NCBI RefSeq assembly: GCF_002288635.1
Contig: NZ_NRSW01000001.1
Location: 3,801,852 to 3,865,851, forward strand
DNA length: 64,000 nt
Direction of reading: 5' to 3'
Origin: Mucilaginibacter sp. MD40
GTDB lineage: Bacteria > Bacteroidota > Bacteroidia > Sphingobacteriales > Sphingobacteriaceae
The position numbers were made by a program, and so were the translations under genes. How positions within the stretch are numbered: the stretch's first letter is position 1; every line of letters begins with the position of its first letter. Positions 1 through 64,000 of the stretch are shown piece by piece. A model generated the notes under the pieces. The model did not search any database. It was not told where the DNA came from and worked only from the letters and a program-made list of their open reading frames with translations.

Positions 1-113
1 AGCGCTCCAAAACCCGATACTTTCATTAAAGTCGCCTGTCCCTTGGCGATCTTATCAAAATTATAGGTGATCGCTTTGAAAGTTGCAGCAGCACGGAAAA
101 TTTTAACGATCAT
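1..113 (-). CDS. Relaxase/mobilization nuclease, N-terminal fragment cut by window edge
   Basis: Only the first 37 codons are in the window; the gene continues past base 1. The protein begins MIVKIFRAAATFKAITYN, which resembles the start of relaxases of Bacteroidota mobilizable elements. Such enzymes nick one strand at oriT and pilot it into the recipient. The ATG at 113-111 is preceded in frame by a TAG five codons upstream, so the start is well fixed. It lies downstream of mobC on the same strand, the usual order, but the 426-bp repeat-bearing gap between them is unusual because mobC and relaxase genes normally abut or overlap. The catalytic Tyr and the HUH motif lie outside the window, so the call rests on the N-terminus and context. 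Confidence 0.65.
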   Translation of the reverse strand, partial: MIVKIFRAAATFKAITYNFDKIAKGQATLMKVSGFGA

Positions 114-303
114 AGCAGAGATGAGCTAAATACCAAGCGAACCAAATCGCTACCGATCAGGTGAACAATGTAATCTTGTAATAGACTAACCACTAAACCG
201 GATATCGCTGGAACAACAAAACAGCAGACCAGTCTAACTATTCAGCTCCAGAGCAATCGAACAACCTAACATGCTAATTTCCGATCATTATCTCTATCAA
301 GCA

Positions 304-472
304 TTAGATCCCGGTAATCAAATAACCCTGTATCAACTCAACTAAGCAGCAATCCAACTTAAGATCAGGCTAACAAGGTAATCCTGAAACAACTGAACCA
401 GGCAGCAATCCAGTTTAAGATCGGGCTAACAAAGTAATCCTAAAGCAAATGAACAAAGCAGCTAACGCGCAA
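304..472. repeat. Three degenerate tandem copies of a ~56-bp unit between mobC and the relaxase gene
   Basis: Units start near 304, 361 and 417. The second and third share GATC(A/G)GGCTAACAA(G/A)GTAATCCT and the first and second share AGCAGCAATCCA. A further partial copy (GATCAGGTGAACAATGTAATC) lies at 155-175, so the whole 114-539 gap seems built from decayed repeats. There is no open frame of note in the gap. The role is unknown: iteron-like binding sites, part of the transfer region, or passive slippage are all possible. Confidence 0.6.
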
Positions 473-539
473 ATGATCAAAATATCGGGATACGATGATA
501 TTTCGTAGCTGTGAAGCAACGGCGCCATGTAACAGTCGA

Positions 540-950
540 TCACGGTATCAAAGACCTGATCAGTTTCCGGAATAACAAGGCAAGTTCCATCTGTTCATTT
601 TCATGACGGCCAAGAAGGCGGAGATATTCATCAATGACCGGAGGAGATAAAAGTCCCCGTTTTTGCAAACGGTTCGCATAACGCGCCAGCTGATTGATAT
701 TGTTCCCGCTTCTTGATAATTCGAGGCTGACAGCATCCAGCCGTTTCATCAGCGCTGCGGCATTTACCGCAATGCCTTTACCCTCATATAACAATTTCCG
801 CCTGACCAATTCCGTCTTTTTTAAACCAAGTTCTTTTTCCAAAGCTTCGACCTGCCGGTATTCTGCTTCCGTGAACCGGACATCGATCTTAAAGGATCGC
901 TTGTCATCGCCTGCCGGCGGCCTGCCGCCCTTGTTCCTGGTCATAAGCAA
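540..950 (-). CDS. mobC: MobC-type plasmid mobilization relaxosome protein
   Basis: A 136-residue basic protein. Residues 20-60 (KIDVRFTEAEYRQVEALEK then LKKTELVRRKLL) fit a ribbon-helix-helix DNA-binding fold. The later part has SGNNINQLARYANR, the conserved block of MobC/relaxosome accessory proteins (compare the xGxNxNQxA motif of the family). Such proteins bind at oriT and help the relaxase open the nick site. The gene is transcribed toward the relaxase gene. Two inverted repeats at 977-1038 lie directly upstream, the expected place for oriT. The start at 950 (MLMTRN) could equally be the second ATG at 944. Confidence 0.85.
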   Translation of the reverse strand: MLMTRNKGGRPPAGDDKRSFKIDVRFTEAEYRQVEALEKELGLKKTELVRRKLLYEGKGIAVNAAALMKRLDAVSLELSRSGNNINQLARYANRLQKRGLLSPPVIDEYLRLLGRHENEQMELALLFRKLIRSLIP

Positions 951-976
951 AGAAATTGAGTTGCGAAATTTCTTCC

Positions 977-1038
977 CCCGGCATCAGCCGGGCAAGATTC
1001 TTTTTGGCCGACCGGAAATCCCGAAGGGTTTCCGTCGG
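977..1038. other. Candidate origin of transfer (oriT): two inverted repeats upstream of mobC
   Basis: The first hairpin is CCCGGC-atca-GCCGGG at 977-992. The second is larger and imperfect, with arms CCGACCGGAAATCCC (1008-1022) and GGGTTTCCGTCGG (1026-1038) around a GAA loop. Both lie 27-88 bp before the mobC start, in the 166-bp gap after the primase-like gene. Inverted repeats beside relaxosome genes are typical of oriT. No nic site can be named from sequence alone. Confidence 0.4.
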
Positions 1039-1116
1039 ACAAAAAGACATCTTGCAGGGTAAAAAACAAGAGGGCCCCTGCATTAATAAATGGCACATTT
1101 TCAAGAAAAAGAACCC

Positions 1117-2079
1117 TCAACGCACAAAAGGTATTTCGATGTTTTTAAAGATGTCTATGGGCTTTTGTGCTTCGTAGGCAGCGCGCGCTTCAGTGCGGCG
1201 CTTTTCACTGTAATCGTGATGCCCGTTGAATGCCGGTGTACCATCGCTTGCATAGGGCAATTCTATGATAAACTGTCGCAGTGACTGGTGCCCTTCAGGG
1301 GTATGGTCAAAATAAACCGAGATCGCCGGGTACCGCATGGCCATCTTTATAGCGGCAGGCAGCAGGCTATAGCTGTTGATCATTAACGCGCTGTCGGTCA
1401 GTTCCGGATGATCGTGTTTCCAGCTTAAGTAATCAAAGATATCCTTGAACACGCAAAGGCGACGGCTATCGCCCGTCAATAGGGTAAGCCCTTTGTTGCC
1501 GAGGCAACCCTTGAAATATTTATTGCGTACCTGCCAGCTGCCGGAATCATTTCGATGCCCCGCAGCAAAAAACTGTCTGGGCTGCAGCTTGGCATGGACG
1601 CTATGATAATGAACTTCCTGCAAAATGCCCTGCGCTTCTTCCCATATCCCGCGCTTCTCCAGAAATAACTGGATCGATGGTGTTTTGCCGAGTTCGCAAA
1701 CCTTGTCTACATGGTAATAGGGTTGAATTAAAGCTTTATGCCGCTTACGGCGGGATGGTTTCATTAGCGTGACCGCTGCAGGAACAGCCTGCTCCATCAT
1801 TTCACGAAGTTTGCCGCACACATCCCTGATTTCAAGTCCGGGCCAGAAGGCCAAGCCAAAATCGATCACGTTGCCGCCTTTGCCCGTGCCTTTATCATAC
1901 CAAACGCCCAGGGTGTCATTCACGCAGAGGGACGGTTTTTTACCGTCCTGGTGAAGAACGCTGCGATAAACGGTTTCCCGCCCGGAATTATGGGCGGGCT
2001 GATAGCCAAGGCGGGCAAGCAGTCCGGTGATCGATACCTGTTCGCGGATGACCGCAGGATTCATAGTTGTTTCCATCAT
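1117..2079 (-). CDS. Primase-like protein with CHC2-like N-terminus and degenerate Toprim domain
   Basis: The 320-residue protein has the layout of element-borne primases. An N-terminal zinc-finger-like segment (about residues 12-90; LLARLGYQPAH, KKPSLCVND, GKGGNVIDFGLAF) is followed by a Toprim-like C-terminal half (about 200-300). The usual Toprim glutamate block (VFEGxxDxLS) reads VFKDIFDYLSW here, and the second acidic motif (LDND-like) reads VYFDHTPEGHQ, so the catalytic Glu and one Asp seem replaced. It may be a divergent or non-catalytic DNA-binding protein. The ATG at 2079 is 7 nt after the stop of the upstream small HTH gene, which suggests co-transcription. Such proteins usually prime second-strand synthesis after transfer or in element replication. 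Confidence 0.7.
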   Translation of the reverse strand: MMETTMNPAVIREQVSITGLLARLGYQPAHNSGRETVYRSVLHQDGKKPSLCVNDTLGVWYDKGTGKGGNVIDFGLAFWPGLEIRDVCGKLREMMEQAVPAAVTLMKPSRRKRHKALIQPYYHVDKVCELGKTPSIQLFLEKRGIWEEAQGILQEVHYHSVHAKLQPRQFFAAGHRNDSGSWQVRNKYFKGCLGNKGLTLLTGDSRRLCVFKDIFDYLSWKHDHPELTDSALMINSYSLLPAAIKMAMRYPAISVYFDHTPEGHQSLRQFIIELPYASDGTPAFNGHHDYSEKRRTEARAAYEAQKPIDIFKNIEIPFVR

Positions 2080-2086
2080 GTTTGAA

Positions 2087-2362
2087 TTATAGTTGACGCC
2101 AGATTTCCAGGCCTCTGACGATAGCCTCTATCTCTATCCGGTCAATGCGCCAGGCGGCGGAATGATTGCCGTCGCTGCGTATGCTTAACTCGCCTTTTGC
2201 CAGCATTTGGTCAATGTTTCGCCGGCCGTAACGGCGGTAGGCCTCGCGTTTCTTCAGGTAAGGCGGCAGCTTGCCGGTGCGGGTGAGCGCGATAATAGCC
2301 CCGAGTTCGGCGGCCTCGCGGACGATGGTCCGCAATTGTTGGGTAGTCAGGGGGATTTCCAT
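2087..2362 (-). CDS. Small excisionase/MerR-like HTH protein, copy A
   Basis: About 91 residues from the ATG at 2362. A longer frame from a TTG at 2404 would pass through the terminator hairpin and is unlikely. The core REAYRRYGRRNIDQMLAKG is shared with the next gene upstream (SEAYRRYGRTCVDRWIAE), so the two are diverged paralogues. The helix-turn-helix and wing pattern resembles excisionases and other small element-encoded DNA-binding proteins. It directly precedes the primase-like gene (7-nt gap). Possible roles are excision, copy control or regulation of the mobilization genes; the family fit is by pattern only. Confidence 0.6.
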   Translation of the reverse strand: MEIPLTTQQLRTIVREAAELGAIIALTRTGKLPPYLKKREAYRRYGRRNIDQMLAKGELSIRSDGNHSAAWRIDRIEIEAIVRGLEIWRQL

Positions 2363-2374
2363 AAGCGGTGCAAT

Positions 2375-2399
2375 AAAAAAGGGGGCCACCAGGGCCCCC
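2375..2399 (-). terminator. Intrinsic-terminator-like hairpin just before the start of HTH gene A
   Basis: Perfect arms GGGGGCC (2381-2387) and GGCCCCC (2393-2399) enclose a 5-nt loop. On the minus strand the hairpin is followed by six T (A2375-A2380). The T-run ends about 12 nt before the ATG at 2362, so it would stop transcription arriving from HTH gene B or act as an attenuator for the downstream mobilization genes. Confidence 0.7.
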
Positions 2400-2558
2400 T
2401 TCAAGACAAATTCGGGACATACTCACGTCGTATTCTACAATACGGGCCTCTCAGCCTGCCCGGGCGCTTTCAGCATGTTGCGGCTTTACGCTCACCTTCG
2501 CCCGATTTCCGCTTTTCAGGCGGATAATGCGTCGTCCCCAGATGTCAAATAACGTCCG

Positions 2559-2816
2559 TCACCTTTCTGCCACCGGCAGGTAGGTCAGCCGGTTGCTGGC
2601 GGCACTTACGGCTTCCAGTGCAGAGCGGCTGATTGTCGTCCCTTGAGGGGTGATAAGCCTTTCGGCGATCCAGCGGTCCACACAGGTGCGACCGTAGCGC
2701 CGGTAGGCTTCCGACCTGCTGAGCGTTTCAGGGAGCAGGCGTTCCGTCGCCAGTACCTCATTGGCACCGGCGACCGCAGCCGCTGTAAACAATCCGATCA
2801 GTTCGTTTGGTTCCAT
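2559..2816 (-). CDS. Small excisionase/MerR-like HTH protein, copy B
   Basis: About 85 residues from the ATG at 2816 (MEPNELIGLF). The frame stays open upstream only to a TTG at 2867, which is less likely to be used. Residues 30-60 carry SRSEAYRRYGRTCVDRWIAE, matching copy A downstream. The fold is probably a small winged HTH. It is the most upstream gene of the mobilization strand here, and no promoter was recognised. The two paralogues plus the hairpin between them suggest a small regulatory switch, but no function can be fixed from sequence. Confidence 0.6.
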   Translation of the reverse strand: MEPNELIGLFTAAAVAGANEVLATERLLPETLSRSEAYRRYGRTCVDRWIAERLITPQGTTISRSALEAVSAASNRLTYLPVAER

Positions 2817-3148
2817 AGCCTCGGGATGACAGGACAAAGGTTGCCGGACGGTGAATTTTTCTTTCAAGAGGCACTACAGGGGGCACCAACGATTTTTTTA
2901 CCATGACACGTAATAAATTGAAAATCAGATCAATATTTCAAATTATTGCACCAAATAATGTGATAGTTGAGAGGGAAAACAGGATATATGTATGATGTTC
3001 GCTTGTTATTAACATCAGACAATACGCATAAATGACGTTTAAAGGGAGGGTGATGTCATTACGAAATGGGCGATAGCGTGGTTGGTGATCTTATGTTTAT
3101 GCCCAGCGAGAGGATATTTGTTCGACTTCGATATATGCTTTGATAGTC

Positions 3149-3182
3149 AGTCATTTACGAGGATCGTAAATGACTTTTTTTT
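3149..3182 (+). terminator. Strong intrinsic terminator
   Basis: Perfect 12-bp arms AGTCATTTACGA (3149-3160) and TCGTAAATGACT (3164-3175) with a 3-nt loop, followed by eight T. No plus-strand gene lies just upstream, so it may insulate the element or end an unrecognised short transcript from about 2.9-3.1 kb. Confidence 0.8.
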
Positions 3183-3395
3183 CGACAAAGCTCTTGCATT
3201 TACTTAGCAATTTATCAAAAGCGTCAATCAATAAAAAAGAAACAGGCTGCGCAATTGGCAATAACAAACGCCGGGTTTACTAAAATCAAGTTAGTAGGAA
3301 AAAGTTTCACCAGGGAATCATCCAGGATCTCAGGAGAGTTGGCACTACAGGAGAAGAGGGCATTGGTAAATTGTTATTTTCACACTCACCGGTTT

Positions 3396-3505
3396 TTCGG
3401 CACTTTTGGTGGTAAGGAAAATAATTACATCAATTTTGATATGATTTACGCTGAAATAGTACTTCTTGGATAGCGTAGCTCAGTATGACCACCAAAAGTG
3501 TCGAA
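3396..3505. repeat. 110-bp unit bounded by 18-bp inverted repeats (MITE-like)
   Basis: The left end TTCGGCACTTTTGGTGGT (3396-3413) matches the reverse complement of the right end (3488-3505, ACCACCAAAAGTGTCGAA) at 17 of 18 positions. The 74-bp interior is AT-rich and non-coding. Size and structure fit a miniature inverted-repeat element or an IS remnant. No target-site duplication is obvious. Confidence 0.5.
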
Positions 3506-3651
3506 TAACTTTTAGTTGACCCGCTTTTTTCATTTTAAATGAGATTGATGGATTTTTCGGCAACAGGATTAAGAGATGAATCAGATTATCGGTGATTCGC
3601 ATTTGTACAGCGATTTAATTTTTTATTTTTAATAAAAATTAATAGCGCCTT

Positions 3652-4716
3652 ATGGAAAATAAAGCTCCTTTAAAAGCCATCCGTCAACAAAAAAAAGGCT
3701 CCCGCATCAAACGCGCTTTAATTTGGTTGTTTTCCTCCCTGATCGTTATTATTATCCTGGTTTTTCTGGCCTTTAAACTTTCACCCTGGCCGTCGGTATT
3801 ATTGATCAGGCATTACCTCCCGGACGAGGGGCCAAAAACAGCGGAAGCGCTGAAAAAGCATATCCCCGGCGGGATATCCTCAGTATTGGAGCAGCAATAT
3901 GACCGTATAGATAAAGATGCATTCCTTGACGTATACTACCCGTCAGCCATATCGGGTACAGATCAGGTATTGCCGGTTATTGTGTGGGTACATGGCGGTG
4001 GATGGATCGGAGGCAGCAAGGAAGGTATGGCCGGCTATTGCAAAATACTGGCGGGCAAAGGCTATACGGTGGTAGCGGTAGATTATTCGCTTGCTCCAGG
4101 GAAACATTATCCAACGCCGGTTAAGCAGGTGAATGCTGCATTGGCTTATCTGCGGCTAAATGCCAAACGCTTGCACATCGATGCCGCTCACTTTATCCTT
4201 GCAGGCGATTCGGGCGGAGCAAGCATTGCGGCACAATTAGGCAATATCACAAGCAATAGCGGTTATGCGCATTTGATGGGGATAGTCCCGGCCATTAGCC
4301 GCGCTGAACTTTCAGGTCTTATTTTATATTGCGGGCCGTATGATGTAGGGATGGTCGATCTGAACGGAAAGAGCGCATTCCTCCTGAATACTTTACTATG
4401 GGCCTACAATGGCAAAAAGGATTTTATAAACGACCCGTTTTTTAAGACCCTCTCGGTCGTTAACTATCTGAACAGTGATTTTCCTCCCTGTTTCATTTCA
4501 GTTGGTAACGGTGATCCTTTAAAAGCACATTCAGAAGCCTTAGCCAGAAAGCTTGCATTGCTCCATGTGAAAGTAGATACGCTCTTTTATCCACCAAACT
4601 ATATACCTAATTTGCCTCATGAGTATCAGTTTAACCTGGATATCGATGCGGGAAAAAAAGCATTGGAGCGGTCCCTTCACTTTTTAAGCGATCTTAATAT
4701 GACAAACGGAAAATAA
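3652..4716 (+). CDS. Membrane-anchored alpha/beta hydrolase (HSL-type esterase)
   Basis: A 354-residue protein with a basic N-terminus and one hydrophobic helix at about 21-43, so probably anchored in the inner membrane with the enzyme outside. The oxyanion motif HGGGW is at 114-118 and the nucleophile elbow GDSGG at 185-189 (Ser187), both typical of the hormone-sensitive-lipase/BD-FAE group. A later Asp (VGNGDPL, about 286) and His (LPHEYQ, about 323) can complete the triad. The substrate is unknown, probably a short-chain or acetylated ester. It stands alone between the boundary region and the convergent AraC gene. Confidence 0.88.
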   Translation: MENKAPLKAIRQQKKGSRIKRALIWLFSSLIVIIILVFLAFKLSPWPSVLLIRHYLPDEGPKTAEALKKHIPGGISSVLEQQYDRIDKDAFLDVYYPSAISGTDQVLPVIVWVHGGGWIGGSKEGMAGYCKILAGKGYTVVAVDYSLAPGKHYPTPVKQVNAALAYLRLNAKRLHIDAAHFILAGDSGGASIAAQLGNITSNSGYAHLMGIVPAISRAELSGLILYCGPYDVGMVDLNGKSAFLLNTLLWAYNGKKDFINDPFFKTLSVVNYLNSDFPPCFISVGNGDPLKAHSEALARKLALLHVKVDTLFYPPNYIPNLPHEYQFNLDIDAGKKALERSLHFLSDLNMTNGK

Positions 4717-4945
4717 CCCCTGTTATCAACTGGTCTCATTAAAAGCGAAAAAAGCGTCTCACTAATGGGTTCTCCGATACTTTTTTTTACTTATTTAAAG
4801 GCTATATGTTTGTCAATTAACAGGTTCATGCAAAAACCTTAAAGTCCGGGTTGTCGTATTTTTTAGGTAATCAATGGGTTTCGTTTGTATTTGCATTTTG
4901 GCGGATATGCGGGTCGTACGGTCTATTCAAGGTAGCTCCCCGGCT

Positions 4946-5842
4946 TTAATTTAAATTGCGATATTCTAAAGGTGTTTGCCCAACCTGTTTTTTAAATAAC
5001 CTTGCAAAATGCTGCGGATATTTAAAGCCTAATTCACTGGCTATTTGATTTACCGTTTTGTCGCCCTCGAACATTTTTTCTTTAGCAAGATCAATCAGTT
5101 TGAATTGAATATATTCCTGTGCAGTTTTGCCAGTCTCCTTTTTAATCAGATCGCCAAAATAATTAGCGGATAAATTTAACGTATCTGCACAATAAGCCAC
5201 CGATGGAAGCCCGATGGCTTGGGGCTTTTCAGAGGCAAAATAGTTATTCAGCAAATTGTCGAACTTCTCTATGATTCCCTGAAGTGCATGTTCACGGGTG
5301 ATAAACTGCCTGTCGTAGAAACGGATACAATAGTCTAAAAACAGCTCGATGTTGGATACGATCAACTTTTTGCTATGCTTGTCAATAGCACGTTCTAACT
5401 CATAATCAATCTTTGAAAAGCAGTCCAGTACAATGCTTCTTTCTTTTTCTGATAGATGAAGCGCTTCGTTGGACTGGTAACCGAAAAAGTTATAATCATG
5501 GATATGTTTCCCAAGTGATGTGCCATGGATCAGATCTGCGTCAAAAGCAAGTACATAGCCTTTTGGCTGGTAATATTCGCCATTGCCGTTGACACCTGCT
5601 ACCTGCCCCGGGGCCATAAAAACCAGCGTACCTTCCTGATAATCGTAAGTATCTCTGCCATATACCAGGTCCCCACATTTTACATCTTTTAAAAACACAA
5701 CGTAAAACCCAAAATACATCTTCGATCCCTGGCGCGGAGCGGCTTTTGATAAATCCACCACGCTGATCAGCGGGTGTTTTGTTTCGTTGTTGTTGAAAGC
5801 GTTGTACTCACTTATGGTATTGAACCGTAGCATATCATCCAT
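4946..5842 (-). CDS. AraC-family transcriptional regulator
   Basis: 298 residues. The first two thirds look like a cupin-type effector domain (for example GTLVFMAPGQVAGV around residue 75). The last ~85 residues hold the two AraC HTH motifs (CADTLNLSANYFGDLIKKE and VNQIASELGFKYPQHFARLF, ending in GQTPLEYR). It is divergent from the carboxylesterase gene, and the shared intergenic region carries a 33-bp motif (5914-5946) that recurs before the aldo/keto reductase at 7706. It is therefore the best candidate regulator of those genes, which is an inference from position. The ligand is unknown. Confidence 0.9.
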   Translation of the reverse strand: MDDMLRFNTISEYNAFNNNETKHPLISVVDLSKAAPRQGSKMYFGFYVVFLKDVKCGDLVYGRDTYDYQEGTLVFMAPGQVAGVNGNGEYYQPKGYVLAFDADLIHGTSLGKHIHDYNFFGYQSNEALHLSEKERSIVLDCFSKIDYELERAIDKHSKKLIVSNIELFLDYCIRFYDRQFITREHALQGIIEKFDNLLNNYFASEKPQAIGLPSVAYCADTLNLSANYFGDLIKKETGKTAQEYIQFKLIDLAKEKMFEGDKTVNQIASELGFKYPQHFARLFKKQVGQTPLEYRNLN

Positions 5843-5913
5843 GGCACTATTATTTTCTTCAAAATTACGCTATTAATTCATTAGCCTTTAGGACGTTTGG
5901 TTAAATCAGTAAT

Positions 5914-5972
5914 AATGGTACAAACATCCGTAATCTGTATCCTATTCCAGTAGAGGAAACCAGTCATCTTTG
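5914..5972 (+). promoter_or_regulatory. Putative operator plus promoter element, copy 1
   Basis: A block at 5914-5946 containing AATGGTACAAA and CCGTAATCTGTATCC is repeated at 7622-7654. In both places a CTTTGTA element starts its TTTG exactly 55 nt after the block start (here 5969-5972), resembling the Bacteroidota -7 element (TAnnTTTG). The ATG follows 46 nt after TTTG. The likely binder is the divergent AraC protein. Confidence 0.65.
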
Positions 5973-6014
5973 TAGTATATAGCATCGTTGCCTTAAAATC
6001 AATTCGTAAATCTT

Positions 6015-7613
6015 ATGAAAATAGTATTAGCAGGTCTTGCATTTCTGATCGCATTTTCAGCTTGTGGTCAACAAACTGCCACAGGACCAACTGTCAGTAC
6101 CAAGGCAGGCGTATTACGTGGCGTTACTGAAGACAGTGTTTCCAGCTTTAAAGGCATTCCTTACGCAGCAGCGCCCATAGGCGAATATCGCTGGCGTCCG
6201 CCACAGCCATTTCCCGCATGGAATGGAGAGCGTGATGCTACAAACTATAGTGCGGACTGCGCTCAAATGGGCTGGCCGCGCAATGGAAAATCCATATCCA
6301 AATCCTCATCTGAAGACTGCTTGTTTTTAAATGTCTGGAAACCGGTTAATGCAACATCATCCTCTAAGTTGCCGGTAATGGTTTGGATTCATGGCGGCGG
6401 CTTCGTTGCAGGAAGCGGCGCACAGCAAAACTTTTCCGGCTCAACCTTCACCGATCATGGGGTTCTCTTGGTAACCGTCAATTATCGTCTGGGCCGCCTT
6501 GGTTTCTTTGCGTTCCCAGCGCTTGATAAAGAACATCCCGAAGAACCGAAAGGCAATTACGCTTATATGGATCAGATTGCGGCACTAAGATGGGTAAAAG
6601 CCAATATTGCAGCATTTGGCGGGAACCCGGACAACATAACCATTTTTGGTGAATCTGCGGGCGGCGTCTCCGTGCAATCATTGCTCACCATACCATCAGC
6701 CAAAGGCTTGTTTCAAAAAGCCATCGTTGAATCGGGTGGCGGCAGGGACGGCGTACTGACGGGAAGGCCGATTAATAAGGATAACGCTGATTCCTATTAT
6801 CCGATCTCGGCAGAAACTATCGGGATAAACTTCGCAAAAAAGCATAATATCGATGGTACGGACGCGGCAGCACTTGCAAGGCTGCGAGCCTTAAGTGTGG
6901 ATGAAATTGTCGATGGCGGACAGGAAAACGATGGCAGTACACCTATTTATTCCGGGCCTATCCTTGATGGCAAACTCGTTGTTGAAACCGCGCAAAGCGC
7001 TTATAATGCCGGTCATCAGGCAAAGGTTCCGCTGCTGATCGGTTCGAACAGTGCGGAAGTTCCGGCAGGTTTTGTAAATGCCACTTCAAAAGAGGCTCTG
7101 CTGAATTTATTCGGCAACATGAAAGCTGAGGCCGGTAAAATTTATGATCCTGATGGCAATACCGATTTTGAAAAAATGCTTACCTGGGTAAATACAGATA
7201 AGGTTTGGGCTGAACCCGCCCGGTTTAGTGCAAGGTCAATGGTGGCTAAAGGAGCGCCAGCCTATGTCTATCTATTTTCCTACGTTGCCCCGGCATCGCG
7301 TCAGTTTATGCGCAATGGCGCAATGCATGCCTCTGAAATCGCTTATGTCTTCGGCAATCCGCGAAACATGAATGGCGCACCGGTAGATTCGTTGGATAAA
7401 TTGGTGGCAAAAACGATGAACATGTATTGGACGAACTTCGCCAAAACGGGCAATCCAAATGGTGAGCGCTTACCCAATTGGCCTGCTTATGATCCAAAAA
7501 CAAATGAATTAGTGGAGTTTAAAGCGGATGGTTCTGCGGTCGGAGAGCCTGACCCAAGAAAATCGAGATTGGATGTGATAGAAAAGGCGGTGACAACTGG
7601 CAATCTGCATTAA
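6015..7613 (+). CDS. Type-B carboxylesterase, lipoprotein
   Basis: 532 residues with a lipoprotein signal (lipobox ending in C17, FSACGQQ), so probably attached to the cell envelope. Family marks are HGGGF (oxyanion hole, about 125-129), GESAGG (nucleophile Ser about 212) and a His in [11 protein letters not shown] (about 437). Length and motif order match carboxylesterase/para-nitrobenzyl esterase proteins. It hydrolyses carboxylic esters; the natural substrate cannot be told. It is divergent from the AraC gene and preceded by operator copy 1. An aldo/keto reductase with the same upstream motif follows 92 nt after its stop. Confidence 0.92.
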
Positions 7614-7621
7614 ACGGTAAA

Positions 7622-7680
7622 AATGGTACAAATTCCCGTAATCTGTATCCAATTAATAGCAATTGCAGGTACGACCTTTG
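7622..7680 (+). promoter_or_regulatory. Putative operator plus promoter element, copy 2
   Basis: The second copy of the motif (7622-7654), with the shared core CCGTAATCTGTATCC and its TTTG at 7677-7680, again 55 nt from the motif start. It lies directly after the carboxylesterase stop and 26 nt before the aldo/keto reductase ATG, so that gene pair probably has its own promoter under the same control. Confidence 0.65.
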
Positions 7681-7693
7681 TACTGTTTAATGA

Positions 7694-9560
<1,867 letters not shown>

Positions 9561-9569
9561 TTCCTGTAT

Positions 9570-9614
9570 AAATTAGCTGTCAATCGTTCTTTAAGGATAA
9601 TTGACAGCTAATTT
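9570..9614. terminator. Bidirectional terminator between convergent genes
   Basis: Perfect arms AAATTAGCTGTCAAT (9570-9584) and its complement at 9600-9614, with a 15-nt loop and AT-rich flanks. It sits exactly between the stop of the aldo/keto reductase (9560) and the stop of the LytTR regulator (9617). Confidence 0.8.
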
Positions 9615-9616
9615 TA

Positions 9617-10369
9617 CTACACCCAATCTTTTATAAATTCGCTGAATGCTTCTTTATACTGATCGGTTACGGGTATGGTAAGTTCCCCAATTTGTAAGGT
9701 GTTTTTAGTAACTGCTGTAACTGCATTCTTTGCTACAATGAATGAGCGGTGAATCCGTATAAAACCTGAGGCGGCAAGCCGCTCTTCCAAATTTTTCAGG
9801 CTTATTAAAGTAAGTAAGGGCTTATCTTGATTTTTAAGAAAGATCTTTACATAATCCTTTAATCCCTCAATGTACAAGATATCCGTAATCTGAATTTTTA
9901 CCAGTTGGTAATCAACTTTTAAATAAATATAATTTTTTTCAATGTTTTGCTGTGCTGGAATAGAACCGGCATTTACGCTGGTGTTCTTTAACAGTTTAAA
10001 GTATTCAAAAGCTTTAGTTGCAGATTTTGTGAAGTCCACGAAGCTGAAAGGCTTTAACAGGTAGTCCAGCGCGTCAACCTTAAACCCTTCCAGCGCATAC
10101 TGATCGTAAGCTGTGGTAAAAATCACGCGCAGGCTTTTATTTCTTCCTGTTTGTTCGATTATCCTGGCGAGCTCTACACCACTCAAATCAGCCATACGGA
10201 TATCCAAAAAAAGCAATTGCAGGTCCGGCTGTTCATGGATCGCCTTAAGCGCTTCAATGGCATTAGTGTAAGTAGCCATTAAATGTAAAAATGGCGTTTG
10301 CTCTATGTAAGAGGTCACCAGTTTTAAAGCAACCGGTTCATCGTCTACCGCTATACAGTTTATTCTCAT
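9617..10369 (-). CDS. LytTR-family response regulator
   Basis: 250 residues: a receiver domain (1-120; phospho-acceptor Asp56 in LLFLDIRMADLSG) and a LytTR DNA-binding domain (about 145-245; the DYVKIFLKNQ and FIRIHRSFIVAK patterns). Its start overlaps the stop of the upstream sensor kinase by 4 nt (ATGA), so the two form one operon and a two-component pair. Targets are unknown. A 12-bp inverted repeat pair between the kinase and the divergent gene at 11788 is a possible binding region. Confidence 0.93.
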   Translation of the reverse strand: MRINCIAVDDEPVALKLVTSYIEQTPFLHLMATYTNAIEALKAIHEQPDLQLLFLDIRMADLSGVELARIIEQTGRNKSLRVIFTTAYDQYALEGFKVDALDYLLKPFSFVDFTKSATKAFEYFKLLKNTSVNAGSIPAQQNIEKNYIYLKVDYQLVKIQITDILYIEGLKDYVKIFLKNQDKPLLTLISLKNLEERLAASGFIRIHRSFIVAKNAVTAVTKNTLQIGELTIPVTDQYKEAFSEFIKDWV

Positions 10370-11415
10370 TGCAAATCCAGCGTTAATATCACGGTATAAT
10401 CTTTAAGCTTGAGGTCATTGATGACCTCAAGGATATGCCTGCCGGGATAAAGCAGATCAAGCCGGCGTTTGGTGTTTGCTACCCCTATCCCATTGCTATC
10501 TTCCAAATGTTCGGATTTATCTTCAAATAGCGAATTTTTCACTTCAATCTTTACCTGAGTTCCCAATTGGCTGATATCAATATAAATATAACTTGGATGT
10601 ACCGAACTAATGCCATGCTTAAATGCATTTTCGATAAAGGGTAGAAAAAGCATTGGTGCTATTTCGCGGTTCTTCATCCCTTCTTGCTTTTCGTAAATGA
10701 CCTGTACGTTATCTGTGAGCCGCAGCCGCATTAAGGCAATATAATCTTCTACGAATTTTATTTCCTTCTCCAATTCTGTAGTATCATTTTTTGTTCCGTA
10801 AATTACATACCGCATCATATGTGATAAAGTGTAAATGGCATCTTTAGATGCCGTTGGATTGATATCTGCAAGCGCGTATATTGTGTGCAGGATGTTGAAG
10901 AAAAAATGCGGGTTGATCTGGGCCTTTAGCAGAGACAACTCGGTGGTTACCTTTTCGCGGGAAGTCGCTTCAAAGATAACCTGGTCGGCTTTCATCTTCT
11001 TATAAAAAGAAATGATGGTGCTAATGCCCAGCAATACCAGAGCGGTCATCATTGTCCAGTAAAAGTCATGCGTATTCTTTGGATCCGGCTTTTGGTTAAA
11101 TAACTTACGTAGTGCGGCATTTGCGCCGGTTATATGGTCAAGCCATCCGTTTAAGTAAACGGAGACTATGACCAGGATTAATGATATAATGATAAAAAAA
11201 AGCAGTTTACCTTTATACAGTAACTTTGGGGTCAGGATCAACAGGTTAAAATAGAACAGGGCGGCCCAAATTAAATGCATGGAGATTCGCTTAACCCAAA
11301 ATTCACTGGGTAAGTTAAATGGCCAGGTTAACGGGAAAAGCGTATAAATGATCAGCCCTGCCACGATGTAAAAATGTACCGAGAGAAATATCTTTTTTAG
11401 AACTGGAGAACCCAT
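10366..11415 (-). CDS. LytS-type sensor histidine kinase
   Basis: The ATG at 11415 (MGSPVLKKIFLSVHFY) gives 349 residues. The frame is open further upstream to 11538, but that stretch lacks membrane-protein character. Four hydrophobic segments in the first ~160 residues are followed by the His_kinase block LKAQINPHFFFNILHTIYAL (phospho-His in NPHFFFN) and a C-terminal HATPase with PFIENAFKHGI and GIGVANTKRRLDLLY. It lacks a recognisable extracellular sensor domain, as is common in Bacteroidota LytS-like kinases. It is co-transcribed with the LytTR regulator. Confidence 0.9.
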   Translation of the reverse strand: MGSPVLKKIFLSVHFYIVAGLIIYTLFPLTWPFNLPSEFWVKRISMHLIWAALFYFNLLILTPKLLYKGKLLFFIIISLILVIVSVYLNGWLDHITGANAALRKLFNQKPDPKNTHDFYWTMMTALVLLGISTIISFYKKMKADQVIFEATSREKVTTELSLLKAQINPHFFFNILHTIYALADINPTASKDAIYTLSHMMRYVIYGTKNDTTELEKEIKFVEDYIALMRLRLTDNVQVIYEKQEGMKNREIAPMLFLPFIENAFKHGISSVHPSYIYIDISQLGTQVKIEVKNSLFEDKSEHLEDSNGIGVANTKRRLDLLYPGRHILEVINDLKLKDYTVILTLDLQ

Positions 11416-11580
11416 ATATCCTTTTAATATAAAAGTAGTATAAAAAAGTGCGTTTTGTTTCTCAGGCAAAACGCACCATACCGTTTCAAAACAGTAATCA
11501 ACTAAATCCCATCTCACCGGGATCGCACAAAGCAGCATATTTTTATGGAATAAAAATCGCCTAATAGACGGTTGGCGTTA

Positions 11581-11691
11581 TAAAATCGATGGAATGGTAT
11601 TTTTTATCTATCGTCGCTATCATCATAAAATCACCCTAACGATATGCCGAAAATTGCAATTAGTCCCACAAAATCAAAGCCATCGATTTTA
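11581..11691. promoter_or_regulatory. Paired inverted repeat in the divergent kinase/NTF2 intergenic region
   Basis: TAAAATCGATGG (11581-11592) recurs exactly as its reverse complement CCATCGATTTTA (11680-11691). The two arms are about 87 bp apart within the 372-bp region between the kinase ATG (11415) and the gene at 11788. It may be a two-site operator for the LytTR protein or the ends of a small mobile unit. Confidence 0.4.
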
Positions 11692-11787
11692 AAAGCGGTT
11701 TCGTCTATTTTTTATGCGCAGCGGTCTATTACCAAATTCTAAGTAGTTGAAATTGCGTTGATTTGAGATAAACCAAAATACAAAATC

Positions 11788-12303
11788 ATGAAAGCAGTAA
11801 TCATTGCACTGTTTATGTGCATTGCAGGTATGCAATTATCAAATGCTCAGGCCAAACTGCCAGGAGCGGCAGCCACAACCACCACTAAAGACGAGCAGGA
11901 ATTACTTGACCTTTCCAAAGCCAAATGGCAGTGGATGGCCGATAAAAAAGTGGATACGCTAAATGAACTGTTCAGTGAGAAATGTGTGTTTGTGCACATG
12001 GGCGGCAGTTGGGGTAAAACCCAGGAATTGAACACCATCAAAGGTGGCTTTATCTGGTATAAAAAAGCCGAAGTTTATGGTGCATCAGTAAACATTTTCG
12101 GCAATACCGCCATCCTGTTGAATGATATTGACCTGCTGGCTGTTGTAGGCGGTAATGAAGTTACCCATGCTTTTATGGTGACCGAAGTTTATATCAGGGA
12201 GAATGGCAAATGGAAAATGGGTTCACTAACCTTTTCTACGCTGTTAAGGCCGGTCAAAATGAATGGCGGAACAAGTCAACAACCAACACAACCACAACAT
12301 TAA
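11788..12303 (+). CDS. Secreted NTF2/SnoaL-like (DUF4440-type) protein
   Basis: 171 residues with a clear signal peptide (about 1-20, cleavage after SNAQA). The mature part (KAKWQWMADKKVDTLNELFS, then CVFVHMGGSWGKTQEL and a C-terminal VYIRENGKWKMGSLTFS) fits the cone-shaped NTF2/SnoaL fold, in which His and aromatic residues line a pocket. A function cannot be assigned; relatives include isomerases and binding proteins. It is 16 nt upstream of a Tat-signal aldo/keto reductase and probably in the same transcript. Confidence 0.8.
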   Translation: MKAVIIALFMCIAGMQLSNAQAKLPGAAATTTTKDEQELLDLSKAKWQWMADKKVDTLNELFSEKCVFVHMGGSWGKTQELNTIKGGFIWYKKAEVYGASVNIFGNTAILLNDIDLLAVVGGNEVTHAFMVTEVYIRENGKWKMGSLTFSTLLRPVKMNGGTSQQPTQPQH

Positions 12304-12319
12304 CATTAATCTAAAAAAT

Positions 12320-13447
<1,128 letters not shown>

Positions 13448-13545
13448 TTCAAGAGCGGTGTAAAGCACCTGAATGCAAGCGATTAAGGGAGTAGGTTGTT
13501 CGTAATTCTTTTTATTAATGATTTAAAATCAAATAATTGACTGCT

Positions 13546-14349
13546 ATGAAAAAGCTATTATTATCCATCATTGTGTTATTTATCGGGTTGACCGGATTTG
13601 CGCAGCGCCGTTTAGAAAAACTATGGGAATCTGATTCCCTTACCCTGAAAGGCCCGGAATCGGCGCTTTTTGATGCCAAATCCCAATCGCTTTATATTTC
13701 CAGCATGGGTGCAGGTAGTGTTGTGCAAATGGATCTGAACGGCAACATAATGAAAAGTGATTTGGTAAAAGGCCTCAATGCCAATAAGGGATCAGGGATT
13801 TATAACGGCTTATTTTATACTGCCGAAACATCGGCTGTTGCCGTTATCGATCTTGCAAAAGGTGCTATCATTAAACGCATACCAATCGAAGGCGCAGGGA
13901 TGTTAAACGATCTGGCCATAGATTCAAAAGGAATTGTTTATGTGAGCGATACCAGAACTGGCAAAGTACACCGGATAGAGGGTGACAAACCTGCCGTATA
14001 CCTCGAAGGTATACCGGGTGCAAACGGATTGCTCACGGTCGGTGATGATCTATATGTGGTAGGCTCAACGCTATTCGAAAAAGTAAGTTCCGGTAAAGAA
14101 ATCACAAAAATCGGAGATGGTTACGAAAGCGGTCTTGATGGTATCGTCATGATAGCCAAGGACGAGTTCATACTCAGTAATTACACGGGGATCTTATACG
14201 ATGTTAAAGTCGACGGCACAAAACAGGTATTATTGGACACCCGCTCCAAGGGAATAATGTCCAACGATATCAGTTATAATGAGAAGACAAATACGCTATA
14301 TGTTCCTTCATTTCGTACCAACCGCATCATCGCTTATAGCGTAAAATAA
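13546..14349 (+). CDS. Secreted SMP-30/NHL-type beta-propeller protein
   Basis: The ATG at 13546 (MKKLLLSIIVLF) gives 267 residues; a TTG nine bases upstream is less likely. There is a signal peptide (about 1-19, ending GFAQ). Repeated blade-like segments with GxxYVSDT-like strands (DSKGIVYVSDTRTGKVHRI, VGDDLYVVGSTLFEKV, YNEKTNTLYVPSF) fit the SMP-30/gluconolactonase or NHL propeller group. It could be a periplasmic lactonase or a binding scaffold. It precedes a propeller dehydrogenase and a cytochrome c in the same direction with short gaps, suggesting a periplasmic oxidation pathway. Confidence 0.75.
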   Translation: MKKLLLSIIVLFIGLTGFAQRRLEKLWESDSLTLKGPESALFDAKSQSLYISSMGAGSVVQMDLNGNIMKSDLVKGLNANKGSGIYNGLFYTAETSAVAVIDLAKGAIIKRIPIEGAGMLNDLAIDSKGIVYVSDTRTGKVHRIEGDKPAVYLEGIPGANGLLTVGDDLYVVGSTLFEKVSSGKEITKIGDGYESGLDGIVMIAKDEFILSNYTGILYDVKVDGTKQVLLDTRSKGIMSNDISYNEKTNTLYVPSFRTNRIIAYSVK

Positions 14350-14393
14350 GACGTCAACGAATCATTTTTCAAATCATTTTAACATTAACCGCT

Positions 14394-15560
14394 ATGAAAA
14401 AAATACAATTTATACCTCTCGCCGCCGTGTTGACCGGCCTGATTTTACTTGGGAATACCTATAAAACTGCGGCGCAAAACGCCGGTGACGGTTCAGTTCC
14501 TGCCATTACCGATGCCAGCGCTAATCTGCCTTTAGATAAAATTAAATTACCTGCCGGCTTTTCGATAAGTGTGTACGCGGAAGTTCCGGGGGCCAGGTCG
14601 CTGGTGATGTCCCCCTCCGGGACCCTCTTTGTAGGAACGATGAGGCAAGGTTTCGTTTACGCTGTAAAAGATGTAGATGGCGATAATAAAGCAGATAAGA
14701 GATGGGTGATTGCCTCAGGCATGAATAACCCCAACGGCGTAGCGGTTAAAAACGGTAATTTGTACGTCGCTGAGATCAGCAAGGTCACCAAATACACTGA
14801 CATCGAAAATCATCTCGCCAATCCCGGCAAAGGCGATGTTATCTATGATAAATTCCCCACAGAATGGCCGCATGGCTGGAAAAACATTGCTTTCGGACCG
14901 GACGGCAAGTTGTATGTTCCGGTAGGCGCTCCATTCAATATTGGTATGCCCGACGAACGGCACGCATCCATATTCCGAATGAACGATGATGGAACGGGAA
15001 TTGAAAAATTTGCAAGCGGGGTACGCAACAGTGTCGGTATTACCTGGAGCCCAACGACGAAAGAAATGTGGTTTACCGACAATGGCCGGGATATGCTGGG
15101 AGATGATTTGCCTCCCGACGAATTAAATCATGCACCAAAGGCAGGGATGAACTTTGGGTATCCCTATTTTCATGCCGGCACCATCAAAGATCCCGAGTTT
15201 GGCGGCACCCACCAGGCCTCTGAATTTACACCGCCGGCTCAAAACCTTGGGCCGCATGTTGCTTCGCTTGGTCTTAAATTCTATACTGGCAATATGTTTC
15301 CTGCAGATTACAAGAATCAAATATTCATTGCAGAACATGGCTCCTGGAACCGCACCAAAAAGAACGGCTATAGGGTCAGCCTGGTTAGCGTCAAAGACGG
15401 TAAAGCCTCAGGTTACGAAACATTCGCCAGCGGCTGGCTGGATGACGCGACCCAAAAGGTATGGGGCCGGCCGGTAGACGTGCTTGTACTCGCGGATGGA
15501 TCAATGCTGGTTTCGGATGACACAGCAGGTGTAATCTATAGAATTACTTATAAAAAATAA
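14394..15560 (+). CDS. Periplasmic sorbosone/glucose dehydrogenase-like beta-propeller protein
   Basis: 388 residues with a signal peptide (about 1-28). The body has the soluble quinoprotein sugar dehydrogenase fold marks: LPAGFSISVYAEVPGARSLV, GNLYVAEISKVTKY, FGPDGKLYVPVGAPFN, SPTTKEMWFTDNGRDMLGDD and FIAEHGSWNRTKKNGYRV. Family members oxidise aldoses or related compounds, many with PQQ. No PQQ synthesis genes are in the window. A c-type cytochrome starts 4 nt after its stop, which would serve as electron acceptor. Confidence 0.88.
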   Translation: MKKIQFIPLAAVLTGLILLGNTYKTAAQNAGDGSVPAITDASANLPLDKIKLPAGFSISVYAEVPGARSLVMSPSGTLFVGTMRQGFVYAVKDVDGDNKADKRWVIASGMNNPNGVAVKNGNLYVAEISKVTKYTDIENHLANPGKGDVIYDKFPTEWPHGWKNIAFGPDGKLYVPVGAPFNIGMPDERHASIFRMNDDGTGIEKFASGVRNSVGITWSPTTKEMWFTDNGRDMLGDDLPPDELNHAPKAGMNFGYPYFHAGTIKDPEFGGTHQASEFTPPAQNLGPHVASLGLKFYTGNMFPADYKNQIFIAEHGSWNRTKKNGYRVSLVSVKDGKASGYETFASGWLDDATQKVWGRPVDVLVLADGSMLVSDDTAGVIYRITYKK

Positions 15561-15564
15561 TGGG

Positions 15565-15990
15565 ATGAGAAGGCCATTCTTCCTCATCCTATTTACCTTT
15601 TTATCGCTCATTTCGCAAGCGCAAAAAAGAAAATCACATGTTACCTATAGGGTGACCGGAAAAGCGATATATGTAAAGCATTGCATGACATGCCACCAGT
15701 CAGACGGAACCGGCGTACAGAACATGATGATTCCGCCGTTGATAAAAACCGACTATGTACTTGGACCTAAAGCAGCGATTATTAAGATATTGCTAAACGG
15801 ACTAAATGGAGATATAAAGGTTAACGGGGATAATTATTCAGGCGAAATGCCCTCGCAAGCTGTGTTGAAAAACAGCGAAATAGCAGCAGTGTTGACCTAT
15901 GTGCGCAGCAGTTTCGGCAATAAAGCCAGCCCGGTAACCGTAAGTGAAGTAAAAAGCGCCCGGGCTGCCAATAAAAAAGCAGGGTTATGA
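15565..15990 (+). CDS. Small periplasmic c-type cytochrome
   Basis: 141 residues with a signal peptide (about 1-20, ISQAQ) and one haem site C40-MT-C43-H44 followed by QSDGTG. A distal Met ligand is available in GEMPSQAVL, the usual GxMP position. Probably takes electrons from the sorbosone-dehydrogenase-like protein encoded 4 nt upstream. Its stop overlaps the start of the flavodoxin gene (ATGA), so all belong to one operon. Confidence 0.88.
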   Translation: MRRPFFLILFTFLSLISQAQKRKSHVTYRVTGKAIYVKHCMTCHQSDGTGVQNMMIPPLIKTDYVLGPKAAIIKILLNGLNGDIKVNGDNYSGEMPSQAVLKNSEIAAVLTYVRSSFGNKASPVTVSEVKSARAANKKAGL

Positions 15991-16583
15991 AAAAGCGGAT
16001 CTTTCTATTTCTCCTTTTTGGATTGTGTTGTATGGCATGCTCAAGCGCACAATCTCAATCATCAAAAAAGATTTTGATCGTGTATTTGTCGCGAACTAAT
16101 AATACGAAAGCGGTTGCTCAAATGATTCAAAGCTATGTGGGTGGAAGGTTGGCAGCGCTTGAGTTGCAAAACCCTTACCCGGCAAATTACCGTCAGCAGG
16201 TCGACCAGGTTGTGCACGAGAATGAGACGGGGTTTCTGCCACCATTAAAAACCAAAATTGACAGTATCGAAAAATATGATATCATATTTATAGGTTTTCC
16301 GACCTGGGCAATGCAGATGCCGCCGCCCATGAAGAGTTTTTTACATCAGTACAATCTCGCCGGGAAAACCATAATTCCTTTTAATACTAATGCCGGCTAT
16401 GGGGTAGGCAGTGGCTTCGAAACATTGAAACAGCTTTGCCCGAATAGCACTGTACAAGAAGGCTTCTCAACCACAGGAGGGAAGGAACGTGATGGAATAC
16501 TCTTTGTTATGAAAGGCGAAAAGGAAATTCAGGTACGGGAAGAAGTGAACCAATGGCTAAGGAGAATTAAGATGCTAAAATAA
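15987..16583 (+). CDS. Flavodoxin-like lipoprotein
   Basis: 198 residues. The N-terminus is a lipoprotein signal (FLLFGLCCMACSSAQ). The flavodoxin fold follows, with the FMN phosphate loop in LIVYLSRTNNTKAVAQ and later FIGFPTWAMQMPPPMKSFL and FNTNAGYGVGSGFETL. A lipid-anchored flavodoxin outside the cytoplasm is unusual because most are cytosolic, but this form is recurrent in Bacteroidota. It may shuttle electrons to envelope reductases or act as a quinone reductase. The gene overlaps the cytochrome c gene by 4 nt. Confidence 0.85.
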   Translation: MKKRIFLFLLFGLCCMACSSAQSQSSKKILIVYLSRTNNTKAVAQMIQSYVGGRLAALELQNPYPANYRQQVDQVVHENETGFLPPLKTKIDSIEKYDIIFIGFPTWAMQMPPPMKSFLHQYNLAGKTIIPFNTNAGYGVGSGFETLKQLCPNSTVQEGFSTTGGKERDGILFVMKGEKEIQVREEVNQWLRRIKMLK

Positions 16584-16645
16584 TTGCAGTTGTGCAACTT
16601 CTTTTAGCAGCTCAACCAGAGGAACGATAACTAAAATCTATTGTT

Positions 16646-17125
16646 ATGAAAACTGAAAATTTTATAAAAAGGCTTTCCGGAGGAATATTGACCGGTATCA
16701 TTTTCGTTGTTTTCCTTCCGGGCAGTGCGAGCGCCCAAACCGGTCGAGACTCGACGCGATCAATCCCGGCAGGCGGATTCTTCACGGGCGGTACCGCCTC
16801 CGTAATCAGGATTCCGGCTGTACCGGAAATAAACTGTGGCGTAGCCAAGGTTAGTTTTCCAGCCGGCGTTCGCACGATATGGCACGCTCATGCAGGCGGG
16901 CAGATCATTGTAGTTGTTTCAGGCACGGCCTGGTACCAGGAAAAAGGTAAACCAAAGCAGGTTATTAAACAGGGTGAGTCGGTGATCTGCCCGCCAAATG
17001 TAATGCACTGGCACGGCGCTACACCCGATGGACCTATGGTACATACGGTAGTCACTCCTAATCTGGACAAAGGAGGTGTTACATCAGGACAGGCTGTAAC
17101 AGAAAAGGAGTACAAATCATTGTAG
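16646..17125 (+). CDS. Secreted cupin-domain protein
   Basis: 159 residues with a signal peptide (about 1-31, SASAQ). A single cupin barrel is shown by WHAHAGGQIIVVVSGTAWYQ and NVMHWHGATPDG, giving His residues for a metal site. Similar cupins occur with aldo/keto reductases and NTF2 proteins as dioxygenase- or lyase-like enzymes, but no substrate can be named. It follows the flavodoxin gene after 62 nt and is the last of the plus-strand run begun at 11788. Confidence 0.85.
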   Translation: MKTENFIKRLSGGILTGIIFVVFLPGSASAQTGRDSTRSIPAGGFFTGGTASVIRIPAVPEINCGVAKVSFPAGVRTIWHAHAGGQIIVVVSGTAWYQEKGKPKQVIKQGESVICPPNVMHWHGATPDGPMVHTVVTPNLDKGGVTSGQAVTEKEYKSL

Positions 17126-17464
17126 GATATTTTTTGCAAATAAACCATCAATATATTTTTGATTCCGCTTAACTATTTGCTAATTATAATTGAGCTTATT
17201 GCATGGAATGGTCGCTCCATGTCCGGGATGAATTAATCGTCGAAGTTATCGATGATCCGCTGTTCATCCGCTCTAAAGATAACGTGTTTCGACACGTCAT
17301 CGTTAAATAATGCCCGATGATCATTTTAACTGGTGACGGCAGTCATTATTTGGCATTGGATACATCACTACTTTTATTGTCTGAATAATACCGGCACACA
17401 AATACGGTCGGTGCGATCACAGGGTATGATCGTCCGTGGAGCTAAATTAATTTTAACAAAATAG
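17126..17464. other. Intergenic region before PAS histidine kinase
   Basis: A 339-bp stretch. The only frame worth noting is 35 codons at 17203-17310 (MEWSLHVRDELIVEV...), too short to judge. No terminator of textbook form was found after the cupin gene. Confidence 0.4.
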
Positions 17465-18523
17465 ATGAAGGATACCGACCTGGTCGCGGCGATTTACGAG
17501 CATATGGCCGACGGAATTGTGATCGCAGACGCAAAGGGGTTGATCTTGTCTGCCAACAAGGCGGCCTGCCTGATGTTCGGTTACGCCGGAGAGGAATTGT
17601 ACAGACAGCCTTTTGGGATCCTGTTAAGCGCTTCGGCCGCTCCCCTCGCTATGCGGTTCTGCGGCGAGGTGAAAGCACTTCAAAGGAATGGCTCCAGATT
17701 TCCGGCCCGCTTATCGGTAAGCGGGGTGATGCACCAGGGCCAGCAGTACTACGCAGCGGTCTTTTGTGATCTGAGCCGGGAGAAGGAAACGCAGGCCAGC
17801 GATGAGGTCCATATTTTCCTGCGCAAAGAAAGCGAGCTTAAGCGGATGAAGCATCGTTTCATCGCGCTGGCCTCACATGAGTTCCGGACCCCTTTGAGCA
17901 GTATCCGCTCATCGGCTGCCTTGATCGAACGCTATTATGACCGTTTGGACCGAACCAGGGTGTTCCGGCATTTACATAAGATTAAAAAGTCCGTGGGCGG
18001 ACTGATCGCTATGTTGGAGGATTTTTTAGAAATGGAAAAAATTGACAGCGGCAAGCTTCAGCCGGTCGGCCAAACGTTTGACCTGGCGCAGCTTTGCGGG
18101 GAGATCGTTGCAGAAATGCAAGAACAGGCACAGGCTGGTCAGACGATCACGTACCGACATACCGGTCTTGAGACAAACGTTTTTCTGGACAAGGATATGC
18201 TGCGGTATTGCCTCTGCAACCTGTTATCCAACGCGATTAAATATTCCGGAGATCAGGGCATCATCGACATGCGGTCGGTGATCTCGGCAGAGGACTGGCG
18301 GATCAGTGTCATCGACCACGGGATCGGGATCCCTGTGGCCGAACAGGCCCATTTGTTCGATGTATTTTTCCGGTCGTCCAATACGGTCAATATACCGGGT
18401 ATCGGTCTTGGTTTGCACCTGGTCAAACGAATCACCGAACGCTTACAGGGTAGTATCAGTTTTGAAAGCAATGAAAAGGCCGGCACCACTTTTACCTTGT
18501 GTTTTCCACCCCTCCATCACTAA
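17465..18523 (+). CDS. Cytosolic PAS sensor histidine kinase
   Basis: 352 residues without membrane segments. A PAS domain (about 5-115; GIVIADAKGLILSANKAACL) precedes HisKA (phospho-His138 in ALASHEFRTPLSS) and a HATPase with N-box NLLSNAIKYS, DHGIGIP and IGLGLHLVKRI. The PAS domain probably senses an internal signal or a bound cofactor. The gene converges with a single-domain response regulator and their 3' ends overlap by 32 bp. The two may be a signalling pair, although convergent partners are unusual. Confidence 0.92.
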   Translation: MKDTDLVAAIYEHMADGIVIADAKGLILSANKAACLMFGYAGEELYRQPFGILLSASAAPLAMRFCGEVKALQRNGSRFPARLSVSGVMHQGQQYYAAVFCDLSREKETQASDEVHIFLRKESELKRMKHRFIALASHEFRTPLSSIRSSAALIERYYDRLDRTRVFRHLHKIKKSVGGLIAMLEDFLEMEKIDSGKLQPVGQTFDLAQLCGEIVAEMQEQAQAGQTITYRHTGLETNVFLDKDMLRYCLCNLLSNAIKYSGDQGIIDMRSVISAEDWRISVIDHGIGIPVAEQAHLFDVFFRSSNTVNIPGIGLGLHLVKRITERLQGSISFESNEKAGTTFTLCFPPLHH

Positions 18524-18881
18524 GCATTTTTTTCACGGAGGCAAAAAGTTCATTTTCATCAAAAGGTTTGATGAGGTAATCGCAATAGCCGATGGACAGG
18601 GCCTTTGCCCGGTCGGCATTTTCTGATTTAGCGGTCATAAAAACAAAGGGGATATGCCCTGTTGTAGTACTTTCCAGTAATGCGCTGAAAACCGCATAAC
18701 CATCTGTTTCCTGCATCAGCACATCACAGATCACCAGGTCAGGCAATTCCAATTCGGCCAACCTGATACCTTCCGTTCCGTTGTTGGCGGTAATGACCAG
18801 ATAGCCCTCCAGTTCAAGTAATTCTGCTGTGTTTTCACGGATATCCTGGTTGTCTTCAATAAGTAGTATCGTTTTCTGCAT
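18492..18881 (-). CDS. Single-domain response regulator (CheY-like)
   Basis: 129 residues, only a receiver: acidic pocket LLIEDNQDIREN, phospho-acceptor Asp53 in LVICDVLMQETDG, then FVFMTAKSENADRAKAL and DYLIKPFDENELF (Lys). There is no output domain, so it works by protein contact or as a phosphorelay step. The 3' end overlaps the histidine kinase gene in antisense. An AraC gene lies 110 nt upstream on the same strand. Confidence 0.92.
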   Translation of the reverse strand: MQKTILLIEDNQDIRENTAELLELEGYLVITANNGTEGIRLAELELPDLVICDVLMQETDGYAVFSALLESTTTGHIPFVFMTAKSENADRAKALSIGYCDYLIKPFDENELFASVKKMLSDGGVENTR

Positions 18882-18991
18882 GTTAGATGCACCGTTAATA
18901 GGTTCGGATCAGCAATTACTGGTTAAATATCGGCAATAACCCGTAAAGTTACCCATCCAAAACACCTGAATAGTTATCCAAAACACGCAGA

Positions 18992-19882
18992 TCAGCGTTC
19001 CGGCTGCTGACGAAAGACCGAAGGAGATAAGGCCGAATGCTTTTTGAAAAATTTAGTAAAGGCTGCCGGGTTGCTGAAATGGAGTAATTCAGCCACACGC
19101 TTAATGCTCAGGCCCCGTTGCGCCAACAGCAGTTTAGCTTCAGCCACAATCGCCTCATCGATCAGTTGCCCCGGTGTTTTACCACAGGCGTTCTTGATGG
19201 CGTGGATCAGGTATTTGGGGGTGATAAAAAGCGAGTCGGCATAAAATTTCAGGTGATGCTCTTCCTTATCGTGCAAGACCAGCAGTTCGGTGAACTTTTG
19301 GTACAACTCCTGTTCACGACCGATCCGGTGCCGGGCATCGCCGGGATTTTTTTTGTAGATGGCGGCGGCTTCGAACAAAAAGGTAAAGAAGAGGCTGCGG
19401 ATGATCTCTACATGGTAGACCGACCCCTCATCTCCTCTTTTTTCCTTCAGTATCTCATACAGCTGAAGCAGTGGGGAGGCATCTTTGAAGGTAAGCGGGA
19501 TACAAAACCCAACCCGTTCGGTCAGGTAATGAAAGGCGTCCAGCAGGGATGGATCGATGATGTTGCGGAGTAGGAACGACCGGGTAAAAAACAAAAACCT
19601 GCCTTTACAATCCGGGCTGATCCGGGTGACCTGGATGATCGTTTCAGGACTGGCCCCAATGAAATCATACGGAGTGAGGGTCATGCGCCTTTGATCGACC
19701 ACTACCTCCAGCTCTCCTTCCACACAAATAAATAAGGCGTAATAATCCGGCCGGAAAAGCGCGTTGCCGGCCGTGAGGTATTCATCCGCTGATATAAAAT
19801 ACTCTGACGAGTGCCATTCTTCATTTGCCTGGGCAAGCATCGCCGTGATGGAGACTAAGGGTATATTTTTCTTGCTTTTCAT
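18992..19882 (-). CDS. AraC-family transcriptional regulator
   Basis: The ATG at 19882 (MKSKKNIPLVSIT) gives 296 residues; the frame runs on only to a TTG at 19903. The N-terminal ~190 residues form a cupin-like sensor part (DYYALFICVEGELEVVVDQ). The C-terminal HTH pair reads LKFYADSLFITPKYLIHAIK and IKRVAELLHFSNPAAFTKFF. It is on the same strand as the single-domain response regulator. Regulated genes are unknown. Confidence 0.9.
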   Translation of the reverse strand: MKSKKNIPLVSITAMLAQANEEWHSSEYFISADEYLTAGNALFRPDYYALFICVEGELEVVVDQRRMTLTPYDFIGASPETIIQVTRISPDCKGRFLFFTRSFLLRNIIDPSLLDAFHYLTERVGFCIPLTFKDASPLLQLYEILKEKRGDEGSVYHVEIIRSLFFTFLFEAAAIYKKNPGDARHRIGREQELYQKFTELLVLHDKEEHHLKFYADSLFITPKYLIHAIKNACGKTPGQLIDEAIVAEAKLLLAQRGLSIKRVAELLHFSNPAAFTKFFKKHSALSPSVFRQQPER

Positions 19883-20002
19883 TAAATTAAGAGCCTTGAT
19901 CAAAGATAAGCCCTATCCGGCGACTAAAAAGTGATGGACGGCATTAATTTAGCTGACCATGCTCCAACGACCCGGCTATAAAAAAGGGATATTTAGGATC
20001 TC

Positions 20003-20179
20003 CTACCAGATATCTTCGGGCAACTTTTCATTAATAATCAAAAAAGTTAGGGGTTGCCAGTGAATATAGACGAAGCGAAAAATATCCAGGTCGTTTTCCT
20101 TGAAATACCGGCGATGCTTTTTTTGAATGGACATCAGGCAGTCAAAAACAAGTTCAGGGCTAATGCTGTCCGTTAACAT
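20003..20179 (-). CDS. Small hypothetical protein of 58 residues
   Basis: An ATG-initiated frame at 20179 ending at TAG 20003. The product (MLTDSISPELVFDCLMSIQK at the start, ending EKLPEDIW) is rich in aromatic and charged residues and looks protein-like. No family is recognised. An 8-bp inverted repeat, GGGTCAAA/TTTGACCC (20180-20187 and 20203-20210), abuts the start codon, which could be an operator or an mRNA hairpin. It fills an otherwise empty gap between the AraC and USP genes. Confidence 0.4.
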   Translation of the reverse strand: MLTDSISPELVFDCLMSIQKKHRRYFKENDLDIFRFVYIHWQPLTFLIINEKLPEDIW

Positions 20180-20210
20180 GGGTCAAAAGGTGCCAAAAAA
20201 AATTTGACCC
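20180..20210. promoter_or_regulatory. Inverted repeat abutting the small ORF start
   Basis: Arms GGGTCAAA (20180-20187) and TTTGACCC (20203-20210) surround a 15-bp core with an A-run. On the minus strand this is directly upstream of the ATG at 20179. Possible operator or translation-blocking hairpin. Confidence 0.35.
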
Positions 20211-20350
20211 GGCAATGTTTCGGATGATTAATTACAAGCATTTTTGAACGTGTTGCCTTTCTTGCCAACAAATCATTTTTAAATGCTGATGGTTATTGGA
20301 GCTGAAAGCTTTGATTGAGTACCCATATTCCACGGTGAATCGGTGATCCG

Positions 20351-21271
20351 TTAATATGGAAAAACAAGCAATGGGACCGTGATATGCCCGGGAAGGGCAT
20401 TGGTTATGTACCTGCCTACTATTTCTTCAAAATGAAAATGACGATTAACCAATACCAACAGATCATTTTGCATACCATTGATGATGACGTCAACAGCAAT
20501 TAACAAATCCTTTTCCTTTATATTATTAAAAAAAAGTTGATCATAATTTACCTTTTTGCAGACTTCTTCAGTAAATACTTCCTGCGCGTATGCTTCGACC
20601 ATTTCAGTTAATCCAGGTGCCGTTACGTGTCCGATGGACAATTTTGCGTTCCATGGTTTTGCGAGCGCTGCCAAATATCGTACGATTTGTATGCGGCAAT
20701 ATCTTAGATCAGTTAGGTAGGTCAATCGTTCAATTTTTTTTAATGGCCAGGTTTCCGGAACAAGCAATAATGGACAAAGGACCCTGTTCAATACAGAATG
20801 GGCATTAAAAGTTCTATTTAGTTGAGCTTCAGTTATGGTATCGCCCATTCCTTTAACGATCATCCATACCTGACGTTTAATCACCAGTTCGATCACTTCA
20901 TTTTGGCTTGTAAACGCGATATCGACTTCTTCTATCCGGGGCATAAAATTAGCCTGGCCATCGGTAAGTATTTTTAGATGGTAACGCATACCTGAAGCAG
21001 GATAATCAACACAATTGCAGTCTTCGGGGCAGGGCTTGGATAGCTCATCTTTCATTCCCTTATCGGAAACTTCATAAGGAAAGCAGTCACATCGATCCGT
21101 ACAGAGGTCAAAAATTGCCTCTGAAGGTACTTTACAAAATTCTTTTTCGTCTATTCCGATGCTATTCAATAATAAAATGTCAGCTTCCATCTTTTGCGCT
21201 ATTATTAACGCAAATTCCGCAGCATGCCGCGCTTCGGAAGAATTATCGTTGATGATCAAAATGGTTCCCAT
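20351..21271 (-). CDS. Tandem universal stress protein with Cys-rich insert
   Basis: 306 residues. Two USP-like halves: the first begins TILIINDNSSEARHAAEFAL and ends near LCPLLLVPE (about 170), the second starts at KKIERLTYLTDL and ends VPLLVFPY. The first half carries an insert of about 40 residues (46-90) with eight Cys (for example CTDRCDCF and CPEDCNCV), which could bind metal or sense redox state; this is not usual for USPs. The second half lacks a clear GxxGxx nucleotide motif. It lies downstream of the phosphoketolase/acetate kinase genes on the same strand. Confidence 0.8.
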   Translation of the reverse strand: MGTILIINDNSSEARHAAEFALIIAQKMEADILLLNSIGIDEKEFCKVPSEAIFDLCTDRCDCFPYEVSDKGMKDELSKPCPEDCNCVDYPASGMRYHLKILTDGQANFMPRIEEVDIAFTSQNEVIELVIKRQVWMIVKGMGDTITEAQLNRTFNAHSVLNRVLCPLLLVPETWPLKKIERLTYLTDLRYCRIQIVRYLAALAKPWNAKLSIGHVTAPGLTEMVEAYAQEVFTEEVCKKVNYDQLFFNNIKEKDLLIAVDVIINGMQNDLLVLVNRHFHFEEIVGRYITNALPGHITVPLLVFPY

Positions 21272-21405
21272 GAGCTTTGGCTATCGTCTTTCTATTTTAA
21301 GCCTAAAGTTTAAAAACAAAATGCGTTTAAAATATGATGACGGTCACCAGGAGAAATGTTTATTGTCAATTAATAGCCAGGCTCATAATTGTCAGTGAAA
21401 AAACT

Positions 21406-23058
21406 TTATGCCATATAGATCTTTTCATAATATTCATCTGCTAATCTACCTGCTTCAAATTCGGGTACTATTTCGTTCGCTGCGGTTTTGATCATGGCGA
21501 TCCAATTTTCAGGTTGAGTATAATACATCGGCAAAACAATGTCTTCAAGGGTGTCCAGCAGATTTTTGTTTTCCTGGATGTCTCTTTCAACCATCGATGA
21601 CCGGTCTGGTGCCGGCGCTATTACAAAGCAATTCTCCTTATCCTTTGCAAATTCCGGCACCCAGCCGTCAGGCAAAGACAGGTTAATGCTCCCATTCATA
21701 GCCGCTGTCATGCCACTTGTTCCTGAAGCTTCATGATACATTCTTGGATTATTCAGCCAAACATCTGAACCTTTTTTGAGCAACGCCGATAAGCCAAGTT
21801 CGTAGCCGGTAAGCACAGCGCAGTTAGCAAATGGTTTTGTGCGGCTAATCATCTGGTTAAATAAATTTATTGATCCTTCATCTTCCGGGTATGGCTTTCC
21901 GGCCCAAATTAGCTGCACAGGATAATCTTTACTATCCATTAATTTAATGAATCTATCCCAGTCAGCCATAATCAGGTCGGCGCGTTTATAATCCGCAAAA
22001 CGTCTGGCCCAAACAATGGTCAATATATTTTCATCGAATAGTTTTCCGCATTGATCGGCCACAACTTTAAACAAATCACTTTTCATTTCCTGCTTTCTGC
22101 GGGTGATACATTTATTGTCGCGCGCGGAAATAGCTGTATTAAATTGGATGTCTGCCCAATAGGCTTTATTCTGCGCATTGGTGATCGATACAATTTCACA
22201 TATTCCGGGATTGTCGCCCCACATTCGCCGTGCTACTTCCCCGTGTAGTTTAGAAACACCGTTAGCCTTTCGTGCAAATTTTAATGCCGCCAGTGTATAG
22301 TTAAAATAGTCGCCTTCCATACCTAATATGGATTTCGCTTCATGATCCTGCAAGTGGTAAAAAAAAGACATCTCTTTTAGCAAACTATACGAGTGGGCCT
22401 CATTACCTGCCATCTCGGGGGTATGTGTGGTAAAGACCACCCGTTTTCTTACCTCTTCCAGGCTTTTATATTTCGCGTACAAATAAAAATTAAGTGATAC
22501 GGAATGCCCTTCATTCATGTGGTACACATCAGGTGTTATACCTAAAATATCCAGGAGCATGGCCCCGCCAATACCTAAAACTATAGTTTGCGCAATGCGG
22601 GTTGCTTCGTTTTGGTCGTAAAGACAATGGGTAATTGAGCGCGAAAGCTCATCATTTTCAGCGATATCGGTACTTAATAAAAATAACGGGGCCGATTTAA
22701 ATGTTTCCGGTTTGAGCAGGTAAGCCTTTACATGTACCGGCGAATCATGGACGGAAACCGTAAAAACAATGCCGGTATCCTGTAAAAACGAATACTCCTT
22801 TTCTATGAACTCGGGTTTCATTAGGCCATTATTGCCCTTCACCTGATCGTAATAACCGTATTTCCATAAAATACCAATGCCCAGCAGGTTTTGCTTCAAC
22901 TCATAGGCACTGCGCAAATGCGATCCCGCCAGGAATCCAAGTCCGCCGCTATATATTTTCAACGCCTGGTCGATGGCAAATTCCATGGAGAAATAGGCGA
23001 TGCTGGCAGTATATTTTTCATCCGGCGCAAAGCCAAAAATATCTCCTCTGGTTATCAT
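21406..23058 (-). CDS. GT35-like alpha-glucan phosphorylase family protein with altered PLP site
   Basis: 550 residues, the short bacterial form. Family marks are YFSMEFAIDQALKIYSGGLG, YHMNEGHSVSLN, WARRFADYKRADL and DVWLNNPRMYHEASGTSG. In active glycogen phosphorylases the last motif continues with MK and the Lys holds pyridoxal phosphate; here it reads MTAAMNG, with Thr451 in that place. The GKxHP loop also reads GKPYPED. The enzyme may be a PLP-free relative or have another role in glucan turnover. It is 30 nt downstream of phosphoketolase in the same operon, linking it to sugar breakdown. Confidence 0.8.
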   Translation of the reverse strand: MITRGDIFGFAPDEKYTASIAYFSMEFAIDQALKIYSGGLGFLAGSHLRSAYELKQNLLGIGILWKYGYYDQVKGNNGLMKPEFIEKEYSFLQDTGIVFTVSVHDSPVHVKAYLLKPETFKSAPLFLLSTDIAENDELSRSITHCLYDQNEATRIAQTIVLGIGGAMLLDILGITPDVYHMNEGHSVSLNFYLYAKYKSLEEVRKRVVFTTHTPEMAGNEAHSYSLLKEMSFFYHLQDHEAKSILGMEGDYFNYTLAALKFARKANGVSKLHGEVARRMWGDNPGICEIVSITNAQNKAYWADIQFNTAISARDNKCITRRKQEMKSDLFKVVADQCGKLFDENILTIVWARRFADYKRADLIMADWDRFIKLMDSKDYPVQLIWAGKPYPEDEGSINLFNQMISRTKPFANCAVLTGYELGLSALLKKGSDVWLNNPRMYHEASGTSGMTAAMNGSINLSLPDGWVPEFAKDKENCFVIAPAPDRSSMVERDIQENKNLLDTLEDIVLPMYYTQPENWIAMIKTAANEIVPEFEAGRLADEYYEKIYMA

Positions 23059-23088
23059 TTATCGTAACGCTTTTATTTTTAACATTTA

Positions 23089-25485
23089 TTAACTTCCTGT
23101 CCTATCGGTCCATTTCCAATCCAATATTTCCGGCATATCCTTACCATTCGACCTTATAAATTGTTTGTGTTCAGTTAGCTTATCCATCAATTGTTGTTTT
23201 AAATGAACTCCCTTGCTGCCGGTTTGGGGTAGCCGGTCGATCACATCCATCACCAAATGAAACCTGTCCATTTCATTTAAAACGGTCATATCGAATGAAG
23301 TGGTTATAGTTCCTTCTTCTTTATAGCCTCTGACATGGATATTGGCATTGTTTGCCCGGTTGTAGGTTAGCCGGTGTACCAGCCAGGGATACCCGTGAAA
23401 TGCAAATATGACGGGCTTGCCGGTGGTAAACAGCTCATCGAAATCTTTATCGCATAAACCGTGGGCATGTTCCGTATTCTTTTCCAGTTTGAAAAGGTCA
23501 ACCACGTTAATCACCCTGATCTTCAATTCGGGTAAATGTTCGCGCAAGATGGTCACGGCTGCCAATGTCTCCAGGGTCGGCACATCGCCGCTACAGGCCA
23601 TCACCACATCAGGCTCACAATCCTGGTCATTACTGGCCCAATCCCACATACCGATCCCACGGGTGCAATGTTCAATCGCCTCATCAATGGTCAGCCATTG
23701 CGGCGCAGGATGCTTGCCGGCTACAATAACGTTTACATAATGACAGCTTCGCAGGCAATGATCGGTAACCGATAACAAACAGTTGGCATCAGGCGGCAGG
23801 TAAACCCGTACTATGTCCGCCTTTTTATTAACAACATGATCGATAAAGCCGGGGTCCTGGTGCGTAAATCCATTATGGTCCTGCCGCCATACCGTTGATG
23901 TCAATAAAATATTTAACGAAGCTATATTTCTTCGCCAGGGGATTTCACGGGTTGTTTTTAACCATTTGGCATGTTGGTTAAACATGGAGTCGATGATATG
24001 TATAAACGCCTCGTAACAGTTAAACAGTCCGTGCCTGCCGGTTAATAAATAACCTTCCAGCCAGCCTTCGCATTGATGCTCGCTTAACATTTCCATTACA
24101 CCGCCCGATGAAGATAAAAATTCGTCATGTTCATCAACCGGTCCGAGCCATTGCCGGTCAGTCGCTTCAAACACAACATCCAGGCGGTTTGAAACAGTTT
24201 CGTCAGGGCCGAAAATCCTAAAATTTCGTTTGTCATGATTTTCTCTGATCACATCCCGCAGGAAGCGCCCGGAAACATAGGTATCTCCTTCGCCGCCGGT
24301 TCCGCGAACGGGAATGGGTACGGCATATTTCTTAAAATCAGGCATACGCAACTCACGTAACAGTTGCCCTCCATTGGCATGGGGGTTTGCGCCCATTCGC
24401 CTGTCTCCTTTAGGTGCCAGTTCTGCCAGTTCCGGGTTCAATCGCCCGTTTTCGTCAAAAAGTTCTTCCGGCTTGTAGCTTTTCATCCAGCTTTCCAGCA
24501 ATTGCAAATGTTCAGGCGGGGCAGCGGCGGAAACCGCCAGTGGTATTTGGTGAGCCCTGAAATTCCCTTCTATTTTATACCCGTCCACCTCTTTGGGCCC
24601 CGTCCATCCTTTTGGCGACCTTAGAATGATCATTGGCCAGCGCGGGCGCGTTAGCTTCTCCTGGCTAACAGCATCCTGTTTAATTTGCCGGATCTGCTCA
24701 ATTGCTTTGTCCAATGCTGCCGCCATTGCCCAGTGCATAGCCTCCGGCTCAGCGCCTTCGACAAAATAGGGCGTCCAGCCATAGCCAATGAACAGCTGTT
24801 CCAGCTCTTCGTGACTTATCCGCGCTAAAACGGTAGGGTTAGATATTTTATAGCCGTTTAAATGCAGGATCGGTAATACGGTGCCATCTGTAACCGGGTT
24901 TAAGAATTTATTGGAATGCCAGGCGGTAGCCAGCGGGCCGGTTTCGGCCTCGCCGTCACCGACCACGCAGGCCACTATCAGGTCGGGATTGTCAAGGACA
25001 GCGCCAAAAGAATGACTCAAGGAATAGCCCAGCTCGCCCCCCTCGTGTATAGAGCCTGGTGTCTGTGGTGAAGCATGGCTGGAAATTCCACCGGGGTAGG
25101 AAAATTGCGTAAAAAGCCTTTTCAGGCCATCGGTGTCTTGTGAAATAGCCGGATAAACTTCACTATAGGTACCTTCCAGGTAAGTGCCTGCAACTACCGC
25201 CGGTCCACCGTGCCCCGGCCCGGAGACGTAGATCATATCCAGGTCATACCGATTGATTATCCTGTTTAAATGGGTGTAAATAAAGTTTTGCCCGGGCGTT
25301 GTGCCCCAATGCCCCAGCAGCATATTTTTTACATGCGCCAATTTCAACGGCTCCTTAAGCAATGGGTTATCGCGTAAATAAAGTTGCCCGACTGATAAAT
25401 AATTGGCTGCGCGCCAGTATGCATTCATTTTTTGAAGCATTTCGGGCGACAATGGTTCCGGTTTAATCAATTCAGTTTTCATCAT
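23089..25485 (-). CDS. xfp: Xylulose-5-phosphate/fructose-6-phosphate phosphoketolase
   Basis: 798 residues, full length for the ThDP-dependent Xfp family. Marks include [35 protein letters not shown] and the ThDP/Mg motif [16 protein letters not shown]. It splits sugar phosphates with inorganic phosphate into acetyl phosphate and a shorter aldose phosphate. Acetate kinase is encoded 1 nt upstream, so acetyl phosphate can be turned into acetate and ATP without oxygen or pyruvate oxidation. The pairing is widespread and strongly supports the function. Confidence 0.96.
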
Positions 25486-25486
25486 G

Positions 25487-26683
25487 TTAATTTTTAACGG
25501 CTTGATCTAATACCCCGACAACCAGGTTTGCGATCATTAACTCTTCGTTTGTTTTTATGACGCGGACGGATACCCGGCTCGTCTGTTTAGAAATCAGGGG
25601 GGTGTTCTCCAGATTTTTTTCTTTGTCTATATCAATACCTATAAAATCGAGGTCCCTGCAAATCCGGTCGCGGATAACGGACGAGTTTTCGCCAATACCC
25701 CCGGTGAATACCAACATGTCCAGCCCGCCCATTGCAGCAGCGAGCATGCCTATAAACTTTTTGGCCGAATAACAAAAAGTGGTGAGCGCTTCTTTTGCCC
25801 GGACATCGTCAGGCTCCATGTCAAGCAATTCCTGCATATCGCTCACACCCGAGATGGCTTTTAAACCGGAATGTTTACTCAGCAAATCGTCCAGTTCGGC
25901 TGGACTTAATTGATATTGATTTAAGAGGTATAATAATACACCGGGATCCAGGTCGCCTGATCTGGTACCCATGACCAGGCCCCCTATCGGGCTCATACCC
26001 ATTGTCGTATCAAAGCTTGATCCGTTTTTTACTGCCGCCATACTGGCGCCGTTCCCCAAATGGGCAATAATGATTTTTTTCGCAGCAAGGGCGGAATATT
26101 CATCAGCCAGTTTCTGCATGATGTACTGGTAGGATATACCGTGAAAACCATATTTCATTAGCCCTTTATCTTTATATTCAGCTGGCAGCGGGTAATTTTG
26201 AACGTAAGAAGGCATATCACGGTGAAAAGAGGTATCAAAACAGGCGATCTGTGCTGTATCAGGATAAGCTGATTGAAATGCCCTGATGACTTTGATCTCA
26301 TCCGGAAGGTGATTTGGGGCGAGGTAAATATACCGGCGTAAGGTTTGCAATAACTCATCGGTTATTTTTTCTGGTTGGCGGTGTTCCGGGCCGCCTTGTA
26401 CAATCCGGTGTCCTATGGCAACCAGCGGATAGCGTAGCTGCCTGTTTTTCAGCCAGTCAACGATCACATTGGCTGCGGCGTCCATATCATTGAAATGCGC
26501 AACCCGGTTTTCCAGGATATTAAAAGCACTATCCTTTATTTCAAGCTGGCTATTATGAGCCCCAATGGTGCTGATAGCGCCTGAAAATTCAATTTGAATA
26601 GGTGCAGAACGATACAGGCAGAACTTCAGGCTTGAAGAACCACAGTTCACCGCTAATATATATGTATCCGGTTTATCGGTCAT
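25487..26683 (-). CDS. ackA: Acetate kinase
   Basis: 398 residues, the usual size. It shows [14 protein letters not shown] at the start (phosphate-binding), [15 protein letters not shown] (catalytic Asp region), [13 protein letters not shown] and [14 protein letters not shown] of the ASKHA fold. It converts acetyl phosphate and ADP to acetate and ATP. It is the first gene of the minus-strand set ackA-xfp-glucan phosphorylase-like, with a 1-nt gap to xfp. There is no phosphotransacetylase nearby, consistent with phosphoketolase as the acetyl-phosphate source. Confidence 0.97.
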
Positions 26684-27175
26684 TTAATTGTTGTTTGCAG
26701 CTATAACGATTACTGTGTTTAAGATTGAATCCATAAATCAAATATCAGTGCAGGGATGCTGATGAAAAATGACGCGTATCATTATACTGTCTGATTGAGG
26801 ACAATAGAAATTTTAAATTTACACTAAAGAGGTCATCTATGTTGATGTTCACAACATCCCATCTAAGATTATAAAAGATGATGACAATCACATTTCCAAA
26901 TGTCCGCGATCAGTTTTATTACCAGGATATGACCATAGATTTGAACAGGATTTCAATTTATATCAAAAATGAATACTGTTCAAAAGTATTTGAGGCCGGT
27001 AAAAAAACGGGAAAAGGGATTAGATTATCTTTTTAAAAATAAACTCCAAAACTGTATTGATCAGATCACGTACAGGGAAGGAGACTGGATCGCTCTCGAA
27101 CAAATGCTTGGCAAGTTAAAAATTTGATATTACGATTCTGAGAAAGTAATACGTTATTAATTTAATACCTCAAAG
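26684..27175. other. Divergent intergenic region with two short overlapping frames
   Basis: A 492-bp region between acetate kinase and the plus-strand Cys-rich gene. It contains two overlapping plus-strand ATG frames of 52 codons each, 26878-27036 (MMTITFPNVRDQF...) and 26969-27127 (MNTVQKYLRPVKK..., ending MLGKLKI). Either could be a small gene, or both could be pieces of one decayed gene joined by a frameshift. No family is recognised. The acetate kinase promoter must also lie here. Confidence 0.35.
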
Positions 27176-27571
27176 GTGAAACGCGCAACGCTCATATTAT
27201 TAACAGCCATTTATCTGTTATCCAACCTTGGGTTAACGGTTAATAGCTATTATTGTTGCGGCGTATTATTGTCGACTTCCCTTTCCCCGGGACCTAAACA
27301 TCATGACGGTTGCAAAATGGCGTCCGATAACAACGGATGCTGTAAAACAAAGAAGCAATATTTCAAGCTTAAGGACCGGCATTGGGGCGAGCCCGGGTTT
27401 AATTTGAATGTAAAGCTGTTTCCAGCTTTAGATATGCTCAGCCCTTATGTTACCACTAACTCGTGGTTAAATAACCGCGGGCACCAGGTTATTTCTTATA
27501 ACAACCACCGGCGGCCCCCTGACTGGCTTAAAACATCCGTTTATATTTTCAATTGCACTTACCTGATCTGA
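27176..27571 (+). CDS. HYC_CC_PP-like Cys-rich secreted protein, copy 1
   Basis: 131 residues from a GTG start. Signal peptide (about 1-23), then YYCCG, a CC pair in NNGCCKTKKQYF, and a C-terminal RRPPDWL block ending in TYLI. This spacing (Cys near the mature N-terminus, a central CC, a late PP) matches small Bacteroidota secreted proteins often found near metal resistance genes; two more copies are at 57236 and 61795. The exact role is unknown. Copper or other soft-metal binding outside the membrane is an inference from the Cys/His content and neighbours. Confidence 0.65.
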   Translation: MKRATLILLTAIYLLSNLGLTVNSYYCCGVLLSTSLSPGPKHHDGCKMASDNNGCCKTKKQYFKLKDRHWGEPGFNLNVKLFPALDMLSPYVTTNSWLNNRGHQVISYNNHRRPPDWLKTSVYIFNCTYLI

Positions 27572-27811
27572 GTGATCCTTTGTCTAACCGCCACTTCGGC
27601 TGCATGGTTAGCGTTTCCTGTTGATTTTTCTTAACGCCACATTAGTACCGGTCTTTTCGGCTTAAATTATTTATCGACCCTTTAACGCAAGGGGCTCATA
27701 AATGAAGATAGCCCTATTTGCCGGCAATGGCGATCCATTTGATTAACAGGGGATGTAGTTGCTTTATTTCTAAAGTTCTATCAATAATCACCATAATTAA
27801 AATAAGTAAAA

Positions 27812-28399
27812 ATGAAAAAATTAAATAGTTTTTTGATACTGGCCGGACTTTTCCTTGCCATATCGCAGAATTCGTTTGCCCAAAAAGACAGCAGCGGGAT
27901 TTATAAAACTGCCACCGACTTTCAGCAAAAAAAATTGTCTTATGCTATAAACTACAAAACAGAAAAGCATAGGATCAATGACGATTTTTTATTTAGCGCA
28001 GGTAAAATAAAAGTCGTTCATGAGGGCAAGGCTTACTTCATGGACAAGAACAGTACCTACGGTTATAAAAGCACGACTGGTGAGGTTTTCAGATTTGTTG
28101 ACAATAAGGAATACAAGATTCTGAATCCCGAAGCTTCATTAATGCTATATGAGGTTCCAAATATCAACAAGGCAAGCAAAGGGCAATTTCGCACCTATCC
28201 GGTGTATTTCTTCAGCACCGATGCGTCTTCAATCCCGCAGGCTTTAACAAAAGAAAAACTCAAAGCGGCATTCCCAAACAATCATAAGTTTCACGACGCA
28301 TTGGACGAAAACTTCAAATCGGACGGTGAACTGGCGGCTTATGACAGCTTTCACAAAGTATATAAACTAAACCGGATTTTTAATAACAGTTTAAAATAA
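27812..28399 (+). CDS. Secreted hypothetical protein, duplicate A
   Basis: 195 residues with a signal peptide (about 1-23, NSFAQ). Nearly identical to the protein at 29079 over the first ~110 residues and the last ~50, differing most around 110-145. The conserved parts read YKTATDFQQKKLSYAINYKT and FPNNHKFHDALDENFKSD. No domain is recognised. The HMA-AraC regulator starts 4 nt after its stop, so they are co-transcribed. Possibly an envelope metal-stress protein; function unknown. Confidence 0.75.
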   Translation: MKKLNSFLILAGLFLAISQNSFAQKDSSGIYKTATDFQQKKLSYAINYKTEKHRINDDFLFSAGKIKVVHEGKAYFMDKNSTYGYKSTTGEVFRFVDNKEYKILNPEASLMLYEVPNINKASKGQFRTYPVYFFSTDASSIPQALTKEKLKAAFPNNHKFHDALDENFKSDGELAAYDSFHKVYKLNRIFNNSLK

Positions 28400-28403
28400 A
28401 AAG

Positions 28404-29018
28404 ATGAATGCGACTTATTTGCATATCAAAAATATGTGCTGCCAAAGATGTATTGAAATAATCAGGAGGCTGTCAAAAAGCGTTAAACTTTCGGTTATTT
28501 CAATTAAACTGGGTGAACTGGTTCTTAAGGGTAAAGTCAGCAGTGAAGACAAGGATGACTTTGAAAAAAAGATTAATCAAGAAGGTTTTTATCTTTCTGA
28601 AACCCACCAGGAAAAAGTTATCGGCCATCTCAAAACGCTGCTCCTTCAGTATCGGGATGAACTGATGAAAAATGAGAAGCCGATCAAGCTGTCAGAATTT
28701 ATAGTTGGCCATATGCAAATGAGTTTTTCCCATTTAAGCAGGATTTTTTCAAAATCGGAGGGGGTAACAATTGAGAGGTACTTGTTGCTGCTGCGCTTAG
28801 AGAAGGCGAAGGAGCTGCTGATTCAAAAGCAATTATCTGTTACGGAGGTTAGCTACAAGCTGGGTTATAACAGCCCGCAATCTTTTATAACACAGTTCAG
28901 GAAAGATGTCGGGAAAACACCTCATGAGTACCAGCTAAGCCCGTTGCCGCCGAGAAATAATATTGATGCGCTGACAAATCAATATATCAAACAACAAGAG
29001 CATCCAGGCGAACAATAG
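28404..29018 (+). CDS. HMA-like/AraC fusion regulator, copy 1
   Basis: 204 residues. Residues 4-70 look like a heavy-metal-associated (HMA) domain: YLHIKNMCCQRCIEIIRRL carries the NMxCxRC metal motif (C13 and C16, with an extra C12), and the spacing of strands and helices fits beta-alpha-beta. From about 105 it is an AraC-type HTH (FIVGHMQMSFSHLSRIFSKS and VTEVSYKLGYNSPQSFITQF, ending KTPHEYQ). A metal-binding fold directly joined to an AraC output suggests a metal-sensing activator. It lies between two near-identical secreted protein genes. A second copy is at 62337 in the copper island. Confidence 0.85.
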   Translation: MNATYLHIKNMCCQRCIEIIRRLSKSVKLSVISIKLGELVLKGKVSSEDKDDFEKKINQEGFYLSETHQEKVIGHLKTLLLQYRDELMKNEKPIKLSEFIVGHMQMSFSHLSRIFSKSEGVTIERYLLLLRLEKAKELLIQKQLSVTEVSYKLGYNSPQSFITQFRKDVGKTPHEYQLSPLPPRNNIDALTNQYIKQQEHPGEQ

Positions 29019-29035
29019 CCGATTACACGGTAAGT

Positions 29036-29043
29036 TAAGTTTG
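29036..29043 (+). promoter_or_regulatory. TAnnTTTG promoter element before duplicate B
   Basis: TAAGTTTG, a full match to the Bacteroidota -7 consensus, lies 35 nt before the ATG at 29079 and just after the regulator stop. Duplicate B may therefore have its own promoter, while duplicate A is co-transcribed with the regulator. Confidence 0.5.
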
Positions 29044-29078
29044 TGATCTAATGATAATTAAATTAAAAAAAAGTAAAA

Positions 29079-29669
29079 ATGAAAAAATTAAATTGTTTTT
29101 TGATACTGGCAGGAGGTTTCCTTGCCATATCGCAGAGTTCATTTGCCCAAAAAGACAGCAGCGGGATCTATAAGACCGCCGCCGATTTTCAGCAAAAAAA
29201 ATTGTCTTATGCTATTAATTACAAAACAGAAAAGCATAAGATCAATGACAATTTTTTATTTAGCGCAAGCAAAATAAAAGTAGTTCATGAGGGCAAGGCC
29301 TATTTCACGGACAAAAACAGCACCTACGGTTATAAAAGTACGACCGGTGAGGTTTTCAGATTTGTTGACGATAAGGAGTATAAGGTGCTTAATCCTGAAG
29401 GGCAATCCTTATTACTCTACGCTTTCTCAAAGATCTCCACCGTCAGCAAAGGAAACGTCAGGCATTATTCGATTTACTTTTTCAGTCCCGGTGCATCTTC
29501 GGCCTTGCAACCTCTAACAAAGAATAACCTGAAGGCAGCATTTCCCAACAATCATAAATTTCATGATACATTGGATGAAAACTTCAAAACGGATGATGAG
29601 CTGGCCGCTTATGACAGCTTTCATAAAACATATAAACTGATCCGGATTTTTGATAACAGCCTTAAATAA
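29079..29669 (+). CDS. Secreted hypothetical protein, duplicate B
   Basis: 196 residues with a signal peptide (about 1-23, SSFAQ). It is a recent duplicate of the gene at 27812. Even the leader just upstream (ATAATTAAA then AAGTAAAA before ATG) is shared, so the duplication unit included non-coding DNA. Most differences cluster at residues 110-145 (GQSLLLYAFSKISTVSKGN here). The function is unknown. It is the last gene before the GH13 hydrolase. Confidence 0.75.
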   Translation: MKKLNCFLILAGGFLAISQSSFAQKDSSGIYKTAADFQQKKLSYAINYKTEKHKINDNFLFSASKIKVVHEGKAYFTDKNSTYGYKSTTGEVFRFVDDKEYKVLNPEGQSLLLYAFSKISTVSKGNVRHYSIYFFSPGASSALQPLTKNNLKAAFPNNHKFHDTLDENFKTDDELAAYDSFHKTYKLIRIFDNSLK

Positions 29670-29798
29670 AATAAGGACGACCCAAACGTATGTCTGCAAT
29701 ACATCCATTGAAAAAGGATGATACAGATGAATTAAAAAGCAGGTATTTCATGGATTTTGTCTTGAAATACCTGTTTATACCCTGGTTAAAAGCTTTAT

Positions 29799-31487
29799 AT
29801 GAAATCCATAAATGATATAGACCTGTCACCCAAACCTGGAAAAAAGTACTGGGATAGCTGTCACCGCGAATGGCGGGAAGAGTTTATCTACTTCTTATTG
29901 GTTGACCGTTTTCATGACAACGAGAAAAGACAAAGCGCGGAATTTGAAGTTAGGCATTCCGGCTTTGGAGATGAAAAACAACTGGGTAAATCGTGCGGGG
30001 GCACTATTCGCGGCATCACAGATCATCTTGATTATATCAAAGAACTGGGTTGTACGGCAATATGGCTAAGCCCGGTTTTTAAAAATAATCCGGAATCCTA
30101 TCACGGCTATGCTATTGAAAATTACCTGGAAATAGATCCGCGTTTTGGCACCAAGGACGACATGGAAAAACTGGTCGAAACCGCTCATAGTTATGGCATG
30201 AGTGTTTTCCTGGATATCGTTTTACATCATAGCGGCAATAACTGGCGTTATCCGGATGGTCTCGAATATTTTTACTATAAAGGGTTCAGGTTTCCTTTCG
30301 GCGGATGGCGTTATGAAGATCAACCGTCACCGGCGGAACTGCGGGACCCGGAATTATATGGACGTAAAGGACAGATCCGGAATTTTGACAGTTACCCTGA
30401 AACAAGGGAAGGGGATTTTTATGGTTTAAAGGCATTCAAAAATGATGAGTCTTCCGAAGCCATTTATGTTCAGAAGATATTAGCTGATATTCACTGCTAT
30501 TGGATGAGAGAGCTGGATATCGATGGTTTCCGGCTGGATGCCGTAAAGCATATGGGCGAGTTATCCATCAGCCGCTTTTGCTCAGCCATACGGGAATATG
30601 CCTATGCGCTCGGCAAGGAAAATTTCTTTCTTTTTGGCGAGGTTGTAGGCGCAGATGAAATGTACAACCGCTATTGGGGGGCTAAGATCTTACCGACTTA
30701 CCATGATCAAAATATTTACTATGGACTAAACTCCGTATTGGATTTTCAGTTGTACTTCACTTTGGAAGGTGTGATCAAAGGCGCTGACTCGCCGGAAAAA
30801 CTGATCGACCGATATCAGCAACTCCAAAAAAGCGCGCTTGACAGAGGCGAATATGGTGAGTTTTTGGTAACCTTCCTGGATAACCATGACCAGGTTGGAG
30901 CTGAAATCAAGCACCGTTACGGCTATCATGCAGAACCCGCTCAAATTATTGCAGGGATTGCCTTCCTGCTTTGTGCCCTGGGCACGCCCTGTATTTACTA
31001 CGGCACGGAACAAGGTCTTGACGGACAAGGTAAAGGTGATAGCCATATCAGGGAATGTTTGTTCGATCCCGGCGATAAAACGACCAACCTTCTTAATCAG
31101 CATTCTTCCATTTACTTGGCCATAGCCGAACTGGCAAAATTCAGAAGCACAAGCAATGTGCTGAAGTTCGGCAGGATGTTCATGCGGGAAATCTCAAATG
31201 ACGGTATCAACTTTCATTTGCCGGATTGCAACAAATGCACACTGGCGTTTTCCAGGATCTTGTCCGAAGAGGAGATTGTATTCGTATTTAATTCCTCCGC
31301 CGAGGAAACAAAGGAGGAACACATCGTGGTAGACCGCGAGGTCAACCGCAAACGGCGATGGATGATACCGGTTTATGGCTATGAAAACAACGTGGAAATA
31401 CGGCATTCAACAGACCCATCCTACCCGGTGAGCTATATCAGGCTGGAATTGAAACCCATGCAGTTGGTTATACTTAAAAATTATTAA
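29799..31487 (+). CDS. GH13 alpha-amylase family glycoside hydrolase
   Basis: 562 residues without a signal peptide, so cytosolic. All three catalytic residues are visible: nucleophile Asp247 (DGFRLDAVKHM), acid/base Glu281 (FFLFGEVVGADE) and Asp364 (FLDNHDQ), plus GCTAIWLSPVFKN and VFLDIVLHHSG of the (beta/alpha)8 barrel and a C-terminal beta domain. It acts on alpha-glucosidic bonds, perhaps in stored glycogen or trehalose-like sugars. Its stop is 1 nt before the start of the V-ATPase E subunit gene, so it is translationally adjacent to that operon, which is odd for a glycosidase. Confidence 0.9.
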   Translation: MKSINDIDLSPKPGKKYWDSCHREWREEFIYFLLVDRFHDNEKRQSAEFEVRHSGFGDEKQLGKSCGGTIRGITDHLDYIKELGCTAIWLSPVFKNNPESYHGYAIENYLEIDPRFGTKDDMEKLVETAHSYGMSVFLDIVLHHSGNNWRYPDGLEYFYYKGFRFPFGGWRYEDQPSPAELRDPELYGRKGQIRNFDSYPETREGDFYGLKAFKNDESSEAIYVQKILADIHCYWMRELDIDGFRLDAVKHMGELSISRFCSAIREYAYALGKENFFLFGEVVGADEMYNRYWGAKILPTYHDQNIYYGLNSVLDFQLYFTLEGVIKGADSPEKLIDRYQQLQKSALDRGEYGEFLVTFLDNHDQVGAEIKHRYGYHAEPAQIIAGIAFLLCALGTPCIYYGTEQGLDGQGKGDSHIRECLFDPGDKTTNLLNQHSSIYLAIAELAKFRSTSNVLKFGRMFMREISNDGINFHLPDCNKCTLAFSRILSEEEIVFVFNSSAEETKEEHIVVDREVNRKRRWMIPVYGYENNVEIRHSTDPSYPVSYIRLELKPMQLVILKNY

Positions 31488-31488
31488 A

Positions 31489-32136
31489 ATGGAGACGAAT
31501 GATTACCTGAATGCAGACCTGAAGCCGCTTGTCGAAAAAGTCTATCAGGAAGGGGTTAAAAAGGCAAAGGATGAAGCGGAACAAATCATTGAAGCTGCAA
31601 AACGGCAGGCGGAAGAACTGCTTAAAAAAGCGGAGCAACAGATCGCCAGGCTGGAAGAACGGTCATTGGCTGAGACTAACCGGGTCAGTCAAAATTTAAA
31701 AAGCGAGCTGAAGGCTGTCGCCGGTCAAACCATTAGCGCCGTCAAAACGGAACTCGCTGCGGTCATCACCAAAAAGACAAGCGTCCGCGAGATCAATGAT
31801 GCCTTGGCGGATAAAGAATTTTTGCAAAAAATCATTTCCGATGTGCTTCGGAAGTGGGACCCGTCAGATGATCAGTTTCAATTTGAATTGCTTTTAAATA
31901 AAGATGATGAAGCGCGGCTGAAGGAATTTTTTGAGCAGCGGATCAAAAAAGAATTAAGCGCCGGGATCGACATTACAATTGACAATAAAATTAAAAGCGG
32001 CTTTAAGATCGGCGTAAAAAATGAAGATTACTATGTGGATTTTTCCGGCGGAGAGTTTGAGGAATTCTTCAAGGGGTATTTGCGTAAGAGCACATTGGAA
32101 TGGATTTACGGCACAAAAGAAAACGAACATGTCTGA
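31489..32136 (+). CDS. atpE: V-type ATP synthase subunit E (peripheral stalk)
   Basis: 215 residues. The N-terminal third (about 15-75) is a long charged, Ala-rich coiled coil (KKAKDEAEQIIEAAKRQAEE), and the C-terminal part is globular, as in V/A-ATPase subunit E. It forms the peripheral stalk holding the catalytic head. First gene of the V-ATPase set, it overlaps the next gene by 8 nt (ATGTCTGA). Confidence 0.88.
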   Translation: METNDYLNADLKPLVEKVYQEGVKKAKDEAEQIIEAAKRQAEELLKKAEQQIARLEERSLAETNRVSQNLKSELKAVAGQTISAVKTELAAVITKKTSVREINDALADKEFLQKIISDVLRKWDPSDDQFQFELLLNKDDEARLKEFFEQRIKKELSAGIDITIDNKIKSGFKIGVKNEDYYVDFSGGEFEEFFKGYLRKSTLEWIYGTKENEHV

Positions 32137-32959
32137 GCAGCATTATTTTTACCTGATCTCCGGCCTGCCGGACATTTCTGCGGAGGATGCGCATTTGCCT
32201 TTTTCTGCGAAAACGTTTTTGGATGAGCATAAAGACCAGGTAGACGAAAATGATTTCAGACTGCTCTGCTACCTGTATTATCCAAACGACAACCGCAACC
32301 TTCTCGACATACTGCTCGGGAAAAAGGAGACGGCACCGTCCGGGGGCCGCTATTCACTTCAGGAGCTAAAAAAGGGAATTGAGGGAGATGGGGCTTTACC
32401 GGATTATATGAACAGGTTTATTTCCGCTTTCGGCGAAAATAAGAACCGTTTCAGCGAAACCGAATGGGAAGCCAGGCTCACCGAAGCTTATTTCAGGGAA
32501 GCCATGAACTCGGAGAACGGGTTTCTTAACCGTTGGATGGAATTCGAACTGAACCTGAAAAACCTGCTGCTTTTAACGAAGAACAGAAAGCAGCAACTTC
32601 CATTTGCCGAATTTTTAATGGAAGCGAATGGAATGGCAGCAATAATGAAACAAAACCCATCGGTTGATCTCAGCACGGAATCGGCTATTGATTTTATGAG
32701 CGGCCTTTCTAAAATTATGGAAACAGGAAATATCGTTGAACGGGAAAGAAAAATTGATTGGCTGAGATGGAGGAAGCTCGAAGAAATGACCTTTTTTAAC
32801 TATTTCACCGTGGAAGCCATCATGAGTTTCCTTATTAAGCTCATGATAGTTGAGCGATGGGTGAAGCTGAAGCATGATAATGAAGCAACGTTTCTTCCAT
32901 CCCTATTAAGTGCCTACCTGGAAAAAATTGAAATGCCCGAAACAGTAAATATACAATAA
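32129..32959 (+). CDS. DUF2764 V-ATPase-associated subunit
   Basis: The ATG at 32129 (MSEQHYFYLISGLPD) gives 276 residues; the open frame back to 32021 overlaps the E gene and should be ignored. The YYFLISGLP-like opening and all-helical character match the DUF2764 family, which is found in Bacteroidota V-ATPase operons between E and A, the place of subunit C in archaeal operons. It probably links the central rotor to the membrane ring. It overlaps the E gene by 8 nt and is 1 nt before the A gene. Confidence 0.85.
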   Translation: MSEQHYFYLISGLPDISAEDAHLPFSAKTFLDEHKDQVDENDFRLLCYLYYPNDNRNLLDILLGKKETAPSGGRYSLQELKKGIEGDGALPDYMNRFISAFGENKNRFSETEWEARLTEAYFREAMNSENGFLNRWMEFELNLKNLLLLTKNRKQQLPFAEFLMEANGMAAIMKQNPSVDLSTESAIDFMSGLSKIMETGNIVERERKIDWLRWRKLEEMTFFNYFTVEAIMSFLIKLMIVERWVKLKHDNEATFLPSLLSAYLEKIEMPETVNIQ

Positions 32960-32960
32960 G

Positions 32961-34733
32961 ATGCGCACCGGAAAAGTAAAAGCAATCGTTTCAAATTTGG
33001 TCATCGTTTCAGCGGATGAAACGGTTATGCAGAATGAGATCTGCATGATCCGTCTTGGCCAAATATTCCTTAAGGCAGAAGTGATCAAGGTGGTTGGCAA
33101 AGATGCTTATGTGCAGGCGTTCGAAAGCACGCGGGGCTTAAAAGTTGGTGATGAGGCTGTTTTCCAGGGCCATCTGCTGGAAGCAGATCTGGGCCCCGGC
33201 ATCCTTACAAAAAAATATGACGGGCTGCAAAATGACCTGGATAAGATCGAAACTATTTTTCTTACCAGGGGCACCTATACCGATGCATTGGATAAGGACA
33301 GCGAATGGGATTTCACCCCGATCACAAAAATTGCGGAAACCGTTAGGGCAGGCAGCTGGATCGGTGAAGTAAAAGAAAAAAATATCCCGCATAAGATCAT
33401 GGTTCCGTTCCTGCTCGAAGGCGAATACACCGTAAAGAAAGTGGCTGAGAAGGGGCGGTATAAAATAACGGATACCGTCGCTGTGATCGCAGATAAGGAC
33501 GGAAATGAAACTGCGGTAACAATGGTGCAGAAATGGCCGGTTATCAGGCCGCTGAAAGGATATAAGGAAAAAGTCCGCCCCTATAAATTGTTGGAAACCG
33601 GCATCAGGATCATCGATATGATGAACCCCTTGGCAGAGGGCGGAACAGGGTTTATTCCGGGCCCGTTCGGCAGCGGGAAGACGGTATTGCAGCATGCCAT
33701 CGCCCGGCAGGCGAAAGCGGATGTCGTTGTCATGATCGCGTGCGGCGAACGGGCCAACGAAATTGTCGAGATCTTCACCGAGTTTCCCCAGCTGGATGAT
33801 CCCCAGACAGGCGGCAAACTTATTGACAGAACCGTTATTATCGCCAATACCTCGAATATGCCGGTGGCATCCCGCGAAGCTTCCGTGTACACCGGGATGA
33901 CCATCGCAGAGTATTACCGCGCAATGGGATTAAAAGTTTTAGTGCTGGCCGACTCCACTTCCAGGTGGGCGCAAGCGCTAAGGGAAATGTCAAACCGGAT
34001 GGAAGAGCTCCCCGGCCCCGATGCCTTTCCGATGGATCTGCCGGCGGTTGTTTCCGGTTTTTATGCCCGGGCCGGCCAGGTAAAACTGGTGAACGACGCT
34101 GAAGGCAGTATTACATTTATCGGAACGGTCTCCCCGGCGGGAGGGAATTTAAAAGAGCCGGTAACGGAAGCGACAAAAAAAGCGGCGCATAGTTTTTACG
34201 CCTTGTCACAGCAGCGTGCAGACAGCAAACGTTATCCTGCCATCGATGCTATTGAAAGTTATTCCAAGTTCCTCGACTATCCTGAATTGATCGGCTACAT
34301 GCAGCAAACCATTTCGCAGAACTGGAAGGCTGAAGTGGTAAAAATGAAAGACCGCCTGTTCAAAGGCCATGAAGCGATGGAACAGATCAATATCCTCGGC
34401 GATGACAATGTTCCCCTCGATTACCACGAAAAATTCTGGAAATCGGAGTTGATCGATTTTGTCATTCTGCAACAGGATGCCTTCGATGCGGTAGACGGCT
34501 TTACCGCGCTTGACCGCTTGAAATATATGCAGGAAAAAGTGGCCGAAATCTGCGAAACGTCGTTCCGGTTTTCCGATTACGAAGAAATAGGCGGTTATTT
34601 CCGGGCCATCATTAATATATGGAAGCAGATCAACTACTCCCTGTTCCAATCCGAGGAATTTAAAGGTTTTAACAGGCAATTGGATGAGTTATTAAATCAA
34701 AGGAAAAAAACAAATGAAAGCGTCCCTGTTTAA
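32961..34733 (+). CDS. atpA: V-type ATP synthase catalytic subunit A
   Basis: 590 residues, full length. Walker A is GPFGSGKT (about 232-239), followed by VMIACGERANEIVEIFTEF (catalytic Glu region) and VLVLADSTSRWAQALREMS (Walker B and arginine region). An insertion (about 115-185) gives the A-type bulge domain. It hydrolyses or makes ATP in the soluble head with subunit B. Its end overlaps the B gene by 20 nt. Confidence 0.97.
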   Translation: MRTGKVKAIVSNLVIVSADETVMQNEICMIRLGQIFLKAEVIKVVGKDAYVQAFESTRGLKVGDEAVFQGHLLEADLGPGILTKKYDGLQNDLDKIETIFLTRGTYTDALDKDSEWDFTPITKIAETVRAGSWIGEVKEKNIPHKIMVPFLLEGEYTVKKVAEKGRYKITDTVAVIADKDGNETAVTMVQKWPVIRPLKGYKEKVRPYKLLETGIRIIDMMNPLAEGGTGFIPGPFGSGKTVLQHAIARQAKADVVVMIACGERANEIVEIFTEFPQLDDPQTGGKLIDRTVIIANTSNMPVASREASVYTGMTIAEYYRAMGLKVLVLADSTSRWAQALREMSNRMEELPGPDAFPMDLPAVVSGFYARAGQVKLVNDAEGSITFIGTVSPAGGNLKEPVTEATKKAAHSFYALSQQRADSKRYPAIDAIESYSKFLDYPELIGYMQQTISQNWKAEVVKMKDRLFKGHEAMEQINILGDDNVPLDYHEKFWKSELIDFVILQQDAFDAVDGFTALDRLKYMQEKVAEICETSFRFSDYEEIGGYFRAIINIWKQINYSLFQSEEFKGFNRQLDELLNQRKKTNESVPV

Positions 34734-36135
34734 AAAAATTCATACAAAAGTTATTCATTTAACCAAGGCCACTTGTACGCTGGAGGCGACAGGGGTAGGT
34801 TATGAAGAAATGGCCATCGTGGACGGCAAAGCTGCCCAGGTCGTAAAGATAGCCGGCAAGCAGGTTACGCTGCAGGTATTTGAGGGAACAGAGGGGATCC
34901 GCACAGATGCCGAGGTCGTTTTTTTGGGTACAGCCCCAACATTGAAGGTAAGCGAAGAATTAGGCGGAAGGTTTTTCGATGCCTACGGCGATCCTATAGA
35001 CGGCAAATATGCGCCTGCAGGAAAAGCGGTGGAAACAGGGGGACCGGCATTAAACCCGGTAAGAAGGAAACAGCCGTTCGACATGATTAAAACCGGTATC
35101 GCCGGAATTGACCTGAACAATACCCTGGTGGCCGGGCAAAAGATCCCGTTTTTTGCTGATTCCGATCAGCCCTATAATGCTGTTATTGCGCTTGTGGCGC
35201 TCCGCGCCAATGCCGACCGCATTATTCTTGGCGGTATCGGTCTTTCCAATGATGATTATTTGTATTTCAGGAGCCTCTTTGCCAATACAGACAGGCCTGA
35301 AAAGATCATCGGCTTTATCAACACCACCGAATCCCCGGCCGTGGAGCGTCTGCTCATCCCGGACATGGCGCTGGCGGCAGCCGAATATTTCGCCATAGAA
35401 AAAAATGAAAAGGTGCTGGTATTGCTCACTGACATGACTTTATACTGTGATGCCCTGAGCATCGTCTCTAATCGCATGGACCAGATCCCTTCAAAGGACA
35501 GCATGCCGGGTTCATTGTACAGCGACCTTGCAAAGATCTACGAGAAATCGCTGCAGCTTCCGTCGGGCGGTTCCATTACGATCATTTCTGTAACGACTAT
35601 TTCAGAGGGAGACATTACCCATGCCATTCCGGACAATACCGGTTATATCACCGAAGGACAACTATTTTTACGAAGGGACACCGAGATCGGAAAAGTTATT
35701 ATCGATCCTTTCCGCAGCTTATCCAGATTGAAACAGCTCGTGATCGGCAAAAAGACGAGGGAAGATCACCCCCAGGTGATGAATGCAGCTATTCGCCTGT
35801 ATGCTGACGCGGCCAACGCCAAAACAAAACTGGAAAATGGTTTTGACCTGAGCGACTACGATAAACGCACCCTGGCATTTGCAAAACAGTACGCGCAAAA
35901 ATTACTCGCCATCGACGTCAACATCGATATTACCAGGATGCTGGATATCAGCTGGGGCCTTTTCCGAAAGCATTTTCAGCCCGAAGAACTCGGCATCCGC
36001 GAGAAATATATTGAGGCATATTGGGAAAAAGCGACAGAGCCGGAAGGTGAAGACGATGTCCTGACAGACGAAAACGTAATGCTGGCAGATACCTCATTTA
36101 AACAAAGGAATAAGATAGCACCAAAATGGCAATAA
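34714..36135 (+). CDS. atpB: V-type ATP synthase regulatory subunit B
   Basis: 473 residues, without a Walker A motif, as expected for B. Family marks include RFFDAYGDPIDGKYAPAG, FDMIKTGIAGIDLNNTLVAG and VLVLLTDMTLYCDALSIVSN. It forms the non-catalytic sites in the A3B3 head. The ATG lies within the last codons of the A gene (20-nt overlap), and its own end overlaps the D gene by 10 nt, pointing to translational coupling. Confidence 0.96.
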   Translation: MKASLFKKIHTKVIHLTKATCTLEATGVGYEEMAIVDGKAAQVVKIAGKQVTLQVFEGTEGIRTDAEVVFLGTAPTLKVSEELGGRFFDAYGDPIDGKYAPAGKAVETGGPALNPVRRKQPFDMIKTGIAGIDLNNTLVAGQKIPFFADSDQPYNAVIALVALRANADRIILGGIGLSNDDYLYFRSLFANTDRPEKIIGFINTTESPAVERLLIPDMALAAAEYFAIEKNEKVLVLLTDMTLYCDALSIVSNRMDQIPSKDSMPGSLYSDLAKIYEKSLQLPSGGSITIISVTTISEGDITHAIPDNTGYITEGQLFLRRDTEIGKVIIDPFRSLSRLKQLVIGKKTREDHPQVMNAAIRLYADAANAKTKLENGFDLSDYDKRTLAFAKQYAQKLLAIDVNIDITRMLDISWGLFRKHFQPEELGIREKYIEAYWEKATEPEGEDDVLTDENVMLADTSFKQRNKIAPKWQ

Positions 36136-36716
36136 AATTTCAATATAATAAAATTTCATTGCAGGATATGCAAAAGCAATTGAAAGTTCGTTTGGACGCC
36201 CTCCCCGTGATCAGGTATAAGGAGATGGTATTGCACGCAGAAGCGGAAAAAGCAAAAAGAGAGATGACAGCCCTGGAAACGACCCTTTTGAATAAAATAA
36301 ACCAATACGAATATATGAATAGGCTATGGCAGGAATTTCCGCAAGATGCAGTAAGCGTGAAAGAAATTAAGACATGTCTGAAAAATATTGCCGGGGTAAA
36401 GGTGCAGCAATTCGAGGATGTCGTATTTGAAATGAAACCGCTTGTACTGTTCAATCAACCGTTTTGGGTTGCTGATGGCATTGCGCTGCTCTGCGACCTG
36501 CTGCGCCTTTCGATCGAAAAACAATTGCTGGTGATCAAAACGGAATCATTGAACACGGCCAGGAAAAAAACTACCCAGAAAGTTAACCTTTATGAAAAAG
36601 TGCAGGTACCCGGGTACCTGATCGCTATTTCAAAGATTAAAAAGTTTATGAATGATGAAGAAAGTTTGGGAAAAGCCACCCAAAAAATTATGAAGAAAAG
36701 AATTTTATCCATTTAA
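36126..36716 (+). CDS. atpD: V-type ATP synthase subunit D (central rotor)
   Basis: 196 residues, helical at both ends (MAIKFQYNKISLQDMQKQLK and MNDEESLGKATQKIMKKR) with a short middle part, as in rotor subunit D. It transmits rotation between ring and head. It starts inside the B gene and is 13 nt before the I gene. No separate subunit F gene is seen, which is common in these operons. Confidence 0.92.
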   Translation: MAIKFQYNKISLQDMQKQLKVRLDALPVIRYKEMVLHAEAEKAKREMTALETTLLNKINQYEYMNRLWQEFPQDAVSVKEIKTCLKNIAGVKVQQFEDVVFEMKPLVLFNQPFWVADGIALLCDLLRLSIEKQLLVIKTESLNTARKKTTQKVNLYEKVQVPGYLIAISKIKKFMNDEESLGKATQKIMKKRILSI

Positions 36717-36729
36717 ATAAACGGAAGCC

Positions 36730-38199
36730 ATGATCGTACCGATGTATAAATTTTCAATGCTTATTTTCCATAGGGAATATGATGCTTTTTTGGAGGAACT
36801 TAAAGGTATAGGGGTTTTCCACGTAGCCGAAAGAACAAAAGGAACTGATGCCGCGCAAACCGACCAGCTTCAAATGATAACGGCAGTCAATGAGGCCATA
36901 GCCTTTCTTCTCCCATTTAAGAAGGACACGGATAGCCCGTCAACTGACGCGAATAAAACGGTTGATGAAATTCTGGAGCAGGTGAAACAAGCGAAGGAAA
37001 AATCAGGGACAGAGGTGAATGAAGAAGTGAAAACAAACCTGGAACAATCTGCAGCTGCCTGGATGTCCTTGCTGGAAAAAAGAAAAGCCGAACTGGAGGC
37101 GGTTTACGAGTTAAACCGAATGATGAAAAATACGCAGCAGGCAGCCGACGGAACGATCAGCATATTGGAAGGCTTCGTTCCGAGACCGGAGGAAAAGCGA
37201 TTTTCTGCATTTCTCGCAAGCAAAGGCATTGTGTATATAGAGAAGCGGGCGCTTTTTGCTGACAATCCGCCGATCCTGCTGCATAACAACTGGTTCACCC
37301 GCCTGTTTGAACCGATAGGAAGTTTGTTTTCACTGCCAACCTACAATGATTTAGACCTCACCGTTTTCTTTGCCCCGTTTTTTGCTTTGTTCTTCGGTTT
37401 CGGTATGAACGATGCGGGTTATGGCCTGCTCCTGCTTATTGGCGCAACACTTATGAAGATTTTGGGGAAACCGAAGATCAAACGGTCATATCTTACACTG
37501 GTGCAACTGCTTGGCGGCATTACTTTTTGCTTCGGGCTGATTACGGGAAACATTTTCGGCTTTTCAATTGCCGAATTACCGGGGCTTTCTTTTTTAAAAA
37601 ATGTATTCCTGAAAGATAAGCAGATTTTCACCCTGGCCATCGCCATCGGTTTTGTGCAAATCTTATTCGGCATGACCTTACAGGGAATAAATAAAATGGT
37701 AAAATTCGGATTCAGGTATGGCCTTCCCCAGGTGGGCTGGATCATGATCATCCTGCATATACTCAACATGTTTTATTTCAAGATACTGCCGACGTATGCC
37801 CACGTTGACATTTTTATCGGGTTGGGCCTGATCATATTTTTTGCCGACCCCGACGCGGGTTTTTTCAAAGGGATCGGCAGCGGCATTTGGGAATTGTTCG
37901 GCATCACCGGCCTCATGGGTGATGTGCTGTCTTATATCCGTCTTTTCGCACTGGGGGTTTCAAGTGCCATACTTGGCCTGGTGATCAATAGTATTGCCTG
38001 GCAGATCGAAAAAGTATCCTACATCGGCCCCGTGCTTTTTCTTATCGTACTGATTTTTGGCCATACGTTAAACCTCTTCGTGGCTTCGCTGGGTGCCTTT
38101 GTGCACACCATGCGGCTCACGTTTGTGGAATTTTATAAGAATGCCGGATTTACCGGGGGCGGAAATCCTTATAAACCATTTGCAACTATTTCAAACTAA
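36730..38199 (+). CDS. atpI: V-type ATP synthase subunit I (membrane stator)
   Basis: 489 residues, shorter than the usual 600-700. The N-terminal ~190 residues are cytosolic with a coiled-coil tendency (KSGTEVNEEVKTNLEQS). The rest has about seven membrane helices, including FGFGMNDAGYGLLLLIG and GDVLSYIRLFALGVSSAILG, the second holding the Arg that faces the ion-carrying Glu of the K ring. The C-terminal helix VASLGAFVHTMRLTFVEFY is typical. The shortening is in the cytosolic half. Confidence 0.93.
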   Translation: MIVPMYKFSMLIFHREYDAFLEELKGIGVFHVAERTKGTDAAQTDQLQMITAVNEAIAFLLPFKKDTDSPSTDANKTVDEILEQVKQAKEKSGTEVNEEVKTNLEQSAAAWMSLLEKRKAELEAVYELNRMMKNTQQAADGTISILEGFVPRPEEKRFSAFLASKGIVYIEKRALFADNPPILLHNNWFTRLFEPIGSLFSLPTYNDLDLTVFFAPFFALFFGFGMNDAGYGLLLLIGATLMKILGKPKIKRSYLTLVQLLGGITFCFGLITGNIFGFSIAELPGLSFLKNVFLKDKQIFTLAIAIGFVQILFGMTLQGINKMVKFGFRYGLPQVGWIMIILHILNMFYFKILPTYAHVDIFIGLGLIIFFADPDAGFFKGIGSGIWELFGITGLMGDVLSYIRLFALGVSSAILGLVINSIAWQIEKVSYIGPVLFLIVLIFGHTLNLFVASLGAFVHTMRLTFVEFYKNAGFTGGGNPYKPFATISN

Positions 38200-38661
<462 letters not shown>

Positions 38662-38716
38662 CGTATTAAAACTATAGCAATAAAAATATTAGCTAACATT
38701 TAAACCCAACCCAATT

Positions 38717-40000
38717 ATGGTACAGGCCCTTATAAAATTTGCTTTACGAAACCGCTTTATCGTGCTACTGCTTGCAGGCGGCCTTTTTGCGTGGGGAATT
38801 TATGCCGTTACACAAAATCCCGTCGATGCCATACCGGATTTATCAGAAAACCAGGTGATCGTTTTTACCGAATGGATGGGACGCAGCCCGCAGTTGATAG
38901 AGGACCAGATCACCTATCCTTTGGTATCCAACTTACAGGGAATCCCAAATATCAAATCGGTCAGGGGTACATCCATGTTCGGCATGAGTTTCGTTTATGT
39001 CATCTTTGAAGATAACGTGGATATTTATTGGGCGCGCACCCGGGTATTGGAGCGGTTAAATTACGCGCAAAGGCTTTTGCCCCAGGGGATCACTCCCGCT
39101 TTAGGACCAGATGGAACAGGAGTAGGTCACGTCTTCTGGTATCATCTTGATGCCCCAAAAATGGATCTTGGAGAGCAGCGTGCGCTGCAGGATTGGTATA
39201 TCAAGTTCGCCTTGCAAACCGTGCCCGGCGTTTCAGAGGTGGCATCCTTCGGCGGTTTTGAAAAACAATACCAGATCATCCTGGACCCGGTAAAACTCCA
39301 GTTTTACAATATTCCCCTCATGACGGTGATGAATAAAGTACGGGCCAATAACAATGATGTCGGCGGCCGAAAGTTCGAAATGAGCGATATGGGCTATGTC
39401 ATCCGGGGCCTGGGATATATCAAGTCGAAGGAAGATGTGGAAAACATTGCTTTAGGCGAGAACAATGGGGTACCGGTCAGAATAAAAGATATCGGCAGTG
39501 TACAAATGGGCGGAGACCTGCGGCTTGGGATCGTAGACGAGAACGGTACAGGTGAAATCGTGGGAGGTATCGTGGTCATGCGGTATGGGCAAAGCGCAGA
39601 TAAGGTCATCAAGGCTGTAAAAGCCAAAATGAAGGAGGTGGAAAAAGGGCTTCCGGAAGGGGTCACGTTTAAAACTTCTTATGACCGGAGCGATCTGATA
39701 GAAGCTGCAATCAGCACCGTAACCGGAAAGTTAAAAGAAGAAATGATCGTCGTTTCCATCGTGGTGCTCATTTTTCTGTTCCATTGGCGCAGCGCGGTGA
39801 GCATTATTGTCCAGATCCCGATCACGCTTTCCATCAGTTTCATACTGCTGAATGCCTTTGGTCTGTCCTCCAATTTAATGTCCTTGACTGGTATTGCTAT
39901 CGCCATCGGTGTAATAGTAGATAACGGAATCATCATGTCCGAAAATGCCTATCGGAGGCTTTCCGAATGGCAGAATAGTGATCACCCAGAAAATATTTAA
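38717..40000 (+). CDS. cusA: CusA/CzcA-type RND metal efflux pump, N-terminal part
   Basis: 427 residues covering the first half of a heavy-metal RND pump: MVQALIKFALRNRFIVLLLA (TM1), FTEWMGRSPQLIEDQITYPL, the first periplasmic porter domain, then TM2-TM4 with SLTGIAIAIGVIVDNGIIMS (proton-relay Asp). It ends after ENAYRRLSEWQ, in the cytosolic loop before TM5. The second half begins 4 nt later in the +1 frame as a separate ATG frame. Together they make a full ~1,078-residue pump that exports Cu(I)/Ag(I) or divalent metals through the TolC-like channel encoded next. Confidence 0.9.
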   Translation: MVQALIKFALRNRFIVLLLAGGLFAWGIYAVTQNPVDAIPDLSENQVIVFTEWMGRSPQLIEDQITYPLVSNLQGIPNIKSVRGTSMFGMSFVYVIFEDNVDIYWARTRVLERLNYAQRLLPQGITPALGPDGTGVGHVFWYHLDAPKMDLGEQRALQDWYIKFALQTVPGVSEVASFGGFEKQYQIILDPVKLQFYNIPLMTVMNKVRANNNDVGGRKFEMSDMGYVIRGLGYIKSKEDVENIALGENNGVPVRIKDIGSVQMGGDLRLGIVDENGTGEIVGGIVVMRYGQSADKVIKAVKAKMKEVEKGLPEGVTFKTSYDRSDLIEAAISTVTGKLKEEMIVVSIVVLIFLFHWRSAVSIIVQIPITLSISFILLNAFGLSSNLMSLTGIAIAIGVIVDNGIIMSENAYRRLSEWQNSDHPENI

Positions 40001-40004
40001 CGTT

Positions 40005-41957
40005 ATGAAATTCATCATCAAATTAAAGGAATTTTTTAAGAAAAAGAAACCGTCTTACCGGGTGATCCCGGAAGATATCCGGATGAAGCTGGTGGAATCT
40101 TCGTGCATACAGGTGTCAAGAGGGGTGTTTTTTTCAACCGTGATCATTATCGTATCATTTATGCCGGTATTTCTTTTAACCGGACAGGAAGGGAAATTAT
40201 TCCACCCGCTGGCCTATACGAAAACGTTTATCCTGGCAGTAGATGCCATATTAGTGGTAACACTGGCCCCGGTGCTGATTTCCTTTTTCATGAAAGGAAA
40301 GTTTTTGCCTGAAAATGTTAACCCCGTAAACCGCGTGCTTGAACGGATTTATGAACCGATGATCAGGGCATGTATCAAAAGAAGAAAAATCACTATCGGG
40401 ATAAATATAATTGCGTTACTCATCAGCATTCCCCTGGTGATGAGTTTGGGCCGGGAATTTATGCCCCCGCTGGATGAAGGCACCCTTTTGTTCATGCCGG
40501 TCATGATGCCGGACGTATCCAATTCAGAAGCCAAAAGGTTATTGCAGGTGCAGGATAAGATCATCGCGTCTGTGCCGGAGGTAACGCATGTGATGGGAAA
40601 AGCGGGAAGGGCCTATACGGCTACCGATAACTCGCCAATCAGCATGATAGAAACCATCATCATGCTAAAGCCAAGGGATCAGTGGAGAAAAGGTTTTACA
40701 AAAGACAGTATCATTAATGAATTGAATAAAAAACTCCAGATTCCAGGCGTGATCAACGGATGGACCCAGCCGATCATCAACCGGATCAACATGCTTTCAA
40801 CGGGTATCCGAACAGACGTTGGAATAAAAGTGTTTGGTCAGAATTTGGATACGATCTATTCCTTTTCCCAAAAGGTAGAGAAGGCGCTGGAAGGAACACC
40901 CGGTATAAAAGACCTGTATGTCGAGCCTATCACCGGCGGGAAATATATAGATATCATTGTAAAACGGCAGGAAATTGGGCGCTATGGACTAAGTATAGAT
41001 GACGTAAATGCCGTAGTGGAAAGCGCCCTTGGCGGGATGCAGCTTACAACAACCATAGAGGGACGCCAGCGTTTTTCGGTAAACGCCCGTTTTGCTCAAA
41101 ATTTCAGAGATAATATTCAATCCCTAAAAAGATTGCAGGTGCAAACCATGAGCTACGGCCCGATCCCATTGGAAGCTGTGGCGAACGTGAAAATAAGCGA
41201 AGGGCCGCCGATGATCAACTCTGAGAATGCCATGCTGCGCGGAACCGTCCTTTTTAACGTAAGGGAAAGAGACCTGGCAAGCACAGTAGAAGAAGCGCAA
41301 AAGAAATTAAATTCAATGATCAGCAAAATGCCGAAAGGTTATTACCTGACCTGGAGCGGAAATTATGAGAACCTGATACGTGGCGAAAAAACCTTGAAAA
41401 TCATCATGCCGGTTGTAATAGTGGTCATTTTCATGTTCATGTATTTCGCATTCAATTCCATGCGGGAATCCTTTTTAAGCTTGATCACGATCCCATTTGC
41501 GCTTATTGGCGGGGCCTATATCGTTTACTTCTGGGGAGTGAATATTTCTATTGCCGTCGCCGTAGGATTCATTGCATTGTTCGGATTAGCCGTGGAGACG
41601 AATATTGTGATGGTTATTTACCTCAATGATGCCATGTTGCAATTAGTTGCGAAAAAGGGGAATTCGAGTGATACCATTACGAGGGATGAGCTGAAGGAAT
41701 ATGTGATAGCCGGGGCTGCTAAGAGGTTAAGGCCAAAGCTGATGACCGTTAGTGTATCCCTATTTGGCCTGGTGCCCATACTCTGGAGTACGGGCGTAGG
41801 AAGTGATGTGATGATACCTATCGTGTTGCCTATGATAGGCGGTGTACTGACTTCTTCAACGTTTATCCTGCTGGTAACGCCGCTGATCTTCCTGATGAAC
41901 AAGGAACACGAATTAAAAAAACACGGGAAAATAGAAGTAATGGAAACGCATCACTAA
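40005..41957 (+). CDS. cusA: CusA/CzcA-type RND metal efflux pump, C-terminal part
   Basis: The ATG at 40005 gives 650 residues; the frame is open back to 39945. After a basic leader (MKFIIKLKEFFKKKKPSYRV) it resumes the RND sequence at VESSCIQVSRGVFFSTVIII (TM5), the second porter domain, and TM helices with FGLAVETNIVMVIYL and AAKRLRPKLMTVSVS (relay Glu and Lys). The break lies exactly in the TM4-TM5 cytosolic loop, so two chains could assemble. Alternatively a single frameshift (real or in the assembly) has split one gene. Stop and start are 4 nt apart, which looks like a designed junction. Confidence 0.9.
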   Translation: MKFIIKLKEFFKKKKPSYRVIPEDIRMKLVESSCIQVSRGVFFSTVIIIVSFMPVFLLTGQEGKLFHPLAYTKTFILAVDAILVVTLAPVLISFFMKGKFLPENVNPVNRVLERIYEPMIRACIKRRKITIGINIIALLISIPLVMSLGREFMPPLDEGTLLFMPVMMPDVSNSEAKRLLQVQDKIIASVPEVTHVMGKAGRAYTATDNSPISMIETIIMLKPRDQWRKGFTKDSIINELNKKLQIPGVINGWTQPIINRINMLSTGIRTDVGIKVFGQNLDTIYSFSQKVEKALEGTPGIKDLYVEPITGGKYIDIIVKRQEIGRYGLSIDDVNAVVESALGGMQLTTTIEGRQRFSVNARFAQNFRDNIQSLKRLQVQTMSYGPIPLEAVANVKISEGPPMINSENAMLRGTVLFNVRERDLASTVEEAQKKLNSMISKMPKGYYLTWSGNYENLIRGEKTLKIIMPVVIVVIFMFMYFAFNSMRESFLSLITIPFALIGGAYIVYFWGVNISIAVAVGFIALFGLAVETNIVMVIYLNDAMLQLVAKKGNSSDTITRDELKEYVIAGAAKRLRPKLMTVSVSLFGLVPILWSTGVGSDVMIPIVLPMIGGVLTSSTFILLVTPLIFLMNKEHELKKHGKIEVMETHH

Positions 41958-42000
41958 ATAATGAAAGTGTTGCAAGATGTTTAATCTTAAAAAAATCAGT

Positions 42001-43311
42001 ATGATGAATCAAAGCCGCAAAATAAAACCAATTCCCTGTCCGGGAGTCTGCCTCCGGGGTATAATAGGTATTGCCACAATACTTCTGATCCTTTCAGCGG
42101 ATGCAGTTAAGGCACAGCAGATGATGAGTATAAAAGGCATTCTTGATTCTATTGAGTCGGGTAACCCATCAATGAAGATGTACGATGCCGATATACGATC
42201 GATGAATGAAACAGCTAAAGGCGCAAAAAGCTGGATGGCGCCCGAATTAAGCACAGGTTTTTTTATGACGCCTTACAATCCTGCGCTTTGGAAAAAAAGC
42301 GGTGACATCAACGGTATGGGTCAATATTCGATAGCCGGTCAGCAGATGATCCCTAATAAAAGCAGGCTGGATGCAGAATCCAAATATATGAACGCCATGT
42401 CGACCGTTGAAGCACAAAAAAAAGGCGCCACACTAAATGACCTTTATGCACAGGCTAAATCTGCTTATTATGCCTGGATGATCCTTGAAAAGAAATTGGC
42501 CATTCTCAATCAGAACGAAAAGGTATTGAATTTTATGATAGGCAATGCGGAAACAAGGTATAAAAATGGATTAGAAAAGATCAATGCTTACTACAAAGCG
42601 AAAGCAGCCCTGGGCTCGTTGCAAAGCATGCGCCTGATGTTACAGAATGATGTAAAGCAAAAACGCATTTTGCTCAATACGTTAATGAATGCAAAAGACA
42701 AGATGAAGGATTATATGATCGATACGACCTATTTGGTAAGGGATTATTCATCTTATATCATCGACAGTTCCCTGTTTGTCAATTCAAGAAGTGATATCAA
42801 AGCGATAGAAAAAGATATTCAGCTAACTTATCTGAAACGGGAGCTGGAAAGGACAAAGTTAAAACCGGAATTCGGTATCCGTTATGAGCATATGTTCGGC
42901 TTTGGCGGAGCATCGAACCTATATACCTTGATGGGCATGGTGCGTATTCCCATCGCGCCCTGGAGCGCTAAAATGAATAAGGCAAATATAGAAGGGCTAA
43001 AATGGCAGGCCATTTCGCTGGAGGCCCAAAAACAGATGGTTATTAACGAAAGTACGGGTATGGCACACAGTGCGCTGACGGAAATTGAAACAAAGAAAAA
43101 GCAAATCGAATTGTTTGAAAAAAATATCATTCCCGCTTTACGCAGAAATTATCAAACGATGCAATTGGGATATGAGCAAAATACAGAGGAATTGTTTGAA
43201 TTGTATGATGCCTGGGAAACGCTGAATATGACGCAGCTGGATTACCTGGATCAACTGCAGCAATTGCTGGCCATGCAGGTCGAATTGGATCGGACGCTGC
43301 AAATACGTTAG
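42001..43311 (+). CDS. TolC-family outer-membrane efflux channel (CusC-like)
   Basis: About 436 residues from the ATG at 42001; an upstream in-frame ATG at 41977 is also possible. Signal peptide ends near AVKAQQ. The body is a long helical repeat of the OEP/TolC type (SIESGNPSMKMYDADIRSMN and ALGSLQSMRLMLQNDVKQ). It forms the exit channel for the RND pump encoded upstream. The gap to the first adaptor gene is 22 nt, so the four-gene set is one operon. Confidence 0.9.
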   Translation: MMNQSRKIKPIPCPGVCLRGIIGIATILLILSADAVKAQQMMSIKGILDSIESGNPSMKMYDADIRSMNETAKGAKSWMAPELSTGFFMTPYNPALWKKSGDINGMGQYSIAGQQMIPNKSRLDAESKYMNAMSTVEAQKKGATLNDLYAQAKSAYYAWMILEKKLAILNQNEKVLNFMIGNAETRYKNGLEKINAYYKAKAALGSLQSMRLMLQNDVKQKRILLNTLMNAKDKMKDYMIDTTYLVRDYSSYIIDSSLFVNSRSDIKAIEKDIQLTYLKRELERTKLKPEFGIRYEHMFGFGGASNLYTLMGMVRIPIAPWSAKMNKANIEGLKWQAISLEAQKQMVINESTGMAHSALTEIETKKKQIELFEKNIIPALRRNYQTMQLGYEQNTEELFELYDAWETLNMTQLDYLDQLQQLLAMQVELDRTLQIR

Positions 43312-43333
43312 AAACAGGTCCTTAATAATAACG

Positions 43334-44578
43334 ATGATGAAAAAAAAGAAAATAACGCTGATCATATTATCGGTCCTGGTCATATTAACTTCAGCCGCAT
43401 GGATTTACGTTAAGTACATGCGTCAAAAAAGTCATCCCTTGAAACCTGACGCTATGGCCAACATGGATATGGGAGATAAGGGACAGATGGATATGGATAT
43501 GCCGATGCCCGGGGAGGAAACGAATAACACTGCTATAGATACTAAACTTGGCTTTTTGCTGAAACCTACGAATGAATATGTATTGTCAAAAATTCCCACT
43601 ACGTCCATTCAAAATAAAACACAGGATATAGCGATAAATGCGTTTGGCCGCGTAGCCTATGATACCAGGCAGGTAGGATCTATTTCGGCGCGCATAACGG
43701 GGAGGATCGTAAAGCTTTATGTACGTTACCGGTTCCAAAAGGTAAACAAGGGGCAAAAGATCATGGATATATACAGTCCTGAAATAGTTACCGACGAACA
43801 AAATCTGCTGTATCTCTTAAAAAGCGATCCTGAAAACGCGCCTTTCATAACAGCGGCCAAAGAAAAACTATTGCTATTGGGTATGCGTGAAGAGCAATTA
43901 GCACAGGTCATCAGGACTCAAAAAGCGGACTTCACCATTTCGGTTTACAGCCCTTACAGCGGCCATATTCATGAGGCAAGCTCCCAGGGAACCGTTGAAA
44001 TGCCCTCAGCCCAACCCGGAGAGATGAAAAACATTGCCCTGATCACAGAAGAGCTTCCGCTTAAAGAAGGGATGTACGTGCAACAGGGGCAACCAGTCTT
44101 CAGTGTGTTCGATCCGGGTAAAGCATGGGTGATCCTGAATTTTTTTGCTGATAAACAAGCCATTATAAAAAAAGGAAGCCCGGTCCGCATTGTTCCTGAA
44201 ACTGCCCCGGGGAAGAGTTTCCAGGCAACTATAGATTATATCGAGCCTTTTTATCGCAAAGACAGCAAAACGGTTACAGCACGTGTGTACTTTGATAACA
44301 CCAAACTCAAAATTCCTGTCGGCAGCCAGGTTTCGGCTGTCATCACCAGTAAAAACCCGAATACAAACTGGCTTCCTTCAGACGCGCTGCTTTCCCTGGG
44401 GATGGACAAAGTGGTATTTGTCAAATACCTTACGGGCTTCAAAGCCCACAGGGTGATCACCGGTTTAACAAATGATAAATCAATTCAAATCCTTTCCGGT
44501 CTTTCTGTGAAGGATACGGTAGCAGCCAATGCGCAGTACCTGATGGACAGTGAAAGCTTTATAAAAGTAAACGAATAG
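43334..44578 (+). CDS. cusB: RND periplasmic adaptor (CusB-like), Met-rich N-terminus
   Basis: 414 residues with an N-terminal membrane or signal segment (about 7-27). A Met/Asp stretch (NMDMGDKGQMDMDMPMPG) follows, typical of Cu(I)/Ag(I) adaptors. It has the membrane-fusion domains, with ISARITGRIVKLYVRYRFQK and KGQKIMDIYSPEIVTDEQNL. It bridges pump and channel. A second adaptor gene follows after 2 nt. Confidence 0.9.
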   Translation: MMKKKKITLIILSVLVILTSAAWIYVKYMRQKSHPLKPDAMANMDMGDKGQMDMDMPMPGEETNNTAIDTKLGFLLKPTNEYVLSKIPTTSIQNKTQDIAINAFGRVAYDTRQVGSISARITGRIVKLYVRYRFQKVNKGQKIMDIYSPEIVTDEQNLLYLLKSDPENAPFITAAKEKLLLLGMREEQLAQVIRTQKADFTISVYSPYSGHIHEASSQGTVEMPSAQPGEMKNIALITEELPLKEGMYVQQGQPVFSVFDPGKAWVILNFFADKQAIIKKGSPVRIVPETAPGKSFQATIDYIEPFYRKDSKTVTARVYFDNTKLKIPVGSQVSAVITSKNPNTNWLPSDALLSLGMDKVVFVKYLTGFKAHRVITGLTNDKSIQILSGLSVKDTVAANAQYLMDSESFIKVNE

Positions 44579-44580
44579 TT

Positions 44581-45876
44581 ATGAAAAACAAAAACGCCAA
44601 TATAGGATTAGGTTACGGTACAACCGGCCCGCATGGGGTGAAGCGCAACCGGCTGCCTGTAACCCGCTCGCTACGCATTCCCGGTTTGTTTTTATTTTTT
44701 TTGATGGCATTGCTATCCTGTAAAAACAAAGCGGAGAAGCAAGTTACGCATACTTCAGCGGCCAAATTTTATTATACCTGCTCTATGCACCCCCAGGTCA
44801 TGCAGCACAAACCGGGAAATTGTCCGATCTGTGGCATGAAACTGATCGAAGTGAGCGAAACCAATACGGCGAAGGCCGATGAGATCCGGCTAACACAACA
44901 ACAAATACAGCTGGGTAATATCCTGGTGGACACCATAAACGATAAGCGCATTGGCGATAAGGTCATATTTACCGGAACGCTGAATTTCAACTTGTATAAA
45001 ACGGCGTCGGTAAGTGCAAGAGTGGCCGGAAGAATAGAAAAATTGTACTTCAAAAATATAGGGGATTATGTGCGTAAAGGTGATCCATTATTTGACATCT
45101 ATAGCGAGGAATTGAATAATGCACGCCAGGAATATATATACACACTTCAAAAAAAACAAACCCTTGATAATTCATTAATTGACTATGACCGTCTGGTACA
45201 GAGCGCCAGGAATAAGCTGCTCTTATGGGGATTAACGGAAAAACAGATTCAGGATTTAGGTAACAATAAACAGGTTACCAGACTAACCTCTTTTTACAGT
45301 ACAGCGTCAGGATTTATTACAGAATTAGGTGTAAAGGAAGGCGACTATGTCATGGAGGGGGGCAAGGTTGTCAACCTTGCCGATTTATCTACGCTTTGGG
45401 CGGAGGCACAGGTTTACGCTTCCCAGATGAATGATATTGATAAAAACGGGACTGTAACGGTCCAAATACCCGATATGCCGGGTAAAGAATTTAAGGGCCA
45501 CATTGAATTTGTTAACCCTGAGATCAATCCTGATACCCGCATTGATCTGGTACGGGTGGTTATCCCCAATACGGACCGTCAGTTAAAACCGGGTATGCCC
45601 GCCTATTTGATTTTTAGGGCACCGGTACACAAAGCTTTCTCCTTACCAATAGATGCGGTGTTGCGAGATGGCACGGTGTCGGTCGTTTGGGTTCAGACAG
45701 GAAAGAATACCTTCAAAAATAAAATGGTGGAAACCGGGCTGGAAACTGAAAATGATATCGAAATAAAATCGGGCCTGCAGAAAGGCGATATCGTCGTCAT
45801 TAACGGTGCCTATTTATTAAACAGCGAGTACAAATTCAAAAAGGGTTCAAGCCCGATGGGCGGCATGAAGATGTAG
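44581..45876 (+). CDS. cusB: RND periplasmic adaptor lipoprotein with heavy-metal-binding domain
   Basis: 431 residues. A long basic leader precedes a lipoprotein-type signal (FFLMALLSC). Residues about 60-92 form a zinc-ribbon-like heavy-metal-binding domain (YTCSMHPQVMQ and GNCPICGMKLIEV), then adaptor domains (VSARVAGRIEKLYFKNIGDY, FDIYSEELNNARQEYIY). The metal domain may hand Cu(I) to the pump. Two different adaptors in one operon suggest a mixed adaptor ring. Confidence 0.9.
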   Translation: MKNKNANIGLGYGTTGPHGVKRNRLPVTRSLRIPGLFLFFLMALLSCKNKAEKQVTHTSAAKFYYTCSMHPQVMQHKPGNCPICGMKLIEVSETNTAKADEIRLTQQQIQLGNILVDTINDKRIGDKVIFTGTLNFNLYKTASVSARVAGRIEKLYFKNIGDYVRKGDPLFDIYSEELNNARQEYIYTLQKKQTLDNSLIDYDRLVQSARNKLLLWGLTEKQIQDLGNNKQVTRLTSFYSTASGFITELGVKEGDYVMEGGKVVNLADLSTLWAEAQVYASQMNDIDKNGTVTVQIPDMPGKEFKGHIEFVNPEINPDTRIDLVRVVIPNTDRQLKPGMPAYLIFRAPVHKAFSLPIDAVLRDGTVSVVWVQTGKNTFKNKMVETGLETENDIEIKSGLQKGDIVVINGAYLLNSEYKFKKGSSPMGGMKM

Positions 45877-45906
45877 CATAGGAATTAGATGATATGAAAT
45901 CAAACC

Positions 45907-45937
45907 CGGGCAGTGTTCACCAATGCCGCTGCCCGGA
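45907..45937. terminator. Hairpin between convergent RND and copB genes
   Basis: Arms CCGGGCAG (45907-45914) and CTGCCCGG (45930-45937), extended by the outer TCAAA/TTTGA pairing. There is no long T-run, so termination strength is uncertain, but the position between two convergent stops fits. Confidence 0.5.
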
Positions 45938-46057
45938 CTTCGTTTGAAGTAATTTGTTTGCTGATCCGAATCTTATTTCCGCGCCTGGCCGGTTACTATA
46001 CCAAGCTATTGAAACCGGCGGCTGATCAACATTCCAGGAGGTAAAGAAAAGTAAAAT

Positions 46058-48100
46058 TTAATTTTTCACCTTTAACAACGCGGCATTGATCGCAACCACA
46101 ACAGTGCTGACGGTCATCAATACAGCCCCTGCGGCAGGGCTTAATACAATGCCCTGGTTATAAAGCACACCGGCAGCCAACGGCAAGGCAACGACATTGT
46201 ACCCGGTTGCCCAAACCAGGTTCTGGATCATCTTGCGATACGTTGCTTTTCCGAATAAAATTAAACCAACAATATCTTTCGGATTGCTGTTCACCAGAAC
46301 AATGCCTGCGGTTTCCGCAGCGATATCGCTGCCCGACCCAACGGCAATGCCGATATCGGCCTGTGCCAATGCAGGCGCATCGTTGACGCCGTCCCCGGTC
46401 ATCGCTACGAATTCGCCCTTTTTCTGTAATGCTTTTATTTCTTTCAATTTCTGATCAGGCAATACTTCGGCGATAAAACTATCCATGCCCAAAGTCTTGC
46501 TTACGCTTGCCGCTACTTTACTGTTGTCCCCGGTAAGCAATATGGATTTAATCTTTTCCTGTTTTAAAGTTTTGATCGCTTCTGCCGATTCAGGCCGTAT
46601 TTTGTCGGACAAAGCAATGTATCCGGCCAATTTTTTATCAATGATGACAAATACAACTGTTTCTGTATCATCAGCGGTAAAACCCTCAGGAATGGTTATC
46701 TTATTTTCCTTTAAATAGCCGGGGCTGACAACCAATATTTTTTTACCTTCTACCGTTGCTTCCACACCTTTGCCTGTAATGGCATTAAAATTTTCCGTTG
46801 CCGGTACTTTGATAGCCAGGTCTTTTACTTTTTGCAGAATGCCTGTCGCGATCGGATGTTCTGATTTTTGTTCCAATGCGGACGCTAAACGAAGGATTTC
46901 ATTTTCCTTTAGCTCTTTATCAAGGGAAATTATTTTTGAAACCTCAAACTTTCCTACAGTTAATGTGCCCGTCTTATCAAATACAACCGTTGTGATCTTT
47001 CTTGAATTCTCAAATGCGTTCCTATTTTTGATCAGTAAGCCATTCTTTGCGGACAGGGCTGTTGATTTGGCTACTACCAGAGGGACAGCTAAACCCAAAG
47101 CGTGAGGGCAGCAGATCACAATTACCGTAACCATTCTTTCCATAGCGAAGGCTAAGGGCTGGCCCGTCAGATACCAATATAAGAATGTGGCTATACCACT
47201 GCACAAAGCAATAATGGTTAACCATCTGGCGGCTGTATCTGCCAGCAATTGTGTTTTTGATTTTGATTTTTGTGCATCATCCACCAGCTTCACTACCTGC
47301 GAGAGGTAGGAATCTTTTGCGGCATGGGATACCGTAACTTTAAAAGAGCCGCTTCCGTTGATGGAGCCGGCGATCACTTTGTCCCCCTTTACTTTCTTTA
47401 CCGGTTTTGACTCTCCGGTAAGCATACTTTCGTTCAGATAACTTTCCCCTTCGAGTATGATCCCATCTGCAGCAACCTTTTCGCCCGGTTTTACCAGGAT
47501 GATATCATTTTCTTTTAATGTGTCCGTCTTGACATCATGGATCATATCGGGCATCACCATGTGGGCGTCTGATGGCATCAATTGTACCAATAACTCCAGT
47601 TCTTTGGACGCCCCTGCAATAGATTTCATTTCGATCCAATGCCCTAATAACATGATCCCGATCAGGGTTGTCAGTTCCCAAAAGAAATCCATACCCTTTA
47701 ACCCAAATACGATGGCTACGCTGTAGATGTAGGCAACTGTTATAGCGAAGCCGATCAGGAACATCATACCAGGGTTCTTTGCTTTTATTTCCCCGATCCA
47801 TCCCGTTAAAAAAGGCCAGCCCCCATAAAAAAATACCACGGTTGACAGCGCAAACAATAGATAGGAAGAACCTGCAAATTGCCAGTCAACACCAATGAAA
47901 CGCTGTATCATTGCCGATAGCAGCATGATCGGTAAAGTTAGTGCCAGCACCACAAAAAACCGCTTCCTAAAGTCGGCGATCATCATGGAATGATCATGCC
48001 CTGCCATACCCATTGAGGGATTGGAGCCATGGTGCATGGTGCTATGGTCCATTTTTGAGTGATCCGTTGCCGGCGATTCAGTGTGATGTTGATGTTCCAT
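46058..48100 (-). CDS. copB: CopB-type P1B ATPase (copper export, CPH motif)
   Basis: 680 residues. The N-terminus is His/Met-rich (MEHQHHTESPATDHSKMDHS) instead of an HMA domain, and the membrane metal motif is CPH (VICCPHALGLAVPL), both typical of CopB. Other marks are MLTGESKPV, VVFDKTGTLTVG, SEHPIATGI and TGDGVNDAPALAQADIG. It exports copper (Cu+ or Cu2+) or silver from the cytosol using ATP. It is convergent with the RND operon and 28 nt downstream of an MFS gene on the same strand. Confidence 0.95.
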   Translation of the reverse strand: MEHQHHTESPATDHSKMDHSTMHHGSNPSMGMAGHDHSMMIADFRKRFFVVLALTLPIMLLSAMIQRFIGVDWQFAGSSYLLFALSTVVFFYGGWPFLTGWIGEIKAKNPGMMFLIGFAITVAYIYSVAIVFGLKGMDFFWELTTLIGIMLLGHWIEMKSIAGASKELELLVQLMPSDAHMVMPDMIHDVKTDTLKENDIILVKPGEKVAADGIILEGESYLNESMLTGESKPVKKVKGDKVIAGSINGSGSFKVTVSHAAKDSYLSQVVKLVDDAQKSKSKTQLLADTAARWLTIIALCSGIATFLYWYLTGQPLAFAMERMVTVIVICCPHALGLAVPLVVAKSTALSAKNGLLIKNRNAFENSRKITTVVFDKTGTLTVGKFEVSKIISLDKELKENEILRLASALEQKSEHPIATGILQKVKDLAIKVPATENFNAITGKGVEATVEGKKILVVSPGYLKENKITIPEGFTADDTETVVFVIIDKKLAGYIALSDKIRPESAEAIKTLKQEKIKSILLTGDNSKVAASVSKTLGMDSFIAEVLPDQKLKEIKALQKKGEFVAMTGDGVNDAPALAQADIGIAVGSGSDIAAETAGIVLVNSNPKDIVGLILFGKATYRKMIQNLVWATGYNVVALPLAAGVLYNQGIVLSPAAGAVLMTVSTVVVAINAALLKVKN

Positions 48101-48127
48101 TTTTTAATTTATTAATAGATATTAAAT

Positions 48128-49381
48128 TTATGATTTAAGGACCAGTAACTTGTTTTTTGGCAATACCAAATACGCAGACCCCAGTAGAACGACCGCGACC
48201 GACCAATAAGCAATATGATTTGACCAAATCATAATTACTCCCCCGGTCACTACACCAGTGACCTGCCCAAGACTATTGACAGAACTAAATATTCCAAGGG
48301 ATGCCCCGTGCCCTTTTTCTGAATTTTTTGTTATGAGTGAGGCAAGGGCCGGCGTCAAAATGGCCATCCCCGTGGAAATGAAAGCGACATAAATTAGAAT
48401 CCATTCCATTGCCCGCGAAGTAGTGAGCATGAATATTCCAATGCCCAGGAATAGAAAGCCAAAAGGCAGCAAGCTGTTTTCACCTTTCTTATCGATTAAC
48501 CATGCAACAGGACCTAACTGCAGAAAGCCCATCAGTGAGCCACAAACGATAAAGACAACGCTCAATTGCTGCGGGCCGAACGAGAAAAGGCGCTGGGAAT
48601 GTAAGGCAAAGGTGCCTTCAAACATGGATAAGGCGAACTGACTGATAAAGGAAAAAGCAAGTAACGATAGGAATGTCCTATTTAATAATTTCCAGTTTGG
48701 GATCAGCAATATATTTGCCTTGGGTATAGCTTGCGTTGCTGCTTTACGGTGAACCTTGTGTGATTCCGGCAGCAAAATAACATAAAGAATAAACACCACT
48801 AATGCAAGCAAGGATGAAATAACAAAGGGTGTAGAAAATTTATCAAGTTTTAACTGCCCGAAAAAAAGATTAAGCTTTACATTAACTTTTAACAGATTTC
48901 CAAGTAAAGGGCCCGCAACCGCGCCGAGCCCGGCAATACTGCTCAGCACCGCCATATTTTTCCCTCTTTGTTCTTTTGAAGTCAAATCGGCAATGTAAGC
49001 CCCTGATGCGGTCACAAAACCGGCGGTAAAAATTCCGGCTAATAAACGGGAGGCATAAAGTAACATGATACTGCCTCCCAACGAAAAAAGGAAAGTGGAG
49101 ACTGCAAATCCGGCTATGCCCGTCAGGATGAGCGGCCGCCGACCTATCTTATCAGACAATGAACCCAGGTAAGAAGAGAACAAAAACTGGGTAAGCGGAA
49201 AACTCCCGGTGATCAACCCTACGTGGAGGGAAACCTTATCAGATGAAATGCTGCCTGACAGCAGCAACTTTTCAATATAGAACGGAAGCACCGGAAGCGT
49301 TATTCCCAACCCTGTCATTACCAGGAACACGCCGCACAGCAATATTATCTTTCGCTTATCATATTTTTTTATATTAATCAT
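48128..49381 (-). CDS. MFS efflux transporter (TetA/DHA1-like)
   Basis: 417 residues with 12 predicted membrane helices. Motif A is in SSYLGSLSDKIGRRPLILTG and motif C-like glycines in SSIAGLGAVAGPLLGNLLK, marking a drug:H+ antiporter. The substrate is unknown; in this setting a small toxic compound or metal chelate is possible. It is upstream of copB on the same strand and probably co-transcribed. Confidence 0.88.
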   Translation of the reverse strand: MINIKKYDKRKIILLCGVFLVMTGLGITLPVLPFYIEKLLLSGSISSDKVSLHVGLITGSFPLTQFLFSSYLGSLSDKIGRRPLILTGIAGFAVSTFLFSLGGSIMLLYASRLLAGIFTAGFVTASGAYIADLTSKEQRGKNMAVLSSIAGLGAVAGPLLGNLLKVNVKLNLFFGQLKLDKFSTPFVISSLLALVVFILYVILLPESHKVHRKAATQAIPKANILLIPNWKLLNRTFLSLLAFSFISQFALSMFEGTFALHSQRLFSFGPQQLSVVFIVCGSLMGFLQLGPVAWLIDKKGENSLLPFGFLFLGIGIFMLTTSRAMEWILIYVAFISTGMAILTPALASLITKNSEKGHGASLGIFSSVNSLGQVTGVVTGGVIMIWSNHIAYWSVAVVLLGSAYLVLPKNKLLVLKS

Positions 49382-49573
49382 CCGGGCATTTTTAGTATAA
49401 TTTCCCCTGCATTGTTAAATCCAAACGGATCAGATCCCAATCAGTCCATGGAAGAAATGATCGTTACCCAACAGGTTTCGGTGCTGATCATTTCCATAAA
49501 GTATAGTTGCTGACTTCGGACAGGCCTGTAACTAAAAAAAACTGTTCACCGGTCGCTTGCGGACAGCGGCCAT

Positions 49574-49804
49574 TTATTTTTGCTTTGCTGAATCATTTTC
49601 CAGGATCTTTTTCTTTTCCTGGTACTCTTCTGTTGTGATCTCACCCGAAGCAAACCGCTTCTGTAAAATATCGAGCGGCGATTCTTTTTTCTTTCGCTGC
49701 CCGGGAATATCATAAGGTGTTGCGAATATCCAAAAAAGGAGGATCATCCAAACGAACCACCATATCAGGTGCATTCCCCAAAAATTACCGTTGTAGTACA
49801 TCAT
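49574..49804 (-). CDS. Small SHOCT-domain membrane protein
   Basis: 76 residues: one membrane helix (WWFVWMILLFWIFA) and a C-terminal SHOCT motif (LDILQKRFASGEITTEEYQE). SHOCT segments are oligomerisation tails on small membrane proteins, frequent in metal resistance loci. It is followed upstream by two other small membrane protein genes on the same strand. Confidence 0.85.
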   Translation of the reverse strand: MMYYNGNFWGMHLIWWFVWMILLFWIFATPYDIPGQRKKKESPLDILQKRFASGEITTEEYQEKKKILENDSAKQK

Positions 49805-49820
49805 GATCTTTATAATTTAA

Positions 49821-50102
49821 TTATTTATTTCGGCCTAAGGCAGCGTTGTAAATTACAGCTATGCAAGCGCCCATTAACCAGGCGATAATGAACCACTCTA
49901 TGATTCCCGTTATCGCTTCAGCGAAAGTAATAGGTGCCTTTCTGATAATAGCAGTAAAGTCGAAACTATGAGCGAGGGAGCCGAAAAATCTGGCCACAGC
50001 CTCGTTACCGAGCGCCAACGAAATGATAATGCACCCGGAATAGATGATGGCAACGGTTGTGCCGGCTTCAAATCCTAACTTAGTTACATGCAAACGATTC
50101 AT
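49821..50102 (-). CDS. DUF5676-like small membrane protein
   Basis: 93 residues with two membrane helices (TVAIIYSGCIIISLALG and GIIEWFIIAWLMGACIAVIYN). The pattern matches DUF5676 proteins, which occur in copper and heavy-metal loci of many bacteria. The function is unknown. The start overlaps the stop of the next upstream gene by 4 nt. Confidence 0.7.
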   Translation of the reverse strand: MNRLHVTKLGFEAGTTVAIIYSGCIIISLALGNEAVARFFGSLAHSFDFTAIIRKAPITFAEAITGIIEWFIIAWLMGACIAVIYNAALGRNK

Positions 50103-50314
50103 GATCTGTCCTCCTTAGGCTGATCCTGGCCCTGTTGTGCTGATGAATGATAGTGTTTGCTATGCCTTCCCATCATCATAAAATGACAGCCAAACATTAA
50201 CACTATGAAAATGAGAAATGAATAATTACCTGTAATGCCAAATAATGGCAAAAGGAAAATGAGCAGCAGGGGCACTGTGCAACCGATGATCATCCAGAAT
50301 AAGTGCTTGTTCAT
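50099..50314 (-). CDS. DUF2933-like small membrane protein with His/Met-rich tail
   Basis: 71 residues: two hydrophobic helices and a GCHFMMMGRHSKHYHSS segment that could bind Cu. Small proteins of this type (DUF2933) accompany copper resistance genes. It is the first of three tightly spaced small membrane protein genes. A terminator for the upstream gene lies at 50371-50410. Confidence 0.7.
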   Translation of the reverse strand: MNKHLFWMIIGCTVPLLLIFLLPLFGITGNYSFLIFIVLMFGCHFMMMGRHSKHYHSSAQQGQDQPKEDRS

Positions 50315-50370
50315 AATTCAGTTTTTTATTTGCTCAAAAATGTTGTTACTTCAATATAATTCAGCCAGCG

Positions 50371-50410
50371 AAAACGCCCGGTAAGCACTCTTGCAGAAGA
50401 CTTACCGGGC
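50371..50410 (-). terminator. Intrinsic terminator after the repeat-containing secreted protein gene
   Basis: Perfect 10-bp arms GCCCGGTAAG (50376-50385) and CTTACCGGGC (50401-50410). On the minus strand the hairpin runs into GTTTT. It separates the gene at 50444 from the small membrane protein genes, so the latter must have their own promoter. Confidence 0.8.
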
Positions 50411-50443
50411 TAAACGAATGAGCATACCCCACGTAAATAGGGC

Positions 50444-50914
50444 TTATTTTGTCTTCGCTTTATCCGCTTTTTCTTTCTTTAGCTTAGCCTGTTCCAACCA
50501 GTAACAATGCGCCGCGCAGGCATGCAATTTATAGTTCTGGTGAACATAGCCCTGGCTATGACCTTTGGGGTCTAAAATTTCACAACGTTCTGCATCGGGG
50601 TTTTTTAGCTGAAGCACAACTTCTCCCTCGTTATTATAATAATCGCCGTTCTTTTTAGCCTTTCCCAGTTTGGTGCCGTCTGCACTGATCACATTCCCGT
50701 CTCTGTCGATGAAATATAATTTTTGTCCCTTATTGTTCCGGACGATATCATTCTTGTCAATATAGCCGAGTTTGGTACCGCCGTGATCATGTATCCCGCC
50801 CTTGGCATCGATCACCAATTTCCTGGTGCTGTCTTTTGAAGTTTGCCCCCAGGCATTAACAGCAACACCCGTGGTCATTGTTAATATCAATAATAGAAAA
50901 TACAGTTTTTTCAT
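50444..50914 (-). CDS. Secreted repeat protein with C-terminal His/Cys motif
   Basis: 156 residues, signal peptide about 1-23. The middle has short repeats of a Gly-x-Lys-Leu-Gly-x-Ile type (GGTKLGYIDKNDIVRNNKG, ADGTKLGKAKKNGDYYNNEG), suggesting small beta-hairpins of a beta-flower-like fold. The end carries HACAAHCYWLEQ, a likely metal ligand set, then a Lys-rich tail. No firm family. In the copper island it may be a periplasmic metal-binding protein. Confidence 0.7.
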   Translation of the reverse strand: MKKLYFLLLILTMTTGVAVNAWGQTSKDSTRKLVIDAKGGIHDHGGTKLGYIDKNDIVRNNKGQKLYFIDRDGNVISADGTKLGKAKKNGDYYNNEGEVVLQLKNPDAERCEILDPKGHSQGYVHQNYKLHACAAHCYWLEQAKLKKEKADKAKTK

Positions 50915-51113
50915 GATTTCATTTTTTTTACGTTGATATAGTTTTTAATTAGTGCAAATTAGCTCGATTTGTCTTTTATTTGCATGATTATCAGCAATTT
51001 AAAAAGTGATTAATATCATTTAATTCATAACCGACGTTTCAATACCTCGTGTTGTATATGTAAAACTGAAACATCGACAACCCTTATCAACCGGCTTTCA
51101 AAGAGCATATCTA

Positions 51114-52196
51114 TTATTCCATATCCGTAGGCAATCTATCAGGTATATCCAATCGTGCAACGCCGATGCGGTTATCCGCCATACCGTAATACACATCAAA
51201 GCGTTGCGGTTGTCCCAGGTCGTCCCGCCGGTCTATTCCTGTTGGGAATACTACGTTGGCGATCACCCCAACCTGTTCTTCAGGCAGATCCGGAGACAAT
51301 ACAGGGTTCGGCGACCTGTACAATATCCTTTCCGGATGTTCCTTATCCAGTATCATCAGCCCGGCAGCATACCGTAGCTCATGGGCATCATCTTTAGTGG
51401 GGCGCATATCGCTTACGCCATGATATAAGATGAGCCAGCCCAGAGGGGTTAACACCGGCGGTGTTCCCGCGCCAATTTTAAGGCTTTCCCAGGGTGCCGA
51501 TGGGATCGCCAGCGGCTGATTGGACTCAAACCTTGCTAAATGCCTGGGTTTAGCCGGGTCCATTTTGATATGGCAATAGGATATCCAGATGCATTCATGG
51601 TGATCCCCTATTCTGCGGTTAATAGATTTCAGCATCGTATCTTCAGGCCTCGTGCCGGGGAAAAGTGGTCTGTGAAGCATAGCCATGGAGAGGTGGTTAT
51701 GCTTGCTAAGCACCCCCATTGGAAAAATACAGGCGTCCTTGTTATCGATCCCATTAAACCGAATTTTTTTATACGGTAAAAATTTTGCCAGGCCTAAACG
51801 CTCCCAGCGGATCAGGTCTGTTGATTGGGCCAGCGCGATACGGGGACCATCTGCCGAAAGAGCGGTATAGGTCATCATATACCGCCCCAGTGTTTCGACA
51901 AAGGTTATGCGGGGATCCTCACAACCGCCGCCGCCAGGACGTTTTTCGTAATCCTCTTCCGGCTCCAGGGCAATGCCCAACCGGTCAACGCCGCAGGGGT
52001 CGCCCTTTTCGTCAAACTTTACTCGTGCTATCCCAATGCGGGAATAATTTCCCTTAGCCACCAGTCGGGGGAATAAATAAAGCGCTCCGTCAGGCCCGCG
52101 AACTGCTGCCGGATTGAGCACGCCCTCGATCTCCATATCATTACCCGGTTCGGGTACCATTATTGTGCCGAGGCGGTGTAATTTAAATGCGCTCAT
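51114..52196 (-). CDS. GH130-type mannosyl phosphorylase/glycosidase
   Basis: 360 residues, five-bladed propeller type. EIEGVLNPAAVRGPDGALYL and GGCEDPRITFVETLGRY give the conserved catalytic Asp region of GH130; later come SLKIGAGTPPVLTPLGWLIL and YRSPNPVLSPDLPEEQVG. Enzymes of this family phosphorolyse beta-mannosides. There is no signal peptide. It is 39 nt downstream of the methyltransferase gene, at the end of a copper-related operon, where its role is not obvious. Confidence 0.85.
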   Translation of the reverse strand: MSAFKLHRLGTIMVPEPGNDMEIEGVLNPAAVRGPDGALYLFPRLVAKGNYSRIGIARVKFDEKGDPCGVDRLGIALEPEEDYEKRPGGGGCEDPRITFVETLGRYMMTYTALSADGPRIALAQSTDLIRWERLGLAKFLPYKKIRFNGIDNKDACIFPMGVLSKHNHLSMAMLHRPLFPGTRPEDTMLKSINRRIGDHHECIWISYCHIKMDPAKPRHLARFESNQPLAIPSAPWESLKIGAGTPPVLTPLGWLILYHGVSDMRPTKDDAHELRYAAGLMILDKEHPERILYRSPNPVLSPDLPEEQVGVIANVVFPTGIDRRDDLGQPQRFDVYYGMADNRIGVARLDIPDRLPTDME

Positions 52197-52235
52197 GATG
52201 ATCCATTTGATGTTTAATCCCCCAATAGTTATTTT

Positions 52236-52913
52236 CTAACCCTTTTTATAAGCCATGATGATTTGTACCTCCCCAAAGAATGTCTTAAAATGCTCACTGA
52301 TCGTAATCTTGTTAAATCCTGCCTCATTAATTAACCCCGGAAGTAGCCCTTTGGCGTTAGCTTCCGTTGATTCAAACCCGTCAAGGGTCCTGATCATGTT
52401 AAATTTAAACCTTTGCCAGGCAGATGCTGAACGGCCAAAATCAGCTATGATCAGCTGCCCGCCGCTTTTTAAGATGCGATAGATTTCTTTTAGGATGACT
52501 GATTTTTGTGAACTATAAATATGATGAAATACGAGACAGGACACTACAATGTCAAAAGAAGCATCCTTAAATGGAAGTCTTTCCCCGTTATACCTGATCA
52601 GGTTAATATCGGCCATGGTGTTGCTCCTTCTCTCCTTAGCCCTGTTGAGAATGTCTATATCCACGTCAACACCCGAAATATTGGCTAAAGGATGGGCAGT
52701 TTTCAACATTATGGTAAGCGTCCCCGAACCGCAACCAAAGTCGAGAATGTCTGACGGCGTTGATACTTTTATTTCGCTGATCAAAGCCGTTTTGATGGTT
52801 TCCTCCGGCATCGTAACCTTTAGTAAACGATCATAAAACGGGGTTAACCAATTAAAGCTCAAGGCGGGAATAAATTTCGGTGCGGCTGGTGTATTGCTCA
52901 TCTTTTTATTCAT
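52236..52913 (-). CDS. Class I SAM-dependent methyltransferase
   Basis: 225 residues with the motif I region DILDFGCGSGTLTIML, VDVDIDILNRAKERR and the VSCLVFHHIYSSQKSV and LIIADFGRSA segments of the UbiE-like fold. Target unknown. The start codon overlaps the stop of the multicopper oxidase by 1 nt (TAATG), so translation is probably coupled; an in-frame ATG four codons later is also possible. A methyltransferase tied to copper oxidase expression is unusual. Confidence 0.9.
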   Translation of the reverse strand: MNKKMSNTPAAPKFIPALSFNWLTPFYDRLLKVTMPEETIKTALISEIKVSTPSDILDFGCGSGTLTIMLKTAHPLANISGVDVDIDILNRAKERRSNTMADINLIRYNGERLPFKDASFDIVVSCLVFHHIYSSQKSVILKEIYRILKSGGQLIIADFGRSASAWQRFKFNMIRTLDGFESTEANAKGLLPGLINEAGFNKITISEHFKTFFGEVQIIMAYKKG

Positions 52914-55525
52914 TAATAGGTGATTGTTAAACCCGCACCTGCTCCCATATCACTATCGTAATGCGTTGAAAAGGAGAAATACTTAGTAACAATATACCGC
53001 AGCCCGGCAGCATATTCCTTGTCGGTATTGATCATGATGTTAAAGCGAAGGCGTTGCATCAGGGGGATGTCTTCGCGGCCTAACTGAAAACGCAGTTTAC
53101 CGTTCGCGTCAATGCGCATATCAGCTACAAATAACATCGGCAGCGTATAGGCCAGGCCCGCAACCACTGTATGACGGTTTTCTTTGTTGCTGACCTGCCC
53201 GAAGAGGTTTTTGTAATCGCTGCCAAAAATATTCTTCTCATCAGGATTGAATTTTTTATAATGATAGTCAAAGCCCACGTAGGGGAACAGCCATTGGTTC
53301 CTGCCAATATATCGGCCGACCGTTGTTTCGCTTTCGTACCCCATCATGGCATCCGTACCCAGGTGCCACATGGTAGTTGCTTTCCAGCGGGTACTGCCCA
53401 GCATCAACTGCCCGTCTGTTCCATTGCTTTCCAAACCGATCTTTCCCATCAGGTGCGGCATCTGGTCGTCCCAGAATAAACGGCGCTGTGCAAACTCCGG
53501 ATCGGGAACATCCGGGTTGGGCAGGGAGTCACTGTAACTGAATATGCGGCCCATTCCGCTCATCATATGGTAAAGGATATGGCAGTGAAAGAACCAGTCG
53601 CCCCCCGGTTCGTTAGCCGCGAATTCAATGGTGTCCCTTTCCATGGGCATAATGTCGATCACATTTTTCATCGGGGCGTTCTCACCCTGCCCGTTCAGCA
53701 CGCGGAAGTCGTGCCCGTGCAAGTGCATCGGGTGCCGCATCATACTATTATTATATAGGATGATCCGCAGGTTCTCCCCTTTTTTGATCAGGATCTTATC
53801 CGACTCGGAAACGGTTTTGTTATCCAGCGTCCAAACGTAACGGTTCATATTGCCCGTCAGGTCGAACTTCAGCTCCTTCCACGGGCCGTTTGGTAATATT
53901 GTCTTGTTCGGGTCACGCAGCATGCTGTAATTAAGGGTGACCAGGTCTGCATTGTCCGTATCCATATTCATGCCTGACATACTTTTATCAGTCGGTTGTT
54001 GCACGGCCGGCATAGCTTGCTGTTCCTTTTTGGCGGGTTTTTCTTCACCGGTTATCTCCGGGTACATCACGGTATTCATATCCATGGTCTGGTTCTGCAT
54101 TTTCATGCCGTCCATTTCAACCATATTGCCATTCATGTCCATCATGTCGTTCATCATTTTCATCCCGGCGAAATACTTCAGCTTCGGCATCTTACCGGCA
54201 TAAACCTTATCACCCGTACCCAGCCAAAGTGATGCGGACCGGGTCCGGTCCTCAGGTGTCACCAGGAACTCATAACTCTTATCCTCGGGCAACGTCACCA
54301 CCACATCGTAAGTTTCCGAAACGGCCACAATGAGCCGGTCGACTTCGACGGGTACCACATCATTGCCATCCGTCGCGACCACGGTCATTTTACCGCCCGC
54401 ATACTTGAGCCAGAAATAGGAGGATGCGCCGGCGTTGGCGATTCGCAGTCTTACCTTATCACCCGCCTTAAATTGCGGTTGCTCAAGCTGGTTTTTCCCG
54501 TTGATCAGGAACTGATCATAGTAAACGTCGCTGACATCCATCGCATTCATTCGCTTCCATTCATTGCCTACCTTAGTTTTAAAATGACCGCTTTGGATGG
54601 CCTCCAGGTAACTTTGGGTTGTACCCTTTTTAATAGCGAACCAATCCGTGGCTGCATGCAGGCTGCGCTGTACCTCTTTGGGGTTCATATTGGTCCATTC
54701 ACTTAAAACGAGCGGAATGGTCGGGATATCCCATTCCTGCCGTTTGTTCATGATAAAAGCGCCGTACATACCGATTTGTTCCTGTAAGCCGGTATGGCTG
54801 TGATACCAGTGCGTACCATGCTGTTTGATCGGGAACCTGTAAAGATGAGTGGCGCCTGGCTTGATAGGCATTTGCGTCAGGTTCGGAACGCCGTCATAAC
54901 GGTTAGGCAGGAACAGCCCATGCCAGTGCAGGGAAGTCTCTTCTTTAAGTTTGTTGTGCACATAGATCTCCGCTGTATCGCCTTCGGTAAATGTTAGTGT
55001 GGGCATAGGGATACTACCATTGACCGCGATGGCCCTTTTCGGTTTTCCGCCGTAGGTCACCGTCGTGTCAGCAATATACAGATCGTAACGCACCGTACGC
55101 GGAGGAAATTTGGCTGCGACTGTTTTAATAGGTTCCAATTGGGCCTTCGCTGCCGGGCCTGCTGGCATACTACCCATATCATCCATTTTTCCGTCCTGTT
55201 TCGTGCTGTCCGTCACCGGCATCTTCATACCCTCCGGCATTTTCTTGATATTTGGCTGCTCTTTGACCATCTTCATGTCTCTTCCCATCACGGGCATGTT
55301 CCTGGTGGCCGCTTTTTCAGGAGCGGTCTTTGGCTTTTCTTTAACCAGCTTCATACCGCATTTAGGGCAATTCCCCGGTTTGGTAGCGTGTATCTCCGGG
55401 TGCATGGGGCAGGTATAAGTAATTGGCTGCTGTTTTTGCATACCGGCCATGGTTTGCATGTCGCTTTGCGCAAAGGCTATCTGTTTCAGGCAAAGTATCA
55501 ACACCGCAATTAGTATTTTTTTCAT
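52913..55525 (-). CDS. Multicopper oxidase with N-terminal metal-binding domain and C-terminal CopB-like barrel
   Basis: 870 residues, signal peptide about 1-19. Order: heavy-metal-binding domain (about 38-66; YTCPMHPEIHATKPGNCPKC), a Met-rich linker, three cupredoxin domains with copper ligands HWHGLFLP, THWYHSHTGLQ, MRHPMHLHGHDF and WFFHCHILYHMMSGMG, with a Met-rich patch in between (MMNDMMDMNGNMVEMDGMKM), then from about 690 a CopB-like outer-membrane-type region with alternating strands. PcoA/CopA and PcoB/CopB are normally separate proteins, so this is a fusion. It likely oxidises Cu(I) at the outer membrane. Confidence 0.92.
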   Translation of the reverse strand: MKKILIAVLILCLKQIAFAQSDMQTMAGMQKQQPITYTCPMHPEIHATKPGNCPKCGMKLVKEKPKTAPEKAATRNMPVMGRDMKMVKEQPNIKKMPEGMKMPVTDSTKQDGKMDDMGSMPAGPAAKAQLEPIKTVAAKFPPRTVRYDLYIADTTVTYGGKPKRAIAVNGSIPMPTLTFTEGDTAEIYVHNKLKEETSLHWHGLFLPNRYDGVPNLTQMPIKPGATHLYRFPIKQHGTHWYHSHTGLQEQIGMYGAFIMNKRQEWDIPTIPLVLSEWTNMNPKEVQRSLHAATDWFAIKKGTTQSYLEAIQSGHFKTKVGNEWKRMNAMDVSDVYYDQFLINGKNQLEQPQFKAGDKVRLRIANAGASSYFWLKYAGGKMTVVATDGNDVVPVEVDRLIVAVSETYDVVVTLPEDKSYEFLVTPEDRTRSASLWLGTGDKVYAGKMPKLKYFAGMKMMNDMMDMNGNMVEMDGMKMQNQTMDMNTVMYPEITGEEKPAKKEQQAMPAVQQPTDKSMSGMNMDTDNADLVTLNYSMLRDPNKTILPNGPWKELKFDLTGNMNRYVWTLDNKTVSESDKILIKKGENLRIILYNNSMMRHPMHLHGHDFRVLNGQGENAPMKNVIDIMPMERDTIEFAANEPGGDWFFHCHILYHMMSGMGRIFSYSDSLPNPDVPDPEFAQRRLFWDDQMPHLMGKIGLESNGTDGQLMLGSTRWKATTMWHLGTDAMMGYESETTVGRYIGRNQWLFPYVGFDYHYKKFNPDEKNIFGSDYKNLFGQVSNKENRHTVVAGLAYTLPMLFVADMRIDANGKLRFQLGREDIPLMQRLRFNIMINTDKEYAAGLRYIVTKYFSFSTHYDSDMGAGAGLTITY

Positions 55526-55535
55526 TTTTATTTTT

Positions 55536-55991
55536 CTACAGGCTATCCGACGTTTGTTTAACCCAGTTCATTAATTGTGTCTTTTCCGTTTGGGAAAGTA
55601 TCGTATTACGGTGCAGTAGTGTGTAGGAAGACAGCGGCATAGACCCTTCTTCCAGGCTTTGACCGATCGCACGCAGTTTGCTTCGTTGCTTTCGTGCCGT
55701 ATAGGTTCCGAAAGTATTGAAGTTCAGTTCGGCCTTACCATTCCTGACATGACGATCCATCATTAGCCTCACCGGCTGCAGGCGGGCATACCAGGGGTAA
55801 TCGGTTTGGTCGCTGTGGCAGTCATAACAGGATCTTTTCAGGATCACGCTCACATTCGCTGGGATCTTATACACCCGGTCGATCGCATTGACAGGCGTGT
55901 TACCCGCCTCATTATGGTCACGCGGGATGAACTGAAGGGCGATCAGCACCAATGCGACTATACCCAGAAAAGGTTTTAACAAGCGCTTCAT
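55536..55991 (-). CDS. Haem-binding domain protein (Haem_bd type)
   Basis: 151 residues with an N-terminal membrane or signal segment (about 8-22). The single c-type haem site is CYDCHSDQTDYPWYARLQPV, the hallmark of the Haem_bd family. It probably acts as an electron carrier in the periplasm, perhaps with the oxidase encoded 10 nt downstream. Confidence 0.9.
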   Translation of the reverse strand: MKRLLKPFLGIVALVLIALQFIPRDHNEAGNTPVNAIDRVYKIPANVSVILKRSCYDCHSDQTDYPWYARLQPVRLMMDRHVRNGKAELNFNTFGTYTARKQRSKLRAIGQSLEEGSMPLSSYTLLHRNTILSQTEKTQLMNWVKQTSDSL

Positions 55992-55994
55992 GCC

Positions 55995-56579
55995 TTATTT
56001 GATTTCTTCTTTAATAGAACCGCAGGTCGGCATTTGAGCACCCAGGTATGGGTTTTTGATCGCTTCGGTTTCGCTCAGCCAGTTAGCCCCTTTGTTATGG
56101 TTATACATCGGGCAATGATCAACGTATAAGGGTTGTCCGGCGCCAAGTAGTTTAACCAGGTCGACCATATCCTGGCTCAGCATCTCGAAATGCTCCCGCT
56201 GATGGGGTAAATTCCCGGCGCTTTTACCAATATGTTCAGCCATTTCTTTGGCATCACCTTCGATGTCAGCAAAAGATTTCTTTTGAGCTGCGTTCAAAGC
56301 GGTTTGATCAAATTTTTCGAAGCCTTGTGCAAGCGCTTTACCGGCCGTTGCCGCCTGGTTGCTGTTATCGGCGGCGAGCGCATTTTTTAGTTGCAGGTAA
56401 TTGTCCAAAAGACCTTTTACCGCTGTTGCAGAGGGGCCTTCAGCGGCCGGGTTTTTTGTCGCGGAAGCCGTCCCGGTGGAATCAGCAGACGTAGTGGTAG
56501 CAGATTTATTGGCATTATTGCAGGCCAGCACGGTTAACGTGGTTGCCACAAATGCAGCTATAATGATCAGATTTTTCAT
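55995..56579 (-). CDS. DUF3347 lipoprotein, copy 1
   Basis: The ATG at 56579 (MKNLIIIAAFVATTL) gives 194 residues with lipobox TVLAC. The DUF3347 domain has VKGLLDNYLQLKNALAADNS at its start and HCPMYNHNKGANWLS and NPYLGAQMPTCG at its end; the His/Cys/Met residues there resemble a copper site. Similar domains are found fused to CusB. It is 3 nt before the haem protein gene. Confidence 0.88.
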   Translation of the reverse strand: MKNLIIIAAFVATTLTVLACNNANKSATTTSADSTGTASATKNPAAEGPSATAVKGLLDNYLQLKNALAADNSNQAATAGKALAQGFEKFDQTALNAAQKKSFADIEGDAKEMAEHIGKSAGNLPHQREHFEMLSQDMVDLVKLLGAGQPLYVDHCPMYNHNKGANWLSETEAIKNPYLGAQMPTCGSIKEEIK

Positions 56580-56658
56580 AACGGAAAATTTAAGGCAAAG
56601 GGATAACCCTGCCAAACGAAGCCTGTTCGCTGGCAGGGTTGTTCATTTTTGTCGGAAA

Positions 56659-57159
56659 TTATTTATTCAGGGTTTCGCTCACCTTGCCGCAGGTCAGCAT
56701 CTGGCTGCCGTAATACGGGTTTTTGATCGGCGCTTCTGCTGATAACCAGTAACTCTTTTTCATCGGGCAGTAGTCATAATAAACAGCCTCGCCGGTCAGT
56801 TTGACCGCTTTGGCCAGTTTAAAGAAATTAGCGGATAAATCTCCAAAATGCTCCCTTTGGTGGGCGATATCCTTGCTTTCAGCGATATGCCTGGCATCGA
56901 ATGCCAGTTTCTCCTGCAATGGCATAAAAGCATTCATATCAGCCGCGGGCAATGATTTCATGTTCACGGCGCTCAGTAGTTTGCCGAATTCGGCAGCACT
57001 GGCCGCTGCATCCTGGTTGCTGGAAGCAACAAGCGCGTTCTTTAAGCTGTAATAAGAGGTCAGTAGTGGTGTCAACGGGGTAGCCTTACCATCCTGCGCG
57101 AAAATTTGTTGGGTAAATACGGTCACGATCAGCGTAACCATTAAAAATATTTTTTTCAT
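56659..57159 (-). CDS. DUF3347 secreted protein, copy 2
   Basis: 166 residues, signal peptide (about 1-21, IFAQD). It shares LLTSYYSLKNALVASSNQDA and the end block YYDYCPMKKSYWLSAEAPIK with NPYYGSQMLTCG. A paralogue of the gene 79 nt downstream, but soluble instead of lipid-anchored. Probably binds copper in the periplasm. Confidence 0.87.
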   Translation of the reverse strand: MKKIFLMVTLIVTVFTQQIFAQDGKATPLTPLLTSYYSLKNALVASSNQDAAASAAEFGKLLSAVNMKSLPAADMNAFMPLQEKLAFDARHIAESKDIAHQREHFGDLSANFFKLAKAVKLTGEAVYYDYCPMKKSYWLSAEAPIKNPYYGSQMLTCGKVSETLNK

Positions 57160-57235
57160 GATCTTTAAATTTGATTAAATAGTAATAGCGATAAAAGGGC
57201 ATAGAAATGCCATGATAGTTTTATACCTATTGTAA

Positions 57236-57646
57236 TCAGATCAGGAAACTCCGTATGGCGACCCGGATATCTTTGTCCGGCGGCCGCTTTTTCTCCCGCG
57301 TAACCTTCAGTTTGGCTACATAAAGATTGGTTGTTGAAATAAGAAAAAAATCAATGGGCTTGCTGAGGAAAGTAAACGAAGCAAGCGGTAAGAGATGATT
57401 GCCTGCCGGTACTTGTTTGGCCAGGGAAGTAAAGTTATTCACGGCACCCTGGCAGCAGGGTTCGTTTGGCGATTGTATGGCGCTGCGGGCTATTTGATCG
57501 TGAGTAACGGATCCGGTGGTGTGCCGATGTTCGTGATGCCCTGTCAGCTCGTGATCATCCTCATGCATCATATGCAAAGCGCAGCAGAACCCGGTGACCG
57601 TGTTCAGGAGGAATACAACCAGCAATATCAGCGCTTTACCTTTCAT
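57236..57646 (-). CDS. HYC_CC_PP-like His/Cys-rich secreted protein, copy 2
   Basis: 136 residues with a signal peptide (about 1-20). It has FCCALHMMHEDDHELTGHHE (metal-binding potential), a central NEPCCQGAV and a late KKRPPDKD then SFLI end, as in the other two copies. The ATG is only 7 nt after a TTTG promoter element, so the message may be leaderless. It heads the operon with the DUF3347, haem and oxidase genes. Confidence 0.7.
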   Translation of the reverse strand: MKGKALILLVVFLLNTVTGFCCALHMMHEDDHELTGHHEHRHTTGSVTHDQIARSAIQSPNEPCCQGAVNNFTSLAKQVPAGNHLLPLASFTFLSKPIDFFLISTTNLYVAKLKVTREKKRPPDKDIRVAIRSFLI

Positions 57647-57653
57647 TAGGATA

Positions 57654-57696
57654 CAAACTTAAAAATTAACGCGGCGGCAGATTTATATAATTCCGT
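57654..57696 (-). promoter_or_regulatory. Promoter with shared copper-gene architecture, copy 1
   Basis: On the minus strand, ACGGAAT (57696-57690) is followed 39 nt later (start to start) by TTTGTATCCTAA (57657-57646), within TAAGTTTG (57661-57654), a full -7 consensus match. The CopA promoter at 59161-59211 has the same two words at the same spacing, plus TnTAAAnnTG between them. Confidence 0.65.
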
Positions 57697-57725
57697 CATT
57701 TTTTTATATTTTGACGTGAAAGTTT

Positions 57726-58976
57726 TCAAATAGCCGTCCTTGCGATTTTCTGCATAATCGCATGGTCATCGCCAAATTTGCAAAGTGCATCACAATGCTG
57801 CCGCAAGTCTGAAAAGCAGATGTATTTCATTTCCATATTTCCCTGCCGGATCGATGGCCTGGTAAGCTGCATGATGACATCTTTCTCGCGCTGATCGGGA
57901 ACCACCAGGTAAAGTACTTCTTCCTTATTATTTAAGCTACAGCTCAGATCGGTTAACCGCAGGATGCCGGAATAGATACTGGTGCTTTTTTCTACTTCAA
58001 ACGCCGCGATCACTTTTGACGTGGCTTTTTGAAACCAGAGTACATCGATCAGCTTTACGGTATTCAGTACTTCCTTGTCTAAGTCCATCTGCGGAAAATC
58101 AGCCAGGGAAATAAAGCTGAACTTATTTCCGGCCCAGCCTTTGGAGCGGTCGTTAGATGCGGCGATCACGTCATAGCCGAGGGAATGCCCGATCTTTAGC
58201 AAATGATACTGCATTTCATTATGTAGCTGTTCATCCGCAGTTTCCGTACTTTTTTCCTTGTGGCGCTTTTCGATAAGTTTTTCCAGCCGGTTCCGCTCCG
58301 TCTCTGACAAGTATTCATCCTTACCTAAAAGCAACTTTTGGGTACCGATCTCGAAAAGCAGGCCCGCAAAAGCGCCGGTATCCAGGGAAAGTTCATTACA
58401 GTGCTTTCGGTTGGTGTCCATAATAACCTCCCTGATCTTCAGATATTCGCTCCAGCTGCCTAACTTTTTCTTATCCTTAAACAGGTAATTAAATCCATTG
58501 ATGATCGCGGTATTAAACGGCGGTATCCAGGTCGGGTGCAGAAAATACAGGATACTTGCCACGGCCGGGCCAAGGCCCTTTATTTTGAGTGCGTCCAGTT
58601 TTTCGATCTCTTTGATCACCTGTTCTTCATTTTTGGCATGGATACAGTTCTCCAGGAACTGCCCGAATGCGATCTTGTTCGCCTGGTTCTCATAAATGTC
58701 CGGAATCCTTAATTTGGGCTTCCAGTAAAACGGATGGGATGCGCCCTCAAATACCTGTTTTTGTTCTGTGATGCAGGAAAGCACGAATTCAAGCGACGTG
58801 CCTTTAAAGTCATTGCCGAAACGTTTGGTCTTGATATCATCGATTACCTGCAGTACCCCCCTGCGGATCGAACGAAAAGCTTTTAAACGTTCTTCATTGT
58901 TAATGAACCAGGTATTATATACCGATTCCTGGTCATTCTTGTATTGATCGATGATGGATTGTAAGTGTTCGCTCAT
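57726..58976 (-). CDS. HhH-type plus PD-(D/E)XK-like nuclease protein
   Basis: The ATG at 58976 (MSEHLQSIIDQYKN) gives 416 residues; the frame is open to 59027. The first half has an HhH-like hairpin (LKIKGLGPAVASILYFLHPT) of the kind seen in DNA glycosylases. The second half has a likely PD-(D/E)XK core: KLIDVLWFQKATSKVIAAFE and then VEKST, with later CKFGDDHAIMQKIA. Together they suggest a DNA-cutting or repair enzyme. No methylase or partner gene is near. It stands between the copper promoters, transcribed on its own on the minus strand. Confidence 0.6.
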   Translation of the reverse strand: MSEHLQSIIDQYKNDQESVYNTWFINNEERLKAFRSIRRGVLQVIDDIKTKRFGNDFKGTSLEFVLSCITEQKQVFEGASHPFYWKPKLRIPDIYENQANKIAFGQFLENCIHAKNEEQVIKEIEKLDALKIKGLGPAVASILYFLHPTWIPPFNTAIINGFNYLFKDKKKLGSWSEYLKIREVIMDTNRKHCNELSLDTGAFAGLLFEIGTQKLLLGKDEYLSETERNRLEKLIEKRHKEKSTETADEQLHNEMQYHLLKIGHSLGYDVIAASNDRSKGWAGNKFSFISLADFPQMDLDKEVLNTVKLIDVLWFQKATSKVIAAFEVEKSTSIYSGILRLTDLSCSLNNKEEVLYLVVPDQREKDVIMQLTRPSIRQGNMEMKYICFSDLRQHCDALCKFGDDHAIMQKIARTAI

Positions 58977-59160
58977 TGCGGATAAAATTAGGTGCCGGCG
59001 TAAAACGCGTGCCCCTAAATTAAGCAAGTTTAAATAGATAATAACAATGGGTCTGAAATAACCCTTGCTTTAAGATTCTCTTATCGCCAGGATCCTTACG
59101 GGTGATTTCTGCTGCCAGTTCCTGTTTCGGGACCACTTGGCGGTATTTTATAAAAGTTTA

Positions 59161-59211
59161 ACGGAATCCTGTAAAGATGCGGCTGAGCGTTAGGCTAACT
59201 TTGTATCCTAA
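59161..59211 (+). promoter_or_regulatory. CopA promoter with shared copper-gene architecture, copy 2
   Basis: ACGGAAT (59161-59167) and TTTGTATCCTAA (59200-59211) are 39 nt apart, exactly as in the minus-strand promoter at 57646-57696. TAACTTTG (59196-59203) is a perfect TAnnTTTG -7 element. The ATG follows at 59223. Confidence 0.65.
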
Positions 59212-59222
59212 ACAGAGAAAGA

Positions 59223-61457
59223 ATGTCACCTGCAACCATATACACCCAGACTTTTCCGGTTACCGGCATGACTTGCGCCGGCTGCGCATCAAGCGTTGAA
59301 TCGATGATCGGCGCCCAAAAAGGTGTTGAAAAAGCTGAAGTTAATTTTGCCACCCAGTCCGTAAAGGTAGCTTACCACCCGGATCTCATCCGGCCGGAAG
59401 GCTTACAGCGATCCGTACAGTCGGTTGGTTACGACCTGATCATTGACACGGAAAATGGAAAAGAAAAAGGTGAACAGGCACAGCTGGCCCACTACCGTGA
59501 GCTGAAGAAAAATATCATTTGGGCCGCTGTCCTTACCCTGCCGGTTGTCATGATCGGGATGTTTTTGATGGACATTCCTTATGCCAATTATATCATGCTG
59601 GTGCTGACCGCCCCTGTGCTGTTCATCGCGGGCAGGAATTTTTTTACCGGTGCCTGGAAACAGGCACGGCACGGCAGGGCAAACATGGATACGCTGGTGG
59701 CGATGAGTACCGGGATCGCTTTTTTCTTCAGCGTGTTCAATACCGTCTATCCGGAGTTCTGGCACCGGCAGGGCTTACATCCGCACGTTTATTACGAGGC
59801 GGCATCGGTGGTGATCGTATTTATCATGCTGGGAAAATTGCTGGAAGAGCGGGCGAAATCCAACACCTCTTCCGCTATCAAAAAGTTGATCGGCCTACAG
59901 CCGAAAACCGTATTGCTCATAACGCCCCAGGGAGAAAAAATCACGCCTGTTGAGGAGGTGAAGATCGGCGACCTGCTGTTGGTTCGTCCGGGCGAAAAAA
60001 TTCCGGTGGATGGCATCGTAACGCAAGGCGGCTCCTACGTGGATGAGAGCATGATCAGCGGCGAGCCTGTGGCCGTAGAAAAAAAGAAGGGCGACAACAT
60101 TTTTGCCGGAACGATCAACCAGAAAGGCAGTTTTCAATTTCAAGCCGAGAAGGTCGGCGGTGAAACCCTGTTGGGTCAGATCATCCGCCTGGTAGAGGAA
60201 GCGCAGGGATCGAAAGCACCCGTTCAGAAACTGGTCGATAAAATTGCCGGTGTATTTGTCCCGGTGGTGCTGCTGATCGCGCTGGCGACTTTAGGCATCT
60301 GGCTGTTGCTCGGCGGCCCGCAGGCGCTGACACATGGACTTTTAGCCATGGTGACCGTTCTGGTCATTGCCTGTCCCTGCGCACTGGGGCTGGCCACACC
60401 TACCGCCGTCATGGTCGGTATCGGAAAAGGAGCTGAGAATGGCATCCTGATCAAGGATGCCGAAGCGCTGGAATTGGGATACAAGGTCAACGCGGTCATC
60501 TTTGATAAGACCGGAACGATCACCGAGGGTAAACCTGCGGTCACCGATATCGTCTGGGCCAATCAGGCCGCAGGCGGGGAACAGGCATTATCGGCGATAC
60601 TGTTGGCACTGGAACAGCAGTCAGAACATCCCTTAGCGGCCGCTATCGTCAGCTACCTGAAAGAAAGGGATATACAAAGCGTGGAATCGGACTATTTCCA
60701 CAGCCTGACCGGCCGGGGTGTCGAGATCCTGTTTAACGGCCAGCCCTATTATGCCGGTAACCTTAAACTGGTCGAAAGCAGTAAGACGCCACTTCCGGGT
60801 GAACTCGCTTTTGCGGCAGCCCAGCTTTCACAGGCCGGAAAAACCGTGATCTATTTTGCCTCACACCTTTCTGTATTGGCTATAGTGGCTTTGCAGGACC
60901 GCGTCAAGCATAATTCGGCAAAAGCCATTTCAGCGCTAAAGACCAGCGGTATCGAGGTCTATATGCTGACCGGTGACCAGGCGGTCACGGCGGCCCATAT
61001 TGGCCGGGAAGCCGGGATCAGTCATATCATTGCCGATGCGCTGCCCGCTGACAAAGCCACTTTTGTTAAGACCTTGCAAAGCCGGGGAAATATTGTAGCT
61101 ATGGTTGGGGACGGCATCAATGATAGCCAGGCGCTGGCGCGGGCAGACCTCTCCATCGCCATGGGTCACGGCTCGGATATCGCCATGGACGTGGCTAAGA
61201 TCACGCTGGTATCATCGGACCTGCTTCAACTGCCTAAAGCCCTTAAACTGTCCCGGCTGACTGTAAGAACGATCCGGCAAAACCTGTTCTGGGCTTTCAT
61301 CTATAACCTGATCGGCATACCGCTGGCTGCCGGTATCCTATACCCGGTGAATGGATTTTTACTAAACCCGATGATCGCCGGGGCGGCCATGGCGCTAAGC
61401 TCGGTGTCAGTCGTCAGCAACAGCCTGCGGCTTAAATATTCAAAAATTACTTTTTAA
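59223..61457 (+). CDS. copA: CopA-type Cu(I) P1B ATPase
   Basis: 744 residues with one N-terminal HMA domain ([18 protein letters not shown]), the CPC transport motif ([15 protein letters not shown]), [30 protein letters not shown] and [16 protein letters not shown]. It exports Cu(I) from the cytosol. A CopZ-like chaperone follows after 14 nt. It differs from the CopB pump at 46058 in motif and N-terminus, so the island has both P1B-1 and P1B-3 pumps. Confidence 0.97.
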
Positions 61458-61471
61458 TTAAAAACAGAAAA

Positions 61472-61684
61472 ATGGAAACTTTAAAATTCAAGACCACCAT
61501 CAAATGCGGTGGCTGCATAGCAACGGTTACCCCCGTCCTCGATCATTTAAACGGGGTAGAAAAATGGGAAGTGGATACCGTAAACCCCGATAAGATACTC
61601 ACGATAAAGGCAACTCCTGATTTGGAGGCAAAGGAGGTGATCGCCGCATTGGCAGCCAGGGGATACCATGCGGAATCCATATAA
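61472..61684 (+). CDS. CopZ-like copper chaperone (HMA domain)
   Basis: 70 residues, a single HMA domain. The metal motif is IKCGGCIATV (CGGC), then a typical beta-alpha-beta-beta-alpha-beta order (GVEKWEVDTV, AKEVIAALAARGYHAE). It delivers Cu(I) to CopA. It ends before a hairpin at 61701-61730, so copA and this gene form a unit. Confidence 0.92.
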   Translation: METLKFKTTIKCGGCIATVTPVLDHLNGVEKWEVDTVNPDKILTIKATPDLEAKEVIAALAARGYHAESI

Positions 61685-61700
61685 ATAGACCTATTCCGGT

Positions 61701-61730
61701 AAACCCTTGAAGCAAAGGCTTCAGGGGTTT
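61701..61730 (+). terminator. Terminator-like hairpin after the chaperone gene
   Basis: Arms AAACCCTTGAAGC (61701-61713) and GCTTCAGGGGTTT (61718-61730) pair at 12 of 13 positions, followed by ATTTGATTAT. The T-tract is weak. Confidence 0.6.
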
Positions 61731-61794
61731 ATTTGATTATCCGGAAAATACACTAAATTTAAACAATTGTAACATTTTGATGTACTATTAGTTA

Positions 61795-62268
61795 ATGAGA
61801 AGATTCGGTGCTTTTACGCTGGCTGCGTTTTACCTGTTGTTGACAACAGGTATGTTCGTATGCCTGGTACATTGCGGCGCCGAATATTTTTTTGGAACAC
61901 CCGGGCATGAATTAGTCGTTCATGAGGATGGTGACGATGATGATCACGACCATGATGCCGCGCCATCTGCCGGACATGATGATGAGCACGAAAAGGAAAA
62001 ATCACAGCACCATAAGAAATCCTGCGGGGAAGGCAAAGATTGCAGTTGCTGTAACCGGCACGACAACTATGTGGTTAAAGAAAACACTTCCGGATCACTC
62101 GAATTTCAATCGTTCGCCATCCAGGTCATCCTGTTCCCATTACCTTACCAGGCATTGCCACCAATGCCCGGCATTTACGAAGCCAAAGTATCCTGGCTTA
62201 ACGCAACCGGACCGCCTGGGGCGGTCAGACCACCGCTATTTATTAAATACCGATCCCTTCTGATCTGA
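61795..62268 (+). CDS. HYC_CC_PP-like His/Asp-rich secreted protein, copy 3
   Basis: 157 residues, signal or anchor about 1-24, LVHCGAEYF, then a very His/Asp-rich stretch (about 42-70, including DGDDDDHDHD and GHDDEHEKEK), a DCSCC motif and the late VRPPLF with SLLI end. The acidic His-rich stretch should bind Cu(II), Ni or Zn ions. It is followed after 68 nt by the second HMA-AraC gene, repeating the regulator/HYC neighbourhood seen at 27-29 kb. Confidence 0.7.
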   Translation: MRRFGAFTLAAFYLLLTTGMFVCLVHCGAEYFFGTPGHELVVHEDGDDDDHDHDAAPSAGHDDEHEKEKSQHHKKSCGEGKDCSCCNRHDNYVVKENTSGSLEFQSFAIQVILFPLPYQALPPMPGIYEAKVSWLNATGPPGAVRPPLFIKYRSLLI

Positions 62269-62336
62269 TTCAAGCTTTGCCGCCTTCTGCGGCCTGAAGA
62301 ATTATTGCCTTCACTTTCTTTTAGCTTGAATAAAAC

Positions 62337-62900
62337 ATGACATTATATATTAAAAATATGGTTTGCGACCGCTGCATTATGGTCGTTAAACAACAACTGG
62401 AAAACTTAGGGTTCCGGGTCGATTCCATTGCGCTGGGTAGCGCCGTTGTTCAGCCAGAAGCGGATGCCAACCAATTAAGCGCCATTTCTTCCGCATTAAA
62501 ACTGCTCGGCTTTGAGCTGATCGATAATGAAAAGGACCGTGTGGTACAACGCATTAAGGACCTGATCATTGAAAAGGTACATCACAGCGACCTATCGGAC
62601 AGCCACCTCAGCTTTTCGGACTACCTGTCTGATCAGCTGCATAAGGATTATACTTATCTCAGCCGGATGTTCTCAGAGTCGGAAGATACCACTATTGAAA
62701 AATTCATTATTCAGCAAAAGATAGAAAAGGTCAAAGAACTGCTGGAGTACGGCGAACTCAATATGAACGAGATCGCCTGGAAGATGGGCTATAGCAGTAG
62801 CGCTCATCTGTCCGCGCAGTTCAAAACGATAACCGGGTTAACGCCAAGCCAGTTCAAAGCATCAGGGCACAGGCAGCGTAAAGCCATTGACAAAATTTAA
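62337..62900 (+). CDS. HMA-like/AraC fusion regulator, copy 2
   Basis: 187 residues. An HMA-like N-terminus (MTLYIKNMVCDRCIMVVKQQ; metal Cys10 and Cys13) leads to an AraC HTH from about 88 (LSDQLHKDYTYLSRMFSESE and MNEIAWKMGYSSSAHLSAQF, ending GLTPSQFK). It shares the layout and length of the copy at 28404. It sits in the copper island between a His-rich secreted protein and a Met-rich outer-membrane-type gene, so it is the most likely copper-responsive activator here. Sensing copper through CxxC is an inference. Confidence 0.87.
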   Translation: MTLYIKNMVCDRCIMVVKQQLENLGFRVDSIALGSAVVQPEADANQLSAISSALKLLGFELIDNEKDRVVQRIKDLIIEKVHHSDLSDSHLSFSDYLSDQLHKDYTYLSRMFSESEDTTIEKFIIQQKIEKVKELLEYGELNMNEIAWKMGYSSSAHLSAQFKTITGLTPSQFKASGHRQRKAIDKI

Positions 62901-62913
62901 AATCTATCATCCT

Positions 62914-64000
62914 ATGAAAAACTTAATGATTACCGCAGCCCTGCTTTTAGGGCTCACATCTATCGCATTCGCTCAAACCATGAAGATGAACGATACAACG
63001 AATGCCAAAAAAGATAAAAAAATGGACATGCCGATGAAGCATGACGGGATGAAGGGCATGAAAATGCCGGACACCGCCAAAAAGGTAAAAGGCAAAAAAA
63101 TGGGTATGCCGATGAACCATGACCATATGAAAGGCATGAAGATGAAAGATACTTCCATGTCGGGCATGGATATGGGCGGAATGAAAATGGATGATATGCC
63201 CATGAAAATGATGAGCAGTTCACAATCGCTTAATTTGCCCATGACGCGGGACGGCTCCGGCACCAGCTGGCTGCCGGATGCTTCGCCGATGTATGGCATC
63301 ATGTTGGGCAGCGGCAAATGGAGCTATATGCTGCATGGCAATATCGCCCTGCGTTATACCAAACAAGACCTTGGCAATAAGGGCAGCAGGGGCGACGACA
63401 GGATCGATGCCCCCAACTGGTTCATGGGCATGGCTCAGCGTAAGGTTGGCACAAACGGCCTGCTGCATTTTAACCTGATGATGTCCCTCGACCGCCTGAC
63501 GGAAGGCGGCGGCGGCTATCCGCTCCTGTTCCAGACAGGTGAAAGCTGGAAAGGTTCTCCGCTGATCGATCATCAGCATCCGCATGATCTTTTTTCCGAA
63601 GTATCGGCGAGCTATGCCTATGCCTTTTCCAAAAAGACCGACCTGAGTATTTATGTAGGCTACCCCGGCGAGCCGGCGTTAGGCCCGGTGGCTTTTATGC
63701 ACCGGCCCTCGGCGATGTCCGATCCGGATGCGCCGATCAGCCACCATTGGTCTGATGCGACGCATATCACTTTCGGGGTCGCGACCATCGGTTTTCGGTT
63801 CTATGATTTCAAGATCGAGGCCTCGTCTTTTACAGGCAGGGAACCTGATGAGAACCGTTATGACTTTGACAAGCCGCGATTTGATTCCTGGAGCGGGCGT
63901 TTAAATTATAATCCTTCAGCCAATTGGGCGCTGCAAGTTTCACATGGCTATATCAAGAGCCCGGAGGAGCTGCACCCGGAGGAAAATGTTTATCGTACTA
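62914..64000 (+). CDS. Met/His-rich secreted beta-barrel-type protein, 3' end outside window
   Basis: The frame from ATG 62914 stays open to the window end (362 complete codons). Signal peptide about 1-20 (SIAFAQ). Residues about 22-110 are extremely rich in Met, Lys and Asp with repeated MxMP, HDGMKGMKM and MSGMDMGGMKM motifs. After that the sequence changes to alternating aromatic strands of an outer-membrane barrel type (MLHGNIALRYTKQDLGNKG, HHWSDATHITFGV). Such a Met-rich arm suggests Cu(I) capture outside the cell or in the periplasm. The end of the gene, and so its full domain set, is not seen. Confidence 0.8.
   Translation, partial: MKNLMITAALLLGLTSIAFAQTMKMNDTTNAKKDKKMDMPMKHDGMKGMKMPDTAKKVKGKKMGMPMNHDHMKGMKMKDTSMSGMDMGGMKMDDMPMKMMSSSQSLNLPMTRDGSGTSWLPDASPMYGIMLGSGKWSYMLHGNIALRYTKQDLGNKGSRGDDRIDAPNWFMGMAQRKVGTNGLLHFNLMMSLDRLTEGGGGYPLLFQTGESWKGSPLIDHQHPHDLFSEVSASYAYAFSKKTDLSIYVGYPGEPALGPVAFMHRPSAMSDPDAPISHHWSDATHITFGVATIGFRFYDFKIEASSFTGREPDENRYDFDKPRFDSWSGRLNYNPSANWALQVSHGYIKSPEELHPEENVYRT

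Follow-up and report, generated by a model that had tools for sequence, protein, structure and literature searches.

A putative copper-responsive AraC-type regulator with a built-in HMA domain, and its divergent copy near Cus-type genes in Mucilaginibacter sp. MD40

The window analysed in this paper is the whole stretch of 64,000 nucleotides from Mucilaginibacter sp. MD40, and the gene under study, which we call copy 1, is an intact reading frame among its copper-resistance genes (Table 1). The initial annotation had drawn this frame exactly as we find it. Its label of 'copy 1' is also apt, as the window contains a second copy of the regulator, and a third, which brings the genome to three, lies outside the window at C1:4115684-4116244.

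The surroundings of copy 1 comprise a HYC_CC_PP gene (27176), a DUF gene (27812), copy 1 itself (28404), a second DUF gene (29079), and a run of efflux genes from cusA to cusB (38717-45876). This is the gene set of L127, the locus of a related regulator, where we find the regulator, HYC_CC_PP, DUF, split cusA, cusC, cusB and again cusB. Since copy 1 starts only 4 bp past the stop of the DUF gene that precedes it, the two genes are, judging from this spacing, probably co-transcribed in one operon. The two DUF proteins flank copy 1 as a tandem duplication, and the genome encodes a further DUF paralog at 4085809, some 11 kb away from the second of its Cys-rich/DUF3347 operons.

Table 1. Genes, protein domains and predicted regulatory sites in the window, with positions counted from its first nucleotide.
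Feature	Position	Strand	Evidence and remarks
HYC_CC_PP family small secreted Cys protein	27176..27571	+	NCBIfam NF047658, E 7.3e-11, above cut-off; also beside the L127 regulator
Secreted DUF protein 1, upstream gene	27812..28399	+	81% identical to 29079-29669; homolog precedes split cusA in L127
HMA-AraC regulator copy 1, 204 aa	28404..29018	+	ATG at 28404, stop ends at 29018, frame intact
Predicted HMA domain of copy 1, residues 3-66	28410..28601	+	beta-alpha-beta-beta-alpha-beta; family profile, model, Foldseek
Putative metal-site motif MCCQRC (MxCxxC, residues 11-16)	28434..28451	+	M11, C13 and C16 invariant
AraC-type double HTH of copy 1, residues 103-177	28710..28934	+	Pfam HTH_18; AraC-family DNA-binding domains in PDB
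Secreted DUF protein 2, downstream gene	29079..29669	+	TAAGTTTG box 43 bp before start
Cus-type RND efflux genes: cusA (two genes), cusC-like, two cusB-like	38717..45876	+	Pfam ACR_tran, OEP, HlyD_D23, HMBD; likewise in L127
Copper-type P1B ATPase without N-terminal HMA	46058..48100	-	TIGR01511, E 2.6e-176
Predicted family operator before the operon starting at 57646	57679..57717	-	22.3 bits
Predicted family operator before copA, two direct half-sites	59140..59178	+	33.5 bits
Bacteroidota-type -7 box TAACTTTG of copA	59196..59203	+	17 bp past the operator
CopA Cu+ ATPase with HMA domain	59223..61457	+	TIGR01511, E 5e-178
CopZ-like small HMA-type protein, 70 aa, CGGC	61472..61684	+	counterpart in the locus of the third copy
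HMA-AraC regulator copy 2, 187 aa, MVCDRC	62337..62900	+	29% identical to copy 1

Several features of the window concern its neighbouring genes rather than the regulator. The cusA gene is split in the middle of the RND protein into 38717-40000 and 39945-41957, which cover positions 2-418 and 421-1019 of ACR_tran. The same split recurs at six loci (L057, L069, L070, L073, L127 and L132), and it is therefore a real gene fission and not an error. Between the cluster of copy 1 and cusA lies a block (29799-38661) holding a GH13-type amylase gene and a V-type ATPase operon; because nothing of the kind intervenes in L127, this block looks inserted, or else the cluster has been rearranged. A secreted 5-fold beta-flower protein (Bflower_2) is encoded in the copper region at 50444-50914, and another directly downstream of the regulator in L128 (9316-9777), which makes it a candidate copper-defence protein. 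At the left edge of the window we read, by eye, MobC-like mobilisation and TOPRIM/primase genes (540-2079), which suggests that a mobile element adjoins the metal-resistance region.

The DNA-binding part of copy 1 is, on its sequence, unambiguous. The initial annotation had assigned the remainder of the protein, beyond the N-terminal domain, to an AraC HTH, and Pfam HTH_18 matches residues 103-177 with E 1.3e-20 and 73.9 bits, against a cut-off of 33.6. That is, copy 1 has what defines the AraC/XylS family, two HTH motifs in tandem over some 100 residues that match HTH_18/HTH_AraC. All of its DNA-binding matches in Pfam and NCBIfam are AraC-type, and a MerR-type HTH with its C-terminal metal loop is absent.

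The N-terminal part includes MNATYLHIKNMCCQRCIEII and contains M11-C12-C13-Q14-R15-C16, that is, an MxCxxC motif with one additional cysteine. Pfam HMA (PF00403) does not match copy 1 at all, its match to copy 2 stays below the gathering threshold (E 0.15, 12.9 bits against a cut-off of 24.8), and a single-sequence search of NCBIfam does not identify the domain in copy 1. Because Pfam misses the domain in copy 1, we tested the HMA reading through the family. A profile was built from the N-terminal domains of 66 family relatives and run against the PDB, where it matches ATP7B (2ew9, E 3e-10), a Bacillus Cu-ATPase (1p6t, E 8.9e-10) and CopZ (1k0v, E 5.7e-7; 2qif, E 6.7e-7), with ZntA and MerP among the weaker matches. 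When the same members are scanned singly, 45 of 66 match Pfam HMA at E up to 1, the best at 4e-6. Residues M11, C13, C16, G37 and G61 are invariant in an alignment of 68 members. The conservation of MxCxxC among our named loci is in part a matter of construction, since these were fetched with patterns over that region; members recovered by unbiased genome searches likewise carry the motif.

Predicted structure agrees with this homology. Full-length copy 1, modelled by AlphaFold2 with 68 relatives, has a mean pLDDT of 92.4 and a pTM of 0.77, with strands at residues 3-9, 31-35 and 38-42 and helices at 14-26 and 47-59. The domain modelled alone, which is the check that had been proposed for the N-terminal fold, adds a strand at 63-65, so that the order becomes strand, helix, strand, strand, helix, strand. 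In a Foldseek search with this isolated domain, CopZ 2qif comes out on top (E 1.3e-3), and the matches that follow are mostly copper chaperones or Cu-ATPase domains; the whole model matches AraT, MarA, GadX and the DNA-binding domain of AraC in the PDB. Thus, by homology and by model, the N-terminus of copy 1 is an HMA domain with a predicted ferredoxin-like fold and MxCxxC in its first loop, and the HMA fold that the initial annotation had read around NMCCQRC is borne out by the family profile, the model and the top PDB match alike.

The family to which copy 1 belongs is present in 181 of 396 sampled Bacteroidota genomes and in 95 of 172 genera, which agrees with the earlier view of a widespread class; the joining of HMA domain and AraC HTH in one protein, also proposed earlier, is likewise borne out. 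No NCBIfam model fits the family above its cut-off, and in plasmid records its members are named merely as AraC-family or helix-turn-helix regulators. In the tree, copy 1 sits on a long branch, with 25-38% identity to all relatives, within a divergent clade of four members (support 100/97) that share the motif MCCxRC, the CC being common to all. All four are placed among copper-resistance genes: besides L127 and the window, at L128 and L129 the regulator is accompanied by genes for a multicopper oxidase, a four-helix Cys-rich protein or a DUF3347 protein. A separate case is the second member in Niastella vici (L098:11582-12154), which reads NMATLRC and has lost the first cysteine of the metal site. 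It is a natural test case for metal dependence.

A link of the regulator to copper had been proposed on the sequence of this one locus, and the family bears it out. Comparing a phylum-wide sample of 29 members with 30 control loci of other HTH_18 (AraC) regulators from related genomes, we find a copper-type P1B ATPase within 1.5 kb of 22 members and of no control (Fisher p 1.7e-10). At copy 2, the order from 59223 to 62900 is copA, the CopZ-like HMA protein, a Cys-rich protein and the regulator. At the third copy this order is repeated around a second copA; a multicopper-oxidase-type gene lies immediately downstream, and small Cys-rich proteins are encoded beyond it. Of 65 named loci with full flanks, 18 lack every copper marker within 8 kb, and some of the family members at these loci may have another role. 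The members at L133 (position 9741) and L134 (position 9708) are solitary regulators next to biotin-synthesis genes, and within 10 kb of them there is no copper gene; each is itself preceded by a weak operator-like site, a hint that they regulate themselves or exert control in trans.

Counts of words in the promoters reveal that AATCCTGT and ATCCTGTA are enriched. From inspection of the enriched words we derive a predicted operator of two direct half-sites 21 bp apart, a 39-bp element followed, after about 17 bp, by the Bacteroidota promoter box TAnnTTTG; such a position would suit an activator more than a repressor. If an operator is called wherever the matrix score exceeds 12 bits, it is found in 31 of the 54 copA promoters beside a regulator, with 0.2 expected in shuffles, versus none of 27 promoters of copA-like genes in genomes without the regulator (p 7e-8), neither the shuffles nor these genomes having been used to train the matrix. 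The operator also occurs before genes of the other P1B type (6/7), HYC_CC_PP genes (3/5) and a Cys-rich gene (5/5), and in 15 of 618 other upstream regions of the same loci. Among those genes behind these 15 extra sites that were scanned, we find two for ArsP_1 permeases and two for HMA proteins, all outside the training set and likely to be metal genes. The permeases are encoded at L048:6794-7936 and L101:8678-9964 (and L097:8678-9964), one of them with an HMA domain of its own; on this evidence the regulon seems to extend to the ArsP_1 transporter type.

A matrix trained without Sphingobacteriaceae recovers 14 of 17 held-out copA promoters, a count that includes a slight leak since the training sites were picked with the full matrix. 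In the window, the held-out matrix gives 15.7 bits to the operator before copA, the top site in all 64 kb, and 10.2 bits to that before the 57646 operon, the top site on the minus strand; this operon encodes a Cys-rich protein and a DUF3347 protein, with a multicopper oxidase further on. Genome-wide, where our counts rest on an IUPAC pattern, the bare pattern has exactly four matches in 4.3 Mb. Three of them precede copA1, copA2 and the second Cys-rich/DUF3347 operon, and the fourth has no copper context and a low matrix score. The protein that would bind the operator is assigned by co-occurrence. For the family, then, we find the two marks of a copper regulator, a genomic association with copper export and an operator common to those genes; for copy 1 we find the association alone.

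It is important to separate what is predicted for the family from what is predicted for copy 1. The initial annotation had copy 1 acting at the promoters near 27.8 and 29.0 kb, and this part is not supported as far as the canonical operator is concerned, which is found near neither. The operators in the window precede copA (59140) and the 57646 operon and point to copy 2, not copy 1; most likely they serve copies 2 and 3. Near copy 1 no canonical operator is found, either with the matrix at all offsets or at its fixed distance from TAnnTTTG boxes. The first HTH of copy 1 is close to the family pattern (LSR.FS). Its second recognition helix deviates by S162 to I and T169 to V, at positions about 96% conserved in the family, and because of this departure its DNA target probably differs from the canonical operator. 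Before 29079, TCAAACAA and GCGAACAA lie 21 bp apart as weak half-sites at the TAAGTTTG box, and they resemble half-sites before the gene that follows the regulator in L127. As a self-repeat this pair is not above chance (p 0.69), nor is any other 21-bp self-repeat in the promoters around copy 1, in a test of low power by which the copA site itself has p 0.09. Since no canonical operator lies near and the repeat before 29079 does not exceed chance, we infer, rather than observe, a local role of copy 1 at the Cus-type cluster.

In our preferred reading, which we consider likely, the Bacteroidota family consists of AraC-type activators that respond to copper as one-component systems by means of an integral HMA sensor, and copy 1 is one of its divergent members; for the family as a whole, metal binding, DNA binding and activation are what we infer. 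In this mechanism, cytoplasmic Cu(I) would bind MxCxxC of the HMA domain and perhaps bridge two such domains into a dimer. CopZ can form copper-bridged assemblies, and a tetranuclear Cu(I) cluster appears in the title of 2qif. The dimer would then occupy the two direct half-sites, 21 bp or two turns apart and hence on one face of the DNA, beside the promoter box, and would recruit RNA polymerase. The canonical operator would let copies 2 and 3 activate copA and the DUF3347/multicopper-oxidase operons, and copy 1 would act likewise on the local Cus-type cluster through a different DNA sequence. More tentatively, and with some doubt on our part, HMA-AraC proteins could form a major undescribed class of cytoplasmic copper sensors in Bacteroidota, in which HMA domains paired by Cu(I) set two AraC domains on a 21-bp direct repeat and the CC clade is a second branch, wired separately and devoted to copper defence of the Cus type and of the envelope.

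The absence of a site near copy 1 leads to a different account, in which copy 1 responds to copper but acts as a repressor, or else uses the canonical operators of copies 2 and 3 in front of copA and the 57646 operon, as their competitor or in addition to them, and not a site at its own cluster. The restriction of canonical operators in the window to these two places would be expected on this account, as would a first HTH near LSR.FS. We nevertheless regard it as unlikely, given that the second recognition helix departs at strongly conserved positions, that the clade of copy 1 adjoins different gene sets, and that an operator just upstream of the promoter box better suits an activator.

The identity of the metal must also be weighed, as Zn/Cd ATPases and mercury proteins too make use of HMA domains with CxxC. 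ZntA and MerP do appear among the weaker profile matches, and copy 1 has a third cysteine in its motif; but the top matches by profile and by fold are Cu(I) domains, and the genes nearby encode CopA-type ATPases, multicopper oxidases and Cus-type proteins. A soft metal other than Cu(I) (Ag+, Zn2+, Cd2+ or Hg2+) as the signal for copy 1 is thus quite improbable, with the qualification that Ag+ is not separable from copper because Cus-type pumps export silver too. We give very little credence to the idea that copy 1 is a paralog in decay, or turned to another use, whose response to metal is gone. Its long branch, its low identity to all relatives and the lack of an operator of its own would be consistent with such a loss, and the NMATLRC protein is a natural instance of a member without the first cysteine; copy 1, however, keeps an intact frame, the invariant residues and a confident model, and its four-member clade keeps both the CC motif and the copper setting.

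The preferred reading, that of a copper-responsive activator with an HMA sensor, combines parts that are each known. Like the AraC/XylS activators AraC, MarA, SoxS and GadX, the family has a C-terminal double HTH, and its predicted half-sites, direct and 21 bp apart before the promoter, have an AraC-like geometry; unlike them, its sensor is a 66-residue HMA domain of the metallochaperone type and not a sugar-binding or other classical domain. With CopZ/Atx1 chaperones and the HMA domains of Cu+ ATPases it shares the fold and the place of MxCxxC in the first loop, whereas its HMA domain is fused to a DNA-binding domain and its motif is NM[VC]CxRC instead of the usual GMTCxxC. Its likely role, cytoplasmic copper control of copA-type genes, is also that of CueR (MerR), CsoR and CopY, proteins whose folds and metal sites are unrelated to those of the family. 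The two-component systems CusRS and CopRS control Cus-type efflux genes, as copy 1 would on our reading, but in copy 1 sensor and DNA-binding domain are on one polypeptide.

A genome study of Bizionia argentinensis, another member of the Bacteroidota, found MerR and CopY relatives without copper sites and fell back on ArsR/SmtB candidates, and its survey of copper genes names no HMA-AraC regulator (PMC11213822). We found no description of an HMA-AraC or AraC copper sensor in the full-text literature, a weak absence since subscription papers mostly, and preprints, fall outside that corpus. The parts are known, and their combination as a copper sensor is without description in the literature and family libraries we searched. 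If true, a copper-chaperone fold as ligand domain would be a new type of sensor for the very large AraC family, as far as these sources show. The HMA-AraC family occurs in nearly half of the Bacteroidota genomes sampled, and, with its predicted operator and regulon, it makes the question of cytoplasmic copper sensing in Bacteroidota, including the gut Bacteroides, a testable one.

Follow-up and report, generated by a model that had tools for sequence, protein, structure and literature searches.

Gene Organization at the Locus

The right end of the window (the whole stretch of 64,000 nucleotides of DNA that was analysed) harbors a cluster of copper-related genes, with the putative regulator considered here among them. 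The genome comprises 4.28 Mb in two contigs, and its nearest relatives are other Mucilaginibacter (89% identity to L010). The features of this cluster are as follows:

52913..55525, − strand: multicopper oxidase containing an HMBD and stretches rich in Met
55536..55991, − strand: haem-binding domain protein (E 9.9e-43)
55995..56615, − strand: DUF3347 lipoprotein-like protein (E 6.5e-23)
56659..57159, − strand: DUF3347 protein (E 2.3e-22)
57236..57646, − strand: small secreted-looking protein with His and Cys residues; heads the oxidase operon
59223..61457, + strand: copA, P1B-type ATPase, 744 aa (ORF, Pfam)
61472..61684, + strand: CopZ-like protein of 70 aa, a small HMA protein (30.2 bits with Pfam HMA, which exceeds the cut-off)
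61795..62268, + strand: His/Asp-rich, Cys-containing secreted-looking protein, 157 aa (from sequence; no confident family)
62337..62900, + strand: HMA-AraC regulator, 187 aa (ORF, Pfam, family profile, predicted structure, fold alignment)
62337..62528, + strand: HMA-fold domain of the regulator, residues 1–64 (CopZ/ATP7B profile match; fold Z 7.0–7.8 over residues 1–64/65)
62358..62375, + strand: metal-site motif M8-V-C10-D-R-C13 (pattern match, 0 mismatches)
62529..62870, + strand: AraC-type DNA-binding domain, about residues 65–178 (HTH_18, HTH_AraC; fold alignment)
62914..64000, + strand: Met-rich envelope protein, running past the window end (ORF end about 64410)

The regulator gene occupies exactly the coordinates given in an earlier note on this DNA, and all the neighbors named there (the His/Asp-rich protein, the Met-rich gene, copA and the CopZ-like gene) are in place, although the description of the Met-rich protein as a barrel found no counterpart among the Pfam families. 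The oxidase operon (57646 down to 52913, − strand) begins 1.6 kb ahead of copA. Elsewhere in the genome, a second cassette at C1:4.12 Mb carries copA, a CopZ-like gene, a secreted protein, another HMA-AraC gene, a multicopper oxidase, DUF305 and DUF326, and a second run of secreted protein/DUF3347/DUF3347 is located at C1:4.097 Mb.

Several other peculiarities of these neighborhoods deserve mention. The small secreted-looking His/Cys-rich proteins (57236–57646, 61795–62268 and L185:1035–1463), which belong to no confident family and head several operator-bearing operons (see below), may be periplasmic copper binders. A protein of about 416–433 aa (57726–59027 in the window and L185:1555–2805) adjoins the secreted-protein/DUF3347 operon in both copies and has a nearly identical start in the two; the window protein has no Pfam match and looks to have been carried along by duplication. 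The CusA-like RND pump at 38717–41957 is split into two overlapping frames (38717–40000 and 39945–41957), Pfam ACR_tran in the first piece reaching no further than position 418 of 1021; the split is a frameshift, either of the genome itself or of its assembly. Judging from the translations, a V/A-type ATPase-like operon (31489–38661) lies between the CusA-like genes and the region of a diverged HMA-AraC relative.

Domain Architecture of the HMA-AraC Protein

The two-domain layout proposed in the earlier note, an HMA-like N-terminus followed by an AraC-type C-terminus, was recovered by the family profile and in the predicted structure, and it recurs in 193 of the 392 sampled Bacteroidota genomes (family profile, E up to 1e-25). 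The C-terminal domain is readily recognized by Pfam HTH_18 (E 9.6e-17, 61.5 bits vs. a cut-off of 33.6) and HTH_AraC (34.2 bits vs. 26.6). The N-terminal domain scores 12.9 bits (E 0.15) with Pfam HMA (PF00403), short of the curated 24.8; hence, it is referred to as HMA-like. A profile built from 36 relatives (alignment A1) and compared with the PDB retrieved AraC-type domains together with the metal-binding domains of CopZ and ATP7B, the latter over about residues 2–62.

The AlphaFold2 model inferred from the same alignment (mean pLDDT 89.1, pTM 0.78) displays the order beta-alpha-beta-beta-alpha-beta in its first 61 residues (strand 2–6, helix 11–23, strands 27–32 and 35–39, helix 44–56, short strand 60–61), followed by helices. 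Residues 1–64 of the model align structurally with GolB (Z 7.8), Atx1 (7.7) and CopZ (7.4); according to the warning of the tool, Z values below 8 may reflect a common fold arrangement, and the sequence profile agrees with the HMA fold. The rest of the model superimposes on the DNA-binding domains of AraT, MarA, SoxS and AraC with Z of 10–11.7. The metal-binding loop of the MxCxxC type is present as M8-V-C10-D-R-C13 and represents a candidate Cu(I) site. Within the 36-row alignment, M8, C10, R12 and C13 are invariant, an invariance biased by the retrieval of most rows with a pattern containing MVCD.

Signatures of the better-known copper sensor types were also looked for in this protein. The best 25 of its 35 NCBIfam matches are AraC-type regulators and include no MerR-type family, and neither the CsoR domain (PF02583) nor a BlaI-type winged-helix domain (CopY type) is among its Pfam matches.

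The Candidate Operator and Its Geometry

A repeated TRTAA at a distance of 21 bp was first noticed upstream of copA in Mucilaginibacter and Pedobacter. A motif search near the HMA-AraC genes of related genomes, as suggested in the earlier note, recovered TRTAA-N16-TRTAA at copA promoters; in other genera, the pair is situated ahead of copA or in the gap just 3′ of a regulator gene which precedes copA. The candidate operator is composed of two direct TRTAA half-sites with a 21-bp period (spacer N16) and a TAnnTTTG box 47–49 bp from the first half-site. Among 89 copA upstream regions, TRTAA-N16-TRTAA is present on the sense strand in 48 and on the opposite strand in one, and each of the other spacers from 4 to 31 is found in 0–9 of the 89 on the sense strand. 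Random stretches drawn from these loci, true sites included, show the N16 pair in 68 of 3000 cases on the sense strand and in 14 on the opposite strand.

Alignment of 72 promoter-proximal sites refined the pattern to AAWnnTRTAA, present twice, with TAnnTTTG 48 bp from the first half-site. The box, which played no part in choosing these sites, is well conserved among them, with A at +49 in 62 sites and T at +52 and at +53 in 67 sites each. TAnnTTTG is the −7 box known from Bacteroidota promoters, so the second half-site would occupy the position of the −33 element.

Two such sites are located in the window:

59149..59203, + strand: candidate operator-promoter of copA (TATAA 59149–59153, TGTAA 59170–59174, −7 box TAACTTTG 59196–59203)
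57654..57708, − strand: candidate operator-promoter of the DUF3347/multicopper-oxidase operon (TATAA 57708–57704, TATAA 57687–57683, −7 box 57661–57654)

These are the sole sites of the window with a correctly placed −7 box, and they belong to the promoters of copA and of the oxidase operon, i.e., the very targets which the earlier note had expected. Genome-wide (4.28 Mb), the full pattern TRTAA-N16-TRTAA-N21-TAnnTTTG has four exact matches, with none added at one mismatch; the reversed-pattern control gives five matches at up to one mismatch. All four are copper promoters, namely those of copA, of the DUF3347/oxidase operon, of the second-cassette copA and of the second DUF3347 run.

Several less stringent candidates were considered and rejected. 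The half-site pair alone is uninformative in the window, where it has 16 matches at one mismatch vs. 19.2 expected from shuffles. A looser genome scan of half-site pairs produced eight matches vs. five for the reversed pattern: the four copper promoters and four chance-like sites, the latter showing no fitting −7 box where the sequence around them was inspected. Lengthening the spacer of the full pattern by one base yielded five one-mismatch sites, none of them at the four copper promoters (control, 2). An exact half-site pair at 33561 falls within a gene and below the matrix list, and a weak matrix match at 22760 (14.5, threshold 13.7) lies over the gene 21406–23058 and has no −7 box.

Operator Occurrence and Presence of the Regulator

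The association of the site with the regulator was assessed with a matrix derived from 44 sites of the loci L009–L089 and the window, its threshold being set at the 99th percentile of reversed and opposite-strand controls; copA was accepted in the strict CPCA-LFM-GLATPTA form. In the held-out loci (L121–L180, i.e., those unused for the matrix, with the same species possibly occurring in both collections), 21 of the 30 copA genes near the regulator pass the matrix and 18 of the 30 do so with a −7 box. Accordingly, the operator is lacking in 9/30, and the operator with the −7 box in 12/30 (9/30 on a 930-nt search). In genomes without a detected HMA-AraC, 2 of 18 copA genes pass and just one has the −7 box (1/18 vs. 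18/30, Fisher p 1.8e-4), this single case being L194. When copA is distant from a regulator present in the same genome, operator and −7 box are found in 5/10 (p 0.013), a count obtained after excluding L209 (no site) and L228 (site), both of which contain the regulator; the earlier counts were 6/12 and 7/13. The CcoI-like ATPases pass in 3/16 cases (2/6 adjacent, 1/7 distal, and 0/2 and 0/1 in the remaining groups).

Loci totalling 1.61 Mb, when scanned for the operator with the −7 box, yielded 119 matches, vs. 0 in the reversed control. The next gene is copA after 66 of them, a CopZ-like or other small HMA protein after 15, a small His/Cys secreted-looking protein after 13 and a full-length HMA-AraC after 7. 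The remainder is made up of CusB-like, DUF3347 and DUF326 genes (once each), 12 other genes and three matches without a gene.

Copies of the Regulator in the Genome

The genome carries three HMA-AraC-like genes, at 62337–62900, at C1:4115684–4116244 and at 28404–29018. The C1:4115684–4116244 copy is outside the window, in the second copA cassette, and is 60% identical to that at 62337–62900. The remaining one is the following:

28404..29018, + strand: very diverged HMA-AraC relative, 204 aa, with NMCCQRC

This copy is 28–29% identical to the 62337–62900 protein and sits on a very long branch of the tree (3.33); no HMA domain is found in it by Pfam at E up to 0.1. No operator above the matrix threshold was found at its neighbors, nor at the CusA, CusB and CopB-like genes, and the gene probably serves a different regulon. 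The description of the 62337–62900 gene in the earlier note as a second copy is correct for the window, and the genome has a third. The related idea of comparing the target sets of the two window copies needs a similar correction, since the 28404–29018 gene is no simple sister; the informative pair is formed by the 62337–62900 gene and the copy of the second cassette.

The diverged gene is flanked by two closely similar secreted-looking proteins (27812–28399 and 29079–29669), and the region is preceded by a HYC_CC_PP family protein (27176–27571). In two other Mucilaginibacter loci (L025 and L026), a common-type HMA-AraC with an operator is ahead of a related HYC-type gene.

Distribution Across Bacteroidota

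Members of the family were detected in 95 of 105 genomes of the window's own class or closer, and copA is present in 357 of all 392 sampled Bacteroidota genomes. CsoR (PF02583) occurs in 93/392 genomes; it is found together with HMA-AraC in nine vs. 46 expected. A single family, f18, accounts for most of the CsoR genomes (67 of the 93), so the genomes behind this exclusion are not independent. The Mucilaginibacter genome itself contains no CsoR, and no CueR (TIGR02044) over the cut-off, the best score there being 23.4 bits vs. 147.4, at another gene. Matches to HMA-AraC were also present in 31 plasmid records, and most of the plasmid records listed give it no more specific name than AraC family regulator.

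Linkage to copA and the SxxC Clade

Linkage of the regulator to copA was estimated in a phylum sample of 60 genomes, with genera mostly represented once; from each genome a region of about 10 kb surrounding one member was taken, and these regions contain 66 full-length members. Of the 58 CxxC members, 38 have a P1B-1-type ATPase within 5 kb (34/54 of the common type and 4/4 of the IKGMVCxRC type), for 32 of those 38 within 1 kb on the same strand, and copA is absent from this distance for the other 20/58; the ATPase pattern also admits CcoI-like ATPases, so these copA counts may be slightly high. In a similarity-retrieved set of 80 loci, 54 of 79 common-type members have the ATPase no more than 5 kb away; the retrieval patterns of this set included the cysteine motif, which makes it uninformative on motif conservation. 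The linkage counts rest on 150 full-length rows, two of which are the same window gene from overlapping stretches.

Eight members bear Y-M/L-V-S-x-R-C in place of the CxxC motif, and none of them has copA within 5 kb (0/8 vs. 38/58, Fisher p 5e-4). All eight belong to a single clade, nested within the HMA-AraC tree, and therefore represent one evolutionary contrast. Since L132 and L135, which are sister branches of the clade, keep CxxC and have no copA, the loss of copA linkage may precede the loss of the first cysteine. SxxC paralogues (YMVSxRC) of L146, L152, L155, L163, L170 and L176 are found near stress or signalling genes, the neighbors of SxxC members including a Dps-like ferritin and a PAS histidine kinase. 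Operator-type sites are present at two SxxC loci, ahead of the regulator's own gene in L152 and ahead of the preceding gene in L146.

Proposed Mechanism and Alternative Explanations

Collectively, these observations suggest, with high probability, that the protein encoded at 62337–62900 is a cytosolic one-component Cu(I) sensor which activates copA, its own gene and the oxidase operon via the direct-repeat operator. Cu(I), probably passed on by the CopZ-like chaperone, would bind to the CxxC (C10/C13) of the HMA-like domain, and the AraC domains of two copies would be placed side by side on the direct repeats AAWnnTRTAA, whose 21-bp period corresponds to two helical turns. The bound regulator is expected to recruit RNA polymerase to a promoter which has a good −7 box and no normal −33 element. 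That the bound form activates is suggested by the downstream half-site replacing the −33 element, as is the case in AraC-type class II activators. Since copA, the CopZ-like gene and the regulator share an operon, turning on copA would also turn on the regulator's own gene, i.e., the switch would boost itself in a positive feedback. Further targets would comprise the DUF3347/multicopper-oxidase operon and the two matching operons elsewhere in the genome. Copper-loaded chaperones are known to form dimers bridged by copper; in a similar way, copper may bridge the two HMA domains and so set the dimer, or rearrange it.

Other explanations were weighed against this one. The repeats could be bound by another regulator, e.g., a two-component system of the CusRS/CopRS type or an uncharacterised DNA-binding protein, with HMA-AraC merely traveling with copA. 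Such a possibility is favored by a 2023 survey of marine bacteria, the pertinent part of which gives only two-component and ECF homologs for its Bacteroidota representatives (PMC10141476). It is at odds with the occurrence of the site at non-adjacent copA genes sharing a genome with the regulator (5/10, vs. 1/18 in genomes devoid of it) and directly upstream of some regulator genes (7 of the 119 matches). Moreover, direct-repeat half-sites at 21 bp are typical of AraC-family dimers, as exemplified by araI1/I2, and involvement of a different DNA-binding protein appears quite improbable to us. It is also conceivable that HMA-AraC is a repressor which leaves the DNA, or admits the polymerase, upon metal binding, following the logic of CsoR and CopY: known copper sensors, those of the MerR group aside, are mostly repressors, and the position of the distal half-site, if taken alone, is compatible with repression. 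Still, the geometry is that of AraC-type class II activators, with the downstream half-site standing in for the −33 element at a constant distance from the −7 box, and the closest folds are those of AraC-type activators such as MarA and SoxS, so repression is regarded as a very unlikely mode of action.

The nature of the ligand has to be considered as well. Another soft metal (Ag, Au, Zn, Cd or Hg) could take the place of copper, or the two cysteines could constitute a redox switch, a view encouraged by the HMA folds binding Au (GolB) and Hg (MerP), both present in the fold list, and by the existence of the SxxC clade near stress genes. However, the targets are copper genes (the P1B-1 ATPase, the CopZ-like protein, the multicopper oxidase and DUF326), a ZntA-like ATPase adjoins one member only in the phylum sample (L126), and the clade devoid of CxxC is never found near copA; hence, a ligand other than Cu(I) is rated as unlikely.

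In a broader perspective, the Cu(I)-sensing activator proposed here might exemplify an undescribed family of copper sensors, a metallochaperone–AraC fusion on which much of Bacteroidota would rely for its principal copper switch in the cytosol, instead of on CueR, CsoR or CopY. The dimer would assemble on the 21-bp repeats through copper bound between a pair of HMA domains, and a single nested clade would have given up the first copper cysteine, parted from copA and been rewired to stress or signalling genes, in some loci retaining the same type of DNA site. On this generalization, our opinion is evenly balanced. Bacteroidota of gut, oral, soil and marine habitats have so far been lacking an obvious one-component copper sensor. 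With a defined sensor and operator, the copper regulon of many of them would become predictable from sequence, and a compact copper-inducible promoter would be at hand for genetics. The CxxC, SxxC and diverged copies, in turn, represent a natural series on how a metallochaperone becomes a transcription factor.

Comparison with Known Copper Sensors and AraC-Type Regulators

No description of an HMA-AraC copper regulator was found in the open-licence full-text literature, and it may have been described elsewhere. Apart from the marine survey cited above, the pertinent part of a 2025 review on gut metals names CueRS/CusRS, CsoR and CopY and no sensor from Bacteroidota (PMC12574912). The novelty would reside in an AraC-family one-component regulator with a new putative sensor and a defined candidate operator.

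As in other members of the AraC/XylS family (AraC, MarA, SoxS, Rns), the C-terminal DNA-binding domain of HMA-AraC contains two helix-turn-helix units; instead of a cupin or another ligand pocket, it is combined with a 64-residue HMA-fold sensor with CxxC, for a total of about 187 aa. With the metallochaperones CopZ, Atx1 and GolB it shares the fold, the MxCxxC motif and the copper-operon context. It differs from them in its IKNMVCxRC signature, in scoring below the Pfam cut-off and in being permanently fused to a DNA-binding domain.

Among the copper sensors proper, CueR of the MerR family is likewise a Cu(I)-responsive activator of copA, a likeness which hinges on the activation proposed above for HMA-AraC; the fold and the operator are unrelated, CueR activating through a palindrome in an overlong spacer. 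CsoR and CopY also control copA-copZ operons, but with folds and logic different from those of HMA-AraC. At the same time, CopZ hands copper over to CopY, which offers a possible parallel for the transfer of copper from the CopZ-like protein to the HMA-AraC regulator.
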